Positions 1 to 64,000 of a DNA stretch of 64,000 bases are shown here, piece after piece. Position numbers and translations under genes: made by a program. Origin of the DNA: Geothrix sp. (GTDB taxonomy: Bacteria; Acidobacteriota; Holophagae; Holophagales; Holophagaceae); the NCBI RefSeq assembly GCF_030219325.1, contig NZ_CP126625.1, forward strand, positions 2,096,857 to 2,160,856, in the 5' to 3' direction. The first letter of the stretch is position 1. Every line of letters starts with the position of its first letter. The notes below the pieces were generated by a model that searched no databases, was not told where the DNA came from, and saw nothing but the letters and a program-made list of their open reading frames with translations.

Positions 1-137
1 AAGGCTACCGTCAGCCCTGCCCCGAATCCTGGCATGCGGCCCGGGAAGGGCCCGGGGTAAACACTGTAGTTTCACGTTGAGGACTGGCAGGGCATGAATC
101 CCATCCCTAGAATGGGCCACCAACCCAATTCGATTCC

Positions 138-560
138 ATGGAGGACACCGTGTCTGTCGCCGACTGGAGCGAAAAATTCGAGACCGGAATCGAGGAGATC
201 GACGCGCAGCACAAGCACCTGTTCGAGGTCATCAACCGCCTGGCCGAGTGTTTCAAGGCCGGCATGGCGGAGGCCGGCGCCCGGGAGAGCCTGGCCTTCC
301 TGAACGAGTACACGAAGGAGCACTTCTACGCGGAAGAGGAGTTCATGCGGGTGATGGGCTACCCGAAACTCAAAGCCCACCAGATCGAACACACCGAACT
401 GCTGACCAAGGTGCAGAACCTCATCGTGAAGATGGACGAAGGCTTCCTCATCACCGCGGACGTGGCCACCTTCGTGGCGGATTGGCTGGCGCACCACATC
501 AATGAAGTCGACATGGGCTACGTCCAGTACATCCAGGAGAAGACCGCCCATTTGCCGTGA
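138..560 (+). CDS. Bacteriohemerythrin
   Basis: A 140-aa single-domain hemerythrin, the usual length for a bacteriohemerythrin, which binds O2 at a non-haem di-iron site. All expected ligands are visible: His25, His62, Glu66 (HFYAE), His81 and His85 (HQIEH), His120 and Asp125 (HHINEVD). There is no signal peptide, so it should be cytoplasmic. Family members carry or sense oxygen, or deliver it to oxidases. The ATG at 138 follows no strong Shine-Dalgarno, but the domain starts right there, so an upstream start is unlikely. It stands alone; the next gene is a tRNA on the other strand. The ligand set makes the family assignment firm, while the physiological role is inferred. Confidence 0.95.
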   Translation: MEDTVSVADWSEKFETGIEEIDAQHKHLFEVINRLAECFKAGMAEAGARESLAFLNEYTKEHFYAEEEFMRVMGYPKLKAHQIEHTELLTKVQNLIVKMDEGFLITADVATFVADWLAHHINEVDMGYVQYIQEKTAHLP

Positions 561-582
561 TTCGAGGCACGCCTCGGGCGGT

Positions 583-730
583 CCCACTCGACCCTAGATC
601 CTTGCGACGCATGCGTCGCGAGGGCAGGTTCGAATCGGCTTCCGACCCACTCCGGCGGGATTCGAACGCGCCTGGCTTCGCCAGCCACCGGTTCCGCTTG
701 CAGGTTCGAATCCCGCAGGGATCCACTCCA
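583..730 (+). repeat. Degenerate tRNA-like 3' end fragments
   Basis: This non-coding stretch holds two tRNA T-arm-like blocks on the plus strand, each GCAGGTTCGAATC followed by a CCACTCC end (at about 625-653 and 700-730). A third CCCACTC copy is near 584, and a T-loop-like TTCGAATCCCGC lies on the minus strand at 652-666. Spacing between the CCACTC ends is about 62 and 76 nt, near tRNA length. None folds into a complete tRNA: in the last block there are 16 nt between the T-loop and CCA instead of 13, and no matching 5' acceptor strand was found. A 16-nt palindrome sits at 604-619. Best read as decayed tRNA duplicates. Confidence 0.4.
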
Positions 731-769
731 GTGAAAAGGCCCCCGCATGCGGGGGCCTTTTCACTGGAG
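726..769. terminator. Perfect 44-nt palindrome, shared terminator hairpin
   Basis: Two 22-nt arms are exact reverse complements with no loop bases left over (arms begin CTCCAGTGAAAAGG and meet at GCATGC). Read on the minus strand, it starts with the CCA end of tRNA-Thr and forms a GC stem followed by a CCTTTT run, so it can terminate the tRNA transcript. Read on the plus strand, it does the same for the tRNA-like fragment that ends at 730. The symmetry includes the last five bases of both tRNA-like ends, which suggests an inverted duplication. Confidence 0.7.
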
Positions 770-840
770 CCAACTACAGGATTCGAACCTGCGACCTGCT
801 GATTACGAATCAGCTGCTCTACCAGCTGAGCTAAGTTGGC
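765..840 (-). tRNA. tRNA-Thr (anticodon CGT)
   Basis: The minus strand folds into a full cloverleaf of 76 nt: acceptor GCCAACT pairing with AGTTGGC, D-stem GCTC/GAGC, anticodon stem GCTGA/TCAGC around the loop TTCGTAA (anticodon CGT, reads ACG), and T-arm GCAGG-TTCGAAT-CCTGT. The CCA end is encoded (765-767, minus strand). The palindromic hairpin directly downstream acts as terminator. Confidence 0.95.
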
Positions 841-880
841 GCTGGCCGTCTAGTTTGCCCTGGGAGGGCCCTGGAATCAA

Positions 881-3016
<2,136 letters not shown>

Positions 3017-3084
3017 GAAGGGGCCTCCTGAAGGACAAGGGGATGCCCTTCAGGATACCTCGTAACACAATGTTGAACCAGACC

Positions 3085-5196
3085 TCAGGGCTTCATGCCG
3101 AGGTTCTTCACCAGGAAGGCCAGGACATCGGCCCGCTCGGCGATGGCCTTGGCGGTGGGCTTGCCTGCGCCATGGCCCGCGCTGGTCTCGATGCGGGTGA
3201 GGATCGGGGCCGGGCCGCCCTGGGCGGACTGCAGCGTGGCCGTGAACTTGTGGCTGTGCGCCGGCACCACGCGGTCATCGTGGTCGCCGGTGGTGACCAG
3301 GGTGGGCGGGTACTTCACGCCGGGCTTGATGGTGTGGAGGGGCGAGTACTTCATGAGGGTGTCGAAGCCCTCCCTGGTCTCGCTGCTGCCGTAGTCGCTC
3401 TTCCAGCCCCAGCCCAGGGTGAACTTGTGGAAGCGGAGCATGTCCATGACGCCCACCTCGGGCACCGCGGCGCCGAAGAGATCGGGCCGCTGGGTGAGGC
3501 AGGCGCCCACGAGCAGGCCGCCATTGCTCCCGCCGTTGATGGCGAGCTTGGGCGTGGAGGTCACCTTGTGGGCGATGAGCCATTCCGCCGCGGCGATGAA
3601 GTCGTCGAAGACGTTCTGCTTCTTGTCCTTCCGACCCGCATCGTACCAGTCGAGGCCGTACTCGCCGCCGCCCCGGAGGTTGGCCATGGCGTAGACGCCC
3701 CCCATCTCCAGCCAGACCATGCGGGACACCGAGAAGCCCGGCGTCAGCGGCACGTTGAAGCCGCCGTAGCCGTAGAGGAGGGTCGGGTTCTGGCCGTCGA
3801 GCTTGAGCCCCTTCTTGTGCACCAGGAACATGGGGACCTTCGTCCCGTCCTTGCTGGGGTAGAAGACCTGCTTCACCTCGTAGTCGGCGGGCTTGAAGGC
3901 CACCTTGGGCGTGCGGAAGACGTCGCTCTTGCCGGTCTTCAGGTCCAGGCGGTAGATGGTGCCGGGATAGGTGAAGCTGCCGAAGGTGTAGAAGGTCTCC
4001 GTGTCCTCGCGCCGTCCGCCGAAGCCCCCGGCCGTGCCCAGGGCCGGCAGCGCGAGGGCGCCGGTCTTCTTGCCTTTAAGATCGTAGAACTCGATGGCGG
4101 AGTGGGCATCCCGCATCCAGGTGGCGACGAAGCGTCCGCCCACCAGCGACACGGATTCCAGCACGTCCTTGCCCTTGGCCTGGGGGATGATCTCGGTCCA
4201 CTGGGCGGGGTCGGTCTGGCCCTTCCGGATGGCCACCAGCCGGTTGCGGGGGGCGCCCTGGTTGGTGCTGACGAAGAAGCGGTCCCCCTCGTTGTCCACG
4301 ATGCCGTAGGTGGCATCCATCTTGTCCAGGAAGGACTCGACGGGACTGCCGGGCTTGCTCAGGTCCTGGAGGAACAGGCTGGATTCGGGATTGGTGCCCT
4401 TGCCGGCGGAAATGACCAGCCAGCGGCCGTCATCCGTGACCGAGCCGCCCAGGTACCACTCGGGCTGGTCGGGACGCTGGTAGACGAGGACGTCCTCGGC
4501 CTGGGGCGTGCCCAGCTTGTGGAAGCAGAGCATGTGGTTGTTGTTCACCCCCGTGAGCGCCCCGCCTTCCTTGGGCGCTTCGTAGCGGCTGTAGTAGAAG
4601 CCAGAGCCATCCTTGCGCCAGGAGGCGCCGCTGGCCTTGGACCACTGGATCTCATCGGACAGGTCCTTCCCGGTGGCCACGTCGCGCACCTTCCAGGTCT
4701 GCCAGTCGGAGCCGGCCACCGACACGGAGTAGGCCATGAGGCGGCCGTCCTCGGTGAGGCTGATGCCGCTGAGGGCCACGGTCCCATCCTTGCTGAGGGT
4801 GTTGGGATCCAGGAGCACCCGGCCCTTGGCCTTGGGATCCTCCGTGACGAAGAGGACGGCCTGGTTCTGCAGTCCGGTGTTGTAGGAGTAGAAGTAGCGC
4901 TTGCCGCGCTTGAAGGGGGCGCTGTACTTCTCGAAGTCCCACAGCTTCGTGATGCGCTCCCGGATCTTCGTCCGCTGGGGGATCTGCTCCAGGTAGCCGT
5001 AGGTGACCTTGTTCTGGGCCTCCACCCAGGCCTTGGTCTCGGCGCTGTTGTCGTCCTCCAGCCAGCGGTAGGGATCGGCCACCTTGGTGCCGAAGAAGTC
5101 GTCCACCACGTCCGCCTTCCGGGTCGGCGGGTAGGTCAGGGGCGTTTGGGCCGAAAGTGCACTGGTGATGGCGAGGGCCATGGCGAGCATCCTCAT
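3085..5196 (-). CDS. Secreted prolyl oligopeptidase (S9A), copy 2
   Basis: A 703-aa prolyl oligopeptidase, paralogous to the adjacent copy. The start at 5196 gives a signal peptide beginning MRMLAMALAI and has GGAGG eight bases upstream; a longer reading from 5319 would add 41 residues that look untranslated and would run into phoH. The catalytic serine is Ser557 in GGSNGG, with the GDHDDRV and SAGHGAGK blocks after it. The first copy follows 68 nt downstream, so both are probably co-transcribed. The short region to phoH (5197-5306) is divergent and must hold promoters for both directions. Confidence 0.93.
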   Translation of the reverse strand: MRMLAMALAITSALSAQTPLTYPPTRKADVVDDFFGTKVADPYRWLEDDNSAETKAWVEAQNKVTYGYLEQIPQRTKIRERITKLWDFEKYSAPFKRGKRYFYSYNTGLQNQAVLFVTEDPKAKGRVLLDPNTLSKDGTVALSGISLTEDGRLMAYSVSVAGSDWQTWKVRDVATGKDLSDEIQWSKASGASWRKDGSGFYYSRYEAPKEGGALTGVNNNHMLCFHKLGTPQAEDVLVYQRPDQPEWYLGGSVTDDGRWLVISAGKGTNPESSLFLQDLSKPGSPVESFLDKMDATYGIVDNEGDRFFVSTNQGAPRNRLVAIRKGQTDPAQWTEIIPQAKGKDVLESVSLVGGRFVATWMRDAHSAIEFYDLKGKKTGALALPALGTAGGFGGRREDTETFYTFGSFTYPGTIYRLDLKTGKSDVFRTPKVAFKPADYEVKQVFYPSKDGTKVPMFLVHKKGLKLDGQNPTLLYGYGGFNVPLTPGFSVSRMVWLEMGGVYAMANLRGGGEYGLDWYDAGRKDKKQNVFDDFIAAAEWLIAHKVTSTPKLAINGGSNGGLLVGACLTQRPDLFGAAVPEVGVMDMLRFHKFTLGWGWKSDYGSSETREGFDTLMKYSPLHTIKPGVKYPPTLVTTGDHDDRVVPAHSHKFTATLQSAQGGPAPILTRIETSAGHGAGKPTAKAIAERADVLAFLVKNLGMKP

Positions 5197-5306
5197 GAGA
5201 CGGGCCTCCAGACAGGGGGCCATTCTCACACCAATCCAGGGTCGAATCCCAGCCGTGCAAGGGCGCCCGCTTGGTGGTAGGGTGCGTGCAGCCCTGGAGG
5301 TTTCTA

Positions 5307-6638
5307 TTGGTCCCGCCATCCGGCAAGAAGGTCTTCGTCCTCGATACGAACGTCCTCCTGCATGATCCGAACTCCATCCTCCACTTCCAGGAACACGACG
5401 TGGTGCTACCCATCGTGGTCATCGAGGAAGTGGACCACTTCAAGAAGGACCAGACCGAGGTCGGGCGCAATGCCCGCAGTGTCTCCCGCCTGCTGGACCG
5501 GCTGCGGGCCACGGGCAGCCTCAGCCGGGGCGTGCCCCTGGACGGCGGCGGCACGCTCAAGGTGGACGTGGCGGCCCACAACCTGGACATCGGCATCCTT
5601 TCCGCGGACAAGCACAAGGCCGACAACCAGATCCTGGCCTGCGCGCGCGAGATCCTGCACACCTGCAAGGACCGCGTGGTCCTGGTCACCAAGGACACGA
5701 ACCTGCGCATCAAGGCCGACGCCATCGGCGTGCAGGCCGAGGACTACACCACGGACCGCGTGGAGATGGATGAGCTCTATACGGGCCACAAGTCGTGGGA
5801 GGTGGACCCCGCCAAGGTGGACCAGCTGTACGATGGCGGCCTGGCACCCGACCCCGCGCTCAACCTGAACCCCAACCAGTTCCTCACCCTGGTGGACCAG
5901 CTCAATCCCAGCCACACGGCCCTGGCCCGGTACATGGCCGGCGAGGGGCTCCTGCGGCCCCTGCGGCGCATGGAGGCCTGGCCCTGGGGCATCAAGCCCC
6001 GCAACCGCGAGCAGCAGTTCGCCATGGAACTCCTGCTCGACCCGGCGGTCCAGGTGGTCACCCTGCTCGGCAAGGCCGGCACGGGCAAGACGCTGCTCGC
6101 CATCGCCGCGGGCCTGCAGCAGGTGGTCGACGACGAGTCCTACGACAAGATCCTGGTGAGCCGCCCCGTGATGCCCATGGGCCGCGATCTGGGCTACCTG
6201 CCGGGGGACATCGGCGAGAAGCTGCGGCCCTACATGCAGCCCATCTACGACAACCTCGAGTTCATCGTGGGAGCCAACACCGAGGCCCGGCGCCGCACCA
6301 CCATGACCGCCGGCCAGTTGGAGGAGGCGGGCTACCTCAGCGTCGAGCCCCTCACCTACATCCGGGGCCGCAGCATCCCCAAGCAGTACCTGGTGGTGGA
6401 CGAGGCCCAGAACCTGACCCCGCACGAAGTGAAGACGATCCTCACCCGCGCCGGTGAGGGCACCAAGGTCATCTTCACCGGCGATCCCCACCAGATCGAC
6501 AACCCCTACGTGGACGCCAGCACCAACGGCCTCAGCTTCCTGGCCGAGCACTTCAAGCACCTCGACATCTCCGGCCACGTCACCCTCCAGAAGGGTGAGC
6601 GCAGCAAGCTGGCCGAGCTGGCGAGCAACCTCTTGTAG
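5307..6638 (+). CDS. PhoH family ATPase with N-terminal PIN domain
   Basis: A 443-aa protein joining an N-terminal PIN-type nuclease domain (begins KVFVLDTNVLLHD, acidic residues retained) to a C-terminal PhoH ATPase domain with Walker A GKAGTGKT at 255-262 and Walker B YLVVDEAQ. PIN-PhoH proteins are RNA helicase/ribonuclease candidates. The chosen start is a TTG at 5307 because GGAGG lies six bases before it; an ATG-like start at 5271 would add 12 residues lacking any such signal. The gene is divergent from the prolyl oligopeptidase pair. A small membrane protein gene follows after 9 nt and is likely in the same transcript. Confidence 0.9.
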   Translation: MVPPSGKKVFVLDTNVLLHDPNSILHFQEHDVVLPIVVIEEVDHFKKDQTEVGRNARSVSRLLDRLRATGSLSRGVPLDGGGTLKVDVAAHNLDIGILSADKHKADNQILACAREILHTCKDRVVLVTKDTNLRIKADAIGVQAEDYTTDRVEMDELYTGHKSWEVDPAKVDQLYDGGLAPDPALNLNPNQFLTLVDQLNPSHTALARYMAGEGLLRPLRRMEAWPWGIKPRNREQQFAMELLLDPAVQVVTLLGKAGTGKTLLAIAAGLQQVVDDESYDKILVSRPVMPMGRDLGYLPGDIGEKLRPYMQPIYDNLEFIVGANTEARRRTTMTAGQLEEAGYLSVEPLTYIRGRSIPKQYLVVDEAQNLTPHEVKTILTRAGEGTKVIFTGDPHQIDNPYVDASTNGLSFLAEHFKHLDISGHVTLQKGERSKLAELASNLL

Positions 6639-6647
6639 GAGGTCCCC

Positions 6648-7199
6648 ATGGCGGATGGTTCCTGGGACAACGGTGGCCACGGCGCTCCGGTCAAGGCGGG
6701 CATGCCCCTCTGGGGGAAGATCGCCCTGGGCTGCGGCATCGTCTTCCTGGTGGGCCTGGTGACCTGCTTCGGCGCAGGCGCATTCCTTGTCAACAAATTC
6801 AACAAGGACCCTGATGGCTTCGCGAAGAAGGTCGTGGGCATGGGCATGGAGAAGTTCCGGCCGGACTGGGAGGAGTTCCGCACTGTCGTGGAGCAACTCC
6901 GGTCGCCCGAGGGCTGTCAGGCCCTCTATGCCGCCAACCCAGCCCTCGCAAAGACCTGGCCCACTCAGGCCGCCTTCCTGGAAGCATCCTCCCGCTGGCA
7001 CAAGGAGGTGACTTCCGCCCCTGAATTGACGCCGGACCTGATGACGAAGCACGGGCTGCGGATCAGCTACGAGGGGAGCCGACGGGTCAGCATTGGCTGG
7101 AGTCCCCAGTCCGGCCGGGCCGTCTATGTCACCTTCGAGGGGGTCAGGAAACCCGGGGACGGGGCCCCGCGCCAAGTGGTGGAGCTCGACGTCCGCTAG
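6648..7199 (+). CDS. Hypothetical single-pass membrane protein
   Basis: A 183-aa protein of no family that I recognise. After a short glycine-rich N-terminus there is one hydrophobic segment (about residues 22-48, [20 protein letters not shown]), then a soluble region of about 130 residues with mixed charge, probably periplasmic or cytoplasmic depending on topology. AGGAGG precedes the ATG, so translation is well supported. It lies 9 nt behind phoH and 52 nt before tyrS, suggesting co-transcription. No catalytic motif is visible. It could be a small cell-envelope accessory protein, but nothing in the sequence says so. Confidence 0.8.
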
Positions 7200-7251
7200 C
7201 CCCCGGCCCTTCCGCATTGAGCCTGCAGGCTTTTTCCGCCAAGATGCAGTC

Positions 7252-8451
7252 ATGACTGCAGCTTCCGGATCCGTATCTGATGCCCTCGCCCTGCTCACGA
7301 AGGGCACCGTCACCTGCCACAAGGTCGAGCAGCTGGAGGCGAAGCTCAAGGAAGGCCGTCCTCTGCGCATCAAGGCCGGCTTCGATCCCACGGCCCCGGA
7401 CCTGCATCTCGGCCACGGCGTGCTCATCCGCAAGATGGCCCAGTTCCAGAAGCTGGGCCACGAGGTCACCTTCCTCATCGGGGACTTCACGGGTCTCATC
7501 GGCGATCCCACGGGCAAGAAGGCCACGCGGCCACCCCTCACCCGCGAGGAGGTGCTGGCCAACGCCGAGACCTACAAGGCCCAGGTCTTCAAGATCCTCG
7601 ATCCCGAAAAGACGAAGGTCCGCTTCAACAGCGAGTGGCTGGGCAGCATGGTCGGCGAGGGCTGGATCCGCCTGGCCTCCCGCTTCACCGTGGCCCAGAT
7701 GCTGGAGCGCAACGACTTTGCCAAGCGCATGGAGGCCCGCGAGCCCATCGCGCTTCACGAACTGCTCTACCCCCTGACCCAGGCCTATGATTCCGTCGCG
7801 CTGGAAGCGGACGTGGAGCTGGGCGGCAACGACCAGCTCTTCAACCTCATGCAGGGCCGCATCCTCCAGGAGGCCTCGGGTCAGAAGCCCCAGGTGGTGC
7901 TCACGGTGCCGCTGCTCCTGGGCCTCGATGGCGTCGAGAAGATGTCCAAGTCCCTGGGCAACTACATCGGCTTCATGGAGGATCCGGACACCCAGTTCGG
8001 CAAGGCCATGAGCGTGAGCGACACCCTCATGTGGGACTGGTACCTGCTGCTCACGGATAAGCTCCCCGCCGAGATCGAAGCCCTCAAGCAGGGCCACCCC
8101 ATGGACGCCAAGAAGGCCCTGGCCCGGCAGATCGTGGCCGACTTCCACGGTGCCCAGGCGGGCCGGGAGGCCGAGGAACGCTGGATCCGGCGCTTCTCGG
8201 AGCGCAGCCAGGAACAGGCCCCGGACATCGCCATGGCGGCCACGGAGGCCGAGGTCCAGCTGTCCCGCCTCCTGGTGGATCGCGGGCTGGCGGCCAGCCG
8301 CAAGGAGGCCGAGCGGCTGATCGGCCAGGGCGCGGTGAGCTTGGATGGGCAGAAGGCCGCGGACCCCGCCCTCCGGTTGCGGCTGCACTCCGGGACCTCC
8401 CTCCTGGTGAAGGTGGGCAAACTCAAGCTTGAGCGATGGGTGATCACATGA
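7252..8451 (+). CDS. tyrS: Tyrosine--tRNA ligase
   Basis: A 399-aa class I aminoacyl-tRNA synthetase that charges tRNA-Tyr. The ATP-binding signature HLGH is at about residues 52-55 and KMSKS is followed by LGNYIGF in the middle of the protein. The C-terminal 60 residues form an S4 RNA-binding domain (begins about [16 protein letters not shown]). The start at 7252 places the normal N-terminus directly; the reading frame is open further upstream to 7093, but that part overlaps the preceding gene and is not conserved-looking. The stop overlaps the next gene by ATGA, implying coupled translation. Confidence 0.97.
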
Positions 8452-10097
8452 GCCTTCCGGCCCTCAAAGATCTGTTCGCCAGGCACCGGGAGCGCGTGAC
8501 CGGCCTGTGGAAGCTGGGGCAGGAGCCCCATCGGACGGTCTTCATGGAGGCGGGGGACATCGTCTTCGCATCCAGCACCCACCCGCTGGACCGCCTGACC
8601 CACCTGCTGGTGGAGCGGGGCAAGATCACCCAGGCCCAGCTCGACTACGCCATGGCCAACCTCAACCCGTCCATGTCCATCGGCAAGAACCTCATCGAGA
8701 TGGGCTTCATCACCCAGCGGGATCTGCTGGACGTGGCCCGGGCCCAGGTGGAGCGGGTGGTGTGGGCCAGCCTCGCCGCCACGGACCAGGTGCCGGCCTT
8801 TGATGCCAAGGACCTGGATGCCACCACGGTCCGCCTGCCCTTCGACACGGCCGCCATGCTGCTGGCCGGCGTCCTCAAGCTCCCGGACCGTGAGCGGGTG
8901 CTGGAGGAGCTGGGCCCCCTGAACCAGGTCGTGGTGCTGGAGGGCAAGCGCCTTCAGGAGCTCACCCTGCCCCCGGACCTGATCAAGCTGCCGGGCCTGC
9001 TGGATGGCAGCCGCACCCTGATGGAACTCAGCCGGGAAGCCGGCGTCGAGCCCTTCCGCCTGGGGGCCTTCATCCTCTTCCTTCGCGAAATGGGCTGGGC
9101 CCGCCTCCACGAGCTCCCCCCGCTCGACCGCCGCGCCCTGGAACTGGCCCTGGACCCGGTCGAGGCGCCCATCACGCCGCCCCTGCCCGAGCCCGTGCCC
9201 ACCCCGCCCTCCCTGTTCGCCGAGATCCATGCCAGCCAGCGGCCGACCACCAACCTCGAGCACCTGTCCGAGGCCCTGGACCAGCTCGGTCCCGAAGATG
9301 AGCTGGAGGACCCCTTCCCGGCCGAACCACCCTCCCCCACCGTGGAGCCCGCCTTGCCCATCCACCACGAAGCCGAAGGCAGCACGGAGCGCCCCGAGCC
9401 CGCGCCGCCCCTTCCATCCGAGGCTCCGAAACCCTCCCGGCGCCCCCTGGTGCTGGCCGCCGTCCTGGTTCTGGCCGTGCTGGCCTGGTTTGGCTTCAGC
9501 CGGTTCCGGCGTCCCAAGGTCGTGGTTCCCCCGCCACCGAAGGCGGCCGAGACCCTGCCGGCCGCCAAGCCGGTGGCCCCGGCCGTGAAACCGCCAGAAC
9601 CCCCGGCTCCCGCTCCTGAGGCGGCCAAGCCCAGCCCCGAAGGGGTCAAGCCCCTGCCAGCCCCGGAATCCGTGAAGAAACCCGAACCCGTCGCCACCAA
9701 GCCATCGGCTCCGGCCACCCAGAAGGAGGAGGCGGCTTCCGTGGCCTCCAAGGCCGACCGGCTCCAGACCATCGTCCAGGGCGACTGGAAACGGGCCATG
9801 GCCCAGGGGGCGGCCCAGAGGAAGGCGTTGCAGGGGAAGTGGACCCTCCGACTCGAGATCGCCTGCCAGGGCAGCACGGTCCAGCATGCCGCCGACCTGC
9901 TCAAGGGCCAGGATCCCGATCTGTTCCTGGTGCCCATGGTCATGCGGGATGGCCGGTCCTGCTACCAGGTCTTCTTCGGGGCCTTCGGGTCCGAGGCTGC
10001 AGCCAAGGCGGCTGCCAACAAGCTCCCGCCGCCCTTCCTGGCCGAGGGCAACCGCCCCAGGCCCTTCCGGGTGGCTCAGATCCCCGATCGCCAGTAG
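8448..10097 (+). CDS. DUF4388-like protein with membrane segment and SPOR-like C-terminus
   Basis: About 549 aa. The N-terminal 270 residues resemble the DUF4388/PATAN type of signalling domain (GDIVFASS, then [31 protein letters not shown]). A proline/glutamate-rich linker leads to one transmembrane helix ([18 protein letters not shown]) near residue 345, then a Pro/Ala/Lys-rich stretch and a final domain of about 80 residues resembling SPOR, which binds denuded peptidoglycan. The orientation suggests a cytoplasmic sensor domain tied to a periplasmic cell-wall-binding end. The start at 8448 overlaps the tyrS stop (ATGA); a start at 8436 is also possible. The next gene, rlpA, also has a SPOR domain. 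Confidence 0.75.
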
Positions 10098-10359
10098 CCT
10101 CTTCTAAACGAAACAAGCGCTCGATATATGCCTTATTGCAATGCCGGTCCTTTACAAACGATCTAAACGCGCTCATACTTTATATGTATACGAGCTGGTC
10201 CGTTAAGTTACGACCAAATGATCTTTGTGGAGCCCAATGCCTTCCCCCTTCCATCCCACCAATTGGAGCCAGGCCTGTGTCTCGTGGATCCACGAGATCC
10301 AGATCGCCTTCGATCCTCCAGTCCCGGTGGAGCCAGGCAAGGGCGGTTTCCTCAGGCTG
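10098..10359 (+). promoter_or_regulatory. AT-rich intergenic region before rlpA
   Basis: 262 nt without a supported gene. The first 100 nt are clearly AT-rich compared with the surroundings (for example CATACTTTATATGTATACG near 10170), as expected for a promoter region. A perfect 16-nt palindrome, CTCGTGGATCCACGAG, lies at 10281-10296 and could bind a dimeric regulator. I cannot assign exact -35/-10 boxes. The open frame running through the second half toward rlpA is probably not translated. Confidence 0.4.
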
Positions 10360-11082
10360 ATGCGGTGGAGCACGCCCCGTGTCGCAACCCTGGTCATCCT
10401 CAGCTTTACGCTCCATTGCACCAGGCCCCCGGGCTCCATCCCCGAGGCCGGCACCGGCTCCAGGAATGGCGTGAACACCTCCGATGCCCAGGCCTACGTG
10501 GAAGAGGGTGTGGCCAGCTGGTACGGCGGAGAAGATGATGGATTCTCCGGCCGGCCTACGGCCAATGGGGAAATTTTCGACCCGGAACAATACACCTGCG
10601 CCCACCGGACCCTTCCCCTCGGCAGCTTCGTGGAGGTCGAGAATCTGGAGAATCGGAAGCGCACCGTCCTGCGGGTCAACGACCGGGGTCCCTTCATCAA
10701 GGGCAGGATCCTCGATCTGTCCCGCCGAGGCGCCCAGGAGCTGGGCTTCCTCGGGCAGGGAACCTCCAGGGTCCGCCTGCGATCCGTGGATGCGATGGGA
10801 CTCCCCGTGGCCCTGGATCCCGTCAGCAATCAGGCCGACCCCTATGTCGTGCAGGTGGCCTCGCTCACGGATCCAAAAAATATCCAATCACTTACGAAGG
10901 AACTTGAAAACACCTTCGGCGTCGTCACCCTGCAAAGTGCCGTCACACGCGGGGGCCTGTCGGTCAAGCGGGTCCGGGTCGGGAGCTACACGACCCGCCA
11001 GGATGCCGAGCAGGCTGCGGAACAGATCGCCAAGCTCCTGAAGGACCGTGGTGTCGAACCCTTCATCACCCGCCAGCGCTGA
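10360..11082 (+). CDS. rlpA: RlpA-like septal ring lytic transglycosylase with SPOR domain
   Basis: About 240 aa from the ATG at 10360. A hydrophobic N-terminus ending in FTLHC suggests export, possibly as a lipoprotein, though the -1 His is atypical for a lipobox. The double-psi beta-barrel begins GVASWYGG and carries the family blocks FSGRPTANGE, AHRTLPLGS, RVNDRGPF and DLSRRGAQELG. The C-terminal 70 residues (DPYVVQVASL onward) form a SPOR domain. RlpA proteins cleave or bind naked glycan strands at the division septum. The frame is open further upstream to 10225, but the signal sequence argues for 10360. The stop overlaps ispD. Confidence 0.88.
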   Translation: MRWSTPRVATLVILSFTLHCTRPPGSIPEAGTGSRNGVNTSDAQAYVEEGVASWYGGEDDGFSGRPTANGEIFDPEQYTCAHRTLPLGSFVEVENLENRKRTVLRVNDRGPFIKGRILDLSRRGAQELGFLGQGTSRVRLRSVDAMGLPVALDPVSNQADPYVVQVASLTDPKNIQSLTKELENTFGVVTLQSAVTRGGLSVKRVRVGSYTTRQDAEQAAEQIAKLLKDRGVEPFITRQR

Positions 11083-11755
11083 TCCCCTGCGCCCTTTCCT
11101 GGTCATTCCCGCCGGCGGACGGGGCATGCGCATGGGCGGCGGCCTGCCCAAGCAGTTCCGTGACTGGGACGGACGCCCCCTCCTGCAGGTGACTGTCGAG
11201 GCCTTCCTGGCGCCTGGCATGCCCAGGCTGGCCGGCATCGCCCTGGCCGTCCCCGAATCGCACATGGAGGAGGCCCGCAGCTGGTCCTTCCAGGTGCCCT
11301 GCACGGTCGTCCAGGGCGGCGAGACCCGCCAGGAGTCCGTCTGGCTGGCCTTGCGGGCCCTGCCCGACCAGCCCCTGGCCCCCGTGATGATCCACGATGC
11401 CGTGAGGCCCTTCCCCCCTGCCGCCCCCCTCTGGGAGGCCCTGGAGGCCCTCAACCGGTTCGACGGCGTCCTGCTGGGGGAACCCTCCACCGATACCCTC
11501 AAGCGGGTGGATCCCCTCGGCCGGGTGCTCCGAACCGAACCCCGGGAGGAGTTCTACCGGGCCCAGACCCCCCAGATCGCCCGGCTCGGCACCTGGCTCC
11601 ATGCTTTCGATGCGGCCCATGAGGCTGGCTATGCGGCCACCGATGACGCGGCCCTGCTCGAGCGCCTCGGCCTGGCCGTGAAGCTCATCCCCAGCCCGAG
11701 CTCCAACCTGAAGCTCACCACGCCCGAGGATTGGGAGCGGGCCCGGCGGCACTGA
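11048..11755 (+). CDS. ispD: 2-C-methyl-D-erythritol 4-phosphate cytidylyltransferase
   Basis: A 235-aa enzyme of the MEP isoprenoid pathway that transfers CMP from CTP to methylerythritol phosphate. The nucleotide-binding start is IPAGGRGMRMGGGLPKQF, and later blocks VQGGETRQESV, IHDAVRPF, and TDDAALLE are the family's usual ones. Translation starts at GTG 11048 or GTG 11051; AAGGA lies just before, slightly favouring 11051. The start is inside the end of rlpA (35-nt overlap), so the two are translationally coupled. An AT-rich region and lpxC follow. Confidence 0.95.
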   Translation: MVSNPSSPASADPLRPFLVIPAGGRGMRMGGGLPKQFRDWDGRPLLQVTVEAFLAPGMPRLAGIALAVPESHMEEARSWSFQVPCTVVQGGETRQESVWLALRALPDQPLAPVMIHDAVRPFPPAAPLWEALEALNRFDGVLLGEPSTDTLKRVDPLGRVLRTEPREEFYRAQTPQIARLGTWLHAFDAAHEAGYAATDDAALLERLGLAVKLIPSPSSNLKLTTPEDWERARRH

Positions 11756-11876
11756 GCGACCACAGTGTGTAGTGGCTCAACCCACACTCCTGCTCGTATT
11801 ATCATCAGCTAAATTATGAAATGATTTGGCTAGATAAACGGCATAAAAATAGCTTAATGGTCTGCGAGGCCCATCC
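11756..11876 (+). promoter_or_regulatory. AT-rich promoter region of lpxC/his genes
   Basis: A 121-nt gap whose second half is strongly AT-rich (TTATGAAATGATTTGG and GCATAAAAATAGC), in contrast to the GC-rich genes on both sides. It most likely carries the promoter for lpxC and possibly the following his operon. An inverted repeat AGTGTG...CACACT (11764-11788) could be a weak terminator for ispD. Precise boxes cannot be fixed by eye. Confidence 0.45.
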
Positions 11877-12785
11877 ATGCCCCGTTGCACCACGCCCCAG
11901 ACCCTGAGCCGCGAGATCACGATCTCGGGTCATGGTCTGCATGGCAACCGCCCTTGTTCGGTGCGCCTGGTGCCCGTGGCCACCCCCTCCGGGCTGGTCT
12001 TCGTCCACACCCCCACCGGCACCGAGATCCCCGCCAAGGCCGACCTCGCCGGTGACCTGGTGCTGGCCACCACCCTGGTGAAGGATGGCGTGCGGCTCCA
12101 GACCATCGAGCACCTGCTCTCCGCCCTGTCCGGCCTGGAAGTCGAGCACCTCCGCATCGAAGTGGACGCCGAGGAACTGCCCATCCTGGATGGCAGCGCC
12201 GCCCCCTGGGTGGACGCCATCCTGGAAGCCGGCGTGCAGGGACTCGAAGGCCGCCGCCGCTTCATGAAGATCACCCGCCCCGTGGAGATCCGGAACGGCG
12301 ACCGCTGGATCCGCGCCCTCCCCTTCGACGGCTTCCGCCTCCGCTACGTCATCGACTTCCCCATCCCGGCCCTGGGCCGCCAGAGCCGTGAGCTGAGCCT
12401 CACGCCCGAGAAGTATCGCCGGGAGCTAGGCGCCGCCCGCACCTTCTGCCTGGCCCAGGAGATCGACATGATGCGCGCCCGGGGCTTGGCCCTCGGCGGT
12501 AGCCTGGACAACGCCGTGGTCTTCGGCGCCGAGGGCCCCCTGAACGAATCCCTGCGTTACGAAGATGAAGCGGTCCGCCACAAGATGCTCGACCTGGTGG
12601 GCGATCTGGCCCTGCTGGGCGCGCCTCTGCTGGGCCTCGTGGAAGCCCATGCCGCCGGCCACGCCATGCACGTGGCCCTCGCCCAGGCCATCCTCGCCGA
12701 TCCCGGCTGCTGGGAGTGGACCGAGGATGCCGAGCCCGCCAACGTGAGCTTCTTCTTCCATCCGCTGGTGGCCCAGCCCGCCTGA
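11877..12785 (+). CDS. lpxC: UDP-3-O-acyl-N-acetylglucosamine deacetylase
   Basis: A 302-aa zinc deacetylase that performs the committed step of lipid A synthesis. The zinc ligands are visible: His79 in TIEHLLSAL, and His235/Asp239 in RHKMLDLVGDL. The PILDGSAAPWV block of the N-terminal domain and ARTFCLAQEI near the active site are also typical. It is direct evidence for a lipopolysaccharide outer membrane. The gene is followed after 73 nt by hisD on the same strand and may share its promoter. Confidence 0.97.
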   Translation: MPRCTTPQTLSREITISGHGLHGNRPCSVRLVPVATPSGLVFVHTPTGTEIPAKADLAGDLVLATTLVKDGVRLQTIEHLLSALSGLEVEHLRIEVDAEELPILDGSAAPWVDAILEAGVQGLEGRRRFMKITRPVEIRNGDRWIRALPFDGFRLRYVIDFPIPALGRQSRELSLTPEKYRRELGAARTFCLAQEIDMMRARGLALGGSLDNAVVFGAEGPLNESLRYEDEAVRHKMLDLVGDLALLGAPLLGLVEAHAAGHAMHVALAQAILADPGCWEWTEDAEPANVSFFFHPLVAQPA

Positions 12786-12858
12786 TCCGGATCCCCGGGG
12801 AATTTAGATGTTGCGACCAGCGACCTGAAGCTGGCAGGCTGGACCCTTCACCTTCGAG

Positions 12859-14193
12859 GTGCACAGGTGTTACTTCATCCCCATCACTGACCTGACGAAC
12901 CGGGCGGACCTGCCCGGGTGGGTGGCCTCACTGGCGAGGAACGGGGAGAGCGAAGAGGATACGCGGAAGGCCGTGATGGCCATCCTGGCGGACGTGCGCC
13001 GGGACGGACTGCCGGCCGTGCTGGACTGGACGGGACGCCTGGACGGCGTCCGCCTGGATCCCGACAGTCTGCGCATTCCGGAATCGACTCTGGAGGCCGC
13101 CCGGACCGACCTGGACCGCCAGCGGCCGGAGCTCATGGCCGCCCTGCGCGAGATGATCGGGAACATCCGCCGCTTCGCCGAGGGCCAGCGCCGCTGCCTC
13201 AGCGACCTGGAGCTGCCCCTGCCCGGCGGTGGCACCGTGGGCGAGCGGTGGTGCGCCCTGAAGACCGCCGGCGTCTACATCCCCGGCGGCCGGGCCTTCT
13301 ACCCTTCCACCCTGGCCATGACGGTGATTCCCGCCCAGGTCGCTGGCGTCGATCGCATCGTGGGCGTGACGCCACCCAAGGCCGCCGCCACCCTGCCCGG
13401 CGCCTGGGGCGTGGATCCGCTGGTGCTGGCCTGCGCCGCGGAGCTGGGCCTCACGGAGCTCTATCCCTTCGGCGGGGCCCAGGCCCTGGGGTGGCTGGCC
13501 TTCGGCGAACCCGCCGTGGATCTCATCGCCGGCCCCGGCAACCGCTTCGTGGCCGAGGCCAAGCGGCAGCTCATCGGCACCTGCGGCATCGATGCCCTGG
13601 CCGGCCCCACTGAACTGCTGGTGCTCGCCGACGGCAGCGCCGACCCCGCCTGGCTTGCGGAGGATCTGCTGGCCCAGGCCGAGCACGATCCCGATGCCGC
13701 CGCCGTGCTGGTGAGCTACGATCGCGGGCTGCTGGAGGCCGTGGCCGCGGAACTGCAGATCCGCACGGCCACTTCCCCGCGCCGCGCCATCCTCGAACAG
13801 AGCCTGGCCAGCCACGGGCGGCTCGTCTGCGCCAGCCGCGATCTGGCCATCGCCCTGGCCCAGGCCTGGGCTCCAGAACACCTCGAACTCTGCGTCTGCG
13901 ATCCGGAAACCTGGCTGCCCTCGCTCACCACGGCAGGCGCCGTCTTCATCGGCAGCGCCAGCGCCGAGGCCTTCGGCGACTACGGCGCGGGACCGAATCA
14001 CGTGCTGCCCACGGATCGCAGCGCGCGCTACACCAGCCCCCTGGGCGTGGCCACCTTCCTCAAGCGGCAGAGCCTGCTGCGCCTGTCCCCCGCCGATGCC
14101 GCTGCCATGGCCCCCTGGGTGGAACGGCTGGCCGAAGCGGAGGGCCTCACCCACCACGGACGCAGCGCCGCCCTCCGCGGCCATCACCCCTAG
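12859..14193 (+). CDS. hisD: Histidinol dehydrogenase
   Basis: A 444-aa enzyme carrying out the last two steps of histidine synthesis, oxidising L-histidinol to histidine with NAD+. Family blocks are clear: YIPGGRAFYPSTLAMTVIPAQ, IAGPGNRFVAEAKRQL, DALAGPTELLVLAD and the metal-binding region LLAQAEHDPDAAAVL, plus the YGAGPNHVLPT loop. The start is a GTG at 12859 without a clear Shine-Dalgarno. It opens the his operon here, whereas hisG, often first, is last. The gap of 81 nt to hisC is the largest within the operon. Confidence 0.97.
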   Translation: MHRCYFIPITDLTNRADLPGWVASLARNGESEEDTRKAVMAILADVRRDGLPAVLDWTGRLDGVRLDPDSLRIPESTLEAARTDLDRQRPELMAALREMIGNIRRFAEGQRRCLSDLELPLPGGGTVGERWCALKTAGVYIPGGRAFYPSTLAMTVIPAQVAGVDRIVGVTPPKAAATLPGAWGVDPLVLACAAELGLTELYPFGGAQALGWLAFGEPAVDLIAGPGNRFVAEAKRQLIGTCGIDALAGPTELLVLADGSADPAWLAEDLLAQAEHDPDAAAVLVSYDRGLLEAVAAELQIRTATSPRRAILEQSLASHGRLVCASRDLAIALAQAWAPEHLELCVCDPETWLPSLTTAGAVFIGSASAEAFGDYGAGPNHVLPTDRSARYTSPLGVATFLKRQSLLRLSPADAAAMAPWVERLAEAEGLTHHGRSAALRGHHP

Positions 14194-14274
14194 GGAGCGC
14201 TGCATTCAGTCGCGCTCAGCCCTGCTCCACTCCCTGGAAGCCTGGTTTTCTCCTACCCTCATTCAGAGTCACCC

Positions 14275-16038
14275 ATGTCCCTGCTGCGACCCGACCTGTC
14301 CGACCTGCCCGCCTACCAGCGGCCCCCCGAGCCGCCCACGGGCGTGCGCCTGCACATGAACGAGCCGGCCCAGGACTGGCCAGAGGCACCCCGGAACGCC
14401 CTGCTGGCGCGGCTTCGCACCATGCCCTTCCACCATTACCCCGAGCGCCAGGCCGACCTCACCGAGCGGCTGCGCAGACGCCTGGGCGCGCCGGAGGGTG
14501 GCCTGTTGCTGGGTCCCTCCAGCGGCGCGCTGCTGGATCTGGTGGCCATGGCTGGGCTCAGCGCCGGCGAGCGGGTGGCCATTCCCGATCCCGGCTTCAG
14601 CCTTTATCCGCTGCTGGTGCGGCGCCACGGTGGCCGCGTGCGGCTGGTGCCCCAGGGCACGGGCTTCCCTCTGGAACCCTGGTTCGGCGCCCTGGACTGC
14701 CGCCAGCTCTGGCTCACCCTACCCAACAATCCCACGGGCGCCTGGATCACGCCGGCGGAGCTGGAGCCCCTGCTGGCCGTAGCGGCTGCCCGCCCCGAGC
14801 CGCCCCTGGTGGTGCTGGACGAGGCCTACGCCGAGTTCGCCCCGGCCACCCACCGCCTGGCCGTGGACCGCTACCCGAACCTGGTGCTGCTGCGCACCTT
14901 CAGCAAGGCCCTGGCCTCCGCCGCCTGGCGCATCGGCTACCTGGTGGGCGATCCTACCCTGATCTCCCAGCTGGCCACCCTGCAGCTGCCCTACTCCCTG
15001 CCCACCGCCAGCCTCGAAGCTCTGGACGTGGCCCTGGATTTCGCCGCCGACTTCGAGGCCGCCGTGCGGGTCATCCCGGAGCGGCGGGACCGCCTGGCCG
15101 CGGCGCTCCCCTCCCACCGCGCCGCCCCTAGCGCCGGCAACTTCCTGCACCTGTCGCCGGACCCTTCGGACGCCCTGGAAGCCGCGGGCCTGAAGGTGCG
15201 CCGCCTGCCCGGCGCCAACGCCACCCGCATCACCCTGGGCACCGAGGAGGCCACGGCCCGCGTGGCCTCGGTGCTCGGTGCATCCCTGCCTGCATCAGCA
15301 CCGCGGCCCCGGCGCCGGCTTCTGGTCCTCGACATCGACGGCGTCCTCATCGACGCCGACCGCAGCTTCATGGAGGCCGTGGCCCGTGCCCTGGCCGAGC
15401 TGCGCCCCGCCCTGCCCTGGTCGGATGAGACCTACATGGCCTTCAAGCGGCTGGGCGGTTTCAACAACGACTTCCGCCTCGCGGCCGGAGCGCTGGCGCT
15501 CGCTGAAGCGTTCGGCGACGAAGACCTGCAGCCGCGCGTGGAGGGAACCATGGGCCGGGGCTTCCCCGAGCTCGAAGCCCGCTTCCAGGCCCTGGAGCCT
15601 GCGGCCCAGGCCGTGGTGCAGAAGCACTACGCCGACACCATCCGCATGGAGCGCCCGCTCGTGTCGCTGCCCGAGCTCCAGGCCACCGGCTGGGATCTGG
15701 CCATCCTGACCGGACGCCCCCCCGAGGAACTCGACCTCGCCTGGCGCGTGCTGGGCTTCCGGCTGCCCGCGATCTGCGATGCCGCGCCCCACCTCCGCAA
15801 GCCGGAGCCCGCCGGCCTCCTGCAGCTGGCCGATGCCTTCCGCGCCGAGGAGATCGTGTTCGTGGGGGATACGGTGGACGATGCACGCTGCCTCCGGGCC
15901 GCCGCCGCGCTCAGGTCCGAGCTGGCCTGGCGCTTCGTGGGCGTCGGCCCGGACCGCGCGCGCTTCTGCGGGCCCGGCGATGGCCAATCCACCACCCTGC
16001 TCGACTTCCTGCCGATGCTGAACCAGGAGCCATCATGA
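14275..16038 (+). CDS. hisC: Histidinol-phosphate aminotransferase fused to HAD phosphatase
   Basis: A 587-aa two-domain protein. Residues 1-335 are a HisC-type PLP aminotransferase (PNNPTGAW, VVLDEAYAEF, and the PLP-lysine Lys211 in FSKALASAAWRIGY). Residues about 345-587 are a HAD hydrolase with the DxD nucleophile motif at Asp353/Asp355 (LVLDIDGVLID), the LTGRPPEE threonine motif and GDTVDDARC at the end. HisC makes histidinol phosphate and the next step removes its phosphate. Since hisB here is only the dehydratase and no separate phosphatase is present, the HAD half is the natural candidate for the histidinol-phosphatase step. Its stop overlaps hisB by ATGA. Confidence 0.92.
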   Translation: MSLLRPDLSDLPAYQRPPEPPTGVRLHMNEPAQDWPEAPRNALLARLRTMPFHHYPERQADLTERLRRRLGAPEGGLLLGPSSGALLDLVAMAGLSAGERVAIPDPGFSLYPLLVRRHGGRVRLVPQGTGFPLEPWFGALDCRQLWLTLPNNPTGAWITPAELEPLLAVAAARPEPPLVVLDEAYAEFAPATHRLAVDRYPNLVLLRTFSKALASAAWRIGYLVGDPTLISQLATLQLPYSLPTASLEALDVALDFAADFEAAVRVIPERRDRLAAALPSHRAAPSAGNFLHLSPDPSDALEAAGLKVRRLPGANATRITLGTEEATARVASVLGASLPASAPRPRRRLLVLDIDGVLIDADRSFMEAVARALAELRPALPWSDETYMAFKRLGGFNNDFRLAAGALALAEAFGDEDLQPRVEGTMGRGFPELEARFQALEPAAQAVVQKHYADTIRMERPLVSLPELQATGWDLAILTGRPPEELDLAWRVLGFRLPAICDAAPHLRKPEPAGLLQLADAFRAEEIVFVGDTVDDARCLRAAAALRSELAWRFVGVGPDRARFCGPGDGQSTTLLDFLPMLNQEPS

Positions 16039-16619
16039 GGACCGCCAGCCTTCGACGCGCCACCACCGAGACCGAAGTGAAGCTCACGCTCCAGCTGGAT
16101 GGGGGCGAGGCCCGCATCCACACCGGCCTGGGCTACTTCGACCACATGCTCATGCAGCTGGCCCGGCATGGCAGCTTCGGCCTCGACATCGAGGCCAGGG
16201 GCGACCTGCCCGTGGACAGCCACCACCTCGTGGAGGACGTGGGCCTGTGCCTCGGCGATGCCCTGAAGGAGGCCCTGGGCGACCGCGCGGGACTCGCCCG
16301 GTACGCCCACGCCTACGTCCCCCTGGACGAAGCGCTGGCGCGGGTCGTGGTGGATCTCTCCGGTCGTCCCTGGTGCGAGTTCCACGCGGAGCTGCCCGCC
16401 ATCATCCTCGGCGACGGCTTTCAGGTGGAGATGGTCCGGGAGTTCTTCGTGGCCCTGGCCATGCGCGGCGGCCTGGCCATCCACGCCGATCTGATCCGCG
16501 GCGTGAACACGCACCACAAGGTCGAGGCCCTCTTCAAGGCGCTGGCCCGGGCCCTGCGGCAGGCGACCCGCATCGAGGGCGGCGGCGTGCCCTCCACCAA
16601 GGGAACCCTCTCCGCATGA
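16035..16619 (+). CDS. hisB: Imidazoleglycerol-phosphate dehydratase
   Basis: A 194-aa monofunctional HisB, which dehydrates imidazole-glycerol phosphate to imidazole-acetol phosphate. The manganese-binding motifs are present: GYFDHMLMQLARHG, DLPVDSHHLVEDVGLCLGDA and, near the end, RGVNTHHKVEALFKALARA. There is no N-terminal HAD phosphatase as in the bifunctional enterobacterial enzyme, which fits with the phosphatase being on HisC. It overlaps hisC upstream and hisH downstream by ATGA. Confidence 0.97.
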   Translation: MRTASLRRATTETEVKLTLQLDGGEARIHTGLGYFDHMLMQLARHGSFGLDIEARGDLPVDSHHLVEDVGLCLGDALKEALGDRAGLARYAHAYVPLDEALARVVVDLSGRPWCEFHAELPAIILGDGFQVEMVREFFVALAMRGGLAIHADLIRGVNTHHKVEALFKALARALRQATRIEGGGVPSTKGTLSA

Positions 16620-17260
16620 GTGCCGCCGACATCATCACCCTCATCGACTACGACGCCGGCAACCTGGCCTCCCTGGAAGGCGCCCTGGACCGCCTGGGAC
16701 TGCCCTATCGGCGGGCGGCGACCCCCGATCAGGCTGCTCTCGAAGGGCCGGTCGTGCTGCCCGGCGTGGGCCACTTCGAGGCCGCCCAGCGGTCGCTGCG
16801 CGAGCGCGGCTGGTGGCGCGTGCTCCCGAGCCTGGTGGCGGAGGGCCGGCCCCTGCTCGGCATCTGCCTGGGGCTGCAGCTGCTCGCCGAGGGCAGCGAG
16901 GAGGCGCCGCGCGCCTCGGGCCTGGGCCTCATTCCCGGCATCGTCCGGCGCCTTGGCCCGGGCGTGAAGGTCCCCCACATGGGCTGGAGCCAGATCCGCC
17001 AGCATCGCGCCCACCCGGGCCTGCCCGACCCCGACGGCGGCTGGCTCTACTTCGTCCACAGCTACGCCCTGGCACCCACGGTGGAGACCATCTACGTGGC
17101 CGAGCACGGCCGCCCCTTCGCCGCCGTGGAGGCCCGGGGGAACGTCATGGGCTTCCAGCCCCACCCGGAGAAGTCCGGGCGCGCCGGCCTGCTCCTGCTC
17201 CAGTCCTCCCTCGCCTGGATGGGCGTGTCGGCCCCGCAGCCGGAGGTGCCATGCAACTGA
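16616..17260 (+). CDS. hisH: Imidazole glycerol phosphate synthase glutaminase subunit
   Basis: A 214-aa class I glutamine amidotransferase that supplies ammonia to HisF. The nucleophile is Cys84 in GICLGLQLL and the His/Glu pair is in FQPHPEKSG. The start is the ATG at 16616, which overlaps the hisB stop (ATGA); the open frame further upstream is the shadow of hisB. It overlaps hisA by 10 nt. Together with HisF it forms the synthase that also releases AICAR to purine synthesis. Confidence 0.96.
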   Translation: MSAADIITLIDYDAGNLASLEGALDRLGLPYRRAATPDQAALEGPVVLPGVGHFEAAQRSLRERGWWRVLPSLVAEGRPLLGICLGLQLLAEGSEEAPRASGLGLIPGIVRRLGPGVKVPHMGWSQIRQHRAHPGLPDPDGGWLYFVHSYALAPTVETIYVAEHGRPFAAVEARGNVMGFQPHPEKSGRAGLLLLQSSLAWMGVSAPQPEVPCN

Positions 17261-17964
17261 TCCCGAGCCTCGACCTGATGCAGGGCCGCCTCGTGCGCCT
17301 GCGCCACGGCGATCCGAAGCAGGCCACCTTCTACGACATGGAGCCCGAGGACTGGGTCGGCCAGCTGGCGGAGGCCGGCGCCCGGCGCATCCACCTGGTG
17401 GATCTGGATGGCGCCTTCGGCCGGCCGCTCCAAGGACGCTTCACCCGCTTCCCTGCGCGGTTCCCGGAGATCCACTTCCAGCTGGGGGGCGGTCTGCGGG
17501 ACCGGGCCGCCATCGAGGGCGTGCTGGACCTGGGCTTCGACGCCGTGGTGGGCACCCTGGCCGTGGAACAGCCCGCCTCGCTCAAAGGCCTGTCAGGCCA
17601 TCGCGTCATCGCGGCCCTCGACCTCAAGGGCGACCGCATCGTCACCCGGGGCTGGCAGGCCCCCAGCGCCTGCGCCTCCACGGATGTCTTCGAGGCCCTG
17701 CTCACCCTCGGCTTCAACCGCGCCCTGGTGACCGACGTCAGCCGCGACGGAACCCTCGAAGGCCCTGGCATCGAGGCGGCCGCCTGGGTGGCCCGTGAGG
17801 GCTTCCTCGTCCAGGCTTCGGGTGGCATCAAGGAGCTCGGAGATCTCCTGCCCCTCGCCAAGGTCCCGGGCGTGGTGGGCGCCATCAGCGGCAAGGCCCT
17901 GATGGAGGGCTTCATCCCCCTGGACGATCCCCGGCTCCGCGCCGCGCTGGAAGGGAGCCTCTGA
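17251..17964 (+). CDS. hisA: Phosphoribosylformimino-AICAR ribotide isomerase
   Basis: A 237-aa TIM-barrel isomerase opening the ribose ring of ProFAR to PRFAR. It starts MQLIPSLDLMQGRLVRLRHG, with the catalytic aspartate at residue 8 in SLDL, and continues with LVDLDGAF and the second-half catalytic block TDVSRDGTLEGPG. The ATG at 17251 has GGAGG five bases upstream and lies inside the end of hisH; the frame is open further upstream only as a shadow of hisH. The stop TGATG overlaps the hisF start by one base. Confidence 0.96.
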   Translation: MQLIPSLDLMQGRLVRLRHGDPKQATFYDMEPEDWVGQLAEAGARRIHLVDLDGAFGRPLQGRFTRFPARFPEIHFQLGGGLRDRAAIEGVLDLGFDAVVGTLAVEQPASLKGLSGHRVIAALDLKGDRIVTRGWQAPSACASTDVFEALLTLGFNRALVTDVSRDGTLEGPGIEAAAWVAREGFLVQASGGIKELGDLLPLAKVPGVVGAISGKALMEGFIPLDDPRLRAALEGSL

Positions 17965-18716
17965 TGCCGGCCAAGCGCATCATCCCCTGCCTGGACGTGA
18001 AGGCGGGACGCGTCGTGAAGGGCGTCCAGTTCAAGGATCTCCGGGACCTCGGCCACCCCGTGGACCTGGCCCGGCGCTACGACGCCGAAGGGGCCGACGA
18101 GCTCGTCTTCCTGGACATCGCCGCCTCCATCGAGAACCGGGGCACGCGCGAAGCCTGGGTGCGCGAGGTGGCCCACGAGCTGAGCATCCCCTTCACCGTG
18201 GGCGGCGGCGTCTCCCGTGTGGAGGACGCCCGGAGCCTGCTGCGGGCCGGCGCGGACAAGGTGGCGGTGAACACGGCGGCGGCACTGCGCCCCGCCCTGG
18301 TGTCCGAGCTGGCCGACGCCTTCGGCCGGCAGTGCGTGGTGGCGGCGGTGGACGTGAAGCGCGACCCGGACCTGGGTTGGCGGGTGTTCCTGAAGGGCGG
18401 CACCGAGCCCACGGAGCGCGCGGCCCTCGACTGGCTCTGCGAGCTGAACGAGCTCGGCGCGGGCGAGATTCTGCTCACCTCCATGGACCGAGACGGCACC
18501 GGCGAGGGCTTCGACATCCAGCTGCTCGAGCTGGCCTCGCAGCTGCCCATCCCCCTCATCGCCTCCGGCGGCGCGGGCCTGGAGATCCACTTCCTGGAGG
18601 CGCTGGAGCACGGCGCGGACGCGGTGCTGGCCGCCACGCTGTTCCACGAGGGCATCCTGCCCATTCCCCGCCTCAAGGCCTACCTGGCCCAGAACGACCT
18701 TTCCGTGCGGATCTGA
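17964..18716 (+). CDS. hisF: Imidazole glycerol phosphate synthase cyclase subunit
   Basis: A 250-aa TIM-barrel cyclase, partner of HisH, making imidazole-glycerol phosphate and AICAR from PRFAR. It begins MPAKRIIPCLDVKAGRVVKG with catalytic Asp11, and Asp in TSMDRDGTGEGFD supplies the second acid. FTVGGGVSRVEDA and IASGGAG are the phosphate-binding loops. It is one base overlapped with hisA and followed by hisIE after a single base. Confidence 0.97.
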   Translation: MPAKRIIPCLDVKAGRVVKGVQFKDLRDLGHPVDLARRYDAEGADELVFLDIAASIENRGTREAWVREVAHELSIPFTVGGGVSRVEDARSLLRAGADKVAVNTAAALRPALVSELADAFGRQCVVAAVDVKRDPDLGWRVFLKGGTEPTERAALDWLCELNELGAGEILLTSMDRDGTGEGFDIQLLELASQLPIPLIASGGAGLEIHFLEALEHGADAVLAATLFHEGILPIPRLKAYLAQNDLSVRI

Positions 18717-18717
18717 C

Positions 18718-19356
18718 ATGAACCCAGACACCCTCCGATTCGACTCCGACGGCCTCATCCCCGGCATCGTGCAGGACCGCGCGGGCACCGTGCGCATGGT
18801 GGCCTGGCTCAACCGGGAAGCCCTGCGGCTCACCCTCGAAACCGGCTTCGTCACCTTCTGGAGCCGCTCCCGGCAGGCCCTCTGGACCAAGGGCGAGAGC
18901 AGCGGAAACCGGCTGAAGCTCATCCAGATCCGGCCGGACTGCGATGCCGATGCCCTGCTCATCCTGGCGGATCCCGAGGGCCCCAGCTGCCACCGCGGCA
19001 CTGAGAGCTGCTTCGACGCCGGCTCTGAAGGAGGCGATCCCTGGCCCGCCACCCTGCCCTGGCTGGGCCGCCTGGAGGCGCTGCTGAAGTCCCGGAAGGC
19101 CGCCGCCTCCCTGGACGGCAGCTACACCCAGAAGCTCTTCGCCCAGGGCGTGGACCGCATCGCCAAGAAGGTCGTGGAGGAGGCCGGCGAGGTGATTCTC
19201 GCCGCCAAGAACGACGACCGCGAGGCCTTCCTGGGAGAGGCCGCGGACCTGCTCTTCCACCTGGACCTGCTGCTGGTGGAACGGGGGGCCAGCCTCCTCG
19301 AGGTGGTGGAGGTGCTGCACGGTCGCCACGCCGGGCGCGCCGGAGGGTCCTCCTGA
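18718..19356 (+). CDS. hisIE: Bifunctional phosphoribosyl-AMP cyclohydrolase/phosphoribosyl-ATP pyrophosphatase
   Basis: A 212-aa fusion of HisI (residues 1-105) and HisE (about 110-212). The HisI zinc cysteines are in RPDCDADALL and PSCHRGTESCF; the HisE part has SYTQKLFAQG, KKVVEEAGEV and the acidic EAADLLFHLDLLL helix. It carries out steps two and three of the pathway, in the reverse order of the domains. The start lies one base after the hisF stop and the stop overlaps hisZ by TGATG. Confidence 0.96.
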   Translation: MNPDTLRFDSDGLIPGIVQDRAGTVRMVAWLNREALRLTLETGFVTFWSRSRQALWTKGESSGNRLKLIQIRPDCDADALLILADPEGPSCHRGTESCFDAGSEGGDPWPATLPWLGRLEALLKSRKAAASLDGSYTQKLFAQGVDRIAKKVVEEAGEVILAAKNDDREAFLGEAADLLFHLDLLLVERGASLLEVVEVLHGRHAGRAGGSS

Positions 19357-20324
19357 TGCCGGTCCGCACGCCCCACTTCCCTGATCTGCTCTTCGGTTCC
19401 GCCGCGAGGCTCCGCCGCTGGGAGGCCGCCCTCATGGGCCTGCTCGCGGCCCAGGGCTACCGCGAGCTGCATCCGTCGCTGGTCCTGCGCGAAGCCATCC
19501 CGGAGGGCGCCCTGCGCTTCTTCGATGGCGACGACCTCGTGGCCCTGCGCTGGGATTTCACGGTGGCCCTGGCGGGCCTGCTGGCCCGCGGGTTCGCGGC
19601 GCCACCGGATCGCGTGGCCTACGCGGGTGCCGTGTTCCGCCGGCCTGTCCAGCCCTGGGAGGCGGTGGAGCGCTTCGAGGTGGGCTGTGAGCGCATCCAA
19701 CCCGAAGGGGAGCGCTCCGACGAGGCCGACGTCGAGCTGGCCTGCCTGCTCATGGCCATCCCGGGTGCCATCGGCCTGAAGAACGCCATCCTCCACCTGG
19801 GCCATGCCGCCCTGGTGCGGCGCCCCCTGGAGGCGGAGGGGCTGTCCAGAGGCCTGGCGGACGAGGTGGTGGCGGCGCTCTCGCGCCGCGCCCCCCACCG
19901 GGTCCGCGAGGTGCTGAAGGGCCATCCCGCGGCCGCGAGGCTGACGGCCCATGCCGAAGCCCTGCTGTCCGAACTGGACGGCCCCGGAACCCTCGACGCC
20001 CTGGGGGCCAGCCCCTACGCGCACCTCCTGGAGGGCGAGCGGGAGCACATGGACCGGGCCCTGAAGGCCCTGCTGCCCATCCTTCCCGCCAACCTCGAGC
20101 TGCGCGTGGACCTGGCCGACGTGGCGGGGCTGGGTTTCTACACCGGCCCCACCCTGCGGCTCTGGGCCCCGGGCGCCCAGCAGGAGCTGGCCGCGGGCGG
20201 GCGCTACGACCGCCTCTTCCCTGACCTGGGACGCCCCTGGCAGGCGGCGGGCTTCTGCGTGCGGCTGTCGCGCCTGCTCGATCTCGCCGAGACCCGCCCC
20301 GACCTCTTCGAGCCGCTGCCATGA
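19356..20324 (+). CDS. hisZ: ATP phosphoribosyltransferase regulatory subunit
   Basis: A 322-aa histidyl-tRNA-synthetase-like protein without the tRNA-binding domain. It begins with a motif-2-like region (GYRELHPSLVLREA, then LRWDFTVALAGLLA and AYAGAVFRRP) and ends with the motif-3 region ELAAGGRYDRLF. Such proteins pair with the short form of HisG and provide histidine feedback control. The adjacent hisG is indeed the short form. The 4-nt overlap (ATGA) with hisG suggests equal expression of the two subunits. Confidence 0.93.
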   Translation: MPVRTPHFPDLLFGSAARLRRWEAALMGLLAAQGYRELHPSLVLREAIPEGALRFFDGDDLVALRWDFTVALAGLLARGFAAPPDRVAYAGAVFRRPVQPWEAVERFEVGCERIQPEGERSDEADVELACLLMAIPGAIGLKNAILHLGHAALVRRPLEAEGLSRGLADEVVAALSRRAPHRVREVLKGHPAAARLTAHAEALLSELDGPGTLDALGASPYAHLLEGEREHMDRALKALLPILPANLELRVDLADVAGLGFYTGPTLRLWAPGAQQELAAGGRYDRLFPDLGRPWQAAGFCVRLSRLLDLAETRPDLFEPLP

Positions 20325-20971
20325 CCGCCTCCACGCTCCTCATCGCCTTCCCCAAGGGCCGTCTCGGCGACGAGCTGGTCCCGAAGCTCGCGGGCACGCC
20401 CCTGGCCCTCGACGCCCAGGCCCTGAAGTCCCGGGTGCTCCGCATTCCCACCGCCACCCCCGGCGTGGCTGCCCTGCTGCTCAAGGGCGCAGACCTGCCC
20501 CGCTACGTGGCCGCGGGCGTGGCCTCCCTGGGCATCGTGGGCTCGGACACCCTGGACGAGATGGACATGGACCTGCTGGAGCTGGCGGATCTGGGCTTCG
20601 GTGCCTGCCGTCTCTCCCTCTGCGCCCAGGAAGGCGTTTCGCTGGATTCACTCCGGGCCAAGCCCCACCTGCGCCTGGCCACCAAGTTCCCCAGGGCCAC
20701 CGAGGCCTGGCTCACCCGGGAAGGGCTCACCGCCGAGCTGGTGCCCCTCAGCAGCAGCGCGGAGCTGGCGCCTCTGCTGGGCCTGGCGGACGCCATCGTG
20801 GATCTGGTCCAGACCGGCGGCACCCTCAGGGCCCACGGCCTGGTGGAGACCGCCGTCCTCGGCCATTCCTCCGCCCGCCTCGTGGCCGCGCGGGGCGCGT
20901 ACCTCAGCGAACCCGGGCGCATCCGACCGCTGGCGCAGCTGCTCGTCACCCTGCTCCGCAAGGAAGCCTAG
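20321..20971 (+). CDS. hisG: ATP phosphoribosyltransferase, short form
   Basis: A 216-aa catalytic subunit for the first step, joining ATP and PRPP. Recognisable blocks are [12 protein letters not shown] at the N-terminus, VGSDTLDE, and the PRPP-binding segment [16 protein letters not shown]. The protein lacks the C-terminal regulatory domain of long HisG, so it needs HisZ. It closes the operon. Its stop codon overlaps that of the converging chemoreceptor gene by four bases, so no terminator lies between them. Confidence 0.96.
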
Positions 20972-22527
20972 GCCCGCCGCACCTCGACGCCGGTCTTGAA
21001 GCGGCCGACGATCTCCGTGAGGGCGTGGGCCTGGGCATCCAGGGATTCCGCGGCGGCGGCGGATTCCTCCACCAGGGCGGCGTTCTGCTGGGTGACCTCG
21101 TCCATCTGCACCACGGCCTTGTTGATCTCGTTCAGGCCCGTGCTCTGCTCCTGGGTGGCATTGGCGATCTCGCCGACCAGCGAGGTCACACGCTGCACGT
21201 TGGCCACCACACCCTGGATGGTCTCGCCCGCATGGGCGGCCACCCGGTTGCCGTCCTCGGACTTGGCCACGCTCTCGCGGATGAGGCCCTTGATCTCCTT
21301 GGCGGCATCGGCGCTGCGTTTGGCCAGGTTGCGCACTTCGGCGGCGACCACGGCGAACCCGCGGCCCTGCTCGCCGGCCCGGGCCGCCTCCACCGCGGCG
21401 TTGAGGGCCAGCAGGTTGGTCTGGAAGGCGATCTCATCCACCACGCCGATGATCTCGTTGATCTTGGCCGAGGACTGGTTGATGGCCTCCATGGCGGCGA
21501 TGACCTGGGTGACGGCGGCGCCGCCATCCTGGGCCACCTGGCGGGCTTTGGCAGATTCGGTGTTGGCGGAGCGCGCGTTGTCGGCGGTCTGGTTCACGTT
21601 GCTGGTGATCTGCTCCATGCTGCTGGCGGTCTCCTCCAGGCTGGCGGCCTGCTCCTCGGTGCGGCGACTCAGGTCCGTGTTGCCCATGGAAATCTCACCC
21701 GAGGCCGTGGAGATGGCCATGGCGCTCTCCTGGATCTGCAGCACCATCTCCCGCAGTCCCTCGTTGGTGGCGTTGAGAGTGCGCGCCAGCTCGCCCAGCT
21801 CGTCCTTTGAATGGATGTCCACCCGCCGCGTGAGATCACCCTGGGCCACGGTCTCGATGACCGCGCCCATGGCCTGGATGGGCCGGGTGACGCTGATGGT
21901 GATGGCGCGTGCCAGCACGATCCCCACGAGCAGGGCGATGCCCGCCACGATCAGGGTGAAGGTCACGGCCTGCTGGTGGCTGGCCTGGGCCTGTTCATAG
22001 CGTTTCTGGATGGATTTGTCGAAGTACTTCACCAGTTCCTGGATGTCGGCCTGGAGGGCCTGATCGGCGGGCCGGAGGACGTCGAACATGAGCCGGATGG
22101 CTTCCTTGTCCCGACCTGCAAGGCTGGTTTCCGTCACCTGGATGTTGGCCCCCCGGAGCTTCAGCAGGGAGCCCTGGGCCTTGGCGAAGAGGGTTTTGGA
22201 ATCGGTGCTCCGCAGGGTCTTCTCCAGGGCCTGGGCGGCCTCGTTGTAGGCATCCCGGGCCTTGCCGATGCGCCCCACATTGGTCTTGCGATCAGCCAGG
22301 TTGTCCATCACCAGCATGGTGCGGATCATGCGCGAGATCTGGTAGGCCTGCTCACTCATGTCATTGGCCAGGGCCAGCTGCCGGTTGTAGTGGGTGACGA
22401 TCTCGGTGGTGTTCGACTCGATGGCGTTCATGCGGTCGAGGCCCACGCCCGCGATGAGGATCAGCAGGGCGAGCATCACCCCGAAGCCCAGGGTGAGCCG
22501 GGTCCCGATCTTGAGGTTGTTGAACAT
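20968..22527 (-). CDS. Methyl-accepting chemotaxis protein
   Basis: A 519-aa chemoreceptor. TM1 is at about residues 11-31, a four-helix-bundle type ligand domain spans about 32-188, TM2 covers 189-211, followed by a HAMP domain (to about 265) and the coiled cytoplasmic signalling domain. The kinase-contact tip [21 protein letters not shown] is intact. There is no C-terminal NWETF-type tether. It should control CheA/CheW, which are not in this window. GGAGG lies nine bases before the ATG. An inverted repeat sits 74-98 nt upstream. The ligand is unknown. Confidence 0.95.
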
Positions 22528-22600
22528 GGCCAGGCCCTCCCGGCGGCCAGCTCAGGGGGCCGCCTGGGGTGTTCATCGGCGGGAGGTACGCCTGAATTGA

Positions 22601-22625
22601 TAAATGACTCTTGGGTTGTCATTTA
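22601..22625. promoter_or_regulatory. Inverted repeat TAAATGAC-N9-GTCATTTA
   Basis: Perfect 8-bp arms separated by nine bases in the 125-nt gap between mqnC and the chemoreceptor gene, both transcribed leftwards. It could be an operator for the chemoreceptor or a weak hairpin ending mqnC mRNA; it lacks a clear T-run, which favours an operator. Confidence 0.4.
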
Positions 22626-22652
22626 CCACAAGTCAGTACCGGTCGATCCGGA

Positions 22653-23753
22653 TCAGCCCCGGATCTCCCCGTAGATGTTGTCCCGCTGCCAGGGCTCGTA
22701 GCCGGCGGCGGTGATCATGCGGGTCATCTCGTCCCTGTTCACGCTGTAGCAGGTGCCCGCGGCGCTGACGACGTTCTCCTCAAGCATGAGGCTGCCCATG
22801 TCGTCGCAGCCGTAGTGCAGGGCCAGCTGGCCCGTCTTGCGGCCCATGGTGACCCAGCTGCTCTGGATGTGCGCGAAGTTGTCGAGGAAGATGCGCGCCA
22901 CGGCGATGGTGCGGAGGTACTCCACGTCCGTGGGCTTGGGCACCTTGCCTTCCCAGGGCGTGTGGCCGCTCTGGAAGGGCCAGGCGGCGAAGGCGGTGTA
23001 GCCGCCGCCGTTGTTCCGCGCCAGCGCCCGGTCCTGCTGGTCGCGCAGGGCCTCGAAGTGCTCGATGCGCTCGGCCAGGGTTTCCGTGATGCCGAACATC
23101 ATGGTGCCCGTGGTCTTCACGCCCTCTTCGTGGGCGGCCTCCATGACTTCCAGCCACTTCTCGCGGCCACCCTTCAGCGGTGCGATCTTCTTGCGGATGC
23201 GGTCCACCAGGATCTCGGCGCCGCCGCCGGGAATGGAGCCGAGGCCCGCCTCGCGCAGGTCGGCGATGGTCTTGCCCAGGGCCTGGCCGCTGAGCTTGGC
23301 CATCATCTGGATCTCCACCGGCGAGAAACCGTGCACCCAGATGCCCAGGTCGTGGTGGAGGTAGCGCACCAGGTCCAGGTAGTAGTCCCAGGGCAGGTCC
23401 GGGTTCACGCCGCCCTGCAGCAGGAAGCCCGTGCCGCCAATGGCCTGGGTCTCCTCGGCCTTCTGCTTGAGCTGTTCCTTCGTGAGCACGTAGCCGCGGC
23501 TGTCGCCGGGCTTGTGGTAGAAGGCGCAGAAGGTGCAGTAGACGTTGCAGACGTCCGTGTAGTTCACGTTGCGGTCGATGACGTAGCTGACGCGGCGCGG
23601 ATCGTTGTGGCGGTCCCGGGCAGCCGTGGCCGCCACGGCCAGGTCCGGGAGCTCCGCGTTTTCGAACAGAACGAGCGCCTCGGCGGCGGAAATCCGCCGG
23701 CCCTGGATCACGCCATTCAGGATGTCCTCGGACGTCGCGAGGGCCTTGAGCAT
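22653..23753 (-). CDS. mqnC: Cyclic dehypoxanthine futalosine synthase
   Basis: A 366-aa radical SAM enzyme of the futalosine route to menaquinone; it cyclises dehypoxanthine futalosine. The 4Fe-4S cysteines are in CNVYCTFCAFY (CxxxCxxC), followed by the family's GGTGFLLQGGVNPDLP, WVHGFSPVEI and GSIPGGGAEILVDRIRKKI. MqnC rather than MqnE is favoured by the GGVNPDLP and GGGAEIL pattern. The start at 23753 gives a normal N-terminus; the frame is open further upstream to 23855, but that part overlaps a small gene. That 54-aa gene ends two bases before this start. Confidence 0.9.
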   Translation of the reverse strand: MLKALATSEDILNGVIQGRRISAAEALVLFENAELPDLAVAATAARDRHNDPRRVSYVIDRNVNYTDVCNVYCTFCAFYHKPGDSRGYVLTKEQLKQKAEETQAIGGTGFLLQGGVNPDLPWDYYLDLVRYLHHDLGIWVHGFSPVEIQMMAKLSGQALGKTIADLREAGLGSIPGGGAEILVDRIRKKIAPLKGGREKWLEVMEAAHEEGVKTTGTMMFGITETLAERIEHFEALRDQQDRALARNNGGGYTAFAAWPFQSGHTPWEGKVPKPTDVEYLRTIAVARIFLDNFAHIQSSWVTMGRKTGQLALHYGCDDMGSLMLEENVVSAAGTCYSVNRDEMTRMITAAGYEPWQRDNIYGEIRG

Positions 23754-23755
23754 GT

Positions 23756-23920
23756 CTAGACCTTGTACCCCATCACCTGGAGGCAGCGCCGGCAGACGCA
23801 GTCCTGGCCTTCCACGCCGTGCTGGAAGTGCTCCAAGGTGTAGGCGCAGCGGCACTTTTCGCAGATCTGGGTGGGATCGGTGCAGGTCTTGGGGGCGTAG
23901 AGATGCGTGGGATCGGGCAT
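23756..23920 (-). CDS. Small cysteine-rich protein (possible zinc ribbon), 54 aa
   Basis: A short gene easily missed. It encodes 54 residues starting MPDPTHLYAPKTC and ending CLQVMGYKV, with seven cysteines, six of them clustered as CxxCxC near residues 20-25 and CxCxxC at 41-46, a spacing that fits a zinc ribbon or other metal knot. The ATG at 23920 is followed by mqnC only two bases after the stop codon, so the two are almost certainly co-translated. There is no signal peptide. I do not recognise a family. Possible roles are a metal-bound accessory of mqnC or an unrelated nucleic-acid-binding protein. Confidence 0.65.
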   Translation of the reverse strand: MPDPTHLYAPKTCTDPTQICEKCRCAYTLEHFQHGVEGQDCVCRRCLQVMGYKV

Positions 23921-23947
23921 GGCGGACTCCGGACCTTCAAGAATACC

Positions 23948-23973
23948 AAAGGCGGCCCCGCAGGGCCGCCTTT
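23948..23973. terminator. Hairpin terminator after hpf
   Basis: Arms AAAGGCGGCCC and GGGCCGCCTTT around CGCA form a strong hairpin with T-rich flanks in both directions. It lies between hpf (stop at 23994, minus strand) and the small gene starting at 23920, so it ends the long accA-hpf transcript. Confidence 0.8.
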
Positions 23974-23993
23974 GCAGGTAAAAGATGCTTCAG

Positions 23994-24317
23994 CTATTCC
24001 TCGACGGCGCCGGCCTTGGCGCTTTCGTGCGGGCGGGTGTTCCGCTTGTCCTGCTGCTTGTGGGCCTGCGCCTCCAGCTTGTCCACGGCCTGGGTGATGC
24101 TGGCATACATGTCATCCGTGGTGGCCGAGGCCACGAAGGCGCTGGCACGCGTCTTCAGGGTGATCTCCGCTTCGTGGCGGTGCTTCTCCACGCTCAGGAT
24201 CACGTGGACGTCGATGATGTCGTCCAGGTAGGTGGCCATCTTGTCCAGCCGCTCCTTCGTGAGCTGCTTCAGGGGCTCGGTGAGCTCCATGTGGCGGCCG
24301 GTGTAGTTGACCTTCAT
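23994..24317 (-). CDS. hpf: Ribosome hibernation promoting factor (short HPF)
   Basis: A 107-aa protein of the HPF/RaiA fold that binds the 30S subunit and shuts down translation in starved cells. It begins MKVNYTGRHMELTEPLK and keeps the EKHRHEAEITL strand and the DDMYASITQAVDKLEAQ helix. It lacks the long-form dimerisation tail; the C-terminus is a short Lys/Glu-rich tail. AGGAG precedes the start. Location right after rpoN is the classic rpoN-hpf arrangement of Gram-negative bacteria. Confidence 0.93.
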   Translation of the reverse strand: MKVNYTGRHMELTEPLKQLTKERLDKMATYLDDIIDVHVILSVEKHRHEAEITLKTRASAFVASATTDDMYASITQAVDKLEAQAHKQQDKRNTRPHESAKAGAVEE

Positions 24318-24369
24318 GGGACACTCCTGAAAGGGGCCGGTTGGCCCGGGATTTTGGGATCCGGCCCTG

Positions 24370-25938
24370 TTATCGGCGCCGGCGTTGAGAAGCTGGAGGA
24401 ATTTTCAGTTCTTCCCGGTATTTGTTCACGGTACGGCGGGCCACCTTGATGCCGTCCCGCTCCAGCAGGCTGGCAATGGCCTCATCCGACAGGGGCTTGG
24501 CGATGTCCTCCGCCTGCACGAAGGCCTTGATCCGGTGCTTCACCACCGTGGCCGACACGTCGGAATCCTTGGGCCGGGCCGAGAAGAAGTAGTTCAGGTC
24601 GAAGAGCCCCTGGGGCGTGTGGATGGTCTTGGCCTTCACCACTCGGCTGATGGTGCTCTCGTGGAAGCCCGTGGCCTCGGCCACGTCCCGCAACACCATG
24701 GGGCGCAGGCGCTCGATGCCGTGCTCGATGAACTCCTTCTGCAACTCCACGATCTGGGCGGAGACGCGCAGCACCGTGCGGTTGCGGTCCTCCACGCCGC
24801 GGATGAAGTCCCGGGCGCTGCGGAAGCGTTCGCGGATGAAGTCCTTGTCGCACTTGGCCTCGCTGGAGGCCATGAAGCGCGGATATTCGCCGTTCACGCG
24901 CAGGCGCGGCAGGCCCTCGTCGTTGAGGTAGACCTTCCAGTTGCCGTCCTCGCCCTTGAGCACCACCACGTCGGGCTTCACCACGCGCTCGCCATCGGGA
25001 TCGAAGGCCCGGCCAGGCGAGGGGTTGAGGTGCTTGAGCTGCTCCATGGCCAGGCCCAGTTCCTCTTCCGTGCAACCCAGCGCCCGGCGCAGCTTGGCGC
25101 TGTCGCGCTGGGACAGGAGCTCCGAGAAGTCCTGGATGATGCGGACCGCCAGGTCGTCGGGTTCGGCGCCGGCATGGCGCAGCTGCAGCAGGAGGCACTC
25201 CTGCACCGTGAAGCACCCCACGCCGGAAGGATCGAATTCCTGCAGCACGTCCAGGGCCGCGCGCAGGGCTTCCCCGGTGACGCCCAGATCCGCCGCCAGC
25301 TTGGCGGGCGTGGCTTCCAGGGAGGGCTGGTCCGGATCCATGCGGATGAACCCCTTGGGATCCAGCCGGTCGATGAGCCGCTCCACCAGCGGCGCGCGAG
25401 GATCCTCGTGCTCCAGGGTCTCGTAGAGCTGCCCGACCAGATGATCCTGGAGGGATTCGAAAGCGCTGAGCCGGTCCTCCCACGAGAGGCGGTCCTCTTC
25501 CGGCAGGTTGCTGGTGCGGGGCAGATCCTGGTCCCAGCTGTTCTCGGCGCCCAGTTCGGTCTCCTGCACCTGGGCCACGCCCTCCTCGGTGAACCGCTCC
25601 AGGTCGCTCTCGGGATTCATCTCGCCCGCGGCGTCCAGGAGGGGTCCGAGATCCACCGTGTCTACCCCTTCCGGGAGTTCCACGGGATCGGCCATCTGCT
25701 CGGCGGAGCCCTCGGTCACATCGGAGTCGCGGCCCTCCTCGATGGCTTCGAGGGTGGGCACCTCGTCGCTGTCATCAGCCAGCTCGAGCAGGGGATTCTC
25801 CTCCAGCTCCCGCTCGATGGTCTGGGACAGCTCCTGCAGGTTCATCTGCCACAGCTTGAGCTTCAGCTGCATGGCCGGCGTCAACGCCAGGGTCTGGCTC
25901 TGGGCCAGGCGTTGGGAGAGGAAGGGACCGGCTGCCAT
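24370..25938 (-). CDS. rpoN: RNA polymerase sigma-54 factor
   Basis: A 522-aa sigma-54. The glutamine-rich region I (LSQRLAQSQTLALTPAMQLKLKLWQMNLQEL-type start) is followed by an acidic linker, the core-binding domain, and the DNA-binding end with RpoN box ARRTVNKYREEL near the C-terminus. It directs transcription from -24/-12 promoters and needs AAA+ activators, none of which are in this window. The ATG overlaps the lptB stop (TGATG), so expression is linked to LPS transport. hpf follows after 52 nt. Confidence 0.97.
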   Translation of the reverse strand: MAAGPFLSQRLAQSQTLALTPAMQLKLKLWQMNLQELSQTIERELEENPLLELADDSDEVPTLEAIEEGRDSDVTEGSAEQMADPVELPEGVDTVDLGPLLDAAGEMNPESDLERFTEEGVAQVQETELGAENSWDQDLPRTSNLPEEDRLSWEDRLSAFESLQDHLVGQLYETLEHEDPRAPLVERLIDRLDPKGFIRMDPDQPSLEATPAKLAADLGVTGEALRAALDVLQEFDPSGVGCFTVQECLLLQLRHAGAEPDDLAVRIIQDFSELLSQRDSAKLRRALGCTEEELGLAMEQLKHLNPSPGRAFDPDGERVVKPDVVVLKGEDGNWKVYLNDEGLPRLRVNGEYPRFMASSEAKCDKDFIRERFRSARDFIRGVEDRNRTVLRVSAQIVELQKEFIEHGIERLRPMVLRDVAEATGFHESTISRVVKAKTIHTPQGLFDLNYFFSARPKDSDVSATVVKHRIKAFVQAEDIAKPLSDEAIASLLERDGIKVARRTVNKYREELKIPPASQRRRR

Positions 25939-26675
25939 CAGTCGAGCCTAAACCGGTCGCCCAGGTAGACCCGGCGGATGTCCGGATCCTCTGCGATTTC
26001 GCTGGGCAGGCCGTTCTTCATGATCATCCCGTCCGCCAAGATATAGGCGCGGTCGGCGATCTGCAAGGTCTCCCGGACATTGTGATCGGTGATGAGCACG
26101 CCGATGCCTCGCGCCTTGAGGTCGCCGATGAGGCCCTGGATCTCCAGCACGGATTTCGGATCCACGCCGGCAAAGGGCTCGTCCAGCAGCATGATGCGGG
26201 GCTCGGTCACCAGGGCCCGCGCCAGCTCGCAGCGCCGCCGCTCGCCACCTGAGAGGCTCATGCCGAGGGTGTCGCGCACTTTTTCCAGGTGGAATTCACC
26301 CAGCAATCGTTCGCACCGCGCCTTCTGCTCGGCCTTGGGAATGGGCTGCAGCTCGCCGAGGGCCATCAGGTTCTCCCACACCGTGAGGCCCCGGAACACG
26401 CTGGCCTCCTGGGCCAGGTAGCCGATGCCCAGCCGGGCCCGGCGGTGCATGGGCAGCGCGGTCACATCCTGGCCCAGCCAGCGGATGGTGCCGCGGTCTG
26501 GGGCCTCGACGCCCACCACCATGTAGAACGTGGTGGTCTTGCCCGCGCCGTTGGGTCCCAGCAGGCCCACGACCTCGCCCATGCCCACGCAGAGGCTCAC
26601 GTCGCGCACCACCGTGCGATCGCCGTAGCGTTTCTGGAGGTTCACTGCCTCGAGGCAGGGGGTGGCTTCAGTCAT
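25938..26675 (-). CDS. lptB: Lipopolysaccharide export ABC transporter ATP-binding protein
   Basis: A 245-aa ATPase driving LPS transport from the inner membrane through LptFG. Walker A is GPNGAGKTT, the signature SLSGGERRR, Walker [14 protein letters not shown] and the switch histidine is in LITDHNV. The Lpt-specific [15 protein letters not shown]... and AYILADG blocks separate it from generic ABC ATPases. I chose the ATG at 26675 because it matches the usual N-terminus; a start at 26750, right behind the upstream gene and near a GGTGAGG, would add 25 residues and cannot be excluded. One-base overlap with rpoN. Confidence 0.94.
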
Positions 26676-26755
26676 GGTTCTATCAGAACACACGAGGCCG
26701 CCCTTTGGCCCCGTGGGGGCCTGGACCAGCTTCAAGCCGTCAGTGGACATGACCC

Positions 26756-28504
26756 TCACCAGGCGGAGCCGGCGCCCTTGCCGCGCACCCGCCCCTGCCA
26801 CTTGACCGTCTGGGTGTCGGGCTCCAGTTCGAGCGCCTCGCCCTGCCCCTCCCCCAGCCGGCCCCGGAGGGACACGGAGCCCTTCGCCTGCACCACCTTC
26901 ACCGTGCGATCGGTACCCAGGGTCACGATCACGGAGTCCGCGGCCAGCCGCCACCCCTGCCCCTGGCATTCGACGCCGCCGCTGAGGGTGACCCGCTGGG
27001 CCTCGCTCTGGCCCCGCTCGGCCCGCAGGAAGAGGTCGCCATCCGCCGCCGCCAGGGCACCGCTCAGGCCCTCGGGGAAACTCACCAGCTCAGCCTTGCG
27101 GAGGATGCGGGGGCCGGAGAGGCGCTCCCGGAGCCGGGTCCAGGCCGCGGGCCGGCCCGTGAGCGTCCACAGGGCATCCTCCCAGACCAGCTTCGCCCCC
27201 CGCAGGCTGCCGCCCGTGAACAGGTTCACCTGGACGGGCCCCTCGATGGTCCAGGAGCGGGGATCACCGTGACCTGCGCCGCCCGTGAAGGTGCCGTCCT
27301 CCCCCCGGCCCAGCACCGGTCCCTGGAGCGTCCACCGGCGCGTGGCCCGCTCGACCTGGATGCGGGGCGAGGAGAGGGTGCGCCTGCCCCAGGTGAGGAG
27401 GGCCTGGCCCTCCGCCACAGCGTGGCCCACGGGCAGGGTTTCGGGGAGATCCTTGCCGGCAGCCTCGCGCATGAACACCCGCGGGGCCTTCAGGGTGAGG
27501 CGCTGGCCGTCCACCGGCTGGTCCCAGACCACGCTGCCCTCCAGCCGCAGGCCCGCGGGGGTCCACCGCGCACCGTCCGTGCTGAGCTGCTCCTCCCCGG
27601 CCGCCAGGGTCCGCCGGGCCCGGAAGGACCGGAATTCCACCTGCTGGAAGCTCGCGCCAGGCTGGGGCCTGGGGGCCCGGCCGCTCTGGGCCTCGCCGCG
27701 CCAGCCATCCGCCCGCTCAAAGGACAAGGGCCCGGGCCAGGTGACGGTGTCCGGGGATAGATCCGCCACGGAGGCCTGCAGGGACCCCTCGCTCAGCCTG
27801 GCCTTCACGCCCTCCAGGTGGCCCGACTGGAAGCCCGGAGTGGCCCAGAGGCGTTCGGCATCCATGGCCTGGAGGGTCGGGGCCGCCGCGCCGCCGGTGG
27901 CGGCCTGCCAGCGCACGGGACCGTGTTCCACGCGCAGCTTGCCATCCGTCTCGCGCCGCCAGCCCGTCGGCAGGTTCCAGAGCCCCCGGGAAGATCCCTC
28001 CAGCGACTCCCAGCGCAGGGGCGCCAGGCCCTCCCACTCCCCGCCGTTCCAGCGGATGGCCGGCCCCTCGCTCTCGATGCGGCCCTTGCCCAGGGGGACC
28101 GTGGTCCCCGGCTGTGCCACCCCGAGGTCCATGGGGCCCTGGAGGGTCCACACACCGGCCTGCCGCCGCGCTCTGGGCGAGAGCAGGCGCCATTGTCCGG
28201 CCTGCTCGTCGAGCCGCCCCGTCACCTGCTCCAGGAGGAGGTCCTGCTCTGAACCCGAGATGGTCTTGTAGGCCAGCACCATGCGGTTCGGCCCCAGCTG
28301 CTCGGTGACGGTGCCCTTGGTGCCCTTGGTGCCTTCGCCGAAGAGCGCATCGCCGCCCACGGTGCGGCCCGGCATGCCCTCGCTGCCGTTGGCCAGGAAG
28401 CGCAGCGTGAATCCGAGGGTGGCCGCCACCAGGCCCCAGCCCAGACGCCGCCACAGGGGGTGCCGCGCGGGCGGGAGGTCCTGCAGCAGCGCGGATACCT
28501 TCAC
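26756..28504 (-). CDS. Large LptA/LptC-like protein with OstA-type C-terminus
   Basis: A 582-aa protein anchored by one N-terminal helix (about residues 20-38, [15 protein letters not shown]) with a long periplasmic part rich in beta-strand-like repeats. The last 110 residues ([41 protein letters not shown]) resemble the OstA/LptA domain that forms the LPS bridge. Position right before lptB matches lptC/lptA in other bacteria, where those are about 190 aa each. So this may combine LptC and LptA roles. It starts with GTG overlapping the recJ stop (GTGA). Confidence 0.7.
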
Positions 28505-30168
28505 GGCAGCGCCTCCCCGAGGACCGAATCCACCAGCCAGGAGCGCCCCCAGCGGACGCTGCCCTGGGGGGCTGCGGCCACGCAGAGCCGCTCGCCCACG
28601 CGGGGCTGGCCGGGGCGGTCGTGGTTGGCGAACCAGGTGAGAGGATCCGCCAGGCCCGCCAGCCTCAGCTTCCAGTGATCGGCACTGAAGACGGCCGACG
28701 AGGTGACCGTGCCATCGAGACGGGCCAGCGGCGGCGCAAAGCCCTGGCCGAAGGGCTCCAGCCGGGCCAGGTCGGCATCCCCGGGCAGATCTTCGGGCCC
28801 ACCATCCAGCAGCAGGGCCGGCCGTTCCCGCCCCTCGGCCTGAAGGGCCGCGCCCCGCTGGAGGGCCTGCAGCACGAAGGGGAACCGGGCGGCCTCGAAG
28901 CTGAGTCCGGCCGCCACGCGATGGCCGCCCCCACCCAGGATGAAGGGCTGGGCCAGGGCCAGCAGCTCGCCCAGGTCGTAGCCTTCCGGGGCCCGCAGGC
29001 TGCAGTGGGCCACGCCGTCGAGGACCGTGCAGACGCCCGAGGGACGTCCGCTGGCACGCATCCGGTGGCCCGCCACGATGCCGATGACGCCCTTGTGGGC
29101 CGCCGCGTCCAGCACGAGATCGAAGGCCGCCTCCGAGGGCGCCGGCAGACGATCGGCCACCTCCTGCTGGATCGCCCGGCGCTCGAGGTTGAGCGCTTCC
29201 ACCCGGGCCATCAGCAGGTCGGCCTCGCCGAGATCCTTGGTCAGCAACAGGCGGACGGCGTCCTCTGCCCCGCCCATGCGGCCCACGGCGTTGAGCCGCG
29301 GTGCCAGACCGAAGGCGATGTCCTGGGCGCCGATGGCCCCCTCCTTCTTCGCGGCCCGCAGCAGGGCGGCCAGGCCAGGCCCGTTCCTCCCGCTGAGGGA
29401 GTCCAATCCCCGGCGCACGAGCAGGGCGTTCTCACCCACCAGGGGCATCACGTCCGCCACGGTGCCGATGGCCACGAGCTTGAGCAGACCGTCCAGGAAG
29501 ACTGCGTCTGCGCCCGCCGGATGGGGCACCGCACCCAGCAGGGCCTGCGCCAGCTTGAAGGCCACGCCCACACCCGCGAGATACGGATTGGCGTAGTCCC
29601 CGAGGTGGGGATGCACCACCGCGCAGGCGGGCGGGAGTTCCCCGCCCAGGGCGTGGTGGTCCGTGATCACCCAGTCGAGACCCAGCTCGGCGCTGGCCGC
29701 CACCTCGGCCAGGCTGCGCACGCCGCAGTCGACGGAGATGAGCAGGCCCGGATCGCGGGTGGCCTTCAGCTCCTGGATGCAATCCAGGTGCAGGCCGTAG
29801 CCGTCGGAGAAGCGGTTGGGGATGAAGAAGGAGGCCTCGGCGCCGAGCCGCTCCAGGGTGCGCATCAGCAGTGCGGTGGCGGTGACGCCATCCACGTCGT
29901 AGTCGCCGTAGACCACGATGCGCTCGCGGCCTTCAATGGCCTTGCGGATGCGCGCCACGGCCGCATCCACGCCCGGCAGCAGGTGCGGGTCCGTGCTGCG
30001 GGCCCAGGATGGATCCAGCCGCCAGGCCAGGTCCTCGCTGCGATCCACCCCCCGCAGCCAGGCGAGCCGGGCCGGCCGGGGATCCAGGTCCCAGGCCTCG
30101 GCCACGTTCTTCCAGGGCACCAGACCCGCCGGAATGCTCCGGCGGAGGCGCCAGGGCAGAGAGGTCAT
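28501..30168 (-). CDS. recJ: Single-stranded-DNA-specific exonuclease RecJ
   Basis: A 555-aa 5'-3' exonuclease of the DHH family used in recombination and mismatch repair. Motif I DYDVDG is at 89-94, the DHH triad at 170-172, and DHHA1 motif GGGGHRVAAGL follows in the C-terminal half, with an OB-type end. The ATG is one base after the accA stop codon. The stop overlaps the GTG start of the LptA/C-like gene. Length matches the family. Confidence 0.95.
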   Translation of the reverse strand: MTSLPWRLRRSIPAGLVPWKNVAEAWDLDPRPARLAWLRGVDRSEDLAWRLDPSWARSTDPHLLPGVDAAVARIRKAIEGRERIVVYGDYDVDGVTATALLMRTLERLGAEASFFIPNRFSDGYGLHLDCIQELKATRDPGLLISVDCGVRSLAEVAASAELGLDWVITDHHALGGELPPACAVVHPHLGDYANPYLAGVGVAFKLAQALLGAVPHPAGADAVFLDGLLKLVAIGTVADVMPLVGENALLVRRGLDSLSGRNGPGLAALLRAAKKEGAIGAQDIAFGLAPRLNAVGRMGGAEDAVRLLLTKDLGEADLLMARVEALNLERRAIQQEVADRLPAPSEAAFDLVLDAAAHKGVIGIVAGHRMRASGRPSGVCTVLDGVAHCSLRAPEGYDLGELLALAQPFILGGGGHRVAAGLSFEAARFPFVLQALQRGAALQAEGRERPALLLDGGPEDLPGDADLARLEPFGQGFAPPLARLDGTVTSSAVFSADHWKLRLAGLADPLTWFANHDRPGQPRVGERLCVAAAPQGSVRWGRSWLVDSVLGEALP

Positions 30169-30169
30169 T

Positions 30170-31129
<960 letters not shown>

Positions 31130-31258
31130 GCAACCTCAAGCTGGGTCGTTCGAGGATCCAGTGTAGAAGGCCGGACCAGGATTGGATAGGGCGCGCTGAC
31201 CCCGGGTAGGCCCACCTCCAGCCCAATAAGGTTCCTGCCATCACAGGGGTGGGGCACA

Positions 31259-33364
31259 ATGCCCCATCGAGGTGCTTCCCTGGCTTCCCATCCCTTCCCC
31301 CTCCTGGGCCTCAGCGGCGGCATCGCGGCCGGAAAATCCTTCGTCGCCTCCTGGATGCGGGACCGCGGGTGGGCCGTCATCGACGCGGATGCCCTGGCGC
31401 GGGAGGCGGTAGCCCCCGGGAGCGAAGGCCTGCAGGCCGTGGCCGCGGCGTTCGGCCCCTCCGCCCTCCATCCTGATGGCGGCCTGGACCGCGTCTGGGT
31501 GGCCGCCCATGTCTTCGCGGACGAGGCCGCCCGGGCGCGGCTCAACGCGATCCTGCACCCCCGCATCGAGGCCCTGCTGGAAGCACGCCTGAGTAGACTT
31601 CCCCCGGACACCCGGGGCGCCCTGCTTGACGCCGCCCTCTGGGTGGAGCGGGGGAGGGCCCACCATTTCGACGCGTTCTGGGTGGTGGATGCATCGGAGG
31701 AACTCCGGCTGGAGCGCCTGATCGCCCGCGATGCCCTCACCCGCGATGCGGCCCTGGCCCGCCTGCGCGCCCAGGCCACGGCGCCGGAGCGGGCCCTGCA
31801 CGCGGACCTGGTCATCCAGAACGATGGCCGGGACCTATCCAGCCTTCTCGCGGAGAGGGAGGCGGCCCTTCTGGCAGACTGGAAGGTCCGCCGCGCGCGG
31901 ACCTGGAGACCGACCATGCCTGCACCCTTCAGCGCCGATCAGCTGCGCCTGGTACTGACCGACCTGCTCAGCCGCGGGGGCGACTACGGCGAGGTGTTCG
32001 TGGAGCGTCGCCGGGCCCACGCGCTCGGCATGGACGATGGCCGCATGGAGGACGTGCTGGCCTCGGAGACTTTCGGCGCCAGCCTGCGCCTGGTGGAGGG
32101 CGAGACCACCCGCTTCGCGGACCTCATCTCCCCCACCTTCGAGGAGTTGTCCGAATCCGCGCGGACCCTGGCAGCGCCCGGCAGCGGCCCTGCCGCGGCC
32201 ATCCCGGCCCTGGTCGCACAGACCTTCCCCACCCCCAGCCCCGTGGTCCAGGATCCCGGCCAGGTGCCCCTGGCCGACAAGGTGGCCCTGGTGCGCCGCG
32301 CCGAAACCATTGCCCGCGAACATGCGGAGGCCCTTCGTCCCGGCGCCCTCAGGCAGGTCTCCGTGGGCTACGGCGACAGCACCCAGCGCGTGTGGATCGC
32401 CGCGGCCGAGTCCGAGGATGGCGCCTGGTCCGGCCGCGTCACCGAGGACCACCGCACCCAGGTGGTGCTCCGTGCCAATGTCACCGCGGGGGACGGCACC
32501 CAGCTCCAGACGGGCTATCAGCCCCTGGGCGAGACGCGGGGCTTCGAACTCTTCACGGACGAGGCCGTCACGGGCATGGTCCACGAGGCCGTACGCCTGG
32601 CCATGCAGGCCCTGGAGGCGCAGCCCGCGCCCGCCGGGACCTTCCCCGTGGTGCTCAGCAGCAGCGCCGGCGGCACCATGATCCACGAGGCCTGCGGCCA
32701 CGGCCTCGAGGCTGATCTCGCCCTGGCGGGCATGAGCTCCTTCGCGGGCAAGCTGGGCCAGAGGGTGGCCGCCGAGGGCGTGACCATCATCGACGACGGC
32801 ACCCTGCCCCACAAGCGCGGCAGCCAGGCCATCGACGACGAGGGCAACCCCGTGAGTCGCGTCGTGCTCATCGAGAACGGCATCCTCAAGGCCTACCTGC
32901 AGTCGCGCAAGACCTCACGCAAGATGGACACCGGACCCACAGGCAACGGCCGTCGGGAAAGCTACCGCCACCTGCCCATCCCCCGCATGCGCAACACCTT
33001 CCTGGCTCCCGGAAGCGAGGCCCCCGAGGCCATCCTGCGGGACCTCCACCGGGGCCTGCTCGTGAAGCACATGGGCGGCGGCCAGGTGGATACCGTCACC
33101 GGCAACTTCGTGTTCCAGGTGACGGAAGGCTACTGGGTGGAGAACGGCGTGGCCATGTATCCCGTGAAGAACGCCACCCTCAGCGGCTGCGGGCCCGAGG
33201 TGCTGAAGGGCCTCACCCGCATCGGCAACGACCTGCACCACTTCGATATCGGCACCTGCGGCAAGGACGGTCAGGGCGTGCCCGTCAGCGACGCCCTTCC
33301 CACCATCCTCTGCCCCGCCCTCGTGGTGGGCGGCACCGCCGAACCCCTGCCGAGCGTGATCTAG
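31259..33364 (+). CDS. coaE: Dephospho-CoA kinase fused in frame to TldD metallopeptidase
   Basis: One uninterrupted 701-aa frame covers two proteins normally separate. Residues 10-212 are CoaE, which phosphorylates dephospho-CoA: P-loop GLSGGIAAGKS, DADALAREAV, LLDAALWVERG and the FDAFWVVDASEE segment. Residues 220-701 are TldD, the metal-binding partner of TldE: the HEACGHGLEADL zinc motif, SSAGGTMIHEA and the end block FDIGTCGKDGQGVP. No stop codon separates them. A Met at residue 220 has GGAG seven bases upstream, so TldD could also be made alone from 31916. TldD/TldE pairs cleave unfolded peptides. tldE follows with no gap. Confidence 0.88.
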   Translation: MPHRGASLASHPFPLLGLSGGIAAGKSFVASWMRDRGWAVIDADALAREAVAPGSEGLQAVAAAFGPSALHPDGGLDRVWVAAHVFADEAARARLNAILHPRIEALLEARLSRLPPDTRGALLDAALWVERGRAHHFDAFWVVDASEELRLERLIARDALTRDAALARLRAQATAPERALHADLVIQNDGRDLSSLLAEREAALLADWKVRRARTWRPTMPAPFSADQLRLVLTDLLSRGGDYGEVFVERRRAHALGMDDGRMEDVLASETFGASLRLVEGETTRFADLISPTFEELSESARTLAAPGSGPAAAIPALVAQTFPTPSPVVQDPGQVPLADKVALVRRAETIAREHAEALRPGALRQVSVGYGDSTQRVWIAAAESEDGAWSGRVTEDHRTQVVLRANVTAGDGTQLQTGYQPLGETRGFELFTDEAVTGMVHEAVRLAMQALEAQPAPAGTFPVVLSSSAGGTMIHEACGHGLEADLALAGMSSFAGKLGQRVAAEGVTIIDDGTLPHKRGSQAIDDEGNPVSRVVLIENGILKAYLQSRKTSRKMDTGPTGNGRRESYRHLPIPRMRNTFLAPGSEAPEAILRDLHRGLLVKHMGGGQVDTVTGNFVFQVTEGYWVENGVAMYPVKNATLSGCGPEVLKGLTRIGNDLHHFDIGTCGKDGQGVPVSDALPTILCPALVVGGTAEPLPSVI
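31905..31918 (+). promoter_or_regulatory. Internal ribosome binding site and ATG for tldD
   Basis: GGAG at 31905-31908, a seven-base spacer, then ATG at 31916, in the same frame as coaE. The following codons are the normal TldD N-terminus. This offers an internal start producing a 482-aa TldD in addition to, or instead of, the CoaE-TldD fusion. Confidence 0.6.
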
Positions 33365-34750
33365 ATGAGCGACTTCTCGACCTTCATTCCCGATTCGCTC
33401 GAGGCCCGTCTGCAGGACGGCATCCAGCATGCACGGAGCCTGGGCGCGGAGGGCGCCGAGGCTTTCCTGTCCGTGTCCCGCTCCCGCAAAGCCAAGGTGC
33501 AGAATGGCCAACTGGAGGATCTCACCGTCAGCAAGCGGGGCGGCCTCGGGGTGCGCGTCATCCGCGGAGGTGGCCAGGGCTTCCGGACCGGGCTCGCCAC
33601 CAGCACCGATCTGGCCGCAACGGATTTCCGGCACCTCTTCGCCCAGGCCTGGGAGCTGAGCGCCCTGGGCGATGAAGACCCCTGGCTGCGGCAGGCGGAG
33701 CCCTCGGGCATCGACGACCTCCCCCCGCGCTTCGATGCCGCCGTGGAGGCGATCACGCCGGATCAGCGCATCGCCTGGGCGCAGGAGCTCGAACTCCAGG
33801 CCCGGAAGGCCTCCAGCAAGGTCGCCGCCGTGCGGGAGGCGGCCTGGAGCGACGGCTCCGGCGCCAGCCTGCTGCTGACCCAGAAGGGCGTGCGGACGCC
33901 GGATGTCTGGACCAGTTGTTCGGCCTCCATCGAGCTGGCCGTGGCCGAAGGCGAAGAGCGCCAGGCCGCCTGGCACTGGGACGTCTCCCGCCGGCCCGGC
34001 CTGGACCTCGCCGCCATCGGCGCCGAGGCCGCCCTCAAGGGGGAGCGCAAGCTGAACCCCCAGCGGCTGCCGGCCGGAAAGTACGCGGTGGTCCTGCACC
34101 CGGAAGTGGCGGTGGAGCTGCTGGGCCTGGTGGCAGGCATGCTGGACGCCGAGTCCGTGCTCAAGCAGCGCAGCCTCTTTGCCGGCAAGCTCGGCGAGCG
34201 CATTGCCTCGCCCCTGCTGACCCTGGTGGATGACGGGCGCCTCTCCGAAAGCCCTGGCTGCCCCGCCCTGGGCACCGAGCCCTGGGATGCGGAAGGCTTG
34301 CCCACCCGGCGCAACGTGCTGCTGGAAGGGGGCGCGCTGAAGACCTACCTGCACACCCTGAAGACCGCCGCCGAGATGGGCATGGCCCCCACCGGCAGCG
34401 CGGGCCGTGGCTTCGGCAGCCAGCCCAGCGCCACCACCTTCAACCTCTTCCCCCTGCCCGGGGACACGGGCACCGACGCACTCTACCGTCTGGCCGGGAA
34501 CGGCGTGCTCATCACGGAGATCATGGGCCTGCACACCGTGGATCCCGTCAGCGGCGACCTCAGCGTGGGCGCCAGCGGCCTCCGCATCCGCGACGGCCTG
34601 CTCGCAGAACCCGTGGACAAGCTCACCTTCGCCGGCAACCTGCGGGACTTCCTCACGCGCATCGTGGCCCTCGGCAGCGACCTCCGCTGGTACGGCAGCA
34701 GCGCCGGTCTGAGCATCCTGCTGGAGGACATCGCCCTGGGCGGCGCGTGA
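33365..34750 (+). CDS. tldE: TldE/PmbA family metallopeptidase subunit
   Basis: A 461-aa partner of TldD; together they form a heterodimeric metallopeptidase that trims microcin precursors and degrades unfolded peptides. Family features are SVSRSRKAKVQNGQLED at the N-terminus, the middle GKLGERIASPLLTLVDDG, and the end EIMGLHTVDPVSGDLSVGASGL. TldE itself lacks the HExxxH zinc motif, as here. The ATG directly abuts the stop of the coaE-tldD gene, so the two subunits are coupled. Confidence 0.93.
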   Translation: MSDFSTFIPDSLEARLQDGIQHARSLGAEGAEAFLSVSRSRKAKVQNGQLEDLTVSKRGGLGVRVIRGGGQGFRTGLATSTDLAATDFRHLFAQAWELSALGDEDPWLRQAEPSGIDDLPPRFDAAVEAITPDQRIAWAQELELQARKASSKVAAVREAAWSDGSGASLLLTQKGVRTPDVWTSCSASIELAVAEGEERQAAWHWDVSRRPGLDLAAIGAEAALKGERKLNPQRLPAGKYAVVLHPEVAVELLGLVAGMLDAESVLKQRSLFAGKLGERIASPLLTLVDDGRLSESPGCPALGTEPWDAEGLPTRRNVLLEGGALKTYLHTLKTAAEMGMAPTGSAGRGFGSQPSATTFNLFPLPGDTGTDALYRLAGNGVLITEIMGLHTVDPVSGDLSVGASGLRIRDGLLAEPVDKLTFAGNLRDFLTRIVALGSDLRWYGSSAGLSILLEDIALGGA

Positions 34751-34797
34751 TCCTCCACCTCTCTTCCACCCACTAGCATCGTTCCTGCGAGGTCCCC

Positions 34798-36498
34798 ATG
34801 TCCCTGAGCGCCGCGAAGCAGTACCTGTCCTTCCCCCACCTCGAACCCGGCCTCCGGGCGGATCTGGAACCGCTGGTGAAGGCCGCCGAGGGTGGCGACG
34901 CCAAGGCCATCGCCGAGCTCGAGGACCGCTTCTTCGAGCCCCTCGCCTTCGGCACGGGCGGCCTCCGTGGCTTCATGGCCGCCGGGCTCCGCCGCATGAA
35001 CCAGCCGAACGTGCGCCGGACGACCATGGCCCTGGCGACCGTCGCCCAGCACCATGCACCGGGCAAGAAGGTGGCCGTGGTGGGCTACGACACCCGCATC
35101 AACTCCGAGGTCTTCGCCCAGGAAAGCGCGGCCGTGCTGGCCGCCGCCGGCTACCAGGTGTTCCTCGGCTCACGCCCCCTGCCCACGCCCTTCCTCTGCT
35201 TCGCCATGAAGGCCCTGGGCTCCACCTGCGGGGTGATCATCACCGCCAGCCATAATCCGAAGGAATACAACGGCTTCAAGGCCTACAACGACCTCGGCGG
35301 GCAGGTCGTGGATCCCTGGGATGCGGAGATCGAGGCCCACATGGCCACGCTGCCCGTGGTGCCCGTGCCGCCGGTGGTCCCCGAGGGGAGGATCAGCCCC
35401 ATCCCCGTGGAAGTGGAAAACGCCTACCTGGCCCTGGGGCTTGGCTTGCTCCAGAATCCCAAGCCCTTCACCCCGGCGCGGATCCTCTACACCCCCTTCC
35501 ACGGCACCGGCGTGGCCTTCGTGCCCGCCCTGTTCGAGAAGGCGGGCATCCCCTTGACCGTGAGCCCCAGCCAGGGCATCCAGGACGGAACTTTCCCCAC
35601 GGCGCCCCGCCCCAATCCTGAAGAATTGGCGGCCTACGCGTCGCCCCTCCGGGAAGCCGAAGCCATGGCGGCCGATGTGGTGCTCGCCAACGATCCGGAC
35701 GCGGACCGCATCGGCGTCGTGGCCAAGCGCGACGGGGCCTGGGAGCTCATGAGCGGCAACGACCTGGCCGCCCTCACCCTGGACTACCTCTGCTCCGGGA
35801 AGGGCCGCCAGGGCGCGGTGGTGAGCACCGTGGTCACGTCGGACTTCATGGCCGAGGTGGCCCGCCACCATGGCCTGCCCGTGGTGTGGACTCTGACCGG
35901 CTTCAAGAACATCGCCGTGTGCATGGACCGGCTCGATCAGCTGGGTGAGGCCTACGCCTTCGGCGCCGAGGAGAGCTACGGCATGCTGCTGCCTCCCAGC
36001 CTGCGCGACAAGGATGGCGTCACGGCGGCCCTGGTGGTCGCGGAGATGGCCGGCCACTACAAGGCCAAGGGCCAGACCCTCTTCGAGGCCGTGGAGGCCC
36101 TCATGGCCCGGGTGGGCACCTTCCACAACCGGCTGGTGAACCTTGAGGACCCCAGGCCCGGTGGCGCCAAGCGCTTCGCCGAGGCCATGGGCCGCATCCG
36201 GACCGCCGGCCTGGCCACTTTTGGTGGCGAAAAGGTCGTCAGCTGGGAGGACTTCCAGACCGGGCTGTGGCACGGCGAGGGTCGCAGCGAGACGATCCTG
36301 GACCGGCCCGACCACCGCGCAATCGCCCTGCCCATCCCCTTCAGCAACGCCTTGAAGTTCCGCCTGGAGAGCGGTGCCTTCGCGGCCTTCCGGCCCAGCG
36401 GCACGGAACCCAAGCTGAAGGTCTACCTCCAGAGCCGCACCGATACCGCCCTGCTGGATCGGATGGAGGCGGAGGCGCGCACGCTGCTCGGACTCTAG
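34798..36498 (+). CDS. Phosphoglucomutase/phosphomannomutase
   Basis: A 566-aa alpha-D-phosphohexomutase interconverting hexose 1- and 6-phosphates. The phosphoserine is Ser151 in TASHNPKEYNGFKAYN, the magnesium loop is NDPDADRIGV, the sugar-binding block is AEESYGML and the phosphate-binding end is RPSGTEPKLKVYL. The length and the FGTGGLRG start fit the PgcA/YhxB-type mutases. It could be phosphoglucomutase or a pentose-capable mutase; sequence alone does not decide. GAGG precedes the ATG and a strong terminator follows. Confidence 0.92.
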   Translation: MSLSAAKQYLSFPHLEPGLRADLEPLVKAAEGGDAKAIAELEDRFFEPLAFGTGGLRGFMAAGLRRMNQPNVRRTTMALATVAQHHAPGKKVAVVGYDTRINSEVFAQESAAVLAAAGYQVFLGSRPLPTPFLCFAMKALGSTCGVIITASHNPKEYNGFKAYNDLGGQVVDPWDAEIEAHMATLPVVPVPPVVPEGRISPIPVEVENAYLALGLGLLQNPKPFTPARILYTPFHGTGVAFVPALFEKAGIPLTVSPSQGIQDGTFPTAPRPNPEELAAYASPLREAEAMAADVVLANDPDADRIGVVAKRDGAWELMSGNDLAALTLDYLCSGKGRQGAVVSTVVTSDFMAEVARHHGLPVVWTLTGFKNIAVCMDRLDQLGEAYAFGAEESYGMLLPPSLRDKDGVTAALVVAEMAGHYKAKGQTLFEAVEALMARVGTFHNRLVNLEDPRPGGAKRFAEAMGRIRTAGLATFGGEKVVSWEDFQTGLWHGEGRSETILDRPDHRAIALPIPFSNALKFRLESGAFAAFRPSGTEPKLKVYLQSRTDTALLDRMEAEARTLLGL

Positions 36499-36509
36499 GG
36501 CCCCACAAG

Positions 36510-36552
36510 CGAGAGGGCTGACCTGCGAACGCCTCGCAGGCCAGCCCTCTCG
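36510..36552 (+). terminator. Rho-independent terminator after phosphohexomutase
   Basis: Long arms CGAGAGGGCTG/CAGCCCTCTCG and CCTGCGA/TCGCAGG, with one A/C mismatch between them, close on a five-base loop, followed by GTTTTC. It ends the coaE-tldE-mutase transcript. Confidence 0.85.
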
Positions 36553-36572
36553 GTTTTCAGGTCAGACAGGAA

Positions 36573-36809
36573 CTAGAGGGACTTCTTGGTAACAGTCAGC
36601 TTGCCATCGGCGAAGCCGTGGCATTCCTTGCACTGGGCTTCCTTGTACTTCGCCAGCATCTTGACGGTGGCGGGGTTGAACTTCTTGTCCTTGGGCGTGC
36701 CCTCGTGGCAGGCCGTGCACTTCGCACCCTTGACGGTGGTCATCTTGGCATTGGCCACGGGGGCGACGGCCAGGGCGAGGAGGGCGGTGAGCAGGGTGAT
36801 GCGGCGCAT
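36573..36809 (-). CDS. Small periplasmic diheme cytochrome c
   Basis: A 78-aa precursor with a 21-residue signal peptide (ends VANA) and two CxxCH haem sites, CTACH and CKECH, in a mature protein of under 60 residues. AGGAG precedes the ATG. Small diheme cytochromes carry electrons in the periplasm. It is the last gene of the leftward cytochrome cluster and could take electrons from the 11-haem membrane protein encoded upstream. A terminator (36951-36984) lies between the two, so it is probably transcribed on its own. Confidence 0.9.
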   Translation of the reverse strand: MRRITLLTALLALAVAPVANAKMTTVKGAKCTACHEGTPKDKKFNPATVKMLAKYKEAQCKECHGFADGKLTVTKKSL

Positions 36810-36950
36810 GGTGACTCCTGAGGTGGACTCGACATCCAGATCGAGCCAAAGTGGACTGTCATGATTGTGCCACAGAAGGGCCTGGGAGGGCCCGCCACGG
36901 CTCAGTGACCCGCATCACAGGCGCCGGGCCAAGGGATGGGGGGCTCGGAT

Positions 36951-36984
36951 AGAAAAGGGGCCCGGACGAGCCGGGCCCTCTTCT
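36951..36984 (-). terminator. Terminator after 11-haem cytochrome gene
   Basis: On the minus strand the arms CCGGGCCC/GGGCCCGG form a hairpin followed by CTTTTCT, typical of a rho-independent terminator, 16 nt after the stop codon of the gene ending at 37000. Confidence 0.8.
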
Positions 36985-36999
36985 CGATTCCTACCGCCC

Positions 37000-39180
37000 T
37001 CAGTGCGAGAGGCGGGACGTCATGGCGTAGATGATGAGGACGAGCAGCACGAGGCCGATGCCGAAGAAGATGTAGCCGGCGCTGCGGGCGATGCCCTTCC
37101 AGGCTTCCCACTCGTCCTTCACGCGGTAGTCATCCAGGCGTCCTTCGGCCACCAGGCGGTCATACCAGCGCTTGCGCTCGTGGAGCATCTCGGACTTGGA
37201 GATGCGGCCGGAGAAGATGACCGTATCCATGGGGAACTTCTCCAGGCGGAAGTGCGTGTTGAAGAAGTGGACGGTGAAGATGAAGCCGGAGGCCAGCAGG
37301 GCTTCGTCGGAGTGCACGATGAGCGAGACATTGATCATCCAGCCCGGCATGAACTTGCTGAAGAACTCCGGGAACCACATGATCAGGCCGGAGACGCCGA
37401 TGGCGAACACGCCCCAGAACACGGCGAGGTAGTCGAACTTCTCGAAGTAGGTCCAGCGGTCGAACTCGGGCCGCGGTCCCTTCCCGAAGAACCACTTGTT
37501 GTGGGCCACGAAATCATCGAGGTCCTGCTTGGTGGGAATCATGGAGTCGGGGTGGGCCATGGCCTTGAAGAGCCGCGAAAGCTGGAAGGCACCGGTCGCA
37601 GGATCATTCAGGTAGCCGCGGCGCTTCCAGAGGTGGCTCAGCATGGTGCTCAGGTGGAGCACGAAGTAGACGAAGGTGACCACCGCGCCGAAATGATGGA
37701 GGGTGCGTGCCACCTCGGCGCCGCCGAAGAAGCTGAAGATCGCCTTGGCCCAATCGGTGTGGTAGAACTTCAGCGGCATGCCCGTGATCGTCAGCAGGAG
37801 GAAGCTGGTGACGACGAGGATGTGCAGGAACCGCTCGAAGGGCTGGAAGCGGGTGAATTGTTCATCATCCTCATGGATCTTGGCCTTGGCCTCCCGGAAC
37901 TGCTTGGAGTCGTGGCGGTAGAGCCAGATGGACCGGAACAGCCAGAGCAGCGTGTGGCCGCCGAAGAGGGCGAAGGTGCCCACGAGCAGGGCGGTCATGA
38001 CGATGAAGACGTAGTTGAGGATCGGGTAGTTCTTGCGGTCCATGGGATTGGCATGGGGCGCGTACTTGGTGAAGCTGGTCGTCGCCTTCGGATGGCACTG
38101 CTTGCAGGTGTTGACGATGTTGGCAGCGGAAAGGTGGGACTCGGGATCCGCGGCCCGGCGCACGTCGTGGTGGCCGTGGCAGTCGTAGCAGGCGGCAACG
38201 GCGCTCGCCGTGTTGGCCTTGCCCAGCGCCATGGCCTTGCCGTGGTAGGTGTCCCGGTAGTGTTCGAGGCGGTCCGCGTGGCACTTGCCGCAGACCAGGT
38301 CGCTGCCGGCCTTGAAATGGGCGTTGGCGGGCGTCTCGATCTGATGGGCGGAGTGGCACTGGATGCAGACGGGGCCGCGGGGATCGCCCTTGGCCAGCAG
38401 CTGCCCGTGGATGCTCTGGTTGTAGATCTCCTCGACCGTGACGTGGCATTTGCCGCATGTCTTGGCCACGTTGGCGTGGTTGATGGGCGAGCTGCGATCC
38501 ACGCTGCGCTTGATGTCATGGACCCCATGGCAGTCGTTGCAGCTGGGGGCCACGATGAGGCCCTTCTGGAGCAGGGCCATGCCGTGGATGCTCTCCTGGT
38601 ACTGGTCCCCCACCTTGGGGAACTTCATCTTGTATTCGTCGGTGATGCCCTTGTTGGCGTGGCACTTCGCGCAGGTCTTGGGCAGGTTCATCTTGTAGAC
38701 CGGCGAGTCGTGCTGCTTCACCGGGACGATGTAGTGGTTCCCGTGGCAGTCCGTGCAGCCGGGGGCGGCCGAGGCCCCCATGGCCTTGCTCATGCCGTGG
38801 ATGCTGCCCTGGTAGACCTTCTCCTGGTCGGAGTGGCAGTTTCCGCAGGCCACCTTGGGGGGCGGGTTGCCGTCACCCGGGTGGTCCTTGTGGATCTGGG
38901 CGTGGCAGTCCTTGCAGGACAGGGATCCGTGCACGGCCTTCCCGAAGCGCGCGGCATCCACGAAGAGCGAGATCGTCGTGCCGCCCGGTCCCTCCTTCGT
39001 GGCGTCCTTGTCGCCATGGCAGTCCAGGCAACTTTCCTTGGCGGCCTTGGCCCCGGCCGCCTGGACCGGGGCGCTGAGCAGGAGGCCGCAGGCCAGCCAG
39101 GCCAGCGGCAGGGCCCAGCGGGACCGGCGGCGGGAAGGGGCGACTACGGGGCGGGCGGGCAGGAGGGAAGCCAGCAGCAT
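37000..39180 (-). CDS. 11-haem cytochrome c fused to cytochrome b (CbcL-like), copy 1
   Basis: A 726-aa membrane protein. After a signal/anchor helix at about 20-40, residues 50-385 hold eleven CxxCH motifs (CLDCH, CKDCH, CGNCH, CTDCH, CAKCH, CNDCH, CGKCH, CIQCH, CGKCH, CYDCH, CKQCH). Residues about 395-720 form a membrane part with five or six helices and histidines (LHHFGAVV, FLHILVV, VHFFNTHF) as in cytochrome b of formate dehydrogenase or hydrogenase. This layout is that of Geobacter CbcL, an inner-membrane menaquinol oxidase passing electrons to periplasmic cytochromes. A second gene of the same layout lies upstream. Confidence 0.9.
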   Translation of the reverse strand: MLLASLLPARPVVAPSRRRSRWALPLAWLACGLLLSAPVQAAGAKAAKESCLDCHGDKDATKEGPGGTTISLFVDAARFGKAVHGSLSCKDCHAQIHKDHPGDGNPPPKVACGNCHSDQEKVYQGSIHGMSKAMGASAAPGCTDCHGNHYIVPVKQHDSPVYKMNLPKTCAKCHANKGITDEYKMKFPKVGDQYQESIHGMALLQKGLIVAPSCNDCHGVHDIKRSVDRSSPINHANVAKTCGKCHVTVEEIYNQSIHGQLLAKGDPRGPVCIQCHSAHQIETPANAHFKAGSDLVCGKCHADRLEHYRDTYHGKAMALGKANTASAVAACYDCHGHHDVRRAADPESHLSAANIVNTCKQCHPKATTSFTKYAPHANPMDRKNYPILNYVFIVMTALLVGTFALFGGHTLLWLFRSIWLYRHDSKQFREAKAKIHEDDEQFTRFQPFERFLHILVVTSFLLLTITGMPLKFYHTDWAKAIFSFFGGAEVARTLHHFGAVVTFVYFVLHLSTMLSHLWKRRGYLNDPATGAFQLSRLFKAMAHPDSMIPTKQDLDDFVAHNKWFFGKGPRPEFDRWTYFEKFDYLAVFWGVFAIGVSGLIMWFPEFFSKFMPGWMINVSLIVHSDEALLASGFIFTVHFFNTHFRLEKFPMDTVIFSGRISKSEMLHERKRWYDRLVAEGRLDDYRVKDEWEAWKGIARSAGYIFFGIGLVLLVLIIYAMTSRLSH

Positions 39181-39249
39181 GATTGGTCCTCGTGAGTGGA
39201 GGCAGCTAAGACAGGGGCGGGCCCCGGACAGGAGCCCACCCTATTATCC

Positions 39250-39268
39250 ACTCAAAGGTTGTTTGAGT
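39250..39268. promoter_or_regulatory. Inverted repeat ACTCAAA-N5-TTTGAGT
   Basis: Perfect 7-bp arms in the gap between the two 11-haem cytochrome genes, 70 nt upstream of the downstream gene's ATG. It could be an operator or a small hairpin; no T-run follows on the minus strand. Confidence 0.35.
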
Positions 39269-39299
39269 TCGTCAGACGGAGATCACAATATCCCTGGCT

Positions 39300-41180
39300 T
39301 CAGTGCCCGGAATGGCCCCCGGCATCGGAGCCTGAGTCCGGGTTTTCCTTCTCCATGAGCTGCCGATAATACTCAGGCCGGGTCTCACGCAGGTGGTCCG
39401 CCGAGGCCCTGCCCGTCAGCCAGGCGAGGTCCATGGGGTAGACGTCAGGATCGAAGATCACCAGGTACCAGTGCCAGACCAGGATGGACAGTGTGGCCAG
39501 GATGGCCTCGTACCAGTGGGCCGCGGTGGCGGCGTCCAGCACCCAGGTCGGGAAGCGGCGCAGGCTCCAGTTCTGGGCCCAAAGCAGGAGGCCGGACACG
39601 GCCATCACCACGGTGCCCCACATGAAGGCCCAGTACTCCATCTTCTCGGCATAGCCGAACATGCCGAAGGTGGGTCGCTTGTCGATGAGGCCGAGGTTGT
39701 AGCGGAGGGTGTTCGCGATGTCCTTGGCGTCCTGCCAGCCCGGGAGCAGCTCGATCAGGATCACGCGGTCCTTCTTGACCAGGGCCAGGTGGATGAAGTG
39801 GATGACGGTCGCCGCCGAGATCACCACTGCGGCGACTCGGTGCAGGATGGCCCGGGCCACGCCGGCCCCGTGCAGACCGATGGCCTGGACCCAGGCAGCC
39901 TCAGGGAACTTGAGGGCGAACCCGGTGATGACCAGAACGCCGAAGCTGACCATCACCATGCCGTGGGTGATGCGGAAGAGCTTGTTCATGCGCGGCAGCT
40001 GCTCGCCCGTGCCGTGGTGCGGCTTGTGCCGGCGCAGCTTGGCGAGCCAGTCGATGCCGTTGTGGAACAGCATGAAGCCGATGGTCATGGGGATGAGCGC
40101 GTAGTAGGCCCAGCGGATCCACTGGACGGAGATGTGCTCGGCGCCGCCGGCGGTGCGGACGTGGACCCGGCCCTTGCTGATCTTCTCGCCCAGGCCCGGA
40201 TGGCACTGCCCACAGGTCTTCTGCAGGTTTGCGGGGTTGATGGTGGAGCGGATGTCCTCGGAACGCAGGATGTTGTGGACGCCATGACAGGAGGCGCAGT
40301 TGGCGGCCGTCTTCTGCCCGCCACGGATGGCGAGACCGTGGAAGCTGTCCTGGAAGGCCGGCACCTTGTCGCCGAAGTCGTAACGCGAGTTCATGCGCTC
40401 GTCGCCGTGGCAGCGGCCACAGGTCACCGTGGAGACGCGGGCAGGATTCACCAGGGAGCCGGCCTCCTTGGGCGCCAGGATGCTGTGCTCGCCGTGGCAG
40501 CCCGTGCAGGTGGGCGAATCGTTCGAGCCGCGCTTGACCGCCAGGCCGTGCACGCTGTCCGCATAGACGGCCTGCACGTCGTTGTGGCAGACCCCGCAGG
40601 TGTCGGCCACGTTGGCGCGGTTCACCCGGGCCTTGGGGTCCTTCGAGGCCAGGATGTCGTGGCTGCCGTGGCAGTTGGAGCAGGAGGGTGCCGAGGCGTT
40701 GCCCTTGGCCACTTCGCGGCCGTGCACGCTCAGCCGATAGGCCTCCACCGGCTTGGCGAAGGGAATCTTGTGCTTGGCGAGGAAGTCGGGGTTGGAGTGG
40801 CAGGCCCCGCAAGTGTCCGCCAGGTTCTTGCTGTTCACCGGAGAGGTCGGCTGGCTGCCGGACTGGATCTTGTGGACCGGGCCATGGCAGGACTGGCAAG
40901 TGGCCGAGTCGGCCATGCCATTCTGCTTGGCCAGGCCGTGGACGCTCTTCGAGTAGGCCTTGACCTGGTCCTCGTGGCAGTTGGCGCAGTTGACCGGCTT
41001 CGGCTTGTCGGCATGCGGCAGGCTGGTGATGCTGCTGTGGCAGCCGACGCAGCCCATGCCGCCGTGCTTGGAGGCCTCGAAGGCGACGAGATCCACCTCG
41101 TGGCAGGAGGTGCAGTCCTTGGGCGTCGGCGCAGCCGCGAACATCACCACGGACATCAACCCAGCAAGCAGAAGACGCAT
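39300..41180 (-). CDS. 11-haem cytochrome c fused to cytochrome b (CbcL-like), copy 2
   Basis: A 626-aa protein with a cleavable signal peptide and eleven CxxCH sites within residues 24-335 (CTSCH, CVGCH, CANCH, CQSCH, CGACH, CSNCH, CGVCH, CTGCH, CGRCH, CASCH, CGQCH). A cytochrome-b type membrane part of about five helices follows, with the haem-ligand-like histidines in ITHGMVMVSFG, ILHRVAAVV and HFIHLALV, and a His-rich tail. It shares its architecture with the neighbour but differs widely in sequence. The ATG at 41180 has GAGG five bases upstream; a GTG at 41186 is less likely. A CRP/FNR-type site lies upstream. Confidence 0.9.
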   Translation of the reverse strand: MRLLLAGLMSVVMFAAAPTPKDCTSCHEVDLVAFEASKHGGMGCVGCHSSITSLPHADKPKPVNCANCHEDQVKAYSKSVHGLAKQNGMADSATCQSCHGPVHKIQSGSQPTSPVNSKNLADTCGACHSNPDFLAKHKIPFAKPVEAYRLSVHGREVAKGNASAPSCSNCHGSHDILASKDPKARVNRANVADTCGVCHNDVQAVYADSVHGLAVKRGSNDSPTCTGCHGEHSILAPKEAGSLVNPARVSTVTCGRCHGDERMNSRYDFGDKVPAFQDSFHGLAIRGGQKTAANCASCHGVHNILRSEDIRSTINPANLQKTCGQCHPGLGEKISKGRVHVRTAGGAEHISVQWIRWAYYALIPMTIGFMLFHNGIDWLAKLRRHKPHHGTGEQLPRMNKLFRITHGMVMVSFGVLVITGFALKFPEAAWVQAIGLHGAGVARAILHRVAAVVISAATVIHFIHLALVKKDRVILIELLPGWQDAKDIANTLRYNLGLIDKRPTFGMFGYAEKMEYWAFMWGTVVMAVSGLLLWAQNWSLRRFPTWVLDAATAAHWYEAILATLSILVWHWYLVIFDPDVYPMDLAWLTGRASADHLRETRPEYYRQLMEKENPDSGSDAGGHSGH

Positions 41181-41239
41181 AGCCACCTCGTTAGTCCTCT
41201 AAACTTTAGCCTGAGAACCCGCCGAAATAGGACCTGCTG

Positions 41240-41253
41240 GTGATTTAGATCAC
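41240..41253. promoter_or_regulatory. CRP/FNR-type palindrome GTGAT-TTAG-ATCAC
   Basis: A perfect inverted repeat, arms GTGAT/ATCAC with a four-base spacer, 60 nt upstream of the 11-haem cytochrome ATG. It matches the inner TGAT-N4-ATCA of the FNR site and the GTGA...TCAC of the CRP site. Distance and context suggest control of cytochrome expression by a CRP/FNR family regulator, for example in response to oxygen or electron acceptor. Confidence 0.55.
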
Positions 41254-41284
41254 GACAAATGAAGGCATTCGGGCTTTTCTTGGA

Positions 41285-41323
41285 GAAAACAAGAAGCGCC
41301 GGGTGGAATCCTCCACCCGGCGC
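41285..41323 (-). terminator. Terminator after monoheme cytochrome gene
   Basis: Twelve-base perfect arms (GCGCCGGGTGGA and complement) around a four-base loop, followed on the minus strand by TTCTTGTTTTC. It ends the transcript of the two small monoheme genes and isolates it from the large cytochrome gene. Confidence 0.85.
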
Positions 41324-41346
41324 CTGGAATGGGTCGTACCGTCAGC

Positions 41347-41604
41347 TCACTTGCCCTTGTAGTCCTTCAGCCAGGCCAGATCGACCTCGGCGGCCTTCTT
41401 CTCAGCCTTCATCTTGAGCAGGAACTTGCCACGCTCGTTGGCCTCGGAAGCCCCCTTCTTGGGCATCTTGTCGACATGGCAGGACTGGCAGCTGGTGATC
41501 TCGGCGAAACCAAGGTCCTTGGCCTTCTTGACGAAGGGCAGCTTGGCCTGGGCCGACAGGCCCGCGAGAACCAGGATCAGGGTGACGGACAGGGCGCGAC
41601 GCAT
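41347..41604 (-). CDS. Small monoheme c-type cytochrome, paralogue 1
   Basis: An 85-aa precursor with a 20-residue signal peptide (ends LSAQA) and one haem site CQSCH. The mature part is rich in lysine and ends EVDLAWLKDYKGK. It is clearly paralogous to the gene at 41747-41998: both share PxVKKAxxLG, AEIxxC, ERGKFL and KKAAEVDLAWL. GGAGG precedes the ATG. A methionine for the sixth haem ligand could be in VDKMPKKG. Likely a periplasmic electron carrier; no named family was recognised. Confidence 0.88.
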   Translation of the reverse strand: MRRALSVTLILVLAGLSAQAKLPFVKKAKDLGFAEITSCQSCHVDKMPKKGASEANERGKFLLKMKAEKKAAEVDLAWLKDYKGK

Positions 41605-41746
41605 GGTGCCTCCGAAGGTGTGGGAAATGGGGGTTGGTTGCGATCAATCATGACAGGTCGGCCTGGGTGTCACCACACCCTGGGGCTCGGACGAAACACC
41701 GGGGGCCGAAGCCGCCCGGCGTTCCGATTGCGGCCATGTACGGAGA

Positions 41747-41998
41747 TCACTTGCCCTTGTATTCCTTCAGCCAGGCCAGGTCCACTTCAGCGGCCTTCTT
41801 CTTGGTCTTCATGTCCTCGAGGAACTTCCCGCGCTCGGTCAGCTCCCCGCCCTTTTTGGCCATGCCGACATGACAGGCCTTGCAGTCCTTGATCTCGGCG
41901 TGGCCGAGTTCCTGGGCCTTCTTCACCCAGGGCATCTTGGCCTGGGCGGGGACCGCGAGAATCAGCGCCGCGGCGGCGATGAGGGTGGCAATGCGCAT
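41747..41998 (-). CDS. Small monoheme c-type cytochrome, paralogue 2
   Basis: An 83-aa precursor with a signal peptide (MRIATLIAAAALILAVPAQA) and one haem site CKACH, followed by VGMAKKG whose Met may be the distal ligand. The C-terminal half matches the downstream paralogue nearly residue for residue (EVDLAWLKEYKGK). The start at 41998 has a GGAGG Shine-Dalgarno; the frame is open to 42076 but that part lacks features. It is first of the two-gene unit, separated from its paralogue by 142 nt. Confidence 0.88.
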   Translation of the reverse strand: MRIATLIAAAALILAVPAQAKMPWVKKAQELGHAEIKDCKACHVGMAKKGGELTERGKFLEDMKTKKKAAEVDLAWLKEYKGK

Positions 41999-42110
41999 GG
42001 TGCCTCCTGGGGCTGGAGTCCCGGTGGCCGGGACAGGTTCTTGGGGGACTATTGCAATTAGGGTACCCGCTTTCACCCGCCCGGCTCATTCACCCGGAAA
42101 TCCGTCGGGT

Positions 42111-43766
<1,656 letters not shown>

Positions 43767-43843
43767 GAGGCCTCCGAATGGATCCACCTTATCCCTCGAA
43801 GGCGCCCGGACGCTACACTGGCCCTTCCCCTCCGAGAGTCCCC

Positions 43844-45448
43844 ATGCCCCTGCCGCCTCCGCCCCCCGCCCATGTCCAGCTCCTCACCGGCGCCGATGTC
43901 TGGACTTCTCAGGGCCCGCAGAAGGGCCAGGCCGTGGCCATCCAGAAGGGGAGGATCCTGGCCGTGGGCCCCCTCGAGTCCCTCGCCCGATCCCACCCGA
44001 AGGCCGAGCGGGTGGATCTTCCGGGCGGCACCCTCCTGCCGGGCCTGATCGAGGGCCATGCCCACGTGGGCGGCCTGGGGGCCCTGGGCTGGAAGGTCGA
44101 CCTCGTGGGGCTGGATAGTCTGCCGGAGACCCTCGGGCGTATCCGCGAATGGGCCGCCGCCCATCCCGAGGGCTGGCTGCAGGGCCGCGGCTGGGACCAG
44201 AACCGCTGGCCCGCCAAGGGCTTCCCGCGGGCCCTGGATCTGGACGCACTGATCGGCGGCCGTCCGGTCTGCCTCCAGCGGGTGGACGGTCACGCCGTAT
44301 GGGTGAACACCGCCGCCCTGGCCATCGCGGGCATCGGGCCCGACACGCCGGATCCCCAGGGCGGACGCATCCTCAAGGACGCCTATGGGCGCCCCAACGG
44401 CATCCTGCTGGACGCGGCCATGGACCTGGTGACGAAGCACATCCCGGCGCCCACGGACGCCGAGGTGGAAGCCCGGCTCCGGGCCGGCCTCCTGGCCCTG
44501 CGGGCCGACGGCTTCACCGCCGTGGCCGACATGGGCGTGGACGGCCGCGAGCTGGCCGCCTACCGCCGGCTGGCCGAGGCCGGCACTCTACCCATCCGCG
44601 TCTTCGCCTACCTGGCCCATGACCACGACCTCATGCTGCGGGAGCTGCGGCCCGGCAAGCACAAGCCGCTCTCCTTCTTCCAGGTGCAGGGCGTGAAGTT
44701 CTACCTGGACGGCGCCCTGGGCAGCCGCGGCGCACGCCTGCTGGCGCCCTACGCGGACGAGCCCGCCACGAAGGGGTTGTGGGTCACGGATCCCGCCAGG
44801 GTCGGCGCCGATGCGGCCATCACGCTGCGCGCCGGCTACCAGCCCGCCATCCACGCCATCGGGGACGCCGCCAACCGCGCGGCCCTGGACCTGCTGGCCG
44901 AGGCCATGAAGAAGGGCAAGGGCGCCCTGCCCCCGCGCATCGAACACGCCCAGATCGTCACCGCGGAAGATGCCGCCCGCTTCGGCAAGCTGGGCGTGGT
45001 GGCCAGCGTGCAGCCGGTGCACTGCACCTCGGATCACAGCTGGACGCCCGCCCGCCTGGGCCCCGGGCGCGTGGACGAGGCCTTCCCCTGGCGCAGCTTC
45101 GTCGCGGGCGGCGCCCTGCTCGCCTTCGGCAGCGATGCCCCCGTTGAAGACGCCAATCCCTTCGTGAGCCTCGCCGCCGCCGAGACGCGGCAGGATCCCC
45201 AGGGCGACCCTCCGGGCGGCTTCCTGCCCGGCCAGCGGCTCTCCCGCATGGAGAGCGTCCGCGCCTACACCGGCGGCAACGCCACGGCCCTGGGCCGGGC
45301 CAAGGAACTGGGCACCCTCCAGAAGGGCGCCGTGGCCGACCTGCTCTGGGTGCAGGCGCCCCTGGGGGAGATCACGCCCGAGGCCCTGCGGAAGGTGCGG
45401 CCAGGACGGCTGTGGGTGAACGGGGCGGAGGTACCGGTTCGCCCGTGA
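43844..45448 (+). CDS. YtcJ-like amidohydrolase
   Basis: A 534-aa metal-dependent hydrolase of the amidohydrolase superfamily. It starts as a beta-sandwich ([22 protein letters not shown]), followed by [13 protein letters not shown] (HxH metal site), [27 protein letters not shown] (YtcJ-type carboxylated lysine region), [24 protein letters not shown] and [10 protein letters not shown]. The family includes predicted exoenzyme regulators and N-substituted formamide deformylases, but the substrate is unknown. The start at 43844 is chosen by homology. It is divergent from the mutase. Confidence 0.9.
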
Positions 45449-45455
45449 ACCACAC

Positions 45456-46154
45456 CTACTGTGCCGGTGGTTCCGGCACCGGAACTTCGAGCACGCGCGA
45501 GCCCTGGTCATCCACGATCTGAAGGCGGACCGTGGCGGGTGCGCGGAGGGGCTGGGACGGTCGGAACCACAGCAGGCCCCGGCGACTGCCCGACGGTGGG
45601 ACTTCGCCGTCGGCCCAGGCATTCTGCTGGAAGAAGGCCTCGAGCTTCTGGTTGCTGCGGTTCGCCACCGCCGCGTTGGACAGGGCGATGGTGAAGGTGG
45701 CGCCAAAGGAGATGGCGGAAAGGGTGTTGGCCAGGGCGGACCACGCTCCGGTCTGGCCTGGTGGGAACACGGCCAGGGACCCGATCGGGTAGAGGGCGAA
45801 CCCCATGCGGCTCTGCCTGATCAAGGCATGGGCCTGGTCGGGACTCAGCCAATGCCCCTGGATGGGCCCGGAATCGAGGGTGGCCCGCACAGGGTGGTCC
45901 AGGCCATTGGTCACGGTCAGGACCAGCATCTGAACCCCCGCGCTGTGCGCCCGGTCCATGTACCGGCTGTTGTCACCCCAGGGTTGAAGGTGAACCGAGG
46001 CGCGCACGTCTTCCGAGGCTCCGTGGACGGGTGCGGGCGCCAACGTGATGGGCCGATAGATCCTCGCGCAGCCGATCATCTGAACCAGGATGAGGGCCAG
46101 CCAGAAGGTGGATCTGGCCAAGCTCCGAGGGGAAGGAACGAATAGGCTGATCAT
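45456..46154 (-). CDS. Putative lipoprotein
   Basis: A 232-aa protein with an N-terminal signal ending in MIGC, a good lipobox, so the mature protein is probably lipid-anchored from Cys29. The rest is a soluble domain with a hydrophobic stretch (WSALANTLSAISFGATFTIALSNA) near the middle and no motif that I recognise. GGAGG precedes the ATG at 46154; an earlier start at 46196 is less likely. It converges with the amidohydrolase, the stop codons being 7 nt apart. Confidence 0.7.
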   Translation of the reverse strand: MISLFVPSPRSLARSTFWLALILVQMIGCARIYRPITLAPAPVHGASEDVRASVHLQPWGDNSRYMDRAHSAGVQMLVLTVTNGLDHPVRATLDSGPIQGHWLSPDQAHALIRQSRMGFALYPIGSLAVFPPGQTGAWSALANTLSAISFGATFTIALSNAAVANRSNQKLEAFFQQNAWADGEVPPSGSRRGLLWFRPSQPLRAPATVRLQIVDDQGSRVLEVPVPEPPAQ

Positions 46155-46227
46155 GGCACCTCCGCAGTGGTTGGAGTGAAGGCCTTGATTGCACAAACTT
46201 CAGTGAGACGACTCGAATGGTGACGCC

Positions 46228-46443
46228 TCAGGGCTCCGCCCCAGGGTCATAACGCAGGAGGTCCCCCGGCTGGCATCGCAGATACGCGCAGATCTTCTCC
46301 AGCGTGTCGAAGCGCACCCCCTTGACCTTGCCCTGCTTAAGCAAGGACAGATTGGCCTCGGTGATGCCGACATGCTCTGCCAGTTCCTTGGAGCGGACCT
46401 TTCGCTCTGCCAGCATGACGTCGAGCCGAAGAATGATTGGCAT
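46228..46443 (-). CDS. XRE/YozG-like helix-turn-helix regulator
   Basis: A 71-aa single-domain Cro/C1-type regulator. The recognition region is SKELAEHVGITEANLSLLKQGKVKGVRFDTLEKIC, typical of the YozG-type small regulators that travel with DUF2975 membrane proteins. The ATG overlaps the stop of the DUF2975 gene (TGATG), so the pair is co-translated and probably controls itself. Confidence 0.9.
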   Translation of the reverse strand: MPIILRLDVMLAERKVRSKELAEHVGITEANLSLLKQGKVKGVRFDTLEKICAYLRCQPGDLLRYDPGAEP

Positions 46444-46991
46444 CAGACGAACTGCGCATTCTCGTCAGCGAGACGCCCCGCCTCCGCCATGGCCCCAGAA
46501 ATCACCCAGACGGTGCCTGCGACCAGGAGCGTTTGAAAGGCGTGGGAGCCGACTGAGAACAAGATTTCGTGCTCCCCGCTGGGGAAGTTGGCCGTCAGCA
46601 CCCCTGTGGCCATCGGGTGCGTGATGAATTCCAGGGCCACCGAGCAGAAGGTCCACCCCGCGCAACGTCGAAGCGACTGGATGGTCTGGACACTGAAGAA
46701 CTCCCCGGTCGTAAAGAACCGGAAGCAGCGATGGAGTGCCCACAATCCCATGCTGGCCGCCAAAGCGGGAACAGCGGCCAGCGTCGCGAGTGCCACGCGC
46801 TGCCAAAGCTTCAAAATGACGCTTCCTCCTGTGGTGAGGTGGATGGAAAACTCGCGACACAGATCGGGCGCCGGGGTCCACAGCATCCAACCCACCTCGA
46901 CCAGCGGCCAGATGAGGGCAGCGATCAGCGACAGGGGAGCCAGGATGCGGCTTCCTCGGATGACTGTATTGAGGTGCCGGCTCGAGTTCAT
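46443..46991 (-). CDS. DUF2975 family membrane protein
   Basis: A 182-aa protein with four predicted transmembrane helices (about residues 17-37, 65-85, 108-128 and 145-167), the size and layout of DUF2975 proteins. The middle block GLWALHRCFRFFTTGEFFSVQTIQSLRRC is characteristic. AGGAGG lies before the ATG. It is paired with the downstream small regulator, as in many Firmicutes and Proteobacteria, but the function of the pair is unknown. Confidence 0.85.
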   Translation of the reverse strand: MNSSRHLNTVIRGSRILAPLSLIAALIWPLVEVGWMLWTPAPDLCREFSIHLTTGGSVILKLWQRVALATLAAVPALAASMGLWALHRCFRFFTTGEFFSVQTIQSLRRCAGWTFCSVALEFITHPMATGVLTANFPSGEHEILFSVGSHAFQTLLVAGTVWVISGAMAEAGRLADENAQFV

Positions 46992-47127
46992 TCGGGCCTC
47001 CTGCTATTTATTCAAAGATAATTTTTTTCTGTTGTTACGCAATTATTTATTTTTTTACAATAATCATCTTGCCATGCATCACCTTCCTAGGCTCCGGCAA
47101 CCCCGTCCGCCCCGCAGGAGCCCTGCC
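46992..47127. promoter_or_regulatory. AT-rich divergent promoter region
   Basis: A 136-nt gap between the divergent DUF2975 and rpe genes. Its core (47010-47075) is very AT-rich with runs of T and A (TTTTTTTCTG, TTATTTATTTTTTTAC), unlike the rest of the window. It should contain promoters for both directions. Exact elements cannot be fixed by eye. Confidence 0.45.
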
Positions 47128-47835
47128 ATGACGCGCCTCTGGAATACTGGACCCATGAGCCTCCGCCCCGCCTCCCCCCTGCTCGCGCCCTCGCTGCTCT
47201 CCGCCGACTTCACGCGGCTGGGCGAGGAACTGCGCATGATCGAGGCCTCCGGTGCCCAGGTGGTCCACGTGGACGTCATGGACGGCCGCTTCGTGCCCAA
47301 CATCACCATCGGCCTGCCCGTGGTGGAGAGCCTGCGCAGGGCCACCACCCTGCCCCTGGACTGCCACCTGATGATCGTGGAACCCCTGCGCTACGCCGCC
47401 GACTTCGTGAAGGCCGGCGCCGACTGGGTGAGCATCCACCAGGAGGCCGATCCCCACCTGCACCGCACCCTGGACGCCATCCGGAAGGCCGGCGGCAAGG
47501 CCGGCGTGGTGCTGAACCCCGGCACGCCCGTGGACACGCTGGTGGACCTGGTCGGGGACTTCGACTTCGTGCTGCTCATGAGCGTGAACCCCGGCTTCGG
47601 CGGCCAGAGCTTCATCCCCCGCGTGCTCGACAAGGTGAAGCGGCTCGATGCCCTGCGCACCGAGCGCGGCATCCCCTTCTTCATCGAGGTGGATGGCGGC
47701 GTGGGCATGAAGAACGCCGCCGAGCTCGTCCGCGTCGGCGCCGATGCCCTGGTGGCGGGCAATGCCTTCTTCAAGGCCGAGGATCCGAAAGCCGCCGCGG
47801 CGGGCCTGCTGGGCGAGATGGCCAAGGGGCGCTGA
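47128..47835 (+). CDS. rpe: Ribulose-phosphate 3-epimerase
   Basis: A 235-aa TIM-barrel enzyme interconverting ribulose 5-phosphate and xylulose 5-phosphate. Active-site blocks: APSLLSADF, VHVDVMDGRFVPNITIG, DCHLMIVEP, LLMSVNPGFGGQ and FIEVDGGVG. The ATG at 47128 has AGGAG seven bases upstream and adds a nine-residue extension; the ATG at 47155 would give the more usual N-terminus but lacks a Shine-Dalgarno. The frame is open further upstream only through the opposite-strand gene. Confidence 0.95.
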   Translation: MTRLWNTGPMSLRPASPLLAPSLLSADFTRLGEELRMIEASGAQVVHVDVMDGRFVPNITIGLPVVESLRRATTLPLDCHLMIVEPLRYAADFVKAGADWVSIHQEADPHLHRTLDAIRKAGGKAGVVLNPGTPVDTLVDLVGDFDFVLLMSVNPGFGGQSFIPRVLDKVKRLDALRTERGIPFFIEVDGGVGMKNAAELVRVGADALVAGNAFFKAEDPKAAAAGLLGEMAKGR

Positions 47836-47847
47836 ATCGCGTTCGGA

Positions 47848-48450
47848 TCAGTGCGAGGTCGGCACCGGCCCGCTGTCCCAGAGGATGGTCGCCCAGAAAT
47901 GCATGTCCCCGGGCGGAATGACCAGGGGCAGCCGGTCCTTCCGCGAGGCATGGGGCGCATAGGCCGCCACCGCCAGCTCGCTGCAGTAGTAGCGGTCGGC
48001 CACGTTCAGCCCGATCAGACCGGTGAAGTCGTAGGGACGGCCCACCAGGGACCGGGCCTTCTCCACGGCGGCCCGCTGGCGCTCCGGCGTGGTGGCCCAC
48101 ATGGGGCGCATGAGGATCACGCGGTGGGCGCGGTGCAGGAAGTCCGCCAGGGGCGCCGTATGGAGGCCCCTGCCCTCGGCCTCGATGACCTGGTTGTGCT
48201 CGGCATCGAGCACCGCCACATGGCTGAAGGGCTCGGCGGTGAGCGCGCTTACCAGGTTGTCCGTGGCGTGGTACCCGCGCATCACCAGCCAGTCGCCGGG
48301 CTGGCCCAGGCGGGTCACTTCCCGCAGAGCCAGCGCCTCCCGCGCCGGACGGTCCGCGGGCGGATGCACGACGATGGGCGTGGCGCATCCCAGCAGAAGA
48401 GACATCATGAGCAGGATGGGGCCTGGGGAGCGCATGCGGCATTCTCGCAT
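47848..48450 (-). CDS. YiiX-like cysteine hydrolase lipoprotein
   Basis: A 200-aa protein with a lipoprotein signal (LLLGC) and a papain-like NlpC/P60-type fold of the YiiX/YebB group. The catalytic His is in EPFSHVAVLD and the Cys in DRYYCSELAVAAY, with GRPYDFTG between, which is the permuted order seen in YiiX proteins. Such proteins act on acyl or peptide bonds at the envelope; the substrate is unknown. Two starts are possible (48450 or 48435), both leaving the lipobox intact. It lies 45 nt after the SecY-like gene. Confidence 0.75.
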   Translation of the reverse strand: MRECRMRSPGPILLMMSLLLGCATPIVVHPPADRPAREALALREVTRLGQPGDWLVMRGYHATDNLVSALTAEPFSHVAVLDAEHNQVIEAEGRGLHTAPLADFLHRAHRVILMRPMWATTPERQRAAVEKARSLVGRPYDFTGLIGLNVADRYYCSELAVAAYAPHASRKDRLPLVIPPGDMHFWATILWDSGPVPTSH

Positions 48451-48495
48451 GGGCCGGCCGCAGACACCCGGACCGCCACCGGGTTGAATCCGTCC

Positions 48496-49938
48496 CTATT
48501 CCCCCGTGGGGACAGGTTCGCCTTCTTCGGCTGAAGCGCTCCCGACCGGGACCAGGAGCTCATGCAACAGCCCCGAGGCCTCCTCCACCCGTGTTTCGGG
48601 AACGAGGAGATCCACGGGCACCATGGGGCCGAAGAACTGGAGCAGCGACCGGTGGTGCAGCCCCCTGGCAAAGGCCGGAATGCCCGCCTCCTGAAGGGTC
48701 TCCAGCGCGGGTCCCAGCGCGTGGACCCGGTGGAGGGGCCAGGCGGACGCGAGGGCGCCGTGCTGGATCCGGAAGCCCCACTCCCGGACCAGGTCCGTGG
48801 CGATGGCCATGAGCAGCACCAGGCTCACCAGGTCCATGGGATCCCTTTCCCTCAGCAGGAGGCCACGAAGCGCCAGGAGACCGATGAGGAAGCCCGCGGA
48901 CTGCACCATGGAACGGGCCACGGCGCGCCAGGCCTCGCGCAGGTGCGCCTCCTCCTGGCCGGCGTGGCGCCGGTTCCAGGCATCTGCCACATGGCCAGGC
49001 CAGTTGAACAGCAGGGTGAACAGGGGAACACTCACCAGGAGCGCGACCCCCAGGAAGACGGTGTCGTTCAACCGACCCGCCAGGACCGCGAAGGGATCGC
49101 GGACCTGGGGCATGGAAAAGGCCCTGAACCCCAGCCTGAGGGCCGTGAGCAGGGTCAGGGCGAGCAAGGGCAGGAAGTAGGGTTGGAGCCCACAGGCGGG
49201 GAAGGGAAGATCCATGCGGCGGGCGGGCCGGCCCGTTCCCCCGGCCTCGCGGCGGAACGCCAGCGACAGGAGCACCACCAGCAGGGTCAGCACCATCAGC
49301 CGCGTGGGGGTGCCCCGGAAGAAGAGGTGGTTCTTCACGGCGGCCCGCTGCGCCTCGCTGGCCAGAAGTCCCAGCAGCACGACGGAAAAGCCGCTGCCCA
49401 GGCCGTGGCGGTCGATCACGCGCATCAGGGCGAGGAGGATCCAGACCCCGGCCATGAGGGCCATCCAGGTGGCGAGGAGGGTGAGGGTGTCGTGTCCGAT
49501 GAAACGGTTCGCCTTCATGAGCTGCACGAGGCTGAAGGACTGGAGGGCCGCCATCCCCAGGCCCACGAGGAGGGCAGCCGTCCGGAGGCGCGCTCGCCCC
49601 CCGGGTCCGTTCAGCCGCCATTCCCGCCAGGCGGGCACGACCAGGGCCGCCAGCTCGACGAGGAGGAAACCCGAGACCACGGGGCCCAGCCCCAGCCTGA
49701 GCAGCGGGAAATGCCCCCGGATTTCGTGGGAGACCCCCAACAGCACGGAGTTCATGTCGCGGTTCACCATGGGCAGGTCCAGCCAACCCAGCAGCAGGAT
49801 GGCACCCATCGCCCCCAGGCTAATGAAGAGCGGCCGCCAGGGAAGGGCCAGACGGGATCCCGCATCCGGACTCAACGTCCCTGCGGCCTCCAGAGCAGGA
49901 TCCAGCGCGCCCTCGCCATCGGGGTGGTTCCTATCCAT
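48496..49938 (-). CDS. Divergent SecY-like multipass membrane protein
   Basis: A 480-aa protein with about ten transmembrane helices. The first third resembles SecY: RPLFISLGAMGAILLLGWLDLP (TM1), LGLGPVVSGFLLVELAALVVP (TM2), a GGRARLRTAALLVGLGMAALQS loop/helix, later HGLGSGFSVVLLGLLASEA like the TM4 glycine motif and LPFPACGLQPYFLPLLALTLL like TM7. Charged loops needed for ribosome/SecA contact look reduced. The last 70 residues (LQEAGIPAFARGL, VPVDLLVPETRVEEASGLL) resemble a DUF2007-type domain. GGAGG precedes the ATG at 49938. It closes the macroglobulin operon. Confidence 0.6.
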   Translation of the reverse strand: MDRNHPDGEGALDPALEAAGTLSPDAGSRLALPWRPLFISLGAMGAILLLGWLDLPMVNRDMNSVLLGVSHEIRGHFPLLRLGLGPVVSGFLLVELAALVVPAWREWRLNGPGGRARLRTAALLVGLGMAALQSFSLVQLMKANRFIGHDTLTLLATWMALMAGVWILLALMRVIDRHGLGSGFSVVLLGLLASEAQRAAVKNHLFFRGTPTRLMVLTLLVVLLSLAFRREAGGTGRPARRMDLPFPACGLQPYFLPLLALTLLTALRLGFRAFSMPQVRDPFAVLAGRLNDTVFLGVALLVSVPLFTLLFNWPGHVADAWNRRHAGQEEAHLREAWRAVARSMVQSAGFLIGLLALRGLLLRERDPMDLVSLVLLMAIATDLVREWGFRIQHGALASAWPLHRVHALGPALETLQEAGIPAFARGLHHRSLLQFFGPMVPVDLLVPETRVEEASGLLHELLVPVGSASAEEGEPVPTGE

Positions 49939-49948
49939 GCGTTCCTCC

Positions 49949-50215
49949 TCATTGGGGATCCATCGTTCCAGCCATCGATCTCGCAAGCTGGAGCTTCCCG
50001 GCCCTCGACATGCGCTTGACCGCCCGCTCCCGACGCAGGGCCTCCGCCTTGGTGCCGCAGGCCTCCCGGTAGACCAGCTCCAGCGGCCCCCGGCCCCGCG
50101 TGTACTTGGCGCCCTTTCCGGCCTGGTGCTGGGCCAGCCGCGCCGCCACGTCCAGGGCAATGCCGCAGTAGAGCGTGCCATCGCCGCACTGGAGCAGGTA
50201 CACCGACCAGGTCAC
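49949..50215 (-). CDS. GIY-YIG nuclease superfamily protein
   Basis: An 88-aa single GIY-YIG domain of the YhbQ/UPF0213 type. It begins WSVYLLQCGDGTLYCGIALD (the GIY...YIG pair as VYL and YCG), then the conserved Arg in AARLAQHQAGKGAKYTRGRGPLELVY and Glu in ALRRERAVKR. Function of these stand-alone proteins is uncertain. The GTG start overlaps the preceding stop (GTGA), which puts it in the same operon as the SpoIID-like gene, although its role there is unclear. Confidence 0.9.
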   Translation of the reverse strand: MTWSVYLLQCGDGTLYCGIALDVAARLAQHQAGKGAKYTRGRGPLELVYREACGTKAEALRRERAVKRMSRAGKLQLARSMAGTMDPQ

Positions 50216-51678
50216 GGCAGGCGCCAGGACACGGGAAAGGCCTCGGCCAGGATCTGCTCGGCGGTGGCACCCTGCCCGGCCCGGAAGCGGGCCGTGGCCA
50301 GGCAGAGACCCACGTTGTGGCCCCAGCCGCGGCCCCGCAGGCGCAGCGAACCGTCCGGCTGGATGTCGCCTTCGCAGGCGTTGCTGGGCCAGGCAGTCCA
50401 GCCGAAGCGCCGGCCCGCGGCGAGGCGCAGGTCCTCCACGGCATAGGGTCCCGACTCTCCCAGCCGGAGCCCCTGCTGGCCCGGTCTCAGACCCGGCCGC
50501 AGGTCGCGCTTCAGCGCGGCGACCTGCGCGGCGCTGAGGGTGCGTTCCCAGGTGGCCCAGCGATCCTCGGGTACCACGGAGGCCCCGCCTGTCTCCGCCG
50601 GTCCCTCGCCCCAGACCCCCCGGGGGCTGAGGGCGTGACCGCCGGCCGAGCCCGTGAAGAAGGCCCAGCGCGCGTCCAGGTTCAGCTCCGGCGAAACCGC
50701 CACGGCCCCCGCCGTGTCCGCCGAGGCCGCGCCCCGCACCACGGCGCAGTGCGTGAGCGGACAGAGCGCGCCCCCCTCATGCTGCCGCGGATGGCCCTCC
50801 AGCCAGCGACCCAGCACGGCGGCCAGGGCGCGACGGGCCTCGAAGGGCGCATCGGCGCCCAGCTCGCCCTCGGTGGCGGCCGCGATCCAGGCGGCCCGCG
50901 AGGCGGTCCAGACGAGGCGCCAGCCCCGGGTCTCGGCGCTGATCCGCACGAGGCCGCGGAGGTCGCGCACGGGAAAAGCCTGCGGGAAACGGACGCGCCC
51001 CCGGAAGCGCCAGGTCCTCCCGATGCGGTGCGGCAGCCGCTGGCCGTTCACCACCAGCGGGCCCCGCAGGCGCTCGGGGGGCCAGACCACGGTGACGGAG
51101 TCGGCCGCCGTCAGGGCCTCCTTCACCCAGGCCTCGGGCTCCGGCGTCCGCCCCGGCGGCGCAGGCAGGGGCTCACGCCGCAGCCAGGCGCGGAGCCAGC
51201 GGTACGACCAGGCCTGCTCCCGCGTGGTGCCACCGGCCAGGGCGCGGTCCAGGCGGGCCTGCAGCGCGGCCGCGGGCGCCGATGGCCACGCCTTCGGCAG
51301 GCGGCGGTGGGATTCGGCCCAGAGGCAGCGGGCCTCCTCCTCCCAGCGGTGCAGGTCCCGACCGGTCAGGCGCCGGTGGGTCAGCTCGTGGCGCAGGATG
51401 GCGCCGAGGTCGCGCCGCTTCAGCTGCTCCCAGGGGCGCAGGTGCAGGACCTCCCCCACCCACTGGCCGCTGCGCCCTGGGGGTGCGCCGGTGGCCCGTT
51501 CGAAGGCGATGGCCTCGGCATGCAGCCGGACCCGCCAGGGACCGGCGGGCCAGGGACCCTGGGCGGCGGTGGCCGCCAGGGCCGCCCGGAGGGCCTCCTC
51601 GATGGGCGCCTGGGCGCCGGGATCCCCCTCGAAGGTCGGCGGCGTGAAGGGCGGTGCAGGCGCGACCAGAATCATCAT
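50212..51678 (-). CDS. Metallopeptidase-like plus SpoIID domain protein
   Basis: About 488 aa with two parts. Residues 40-130 contain a gluzincin-type motif HELTH at 97-101 in LGAILRHELTHRRL, followed by WEEEARCLWAE, as in peptidase MA-like proteins. Residues about 280-488 resemble SpoIID/LytB: EARRALAAVLGRW, CPLTHCAVVRG, and the end GRGWGHNVGLCLATARFRAG followed by AEQILAEAF. SpoIID cleaves or activates cleavage of peptidoglycan glycan. No clear signal peptide is visible. It begins at 51678 overlapping the previous stop (ATGA). In the E. coli yfa operon the matching place is held by DUF2300 protein YfaQ, which may correspond to this and the previous gene. Confidence 0.75.
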   Translation of the reverse strand: MMILVAPAPPFTPPTFEGDPGAQAPIEEALRAALAATAAQGPWPAGPWRVRLHAEAIAFERATGAPPGRSGQWVGEVLHLRPWEQLKRRDLGAILRHELTHRRLTGRDLHRWEEEARCLWAESHRRLPKAWPSAPAAALQARLDRALAGGTTREQAWSYRWLRAWLRREPLPAPPGRTPEPEAWVKEALTAADSVTVVWPPERLRGPLVVNGQRLPHRIGRTWRFRGRVRFPQAFPVRDLRGLVRISAETRGWRLVWTASRAAWIAAATEGELGADAPFEARRALAAVLGRWLEGHPRQHEGGALCPLTHCAVVRGAASADTAGAVAVSPELNLDARWAFFTGSAGGHALSPRGVWGEGPAETGGASVVPEDRWATWERTLSAAQVAALKRDLRPGLRPGQQGLRLGESGPYAVEDLRLAAGRRFGWTAWPSNACEGDIQPDGSLRLRGRGWGHNVGLCLATARFRAGQGATAEQILAEAFPVSWRLP

Positions 51679-52484
51679 CTGGTTTTCAGTCCCAGGATCT
51701 CCCGGATGCGGGCCAGGCCTTCCGCCTTCCCCCGCCCCCGGGGCAGGTGCAAGACCACCAGGGCCGATCCGCGGCCCCCCGCCACCCAGGCGCTGGTGGC
51801 CGCGGGTTCCCCGGGCACGGGGGCGGTGCCGGTCTTGAACCACCAGTCCTCCTTGCCGAACAGCGCCTGGAACTCCACCCAGGTGCCCGCCAGGAAGCGT
51901 TTCCCGAAAGACACCACCTCGGACTGCTCCGGTTCCATCAGCCAGCGCAGGAAGCCCTCGGCGCTGGTGCGCAGCAGGTCCCCATCCCCGACCCAGGCCG
52001 CCGTCAGGGGCGGCAGCGTCTCGCCGGGCGGCAGCCGGCGGCCCAGGAAGGGCGCGAAGACCTCCTCCATCCGCACCCTCGCCGCGGCCTCGCCGTAGTC
52101 GGCCCTCCAGTGCGCCTGCGCGTCCTGGATCCAGAAGAGGAAGGCCAGGTTGCAGCTCTCCTGCAGCGCCTTGCCCAGATCCACCCGGCCGTGCCCCTCG
52201 CGGTTCCAGCAGACGAAGGGCCCGGCGGCGCCCGTGCACTTGAACCGCACGTTCCGGCTGGCCCAGTCGGCCCCCTCCATGCGCAGCCACACCAGCTTGG
52301 CCAGGCTGCCCATGGGGGCCTCCTTCTTCGCCTCGCCGTAGCTCCGCACCTCGCCGTCCCCGAGCGTGATGGCAAAGCCCTCACCCGGCTTCAGAGCGGG
52401 CTCCTTCAGCGGAGCGGGCGCTGACTGGGCGCACAGCAGCAGGGTGCCGAGGAATACCGGCAGCAGCACTCTAAGGTTCCACAT
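51675..52484 (-). CDS. Penicillin-binding-protein-like transpeptidase homologue
   Basis: A 269-aa exported protein (signal to about residue 20). It has the three motifs of serine acyltransferases: SLAK at 60-63, SCN at 110-112 in the typical context GHGRVDLGKALQESCN, and KTGT at 217-220. That spacing is short for a PBP but matches the class D beta-lactamase/PBP fold. It could be a peptidoglycan-peptide-binding or hydrolysing protein. It is placed just after DUF2135 in the macroglobulin operon, and bacterial macroglobulins are known to pair with PBPs (YfhM with PBP1C). The start is the ATG at 52484. Confidence 0.75.
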   Translation of the reverse strand: MWNLRVLLPVFLGTLLLCAQSAPAPLKEPALKPGEGFAITLGDGEVRSYGEAKKEAPMGSLAKLVWLRMEGADWASRNVRFKCTGAAGPFVCWNREGHGRVDLGKALQESCNLAFLFWIQDAQAHWRADYGEAAARVRMEEVFAPFLGRRLPPGETLPPLTAAWVGDGDLLRTSAEGFLRWLMEPEQSEVVSFGKRFLAGTWVEFQALFGKEDWWFKTGTAPVPGEPAATSAWVAGGRGSALVVLHLPRGRGKAEGLARIREILGLKTR

Positions 52485-53334
52485 CAAAGGTCCCCATGGT
52501 CACCGGCCCGGCCCCGGGGAGGATGAGGCGCTCCCAGGTCCAGCGGCGCTCCTGGTCGGTGCCGCCATCCAGCACGGCCTCCACCTTGATGCGGGCGGGC
52601 TTGCCGCCCCGCCAGCCGCCCATCCACTTCAGCGTGTAGGTGCCGGGCGGCGGGGTGTCGTGGGTGTATTCGCCGGACCAGCGCAGCATGCCGCCGGAGG
52701 CCGTGCGGCGGCCGCCCTCGGCCACGGCGCCATCGGGCTCCAGCACCTGGAGGCTGCCGCCGGTGTATTCGTCGTTGGCGTGGATGGACACCACCCGCAG
52801 GCGGGTCCGCGCCGTGGACACCCACCAGCTGCGCACCACCCGGAGGCCCGAGTCGGGTTCCAGGATCTCCAGGCGGTTCTCGCCATTCTGGGCCGTCAGG
52901 TCGGTGTTCAGGGTGTGCCCCACGCGGACGGACCAGCTGAGCGTCGCGCCGTTGAACCACACCTTCAGCGTGCGCGCCCGCCAGGCCTGGCGGGCGGTCT
53001 CGGCCTCCCGCTCCAGCCGCGCCTGCCGCAGCTGCTCGGCGGTGCGGGTGTCCTCCCCGCCGGGATCGTAGCCGCCCTCGTCCTCGTAATCGTCGTAATA
53101 GCGTCGCCCGGGCTCATCCTTCGGGGGGTTCGGGTCCTTCGGATCCACCAGCTTGAGCCGCAGGTTCACGGTGCGGTCGCTGGACCAGCCGCCGAGATCC
53201 GGCGCGACCTCCAGGCGCCAGAGCTTGAGGTCCGGTGCGTAGGACGCCACCACGGGCGGCTTGAGCTTGGCGGCCTTCTGCGCCATCAGGCCCGGGGCGG
53301 CGAAGAGCAGGGCCAGCATCAGCAGCGGTCTCAT
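52471..53334 (-). CDS. DUF2135 (YfaP-like) secreted protein
   Basis: A 287-aa exported protein with a signal peptide (MRPLLMLALLFAAPGLMA). The middle is charged and Asp/Glu/Arg-rich (RRYYDDYEDEGGYDPGGED), and the last 150 residues show the beta-rich pattern of DUF2135 (LSWSVRVGHTLNTDL, RLRVVSIHANDEYTGGSLQVLEPDG, GTYTLKWMGGW). E. coli YfaP sits next to the macroglobulin YfaS in the same way. The start is the ATG at 53334, overlapping the macroglobulin stop (ATGA); the frame is open further upstream but is shadow there. Function unknown. Confidence 0.8.
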   Translation of the reverse strand: MRPLLMLALLFAAPGLMAQKAAKLKPPVVASYAPDLKLWRLEVAPDLGGWSSDRTVNLRLKLVDPKDPNPPKDEPGRRYYDDYEDEGGYDPGGEDTRTAEQLRQARLEREAETARQAWRARTLKVWFNGATLSWSVRVGHTLNTDLTAQNGENRLEILEPDSGLRVVRSWWVSTARTRLRVVSIHANDEYTGGSLQVLEPDGAVAEGGRRTASGGMLRWSGEYTHDTPPPGTYTLKWMGGWRGGKPARIKVEAVLDGGTDQERRWTWERLILPGAGPVTMGTFDVEP

Positions 53335-56300
53335 CGCGCACCTCCGTCCTGCACCTTGAGGTCGAGGCCATCGCAGGTGGCCCACTGCCCCTCGTTCGAC
53401 ATGAGGCTCAGCTTGGCCGGCCGCAGGCGGTAGCTGCCCGCCATGCCGGCCCGCAGGTGGATGCGCACCGTGTGCGTATTCCAGCTCCAGGCCCGGTGGA
53501 ACAGGAAGGTCACCTTGTCCGGGTGCACCTCGATGCGGGGCTTCGTCCAGACATCAGATGAACCTTCCTCCGTGAAGGCCTTGCCCTCCAGCACGAAACC
53601 TTCCAGCTTCACCGTGGGGTTGAGGCCGCCGGGGATGGGCACCTCCAGCATCACGTAGTCGGCGTCGCGGTCCGTGCGGAACTGCACCTGCATCCAGGCC
53701 TCCTCGCCGGCCTTCATGATTCCGGTCCAGGGCTCGCGGACCCAGCCCTGGCGGGCATTCCCGGTCTGCTGCGGCGTCTTCAGCCGCCAGAGGTTCCGCG
53801 TCACGGCCAGGCGCAGGGCGGAGGAAGCCTCGCCCTTCGGCACGCCCGCGGCGCTGCCCGGCACCTGGTAGGCGTAGGTCCACACCAGCAGGCCCCTGCC
53901 GCTGGCGGTGACGGTCACCGGCTTCGGCTCGGCCATGACGTAGCTGCCGGGCCGCGGCTCCCGGGCGTTCCAGCGCCGTGACTCGGGGCGCTCCTTGAAC
54001 TCGAAGGAGGGGCCGCCCTGCACCGCCGCCTGGATGGCCAGGGGGCCGAAGTCCAGCTTCCGGGTCTTCATGAGGTAGGGCAGCAGGTCCACGATCTGGC
54101 CCGTGCTCCAGGTGGAATACCAGCCGTAGCCGCGGTACTCCGAGGCCAGGAAGGTCTCACCCTGGCGGATCAGGGGCGACTGGGGTCGCGCCAGGCAGAG
54201 GGCCTTGAGGGCCATCACGGTCGGGACGATGTCCCCCGAGTTGTAGCTCCACCAGGTCTCGCGGCGCCCCTCCCAGCGGGCCAGGCCGCCCTTCAGCACG
54301 GCCCGTTGCTCCAGGCGCTCGGCCAGGGCCGCGGCCTTGGGATGCTTCGCCGCAGCGGCGGCCAGGGCGACCATGGCGTGGACGTGGGTGCCGGCCCACT
54401 TCCCGGCCAGCACCTTGTCGGCGGAGCTGTCGATGAGCCCGGCGATGGGCTCCCCGGTCTGGGCCAGGGCCATGAGCAGGAAGGCGGCATCGCCTTCGGG
54501 GTCGGGGCTCTTGGAGCCGGCCACCCGGCCGCCCTGGTCCGCCTGCCGCGCCACCTGCTGGAAGAGGCTCAGCGCCGCCATGCGGCCCCGGCGGTAGACG
54601 CCTTCGTCCACGGCGTAGCCCAGGCGCTTCATGGTGGCGAAGCTCTGGATGGCGTAGCCCGTGGTGTGGGGGTTGGCCTCCATGCCGAAGTCATTGGGCG
54701 CGTACCAGCCCCAGCCGCCGTTGGGCTGCTGGTAGCCGTAGACCTTGAACACGCCGTCGCGGATGTTGCGGTCCAGGTCCGTGAGCTGCTTCCAGTCCAG
54801 GTTGGGCATGGCGCCCTGCTTCACCAGGTCCGCCACCAGCAGGTTGGGCACGAAGCTGGACAGGGTCTGCTCCACGCAGCCGTACGGGTAGCCGATGAGG
54901 TAGGGCAGCGAAGGCCCCGCCAGGTGCTCCAGATTCCCGACAGGCGTGAGCACCAGCATGGCGTCCCCCTTGGCGGAGGGCGGCGCGGGCAGGGTGAAGG
55001 TCTGGGCGCCCCCATCCAGCACCACCGAGCCCGACATGGAGGCGGGCACCAGCTGGTCCTGCACGGTGACGCGCTGGCGCTCGGCATCCTTGAGGCCACC
55101 GCCTTCCACGCGGGCCGTGACGGTCAGGGGCCCCGTCTTGTCCGAGAACAGCGGCAGGGCGAAGCGGTACTCGCCCTGATCCTGGAGGCTGAAGGTGCCC
55201 TCGGGCGTGCCGGCGAAGCGGCCGTTCTGGACTTCCAGCCTGATCTTCCCGTTAATGGGCTGACCGGAGAGGTTGCGCACCAGGGCGATGGCCCGGGCCT
55301 CCTCGCCCACGCTCAGCGTGCGCGGCAGGGTGAGCGCCACCTGCAGGGGCTTCGAGGACGGCTTGGAGCTGCGCCCCACGCCCACCTTGGTATCGCTGGT
55401 GATGGCCGTGGCCGTGGCGCGCCAGGCCGTGAGGTTGTCCGGCAGCACCAGGTCCACGCTGGCCCTGCCATCGCGGCCCGCGGCCACGAAGGGGGTCCAG
55501 TGGGCCGTGTCCTTGAAGTTCTGGCGCACCTTGTCGTCGTCATCGGCCTTGAAGTCGCCGCGCTTGGTCTGCTTGAGGCTCCACACGGGACGCTGGCGGC
55601 GCAGCAGGTCGTGGAAGCTCCAGTCCGTCGATCCCGAGCGCAGCACGCCGTGGCGGCGCGTGGGGTGGAAGAAGCGCACGGGATCGGGGTGCAGCTCCTG
55701 GCTCAGGGCGTAGATGGCCTCGTCCACCACGCCCACGCTGAGGTCGGCGGCCGTTGGCTTTCCGGCGGCATCCGTGACCGCCACGGAGACCTTCATGGGC
55801 TGGCCGGGCTGGTAGCGCTCCTTGTCCGTGGTGACGGCCACCGAAAGCCGCCGGTCCCGCTTGGGCACGCGGATGGGCACCTCCACCAGCTGGCGGCGGC
55901 CCTCGGCCACGATCTCGAAGACGGCCCAGACATTGGGCTGCATGGCGGCGGTGATGGGGATGTCCACCAGCGCCGTGGTGCCCGGCACCGCGCGGCTCTG
56001 GCGCTGGCCCAGGCCCTCGTGCTCGATGGCCCAGTGCAGGGTGAGCTTGGGGCGGGGCAGCTGCACGAGCACACGGGCCACGTCGCCGGGCTGGTACTCG
56101 GGCTTGTCGGCGGCGGCGCGGAGATCCGGCACCGCGGGCAGCGGCGTGCCTTCCGCGGCCACGGTGATCTGGCGCTGGGCCACCACGGGGCGACCCTTGG
56201 AATCCTTCGCCTCGGCCACCAGCAGGAAGGCGCCGCCCTCGGGGATGCTCAGCATGGCCTGGGGGCCCTGGGCCGAGGCCACGGTCTCGCCGGGCTTCAG

Positions 56301-58073
56301 GGCATTGGGCCGCGACCACCAATAGGCGCTGTCCTTCAGGGCCACGATGCGGGCGGCCCGCAGGGCGATGGCGATGCCCGGCACCTCCTTGCCATCCAGA
56401 TCCAGGGCCCGCGCCGTCACCTGGAAGGGCTTGCCGGGCAGCGCCACCTGGCGGTCCGCTGCGATCATCAGCACCAGGTCGCCGGCGGCGGCGCGCACCT
56501 GGGCCTGGCCGCTGTTGCGCTGGCCCGCGGCATCCGCGACCTTCACCACCATGCGCCAGAGGCCATCGCTTTCCGCCTTGAAGCTGAGCAGGTCGGCCTG
56601 GCCCTCGTCGTCGAGCTCAAGCTGGCCACTCTCCATCAGCTCCGGCGCAGGGCCCGAGTCCTCGTCGTCCCAGATCCACTTGGACTTGGGCGGCACCACC
56701 TTGTAGAGGAACCAGTCCGCCTTGGCGCCCCGCACGGCGGCGCCATAGAAGTAGCGGGCGTTGGCGTGGAAGCTGAGCGCATCGCCCAGGCCCACCTTGG
56801 TCTTCTCGGTGGTGACCTTCACCTCGAAGGCGGGTTTCACGAACTGCTCCACCTTGAACTCGGCCTGGCCGGGCCCCTGGGGGCCCTGGAAGACGATGCG
56901 GTAGAGGCCCAGGCGCCCCGCGCCCGGCAGGGTGAACTGGGCGGCGTAGGTGCCAGTCTCCGCGTTCAGGAGCTTGGCCTGGCCCTCGGTGACCTTGGTG
57001 TCCTCGGGATCCAGCACGGTGAAGGCCAGGGTCTGGGTACCGCTCACCACGCGGTTCTCGCCCTCCTCCACGCGCCGCAGGATCGCCTTGGCGAAGACCT
57101 CCTGGCCGGGCCGGTAGAGGGGTCGCTCCGTGAAGGCATAGAGGCGCTGGCGCACGGAGGCGGCGCTCTGGCCCTCGCTGGCGAGGATGGCCAGGCTGGC
57201 GCCGCTGCGGGCCAGCACCACCCGGCGCACGCCGGGGGTGACCAGGGCCTCGGCCCGACCGGTGGCGTCGAAGGCCAGGGCCTGCATTTTCGTTCCTTCG
57301 ATGAGCTGGCCGGCCGCACCCGGTTTCACGGCGCCATCCCGGGCATCCACCGCCTGGACGCGGAGCTTCGCGCCGTCCTGCTCCGAGAGCAGGGCTAGGT
57401 CCGTGACCATCCAGGGGACATAGGCCGCCTCCGTGCCGCGCAGCACCTCCACCAGGTACAGGCCCGCGGGCTGGGCGGGCAGCTCCACGCGGCTGAGGAA
57501 GCCCTCGTCGCCGGACTCGTCGTCCTCGTGTCCCTTTTTCCCGGTGATGTCCTCGCTCACCTTCGGCACGATCTCGGTCACGAAGGTGATGCCGGCCTGG
57601 CCTTCCAGGGGAAGCGCCGAACCTTCGCGCACCCGTGCGGGGCTGGTCCTGGCGGAGGTCAGGCGATCCGTCTGTTTGGCGGCGTCCCGCAGCACCTGGG
57701 TGGCGGTGCGATGCACGGTGACGAAGGCGCGCCGGCCGCCCCAGAGCACGGCCTCACGCAGCACGTCCAGGGGATCCTGCACGCCGCGCCCGCCTTCGGC
57801 CACGGCCGTGCCGCGCTCCAGCAGCACCTTCTTCAGGAAGGCCTCCGGATCCTCCACGCGGTAGATGCGGATGCGGGCCTCGGCGGGGATGGGGCCCGCG
57901 GCCTCCAGCTGGCCCGGCTTGCCCGGCAGGGTGGGCCGCAGGGTGGCGAAGGCGCCGGTCCAGCCGCCTTCGCGCCAGGGGCCTTCGGCCGCGCGCTTCT
58001 GGGCCGTGCCCAGGGTGGGCAGCAGCAGGATCACGGGGAGCAGCAGGGTGAGGGCAGAGCGGAACCAGCGCAT
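53331..58073 (-). CDS. Bacterial alpha-2-macroglobulin (YfaS-like) with CxEQ thioester
   Basis: A 1580-aa exported protein, signal peptide to about residue 25 (ends GTAQ) with no lipobox cysteine. It shows a series of macroglobulin-type beta domains, a bait-type region and the complement-like alpha/alpha barrel around residues 1040-1340 (YLIGYPYGCVEQTLSS, then PNGGWGWYAPND and TTGYAIQSFATMKRLGY). The thioester motif CVEQ is at 1066-1069. Bacterial macroglobulins trap proteases in the periplasm. The synteny is that of yfaS: DUF1175 upstream, DUF2135 downstream. Literature describes E. coli YfaS as lacking the thioester, so this copy may be functional as a covalent trap. Confidence 0.92.
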   Translation of the reverse strand: MRWFRSALTLLLPVILLLPTLGTAQKRAAEGPWREGGWTGAFATLRPTLPGKPGQLEAAGPIPAEARIRIYRVEDPEAFLKKVLLERGTAVAEGGRGVQDPLDVLREAVLWGGRRAFVTVHRTATQVLRDAAKQTDRLTSARTSPARVREGSALPLEGQAGITFVTEIVPKVSEDITGKKGHEDDESGDEGFLSRVELPAQPAGLYLVEVLRGTEAAYVPWMVTDLALLSEQDGAKLRVQAVDARDGAVKPGAAGQLIEGTKMQALAFDATGRAEALVTPGVRRVVLARSGASLAILASEGQSAASVRQRLYAFTERPLYRPGQEVFAKAILRRVEEGENRVVSGTQTLAFTVLDPEDTKVTEGQAKLLNAETGTYAAQFTLPGAGRLGLYRIVFQGPQGPGQAEFKVEQFVKPAFEVKVTTEKTKVGLGDALSFHANARYFYGAAVRGAKADWFLYKVVPPKSKWIWDDEDSGPAPELMESGQLELDDEGQADLLSFKAESDGLWRMVVKVADAAGQRNSGQAQVRAAAGDLVLMIAADRQVALPGKPFQVTARALDLDGKEVPGIAIALRAARIVALKDSAYWWSRPNALKPGETVASAQGPQAMLSIPEGGAFLLVAEAKDSKGRPVVAQRQITVAAEGTPLPAVPDLRAAADKPEYQPGDVARVLVQLPRPKLTLHWAIEHEGLGQRQSRAVPGTTALVDIPITAAMQPNVWAVFEIVAEGRRQLVEVPIRVPKRDRRLSVAVTTDKERYQPGQPMKVSVAVTDAAGKPTAADLSVGVVDEAIYALSQELHPDPVRFFHPTRRHGVLRSGSTDWSFHDLLRRQRPVWSLKQTKRGDFKADDDDKVRQNFKDTAHWTPFVAAGRDGRASVDLVLPDNLTAWRATATAITSDTKVGVGRSSKPSSKPLQVALTLPRTLSVGEEARAIALVRNLSGQPINGKIRLEVQNGRFAGTPEGTFSLQDQGEYRFALPLFSDKTGPLTVTARVEGGGLKDAERQRVTVQDQLVPASMSGSVVLDGGAQTFTLPAPPSAKGDAMLVLTPVGNLEHLAGPSLPYLIGYPYGCVEQTLSSFVPNLLVADLVKQGAMPNLDWKQLTDLDRNIRDGVFKVYGYQQPNGGWGWYAPNDFGMEANPHTTGYAIQSFATMKRLGYAVDEGVYRRGRMAALSLFQQVARQADQGGRVAGSKSPDPEGDAAFLLMALAQTGEPIAGLIDSSADKVLAGKWAGTHVHAMVALAAAAAKHPKAAALAERLEQRAVLKGGLARWEGRRETWWSYNSGDIVPTVMALKALCLARPQSPLIRQGETFLASEYRGYGWYSTWSTGQIVDLLPYLMKTRKLDFGPLAIQAAVQGGPSFEFKERPESRRWNAREPRPGSYVMAEPKPVTVTASGRGLLVWTYAYQVPGSAAGVPKGEASSALRLAVTRNLWRLKTPQQTGNARQGWVREPWTGIMKAGEEAWMQVQFRTDRDADYVMLEVPIPGGLNPTVKLEGFVLEGKAFTEEGSSDVWTKPRIEVHPDKVTFLFHRAWSWNTHTVRIHLRAGMAGSYRLRPAKLSLMSNEGQWATCDGLDLKVQDGGAR

Positions 58074-58074
58074 G

Positions 58075-59022
58075 TCAGGACCTTGGGTTGGAAGCGTCGG
58101 GGGCTTCACCCGCCAGCAAACGCCAGCGGTAGAGGCCCAGGAAGGCGGGGTTCTCAAGCAGGGGACGGAAGTCGGGATCGGGGTGGTGCAGCAGGTCGTC
58201 GAGGCGCACGCGGCGCAGCTCGCCGGGCTGGCGCCCGCTGCCTTCGGGGCCGGTGTGGTAGAGCAGCATGGGCGCCCCGTCCACGTCGGGCCTCACGAAG
58301 GCCATGGCGTGGTCGGGCTGGGCGTGGGCCCCGCCCCGGGCGAAGAAGATCAGGTCGCCGGGCCGCGCCAGCTGCAGGTCGCGGCCCAGGGGCACGCAGG
58401 AGAGGCGGCGCAGGTAGGCCCCCTTGGCGAAGGGCTGGGGCCCCTCGGGGGTGGGGAAGCCCTGGCGCCAGTCCGGGGCGAAGCGGGGCGAGGGATCCTG
58501 CCCCGGTGGCCCAGCGGCGAAGGCCACGCGCTCCCGCCAGGCGGTGGTGTGGCTCGCCAGCGCCTCGCGGAAAGCGAAGCGCAGCAGGCCCGCGCAGTCC
58601 CGCTGGGCGGGCTCCCAGGCGGGGCTGGGACCCTCCAGCTGCTGCTCCAGCAGCGCCACGAACCAGGTGCGGAAGGCCTCGCGGTCGCCCTCCTCCCCGA
58701 GCGCCGCGGCGAAGGCCGCGGGCGTGGGCGCCATGGACAGGGACTGTCGGAATCCTGGCCAGGCGGTGACGACCGCCACCACCGGGTGGTCGGCGGTGAA
58801 GTAGAAGCCCGCGGTGGCGCTGCCCCAGGCCGGAGCCCCGGACAGGGCCACGCCCCAGCCGGGACGCCTCAGGCCCAACAGGCTGCGGCTCTCCACGCGG
58901 ACATGGCGCACCGGATTGGCGGGGTCGGCCTCCACCACCACCCCATGGCGGACGGGGGCCAGGGTCGCGAAGGCGACTGCGACCACGGCCGAGGCCGCGA
59001 CCAGGCTGGGAACGGGCTTCAT
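58075..59022 (-). CDS. DUF1175 (YfaT-like) putative cysteine peptidase
   Basis: A 315-aa protein with an N-terminal hydrophobic signal. Candidate catalytic residues are Cys143 in [16 protein letters not shown] and His238 in [10 protein letters not shown], the pattern of NlpC/P60-like folds and of DUF1175. [11 protein letters not shown] precedes the histidine as in NlpC/P60 enzymes. It overlaps the DUF2138 gene upstream (ATGA) and lies one base before the macroglobulin. A peptidoglycan-peptide hydrolase or amidase role is plausible, not proven. Confidence 0.82.
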
Positions 59023-61187
59023 CGCGGCCGTCCCTCCAGGCCGCCAGGGGTCCAGTTCCAGTCGATCCGCACGGGCCCCAGGGCCTTCACGGCGCCCAGG
59101 AAGGGGCCGAGGCTGAAGGCCAGTTCCGCGGCGGCCTCATCGCCGGTGGTGGTCTCGCCGATCCACCAGCCGCTGCCGGTGCGGCTGCGGAGGAAGGCCA
59201 GCAGCAGGTTCTCCAGCTCCTTCGCGGTGCGCGCACCGTCGAGCTCCATGCGGGCCCAGGCTTTGGACTCGCTGTCGGCCAGGGTGGGCGCCTGGCCCTG
59301 CAGGCCCGCGGCCACGGCCTTCACGGCGGCCTCGTCCGTGCCCAGCACCAGGGTGTCCGCCACCAGGGTCCAGGCGGGCCGGAAGGCCTGGGCGGTCATG
59401 ACGCGGTGGACCTCGGCGGTGCCGAAGGCCTGCTTCTGGTTCTGGCCCTTGAAGAGCCGGGGCGTGAGCTTCTTCAGCAGGTTCTCCACCTGAAGCTTCT
59501 TCGCGGCCTGCACCGGCAGGGCCAGGGCCAGGCTGGGCGTCATGCCCGGCTCGCCGAAGCCGCCGAAGGCCTCGATCTTGCCATCGCGCTGGGCCTGCAT
59601 GGCCCGCCAGGGATCCTCGCGCCGCAGTCGCGCCAGCTCCGCCAGCGAGGCCTTCTCGGCGGGATTCAGTGCGGGCGCGCCCACCCAGCCGTTCCAGAGC
59701 AGGGCCGCGCCGCGCAGGTCCAGGCAGGCCTGCAGGGCCACGGCGTCCTGCCTCAGGGAGGCCCGCTGACGCTGGCGCTCCTGGGCCCGGGCCAGGGCGT
59801 CCTGGTAGCCCTTCATCTGCGCGGGGCTGAGGGCCTGACCGCCGTTGGCGAACTCGGGCATCTGCGGCAGGCGGAAGTCGCTGGCGTCGTCCACGCGCAG
59901 GATCGCCTCCACCAGCTTCTCGGTGGGACCCGCCCCCAGCGCCACCGTCAGGGCCCCGGTGCGGGGCGCGGCCTTGGCCACGAAGGGATTGGGCCAGGTG
60001 CCCTGCTGGGCGTTGGCGAGACGGCGGCGGATGGCCTGGATCTCGAAGGCGGCGTCCGCCCCGATGCGGGGCGCCACCCAGAAGGACAGCTCGGTATCGG
60101 GGGTCATGGCGGAGAGGGCCACCCGCGCCCACTCCTGGCGCTCGCCCAGGGTCGGCTCGGCCCCCGGGAACAGCAGGGCGCGAAGGGGCGCCTCGCGGTC
60201 GCTGATCCAGGTGCCCTCGGCCTTCTGGATGAGGTGGAAGACGCCACCGGAGCCACGCAGCTGCTGGACCTCCGTCGTCACGCCCGAGCCCGTCCACTTC
60301 ACGACGCGGCTGCGGGCGCCCGAGCTCAGGGGATTCAGCTTGAGCAGCGCCATCACCAGCTGGGTGCGGGTCGGCAGGTCGCCGGGAATGAAGACCAGCG
60401 TGCCCTGGAGGTTCCGGCCGCCTTCGCGCTCGGTGCCGTAGTGCAGCACCCAGGCCTCGCGGTTCGCGAGGGGCTCGAGCGCCGGGGAGGCCTGCTTCAG
60501 CCAGGGCTCCAGGTGCCGCACGGCAAAGCCCAGGCGGCTGCCCTGGGCCAGGGCGGGCACCAGGCCGGTGGACGCGCCGTTGGCCGCCGCGCCCGCGCCG
60601 CCCGCCAGGGCCACCAGCTTCTCCAGGCCGGGCCGCAGCTGCTTCAGGTGGATGAGCACGCCGGGCTGGGCCGCCTGCTCCATGCCCTTGGGCAGCGCCG
60701 CGCTGCCGCCCTGCGTGAACAGGGCCGGGCTGGGGATCCACTGGAAACGCCAGGCGCCCCTGTCCAGGTGCAGGCCCAGGCCGTGGGTCCAGGGCCGCTC
60801 CAGGCGGTCCGGGGAGCTCAGATAGGCGTAGGGGTCCTGGCCGTACTGGCGATAGCCACGCCGGTAGAGGAACTGCGCGGCCTCGGCGCCGCCGGTCTTC
60901 AGGGCCGCGGCGTCCCACTGGTCCACGGGCCAGGCCGTCAGGGCCCACAGGGCCGCGCGGCGATCCTGGGCATTACGCAGCCGGTTCCGGGCCTCCGCCA
61001 GCTGATCCGCCGAGGTGGACTGGTTCCATTTCTTCCCCGTCCATTGCTGGTTGCCGCGGGCATCGTAGTGGTAGACCGACCATCCCTGGACCCGCTCCGC
61101 AGCCCAGGCCGGAATCGGCGAGGGGCCCTGGGCCCAGGCCGCCAGGCTCAGGGCGAGCGCGCACGATCCCTGCGCGATGTGTCGCAT
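59019..61187 (-). CDS. DUF2138 (YfaA-like) secreted protein
   Basis: A 722-aa exported protein with a signal peptide ending SLAAWAQ. No catalytic motif is evident. It has Ala/Arg/Leu-rich helices, and repeated blocks such as [59 protein letters not shown] and [18 protein letters not shown] are those of DUF2138, which in E. coli is YfaA of the same operon. Start chosen at 61187, with AGGGGA upstream; a frame extends to 61208. It is the first gene of the operon, with a divergent promoter region of 120 nt to hutI. Confidence 0.8.
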
Positions 61188-61279
61188 TCCCATTCCCCTG
61201 CCCCGCACTGGAACCTCCGGTGTCGAGCGATGCTACCAAGCCGCGCCCCGGCCGCAAGGGACCTCCGCGTGATTTTTTA

Positions 61280-61302
61280 CAGTCTGGTTCGGTGGCAGAC
61301 TG
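61280..61302. promoter_or_regulatory. Inverted repeat CAGTCTG-N9-CAGACTG before hutI
   Basis: Perfect 7-bp arms, ending six bases before the hutI ATG. It covers the place of the ribosome binding site, which otherwise is not recognisable. It could be an operator for a HutC-like repressor or a hairpin hindering translation. Confidence 0.45.
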
Positions 61303-61307
61303 ATCAC

Positions 61308-62516
61308 ATGTCGGATCGTCGCGTGCTCGTGAACCTCCGGGGTCTGCTGACCCCCGATCCCGCCCGGACCTGGGCGGTGGACCGCATCCCGGACGCGGCC
61401 CTGGCCCTGGAGGGCGGCCGGGTGGCCTGGCTGGGCCGTCGTGCGGACCTGCCCGCGGCCTGGGCCGACGCGCCCCAGGTCGATGGCGGCGGCGCCTGGG
61501 CCACGCCGGGTTTCGTGGATCCCCACACGCACCTGCTCTTCGGTGGCAACCGCTCGGGCGAGTTCAACCGGCGGCTCGCCGGCGTGAGCTACCAGCAGAT
61601 CGCCGCCGAGGGCGGAGGCATCCGCGAGACCGTGCGCGCCACCCGCGGCGCCACCGTGGAGGAGCTGGTGGCCTCGGGGGAATCCCGCCTGCGGGCCTTC
61701 CGCCAGCGCGGCGTGGTGCATCTCGAGTGCAAGACCGGCTACGGCCTGGAACTGGAGGCCGAGTCCCGCCTCACGGCCGCTTACGCCGAGCTGAAGCGGC
61801 GCGGCTGGAGCCTCGACGTGACGCTGCTGCCCGCCCACGACCTGGCGCCGGAGTTCGGCGGCGATGCCGAGGCCAATGCCCGGGCCGTGGCCGAGGACTG
61901 GCTGCCGGAGCTGGTGCGCCGCCATCCCGGCGTGGCGCGCTTCTGCGACGTGTTCGTGGAGACCGGCGTGTTCAGCGCCGACCAAGGCCGCCGCATCTTC
62001 GAGGCGGGCCAGCGCCTGGGCCTCATCCCCCGCGTCCACGCCGACGAGCTCACCTGGACCGGCGGCGCGGAGCTGGCCGCGGAGGTGGGCGCCGCCAGCG
62101 CCGACCACCTGATGTTCTGCAGCGACGCAGGCATGCAGGCCATGGCCAAAGCCGACGTCACCCCCGTACTGCTGCCGGGCACCACGCTGTTCCTGGGCAT
62201 GCGGGACTGGGCGCCGGCCCGGAAGATGATCGAGGCGGGCTGCCGCGTGGCCCTGGCCACGGACTTCAATCCCGGGTCGTGCCCCTGCGTGGATCCGCTC
62301 ACCATCCTGCGCCTGGGCTGCCTGCAGCTGCGCATGACCTTCGAGGAGGCCTTCACGGCCATGACCCTCCACGCCGCCCGCAGCCTGCGCCACGGCGACC
62401 TGGGTCACCTGCACCCCGGGGCCCGCGCAGAGGTGCTGCTGTGGGACGTGGAAGAGCTGCTGGAGCTGGTGTACTGGGTGGGAGAGCCCCATCGCCCGAG
62501 GTGCCTGCCGGACTGA
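61308..62516 (+). CDS. hutI: Imidazolonepropionase
   Basis: A 402-aa metal-dependent hydrolase for the third step of histidine breakdown, opening imidazolonepropionate. Metal and substrate blocks: GFVDPHTHLLFGGNRSGEF, ECKTGYGLE, LPAHDLAPEF, RVHADELTWTGGAELA, SADHLMF and the ATDFNPGSCP end. No other hut genes are in the window, so the pathway is scattered or continues outside. The start ATG at 61308 matches the family; the frame is open far upstream but only as antisense of the DUF2138 gene. Confidence 0.96.
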   Translation: MSDRRVLVNLRGLLTPDPARTWAVDRIPDAALALEGGRVAWLGRRADLPAAWADAPQVDGGGAWATPGFVDPHTHLLFGGNRSGEFNRRLAGVSYQQIAAEGGGIRETVRATRGATVEELVASGESRLRAFRQRGVVHLECKTGYGLELEAESRLTAAYAELKRRGWSLDVTLLPAHDLAPEFGGDAEANARAVAEDWLPELVRRHPGVARFCDVFVETGVFSADQGRRIFEAGQRLGLIPRVHADELTWTGGAELAAEVGAASADHLMFCSDAGMQAMAKADVTPVLLPGTTLFLGMRDWAPARKMIEAGCRVALATDFNPGSCPCVDPLTILRLGCLQLRMTFEEAFTAMTLHAARSLRHGDLGHLHPGARAEVLLWDVEELLELVYWVGEPHRPRCLPD

Positions 62517-62623
62517 TTCCGCCCAAGCGCGGGCCAGCCCGCCCATGGAAACACCGGATCCAGGGCTTGTGATAGATGACCTCAAGCTCCCCGGCTAAGA
62601 TGGTCGCTCTTCCTGGAGCACCC

Positions 62624-63316
62624 ATGCGGCTGACCCCCCTCGCCCTTCTCGCCACCCTCTGTTCCGCGCCCCTGGTGGCCGAAGACGCACCCCGGGCCAA
62701 GGTCCAGCTGTTCGGCGAGCGGACCTCCTTCAACAAGAGCCCGGTGCTCTTCGTGGTCGAAGGGGGCCAGACCTACACCACGGAAGACCAGCCCAAGGAC
62801 CAGACCTCCTGGGGCCTGCGCCTCTCCCTCGGCATCGACGAGGCGGCCACCTGGAACGTCGAGCTGGCGGTGCGGGCGAAGAAGAAGAGCGCCCTCACCT
62901 ACAGCGGGCCGGTCAGCCCGACCCTGACCGCCGACTTCACCCAGGAGGGATTCGAGTACGGCTGGTGGGGACCCGGCGTCAGCTACGCGCTCAAGCTGGG
63001 CCCCGCCGTGGCCCTCAGCGCGGGCCTGGATCTCCGCGTCGAGCGGCTCACCGCCTTCATGCCCGCCGGCGTGGTGGTGGCGGAGGGCTACTCCGAGACC
63101 ACCATCTACGACCGCCCCTGGGCCCGGGCTGCGCTCACCTTCACGCTCCCCGTCTCGGCGCGCATCAAGCCGCAGGTCGGCGTCGAGGGCTCGGTGGCCC
63201 TGATCCGCAAGAAGGTGAAGACCTACTCGACCACCCAGTACGTGGATGCCGAGGACATGCGCCGCGGGCTGGCCCCGCAATCCGCTTTCAGTTTCTTCGC
63301 GGGCGTCACCTTCTAG
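62624..63316 (+). CDS. Putative outer-membrane beta-barrel protein
   Basis: A 230-aa exported protein with a signal peptide (MRLTPLALLATLCSAPLVA) and alternating polar/hydrophobic strands (SWGLRLSLGI, WNVELAVRA, VALSAGLDLRVERL, ARAALTFTLPVSARIKPQVGVEGSVALI), ending in Phe (FFAGVTF) as outer-membrane beta-barrels do. It has the size of an eight-stranded barrel of the OmpW/OprD-small class. I do not recognise its family. GGAG precedes the ATG. A terminator follows. Confidence 0.7.
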   Translation: MRLTPLALLATLCSAPLVAEDAPRAKVQLFGERTSFNKSPVLFVVEGGQTYTTEDQPKDQTSWGLRLSLGIDEAATWNVELAVRAKKKSALTYSGPVSPTLTADFTQEGFEYGWWGPGVSYALKLGPAVALSAGLDLRVERLTAFMPAGVVVAEGYSETTIYDRPWARAALTFTLPVSARIKPQVGVEGSVALIRKKVKTYSTTQYVDAEDMRRGLAPQSAFSFFAGVTF

Positions 63317-63340
63317 AGCGGACCCCGTTCCTGGAAAAAC

Positions 63341-63368
63341 GAAGCCCCGGGCCGATTCCCGGGGCTTC
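63341..63368. terminator. Bidirectional terminator hairpin
   Basis: Arms GAAGCCCCGGG/CCCGGGGCTTC around CCGATT. It lies between the converging barrel protein and YdcH-type genes and can serve both. Confidence 0.8.
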
Positions 63369-63386
63369 TCCTGTGTGTGCGGTGGC

Positions 63387-63620
63387 CTACTGGTCGGCTC
63401 GCTTGGAGGCCTCCTGCACGATGTGATAGATGCGTTCCTTGGCGCGCAGCTTGATCTTCTTCAGCTCCACCTCTTCCAGGGATTCCTTGGCGGAGAGGCT
63501 GGGCTTCTTCTGGAGATCACCGAGCCGCGAGTCCGCGGACTTGTGTTCTTCCATGAGCTTGCGGAATTCGAAGTGTTCCTTCATCAGGCGCTCCTGAAGT
63601 TCTGGGCGCAGGAAATCCAT
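63387..63620 (-). CDS. YdcH/DUF465 family small protein
   Basis: A 77-aa, all-helical, highly charged protein of the YdcH type: FRKLMEEHKSADSRLGDLQKK and VELKKIKLRAKERIYHIV are the family's two helices. The start at 63620 has GGAGGAG upstream; the frame is open further upstream to 63755 but without family residues. Function is unknown. Confidence 0.9.
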   Translation of the reverse strand: MDFLRPELQERLMKEHFEFRKLMEEHKSADSRLGDLQKKPSLSAKESLEEVELKKIKLRAKERIYHIVQEASKRADQ

Positions 63621-63769
63621 GACTCCTCCATGCCATGGCGGGACCGGTTCAGGTTCCGCGGGGTGATCGGGTGGACCAAGGGTAGGACCGCCCCGGAAGG
63701 CGTCAAGGCCTATCTGAAGGCACTTTGGAACTCCTTTGACAACCACTACTTCCATGCAATCCTCGGGGC

Positions 63770-64000
63770 ATGAGCCTGGTCGTCGAGGAACTGGTCCTGC
63801 AGCGGGCGGATGGGGTGCGCCTGCTGGGGCCCCTGAGCCTCGCCCTGGCCCCCGGAGAACGCCTGGGTCTGGCCGGGGAGAGCGGATCGGGCAAGAGCCT
63901 GCTGGCCCGGGCCCTGTTCGGCGTGCTGCCGCCGGGCGTGGTCCAGTCCGGCGGAGCCCTGAACGCCTTCGGGAGCCGCCTGGACCGGCCGGGCCCGGCC
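63770..64000 (+). CDS. ABC transporter ATP-binding protein (partial, cut by window end)
   Basis: The first 77 codons of an ATPase, running off the window. It starts MSLVVEELVLQRADGVRLLGP and has Walker A GESGSGKS with the LLARALFGVLPPGVVQSGG continuation typical of oligopeptide/nickel-type (DppD-like) transporters. The substrate cannot be judged from this part. It is divergent from the YdcH-type gene. Confidence 0.85.
   Translation, partial: MSLVVEELVLQRADGVRLLGPLSLALAPGERLGLAGESGSGKSLLARALFGVLPPGVVQSGGALNAFGSRLDRPGPA

Follow-up and report, generated by a model that had tools for sequence, protein, structure and literature searches.

The question raised by this locus is which role is played by the genes that accompany Type II (Mag/Yfa) macroglobulins, that of YfaQ (DUF2300) foremost. 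In the Geothrix genome, six core genes in the order A, T, S, P, Q1, and Q2 follow one another in a single direction at 61208-50212 of the window (the whole stretch of DNA analysed, 64,000 nt), all on the minus strand and overlapping or abutting, with spacings of -4, +1, -4, -17, and -4 bases, respectively. The run is a true operon, a yfa/mag-type alpha-2-macroglobulin set; a scan for promoters returned no promoter-like sites at the locus, and one terminator-like site was observed in the locus scan versus 3.9 expected by chance.

Gene content and extent of the set

Gene A (59019..61208, minus strand), in the position of yfaA, starts with GTG and encodes a protein of 729 aa with a signal-like stretch after Met 8. 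No Pfam family was matched up to E 0.1, the best weak match being DUF6087 at 0.17; comparison with E. coli and Citrobacter YfaA gave an hhalign value of 0.3%, and the Pfam DUF2138 model was not matched, so that assignment to DUF2138 was dropped for want of evidence. The product did resemble the protein at the same upstream position in three loci of the Myxococcota and Spirochaetota phyla (hhalign 92.4%, E 5.1e-7). Gene T (58075..59022, minus strand) encoded an NlpC/P60-like DUF1175 protein (YfaT, MagC; Pfam DUF1175 E 1.4e-45), the DUF1175 alignment matching P. aeruginosa MagC (PDB 7bk8) at 1.1e-66. Gene S (53331..58073, minus strand) encoded an alpha-2-macroglobulin of 1580 aa with the Pfam domains MG2, A2M_BRD, A2M, TED_complement, and bMG10, and was the only gene in the Geothrix genome to match PF00207. 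Gene P (52471..53334, minus strand) had no Pfam match; its product was recognized as a remote DUF2135 (YfaP) homologue by profile-profile comparison only, against YfaP and relatives from the spirochaetal and myxococcal phyla (hhalign 97.3%, E 1.9e-11). Thus, of the yfa order DUF2138-DUF1175-macroglobulin-DUF2135 given in the preliminary description, the last three members stand, DUF2135 remotely, whereas for the first no sequence link was found.

In E. coli K-12 the gene order was verified as yfaA-T-S-Q-P, with yfaS annotated as a pseudogene. Both genomes carry co-directional homologues of DUF1175, macroglobulin, YfaQ, and DUF2135, with T and S overlapping or abutting, but in Geothrix P precedes Q, Q is split into two genes with its metallopeptidase and SpoIID parts swapped, and A is not detectably DUF2138. 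Likewise, the P. aeruginosa operon magABCDEF, compared by sequence through MagC only, shares with the Geothrix set a DUF1175 protein (MagC, 7bk8) and, by the published description available in part (PMC5764988), a bait-region macroglobulin encoded in a multi-gene operon.

The unit had been proposed to span 48496-61187, of which 48496-50215 probably lies outside. The GIY-YIG small protein (49949..50215, minus strand; Pfam GIY-YIG 2.6e-16), whose gene overlaps Q2 by 4 bases, is encoded in 18 of the 19 other Holophagaceae loci scanned, being absent in L045, and is probably a linked neighbour rather than a functional part. A SecY-like gene, with a product resembling an integral membrane protein, was rejected as a member, none of the 19 other Holophagaceae loci having one (L119 is too short to tell). 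Several products belong to wall-enzyme families and most look exported, as had been noted; the earlier count of six exported products out of eight holds for A, T, S, P, and Q1, which have signal-like hydrophobic N-termini as judged by eye and a simple hydropathy scan rather than a dedicated predictor, but by the same means Q2 of Geothrix has none, while the GIY-YIG protein is of nuclease type and the SecY-like one membrane-integral in appearance.

Q1 and Q2 as counterparts of YfaQ

Q1 (51675..52487, minus strand), equivalent to the initial portion of YfaQ, has a TTG start at 52487, with an ATG at 52484, and carries the motifs SLAK, SCN, and KTG, the residues of which were invariant or nearly so among 20 aligned sequences. 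Alone it had no Pfam match. It matched a held-out transpeptidase model (1.8e-11), its family profile matched structures of penicillin-binding proteins (best 3.5e-24), and its AF2 model (pLDDT 85.1, pTM 0.82) showed a fold like those of PBP2, BlaR1, and OXA beta-lactamases. By SxxK, SxN, KTG, and this predicted fold, Q1 is placed in the penicillin-recognising transpeptidase/beta-lactamase superfamily. Q2 (50212..51678, minus strand), corresponding to the rest of YfaQ in swapped order, has an HExxH metallopeptidase-like domain followed by a SpoIID-like domain, matched by held-out models at 1.8e-8 and 3.2e-10, respectively (AF2 model: pLDDT 86.9, pTM 0.59). The second part has, in addition to the SpoIID domain match, the Glu, Cys, and His positions that have functional roles in SpoIID proteins. 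The Q2 family profile matched the SpoIID structures 4rwr (4.3e-35), 5i1t, and 5txu along the greater part of the domain; Q2 differs from that family in that its SpoIID domain is joined to an HExxH domain and encoded inside a macroglobulin operon.

A PBP-like and a metallopeptidase/SpoIID protein had at first been thought to replace DUF2300. This is ruled out by the held-out models, the transpeptidase and SpoIID ones being matched by YfaQ of E. coli (7e-5 and 1.5e-8, respectively) as well as by Q1 and Q2, and by the sister-genus locus L045, in which the Q1 and Q2 counterparts are fused in one frame. YfaQ also scored above the Pfam SpoIID cut-off (27.0 versus 23 bits), and the transpeptidase model, run on 18,894 ORFs, found none outside the assigned set up to E 10. 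The Pfam DUF2300 model matched neither Q1 nor Q2, and YfaQ had no match among PDB sequences up to E 1. On the basis of sequence, Q1 and Q2 together are the intact, split counterpart of YfaQ, in which the transpeptidase and SpoIID motifs are lost: SxN, KTG, and the SpoIID Cys and His are intact in Geothrix and lost in E. coli. YfaQ is accordingly suggested to be a transpeptidase-SpoIID-metallopeptidase protein; in the open-access literature, no such SpoIID/transpeptidase reading was found among the matches listed, nor any literature on DUF2300 by name.

In 18 of the 20 Holophagaceae loci compared, counting the window's own, the reading frame of Q2 is shifted by -1 relative to that of Q1 (L048 differs, L045 is fused), and the stop codon of Q1 overlaps a possible start of Q2 as ATGA, TTGA, GTGA, or TGATG. 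A programmed frameshift may join Q1 and Q2, but the -1 arrangement does not single it out since ordinary coupled re-initiation produces the same pattern; no clear slippery site was seen by eye at the junction.

The thioester motif and its distribution

Residues 1066-1069 of S form the thioester motif CVEQ (54867..54878, minus strand), which the preliminary description had overlooked. In the accessible text of PMC5764988, Type II (Mag/Yfa) macroglobulins are described as lacking CXEQ, the hallmark of Type I, MagD being one without it; E. coli YfaS has GVIN at this site. Judged by its residues, S belongs to a thioester-bearing variant of the Mag/Yfa gene set and is not a Type II macroglobulin as defined in that paper. 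The presence of a thioester among such macroglobulins has some precedent: according to PMC3328433, as far as its available part goes, the second class is devoid of CxEQ "in many species"; no CxEQ survey of Mag/Yfa-type macroglobulins was found among the open-access matches listed.

Co-occurrence of these families elsewhere was confirmed: of the 143 DUF1175 loci retrieved, 121 contained a macroglobulin, and most of the 121 had Q-type domains as well. The 22 loci without macroglobulin included 13 from the 21 genomes of the spirochaetal phylum. For 110 non-redundant macroglobulins near DUF1175, from Acidobacteriota, Myxococcota, Spirochaetota, Deinococcota, and Enterobacteriaceae (the Pseudomonadota genomes compared being those of E. 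coli and Citrobacter only), the thioester site was readable in 103, and CxEQ was found in 99 of these; the four others read GVIN (three enterobacterial proteins) or CTEH (one). In 74 non-redundant loci a transpeptidase domain could be read, and 69 of these had both CxEQ and the full SxxK/SxN/K[T/S]G triad (KSG in two), and the three loci without CxEQ also lacked the triad. In eight CxEQ loci the SpoIID Cys or His was altered. Among 133 distinct DUF1175 proteins, the Cys was kept in 132 and the His in 129.

The motif could also mean that S is an ordinary Type I macroglobulin beside wall genes, its likeness to yfa coincidental. CXEQ is the hallmark of that type (PMC5764988, in the part available), and E. 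coli YfhM, with CLEQ, adjoins pbpC; the Type I pair of a CxEQ macroglobulin and a penicillin-binding-type protein (PMC3328433, likewise in part) is indeed a likeness. However, Q1 is small and without a glycosyltransferase domain, no glycosyltransferase or PbpC-type Pfam match was found in the window's gene set, so that the PBP1c member of a Type I pair is lacking, and the partners are DUF1175, SpoIID, and DUF2135, kinds of neighbours that E. coli YfaS has as well. The recurrence of DUF1175 with macroglobulin and Q-type domains also speaks against coincidence, as does a direct structure-sequence search with S, which matched animal and human A2M, CD109, and TEP1, with no bacterial Type I protein by name among the 20 matches listed. 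The coincidental reading is improbable. A quick macroglobulin tree including YfhM was unrooted, and the meeting of its long branches was flagged.

It is conceivable, although held with less than even confidence, that the mag/yfa set ancestrally comprised a thioester macroglobulin with a working transpeptidase, lytic transglycosylase, and peptidase kit, and that the form lacking the thioester arose late, through a loss, in Enterobacteriaceae at least, that went along with decay of the YfaQ enzymes; a joint loss of CxEQ and triad was seen in three sequences of one clade. The split between Types I and II would then not be thioester versus none. Where the set is intact, a cut in the bait might lead to covalent tagging of the attacker, or of the damaged wall itself, and draw repair enzymes there. 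On the present survey, the Type I sets (with PbpC) and the Type II sets both couple a macroglobulin to a penicillin-binding-type protein. The Type II studies considered here were done on P. aeruginosa, whose macroglobulin has no thioester; environmental bacteria with intact versions of the set would allow a trap-plus-repair model to be tested.

Proposed function

An anti-protease plus wall-repair role, as put forward in the preliminary description, agrees with published ideas on bacterial macroglobulins (PMC5764988, PMC3328433, in their available parts), and calling the function unknown was too pessimistic. According to the accessible parts of the reports, MagD of P. aeruginosa binds MagA, MagB, and MagF and, when given an engineered bait, captures a protease non-covalently (PMC5764988), and loss of magD renders cells sensitive to the wall-targeting T6SS effectors VgrG3 and, to a limited degree, Tae1 (PMC12663445). 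By analogy, the Geothrix set is read, with slightly better than even confidence, as a Mag/Yfa-type envelope-defence unit in chemically complete form. S would go to the periplasm and there be cut in its bait by a foreign protease, to which the CVEQ thioester would become covalently linked. Peptidoglycan harmed by that attack would be trimmed and cross-linked anew by T (NlpC/P60-like), Q1 (transpeptidase-like), and Q2 (SpoIID-like for glycan cutting, with HExxH), with A and P as presumed partner or scaffold proteins of a complex. YfaS and YfaQ of E. coli would represent a reduced relative from which the thioester and two of the enzyme active sites have disappeared. The domains of S and T, the conservation of CxEQ (99/103) and of the triad (69/74), the held-out models, the SpoIID score of YfaQ, the predicted fold of Q1, the MagD data, and the binding of DUF1175/MagC to peptidoglycan (stated in PMC10318531 and in the title of its reference 94) argue for this reading. 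Against it stand the DUF1175 loci without macroglobulin (22/143), the patchy spread of DUF1175 (14 of 18 same-genus genomes listed, 28 of 247 sampled genomes of the phylum), the altered SpoIID residues in eight CxEQ loci, the lack of DUF2138 similarity in A, and the narrow clade, with three sequences, in which the enterobacterial loss was seen. As to single members, the missing visible signal peptide in Geothrix argues against Q2 as a wall enzyme; PMC10318531, in the part available, calls DUF1175 an inactive family, which argues against T as an active one although its Cys and His are conserved. The defence role itself is opposed by the finding that magD was of no benefit against TseH or B. thailandensis (PMC12663445, same part).

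The several wall-enzyme families would also suit a unit for wall growth or remodelling during normal growth, with the macroglobulin as a scaffold or a regulator of the cell's own periplasmic proteases, and in Holophagaceae L098, L099, and L102 (the last with only 1.7 kb downstream) DUF1175 occurs with a metallopeptidase-domain gene and without macroglobulin. Such a role is rather unlikely: DUF1175 is absent in 4 of the 18 same-genus genomes and is therefore not needed for growth there, S retains its bait-region domain and thioester motif, and the magD phenotype in the accessible part of PMC12663445 is one of defence.

Alternatively, after cleavage of the bait, the thioester might anchor S on peptidoglycan or on a different surface, in the manner of complement C3 and insect TEP1, and mark damage for the wall enzymes instead of trapping proteases. 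In C3-type thioesters a histidine steers the reaction to hydroxyls. Surface attachment of S is quite improbable, with the direct matches of S to TEP1, CD109, and human A2M structures and the wall-enzyme families encoded in the same operon as S in its favour.

Operon layout and gene identities

The operon genes A, T, S, P, Q1 and Q2 lie consecutively on the minus strand (window 61208-50212), encoding proteins of 729, 315, 1580, 287, 270 and 488 aa with spacings of -4, +1, -4, -17 and -4 bases, respectively, in a genome of one 3.73-Mb contig (window, G000:C1:2096857-2160856). The end of Q2, with its stop, overlaps by 4 bases a gene for a GIY-YIG protein (49949-50215), which accompanied the operon in 18 of the 19 other Holophagaceae loci scanned and absent in the sister-genus locus L045. 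Ten bases past it starts a gene (48496-49938) whose 480-aa product is a membrane protein resembling SecY (Pfam SecY, 8.1e-14); close to the C-terminus this protein also gave a DUF2007 match below threshold. None of 19 other Holophagaceae loci, of which one was too short to judge, showed a SecY-like gene beside the operon. Just downstream, a possible lipoprotein of the Peptidase_C92 family (YaeF/YiiX-type, 4.4e-14; 47848-48450) had counterparts in 3 of 19 other loci. A divergent ORF starting about 100 bases upstream of A was imidazolonepropionase-like by eye. The promoter scan gave no sigma-70-like promoter across 47500-62700.

The preliminary description had read the order as DUF2138-DUF1175-macroglobulin-DUF2135, i.e. 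that of E. coli yfa. This held for T, a DUF1175 protein (Pfam, 1.4e-45), and for S, an alpha-2-macroglobulin in which MG2, bait-region, A2M, TED and bacterial MG10 domains were recognised; no other PF00207 match occurred in the genome. The DUF1175 alignment matched Pseudomonas aeruginosa MagC (7bk8) at 1.1e-66, the second match reaching only 0.16. P had no Pfam match and was a remote relative of YfaP, profile-profile comparison with YfaP and related proteins from the spirochaetal and myxococcal phyla giving 97.3% (E 1.9e-11). A was not detectably DUF2138, with no match to this Pfam family and 0.3% against the YfaA pair by profile-profile comparison; it matched the protein at the same position in three Myxococcota- and Spirochaetota-phylum loci (92.4%, E 5.1e-7). 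In the spirochaetal-phylum locus L190, the gene upstream of DUF1175 (3001-4773) had a DUF3352 match (4.5e-11), a hint at possible occupants of the YfaA position. Export, earlier suggested for six of eight genes, was consistent by eye and hydropathy with the signal-like N-termini of A, T, S, P and Q1, and Q2 had no visible signal peptide.

Q1 and Q2 as the counterpart of YfaQ

A comparison of 20 Holophagaceae loci placed Q2 in the -1 frame of Q1 in 18 of them, with its possible start overlapped by the Q1 stop (window 51660-51690). Neither protein alone matched a Pfam family, and neither a transpeptidase nor a SpoIID match was obtained for the single 787-aa frame that joins both in L045. Single-protein relatives from other Acidobacteriota carried penicillin-binding transpeptidase (best 1.1e-39) and SpoIID (best 1.6e-21) domains in the four of four non-Holophagaceae tested, with an HExxH motif in the last part; in some other relatives the first, transpeptidase part was a separate gene. 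The metallopeptidase part precedes SpoIID in Holophagaceae and follows it in those other Acidobacteriota ORFs listing both, and the three parts were three genes in the spirochaetal-phylum loci L182 and L183.

E. coli YfaQ, annotated as tandem DUF2300, exceeded the SpoIID cut-off (27.0 versus 23 bits), its TPLGSLWK corresponds to APMGSLAK of Q1, and HEYLH lies close to its C-terminus. The three enterobacterial proteins had SxG for SxN, an unaligned KTG stretch and no SpoIID Cys/His pair, K-12 YfaQ showing KTW at the KTG place by eye. Because circularity was to be limited, models were rebuilt with either 36 listed Holophagaceae loci or three enterobacterial loci held out. Holophagaceae-free models matched Q1 at 1.8e-11 (transpeptidase) and Q2 at 3.2e-10 (SpoIID) and 1.8e-8 (metallopeptidase); Enterobacteria-free models matched K-12 YfaQ at 7e-5 (transpeptidase) and 1.5e-8 (SpoIID), the metallopeptidase model not finding it. 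Run on 18,894 ORFs, the transpeptidase model gave no match up to E 10 beyond the Q-type set previously assigned, and the best extra matches listed for the SpoIID and metallopeptidase models, up to three each, were all Q-type ORFs or fragments except one (L031, E 0.1). The Q1 family profile matched penicillin-binding protein (PBP) structures (best 3.5e-24; 129 sequences up to 0.01), and the AlphaFold2 model of Q1 (pLDDT 85.1, pTM 0.82) best matched PBP2, BlaR1 and OXA beta-lactamases in the PDB (E from 1.1e-8; TM by query length 0.44-0.61 among the 50 matches listed). The Q2 family profile matched three SpoIID structures (4.3e-35 to 5.7e-31), the Q2 model having pLDDT 86.9 and pTM 0.59. Domains of relatives, YfaQ motifs, held-out models and structure matches thus identify Q1 plus Q2 as the split, intact counterpart of YfaQ, and the view that DUF2300 had been replaced is abandoned.

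Thioester and wall-enzyme motifs

S contains YPYGCVEQ, with the Cys at residue 1066. In the survey of 143 loci (the window, L029-L125 and L181-L225), picked through DUF1175 and not the macroglobulin motif, a whole or partial macroglobulin was found in 121, bearing out the co-occurrence proposed earlier; for some groups a subset was covered, with 19 of 42 matching myxococcal-phylum genomes and, among the plasmids, 3 of 5 from Deinococcota and 2 of 7 enterobacterial ones. The macroglobulin mostly adjoined DUF1175, lying 0.6-1.5 kb off in a divergent myxococcal set and upstream in L185 and L189. Removal of 11 duplicates left 110, of which 103 could be read, the motif site being uncovered in 7. 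CxEQ was present in 99 of the 103: Holophagaceae, 24/24; other Acidobacteriota, 47/48 (L065 reading CTEH); myxococcal phylum, 7/7 plus 12/12 in the divergent CLEQ set; spirochaetal phylum, 7/7; Deinococcota plasmids, 2/2; and Enterobacteriaceae, 0/3 (GVIN), some phyla being inferred from the named record at the centre of each search (L081, Spirochaetota; L067, Myxococcota).

Of the 110 loci, 74 yielded a transpeptidase domain, its lack in the other 36 reflecting contig ends, distance or true absence. CxEQ accompanied the full SxxK/SxN/KTG triad in 69 of the 74 (KSG for KTG in L119 and L209) and an incompletely aligned one in two (L045, with KTG visible, and the fragment L080); the three with neither were all Enterobacteriaceae. 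This joint loss was seen in one clade. The macroglobulin tree was quick and unrooted, with a warning of long branches. Since the SpoIID Cys or His was altered in CxEQ loci L031, L033, L034, L073, L082, L182, L183 and L189, the correlation is not a clean one for SpoIID.

PMC5764988 describes Type II macroglobulins as without CXEQ, whereas Geothrix S has CVEQ; PMC3328433 states this lack for the second class only "in many species". The Geothrix set falls outside Type II when defined by absence of CXEQ. YfaQ is one protein that has lost SxN and the SpoIID Cys/His, whereas Q1 and Q2 are two genes with motifs intact, and the operon appears to be a chemically complete form of the mag/yfa sets already known. 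P. aeruginosa MagD with an engineered bait site is a non-covalent protease trap that binds MagA, MagB and MagF and needs MagB to be located at the membrane (PMC5764988). PMC12663445 reports that magD deletion sensitised cells mainly to wall-targeting VgrG3, to a limited degree to Tae1 and not to TseH, and that magD was dispensable against B. thailandensis. Protease inhibition by a macroglobulin while PBP1c repairs the wall has been proposed (PMC3328433, PMC5764988). The Geothrix set combines the thioester motif with intact wall-enzyme motifs; we therefore infer that this trap-plus-repair model suits it better than the E. coli set.

Unusual DUF1175 loci

In 22 of the 143 loci no macroglobulin was found, and a tblastn search with six macroglobulin sequences agreed; seven of the 22 had less than 5 kb of downstream sequence. 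Thirteen of the 22 came from the 21 spirochaetal-phylum loci, and 11 of those 13 scored weakly for DUF1175 (E 1e-31 or worse). In the Holophagaceae MAG loci L098, L099 and L102, DUF1175 was followed by a metallopeptidase-domain ORF, with no macroglobulin in the stretch. The myxococcal-phylum set L209-L220 had a shorter, diverged DUF1175 and a CLEQ macroglobulin 0.6-1.5 kb away, most also with an ORF of about 750 aa with a transpeptidase triad and a weak SpoIID match; this set may form a link with Type I systems (CXEQ with PbpC). Plasmids of Deinococcus and Meiothermus (L221, L222) carried DUF1175 together with a CxEQ macroglobulin and a gene with a metallopeptidase domain, transpeptidase and SpoIID parts not being found. 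An E. coli plasmid (L225, NZ_CP051662.1), conjugative according to PLSDB, carried a chromosome-like nrdA-yfaL-ubiG-gyrA-yfaATSQP-ato segment.
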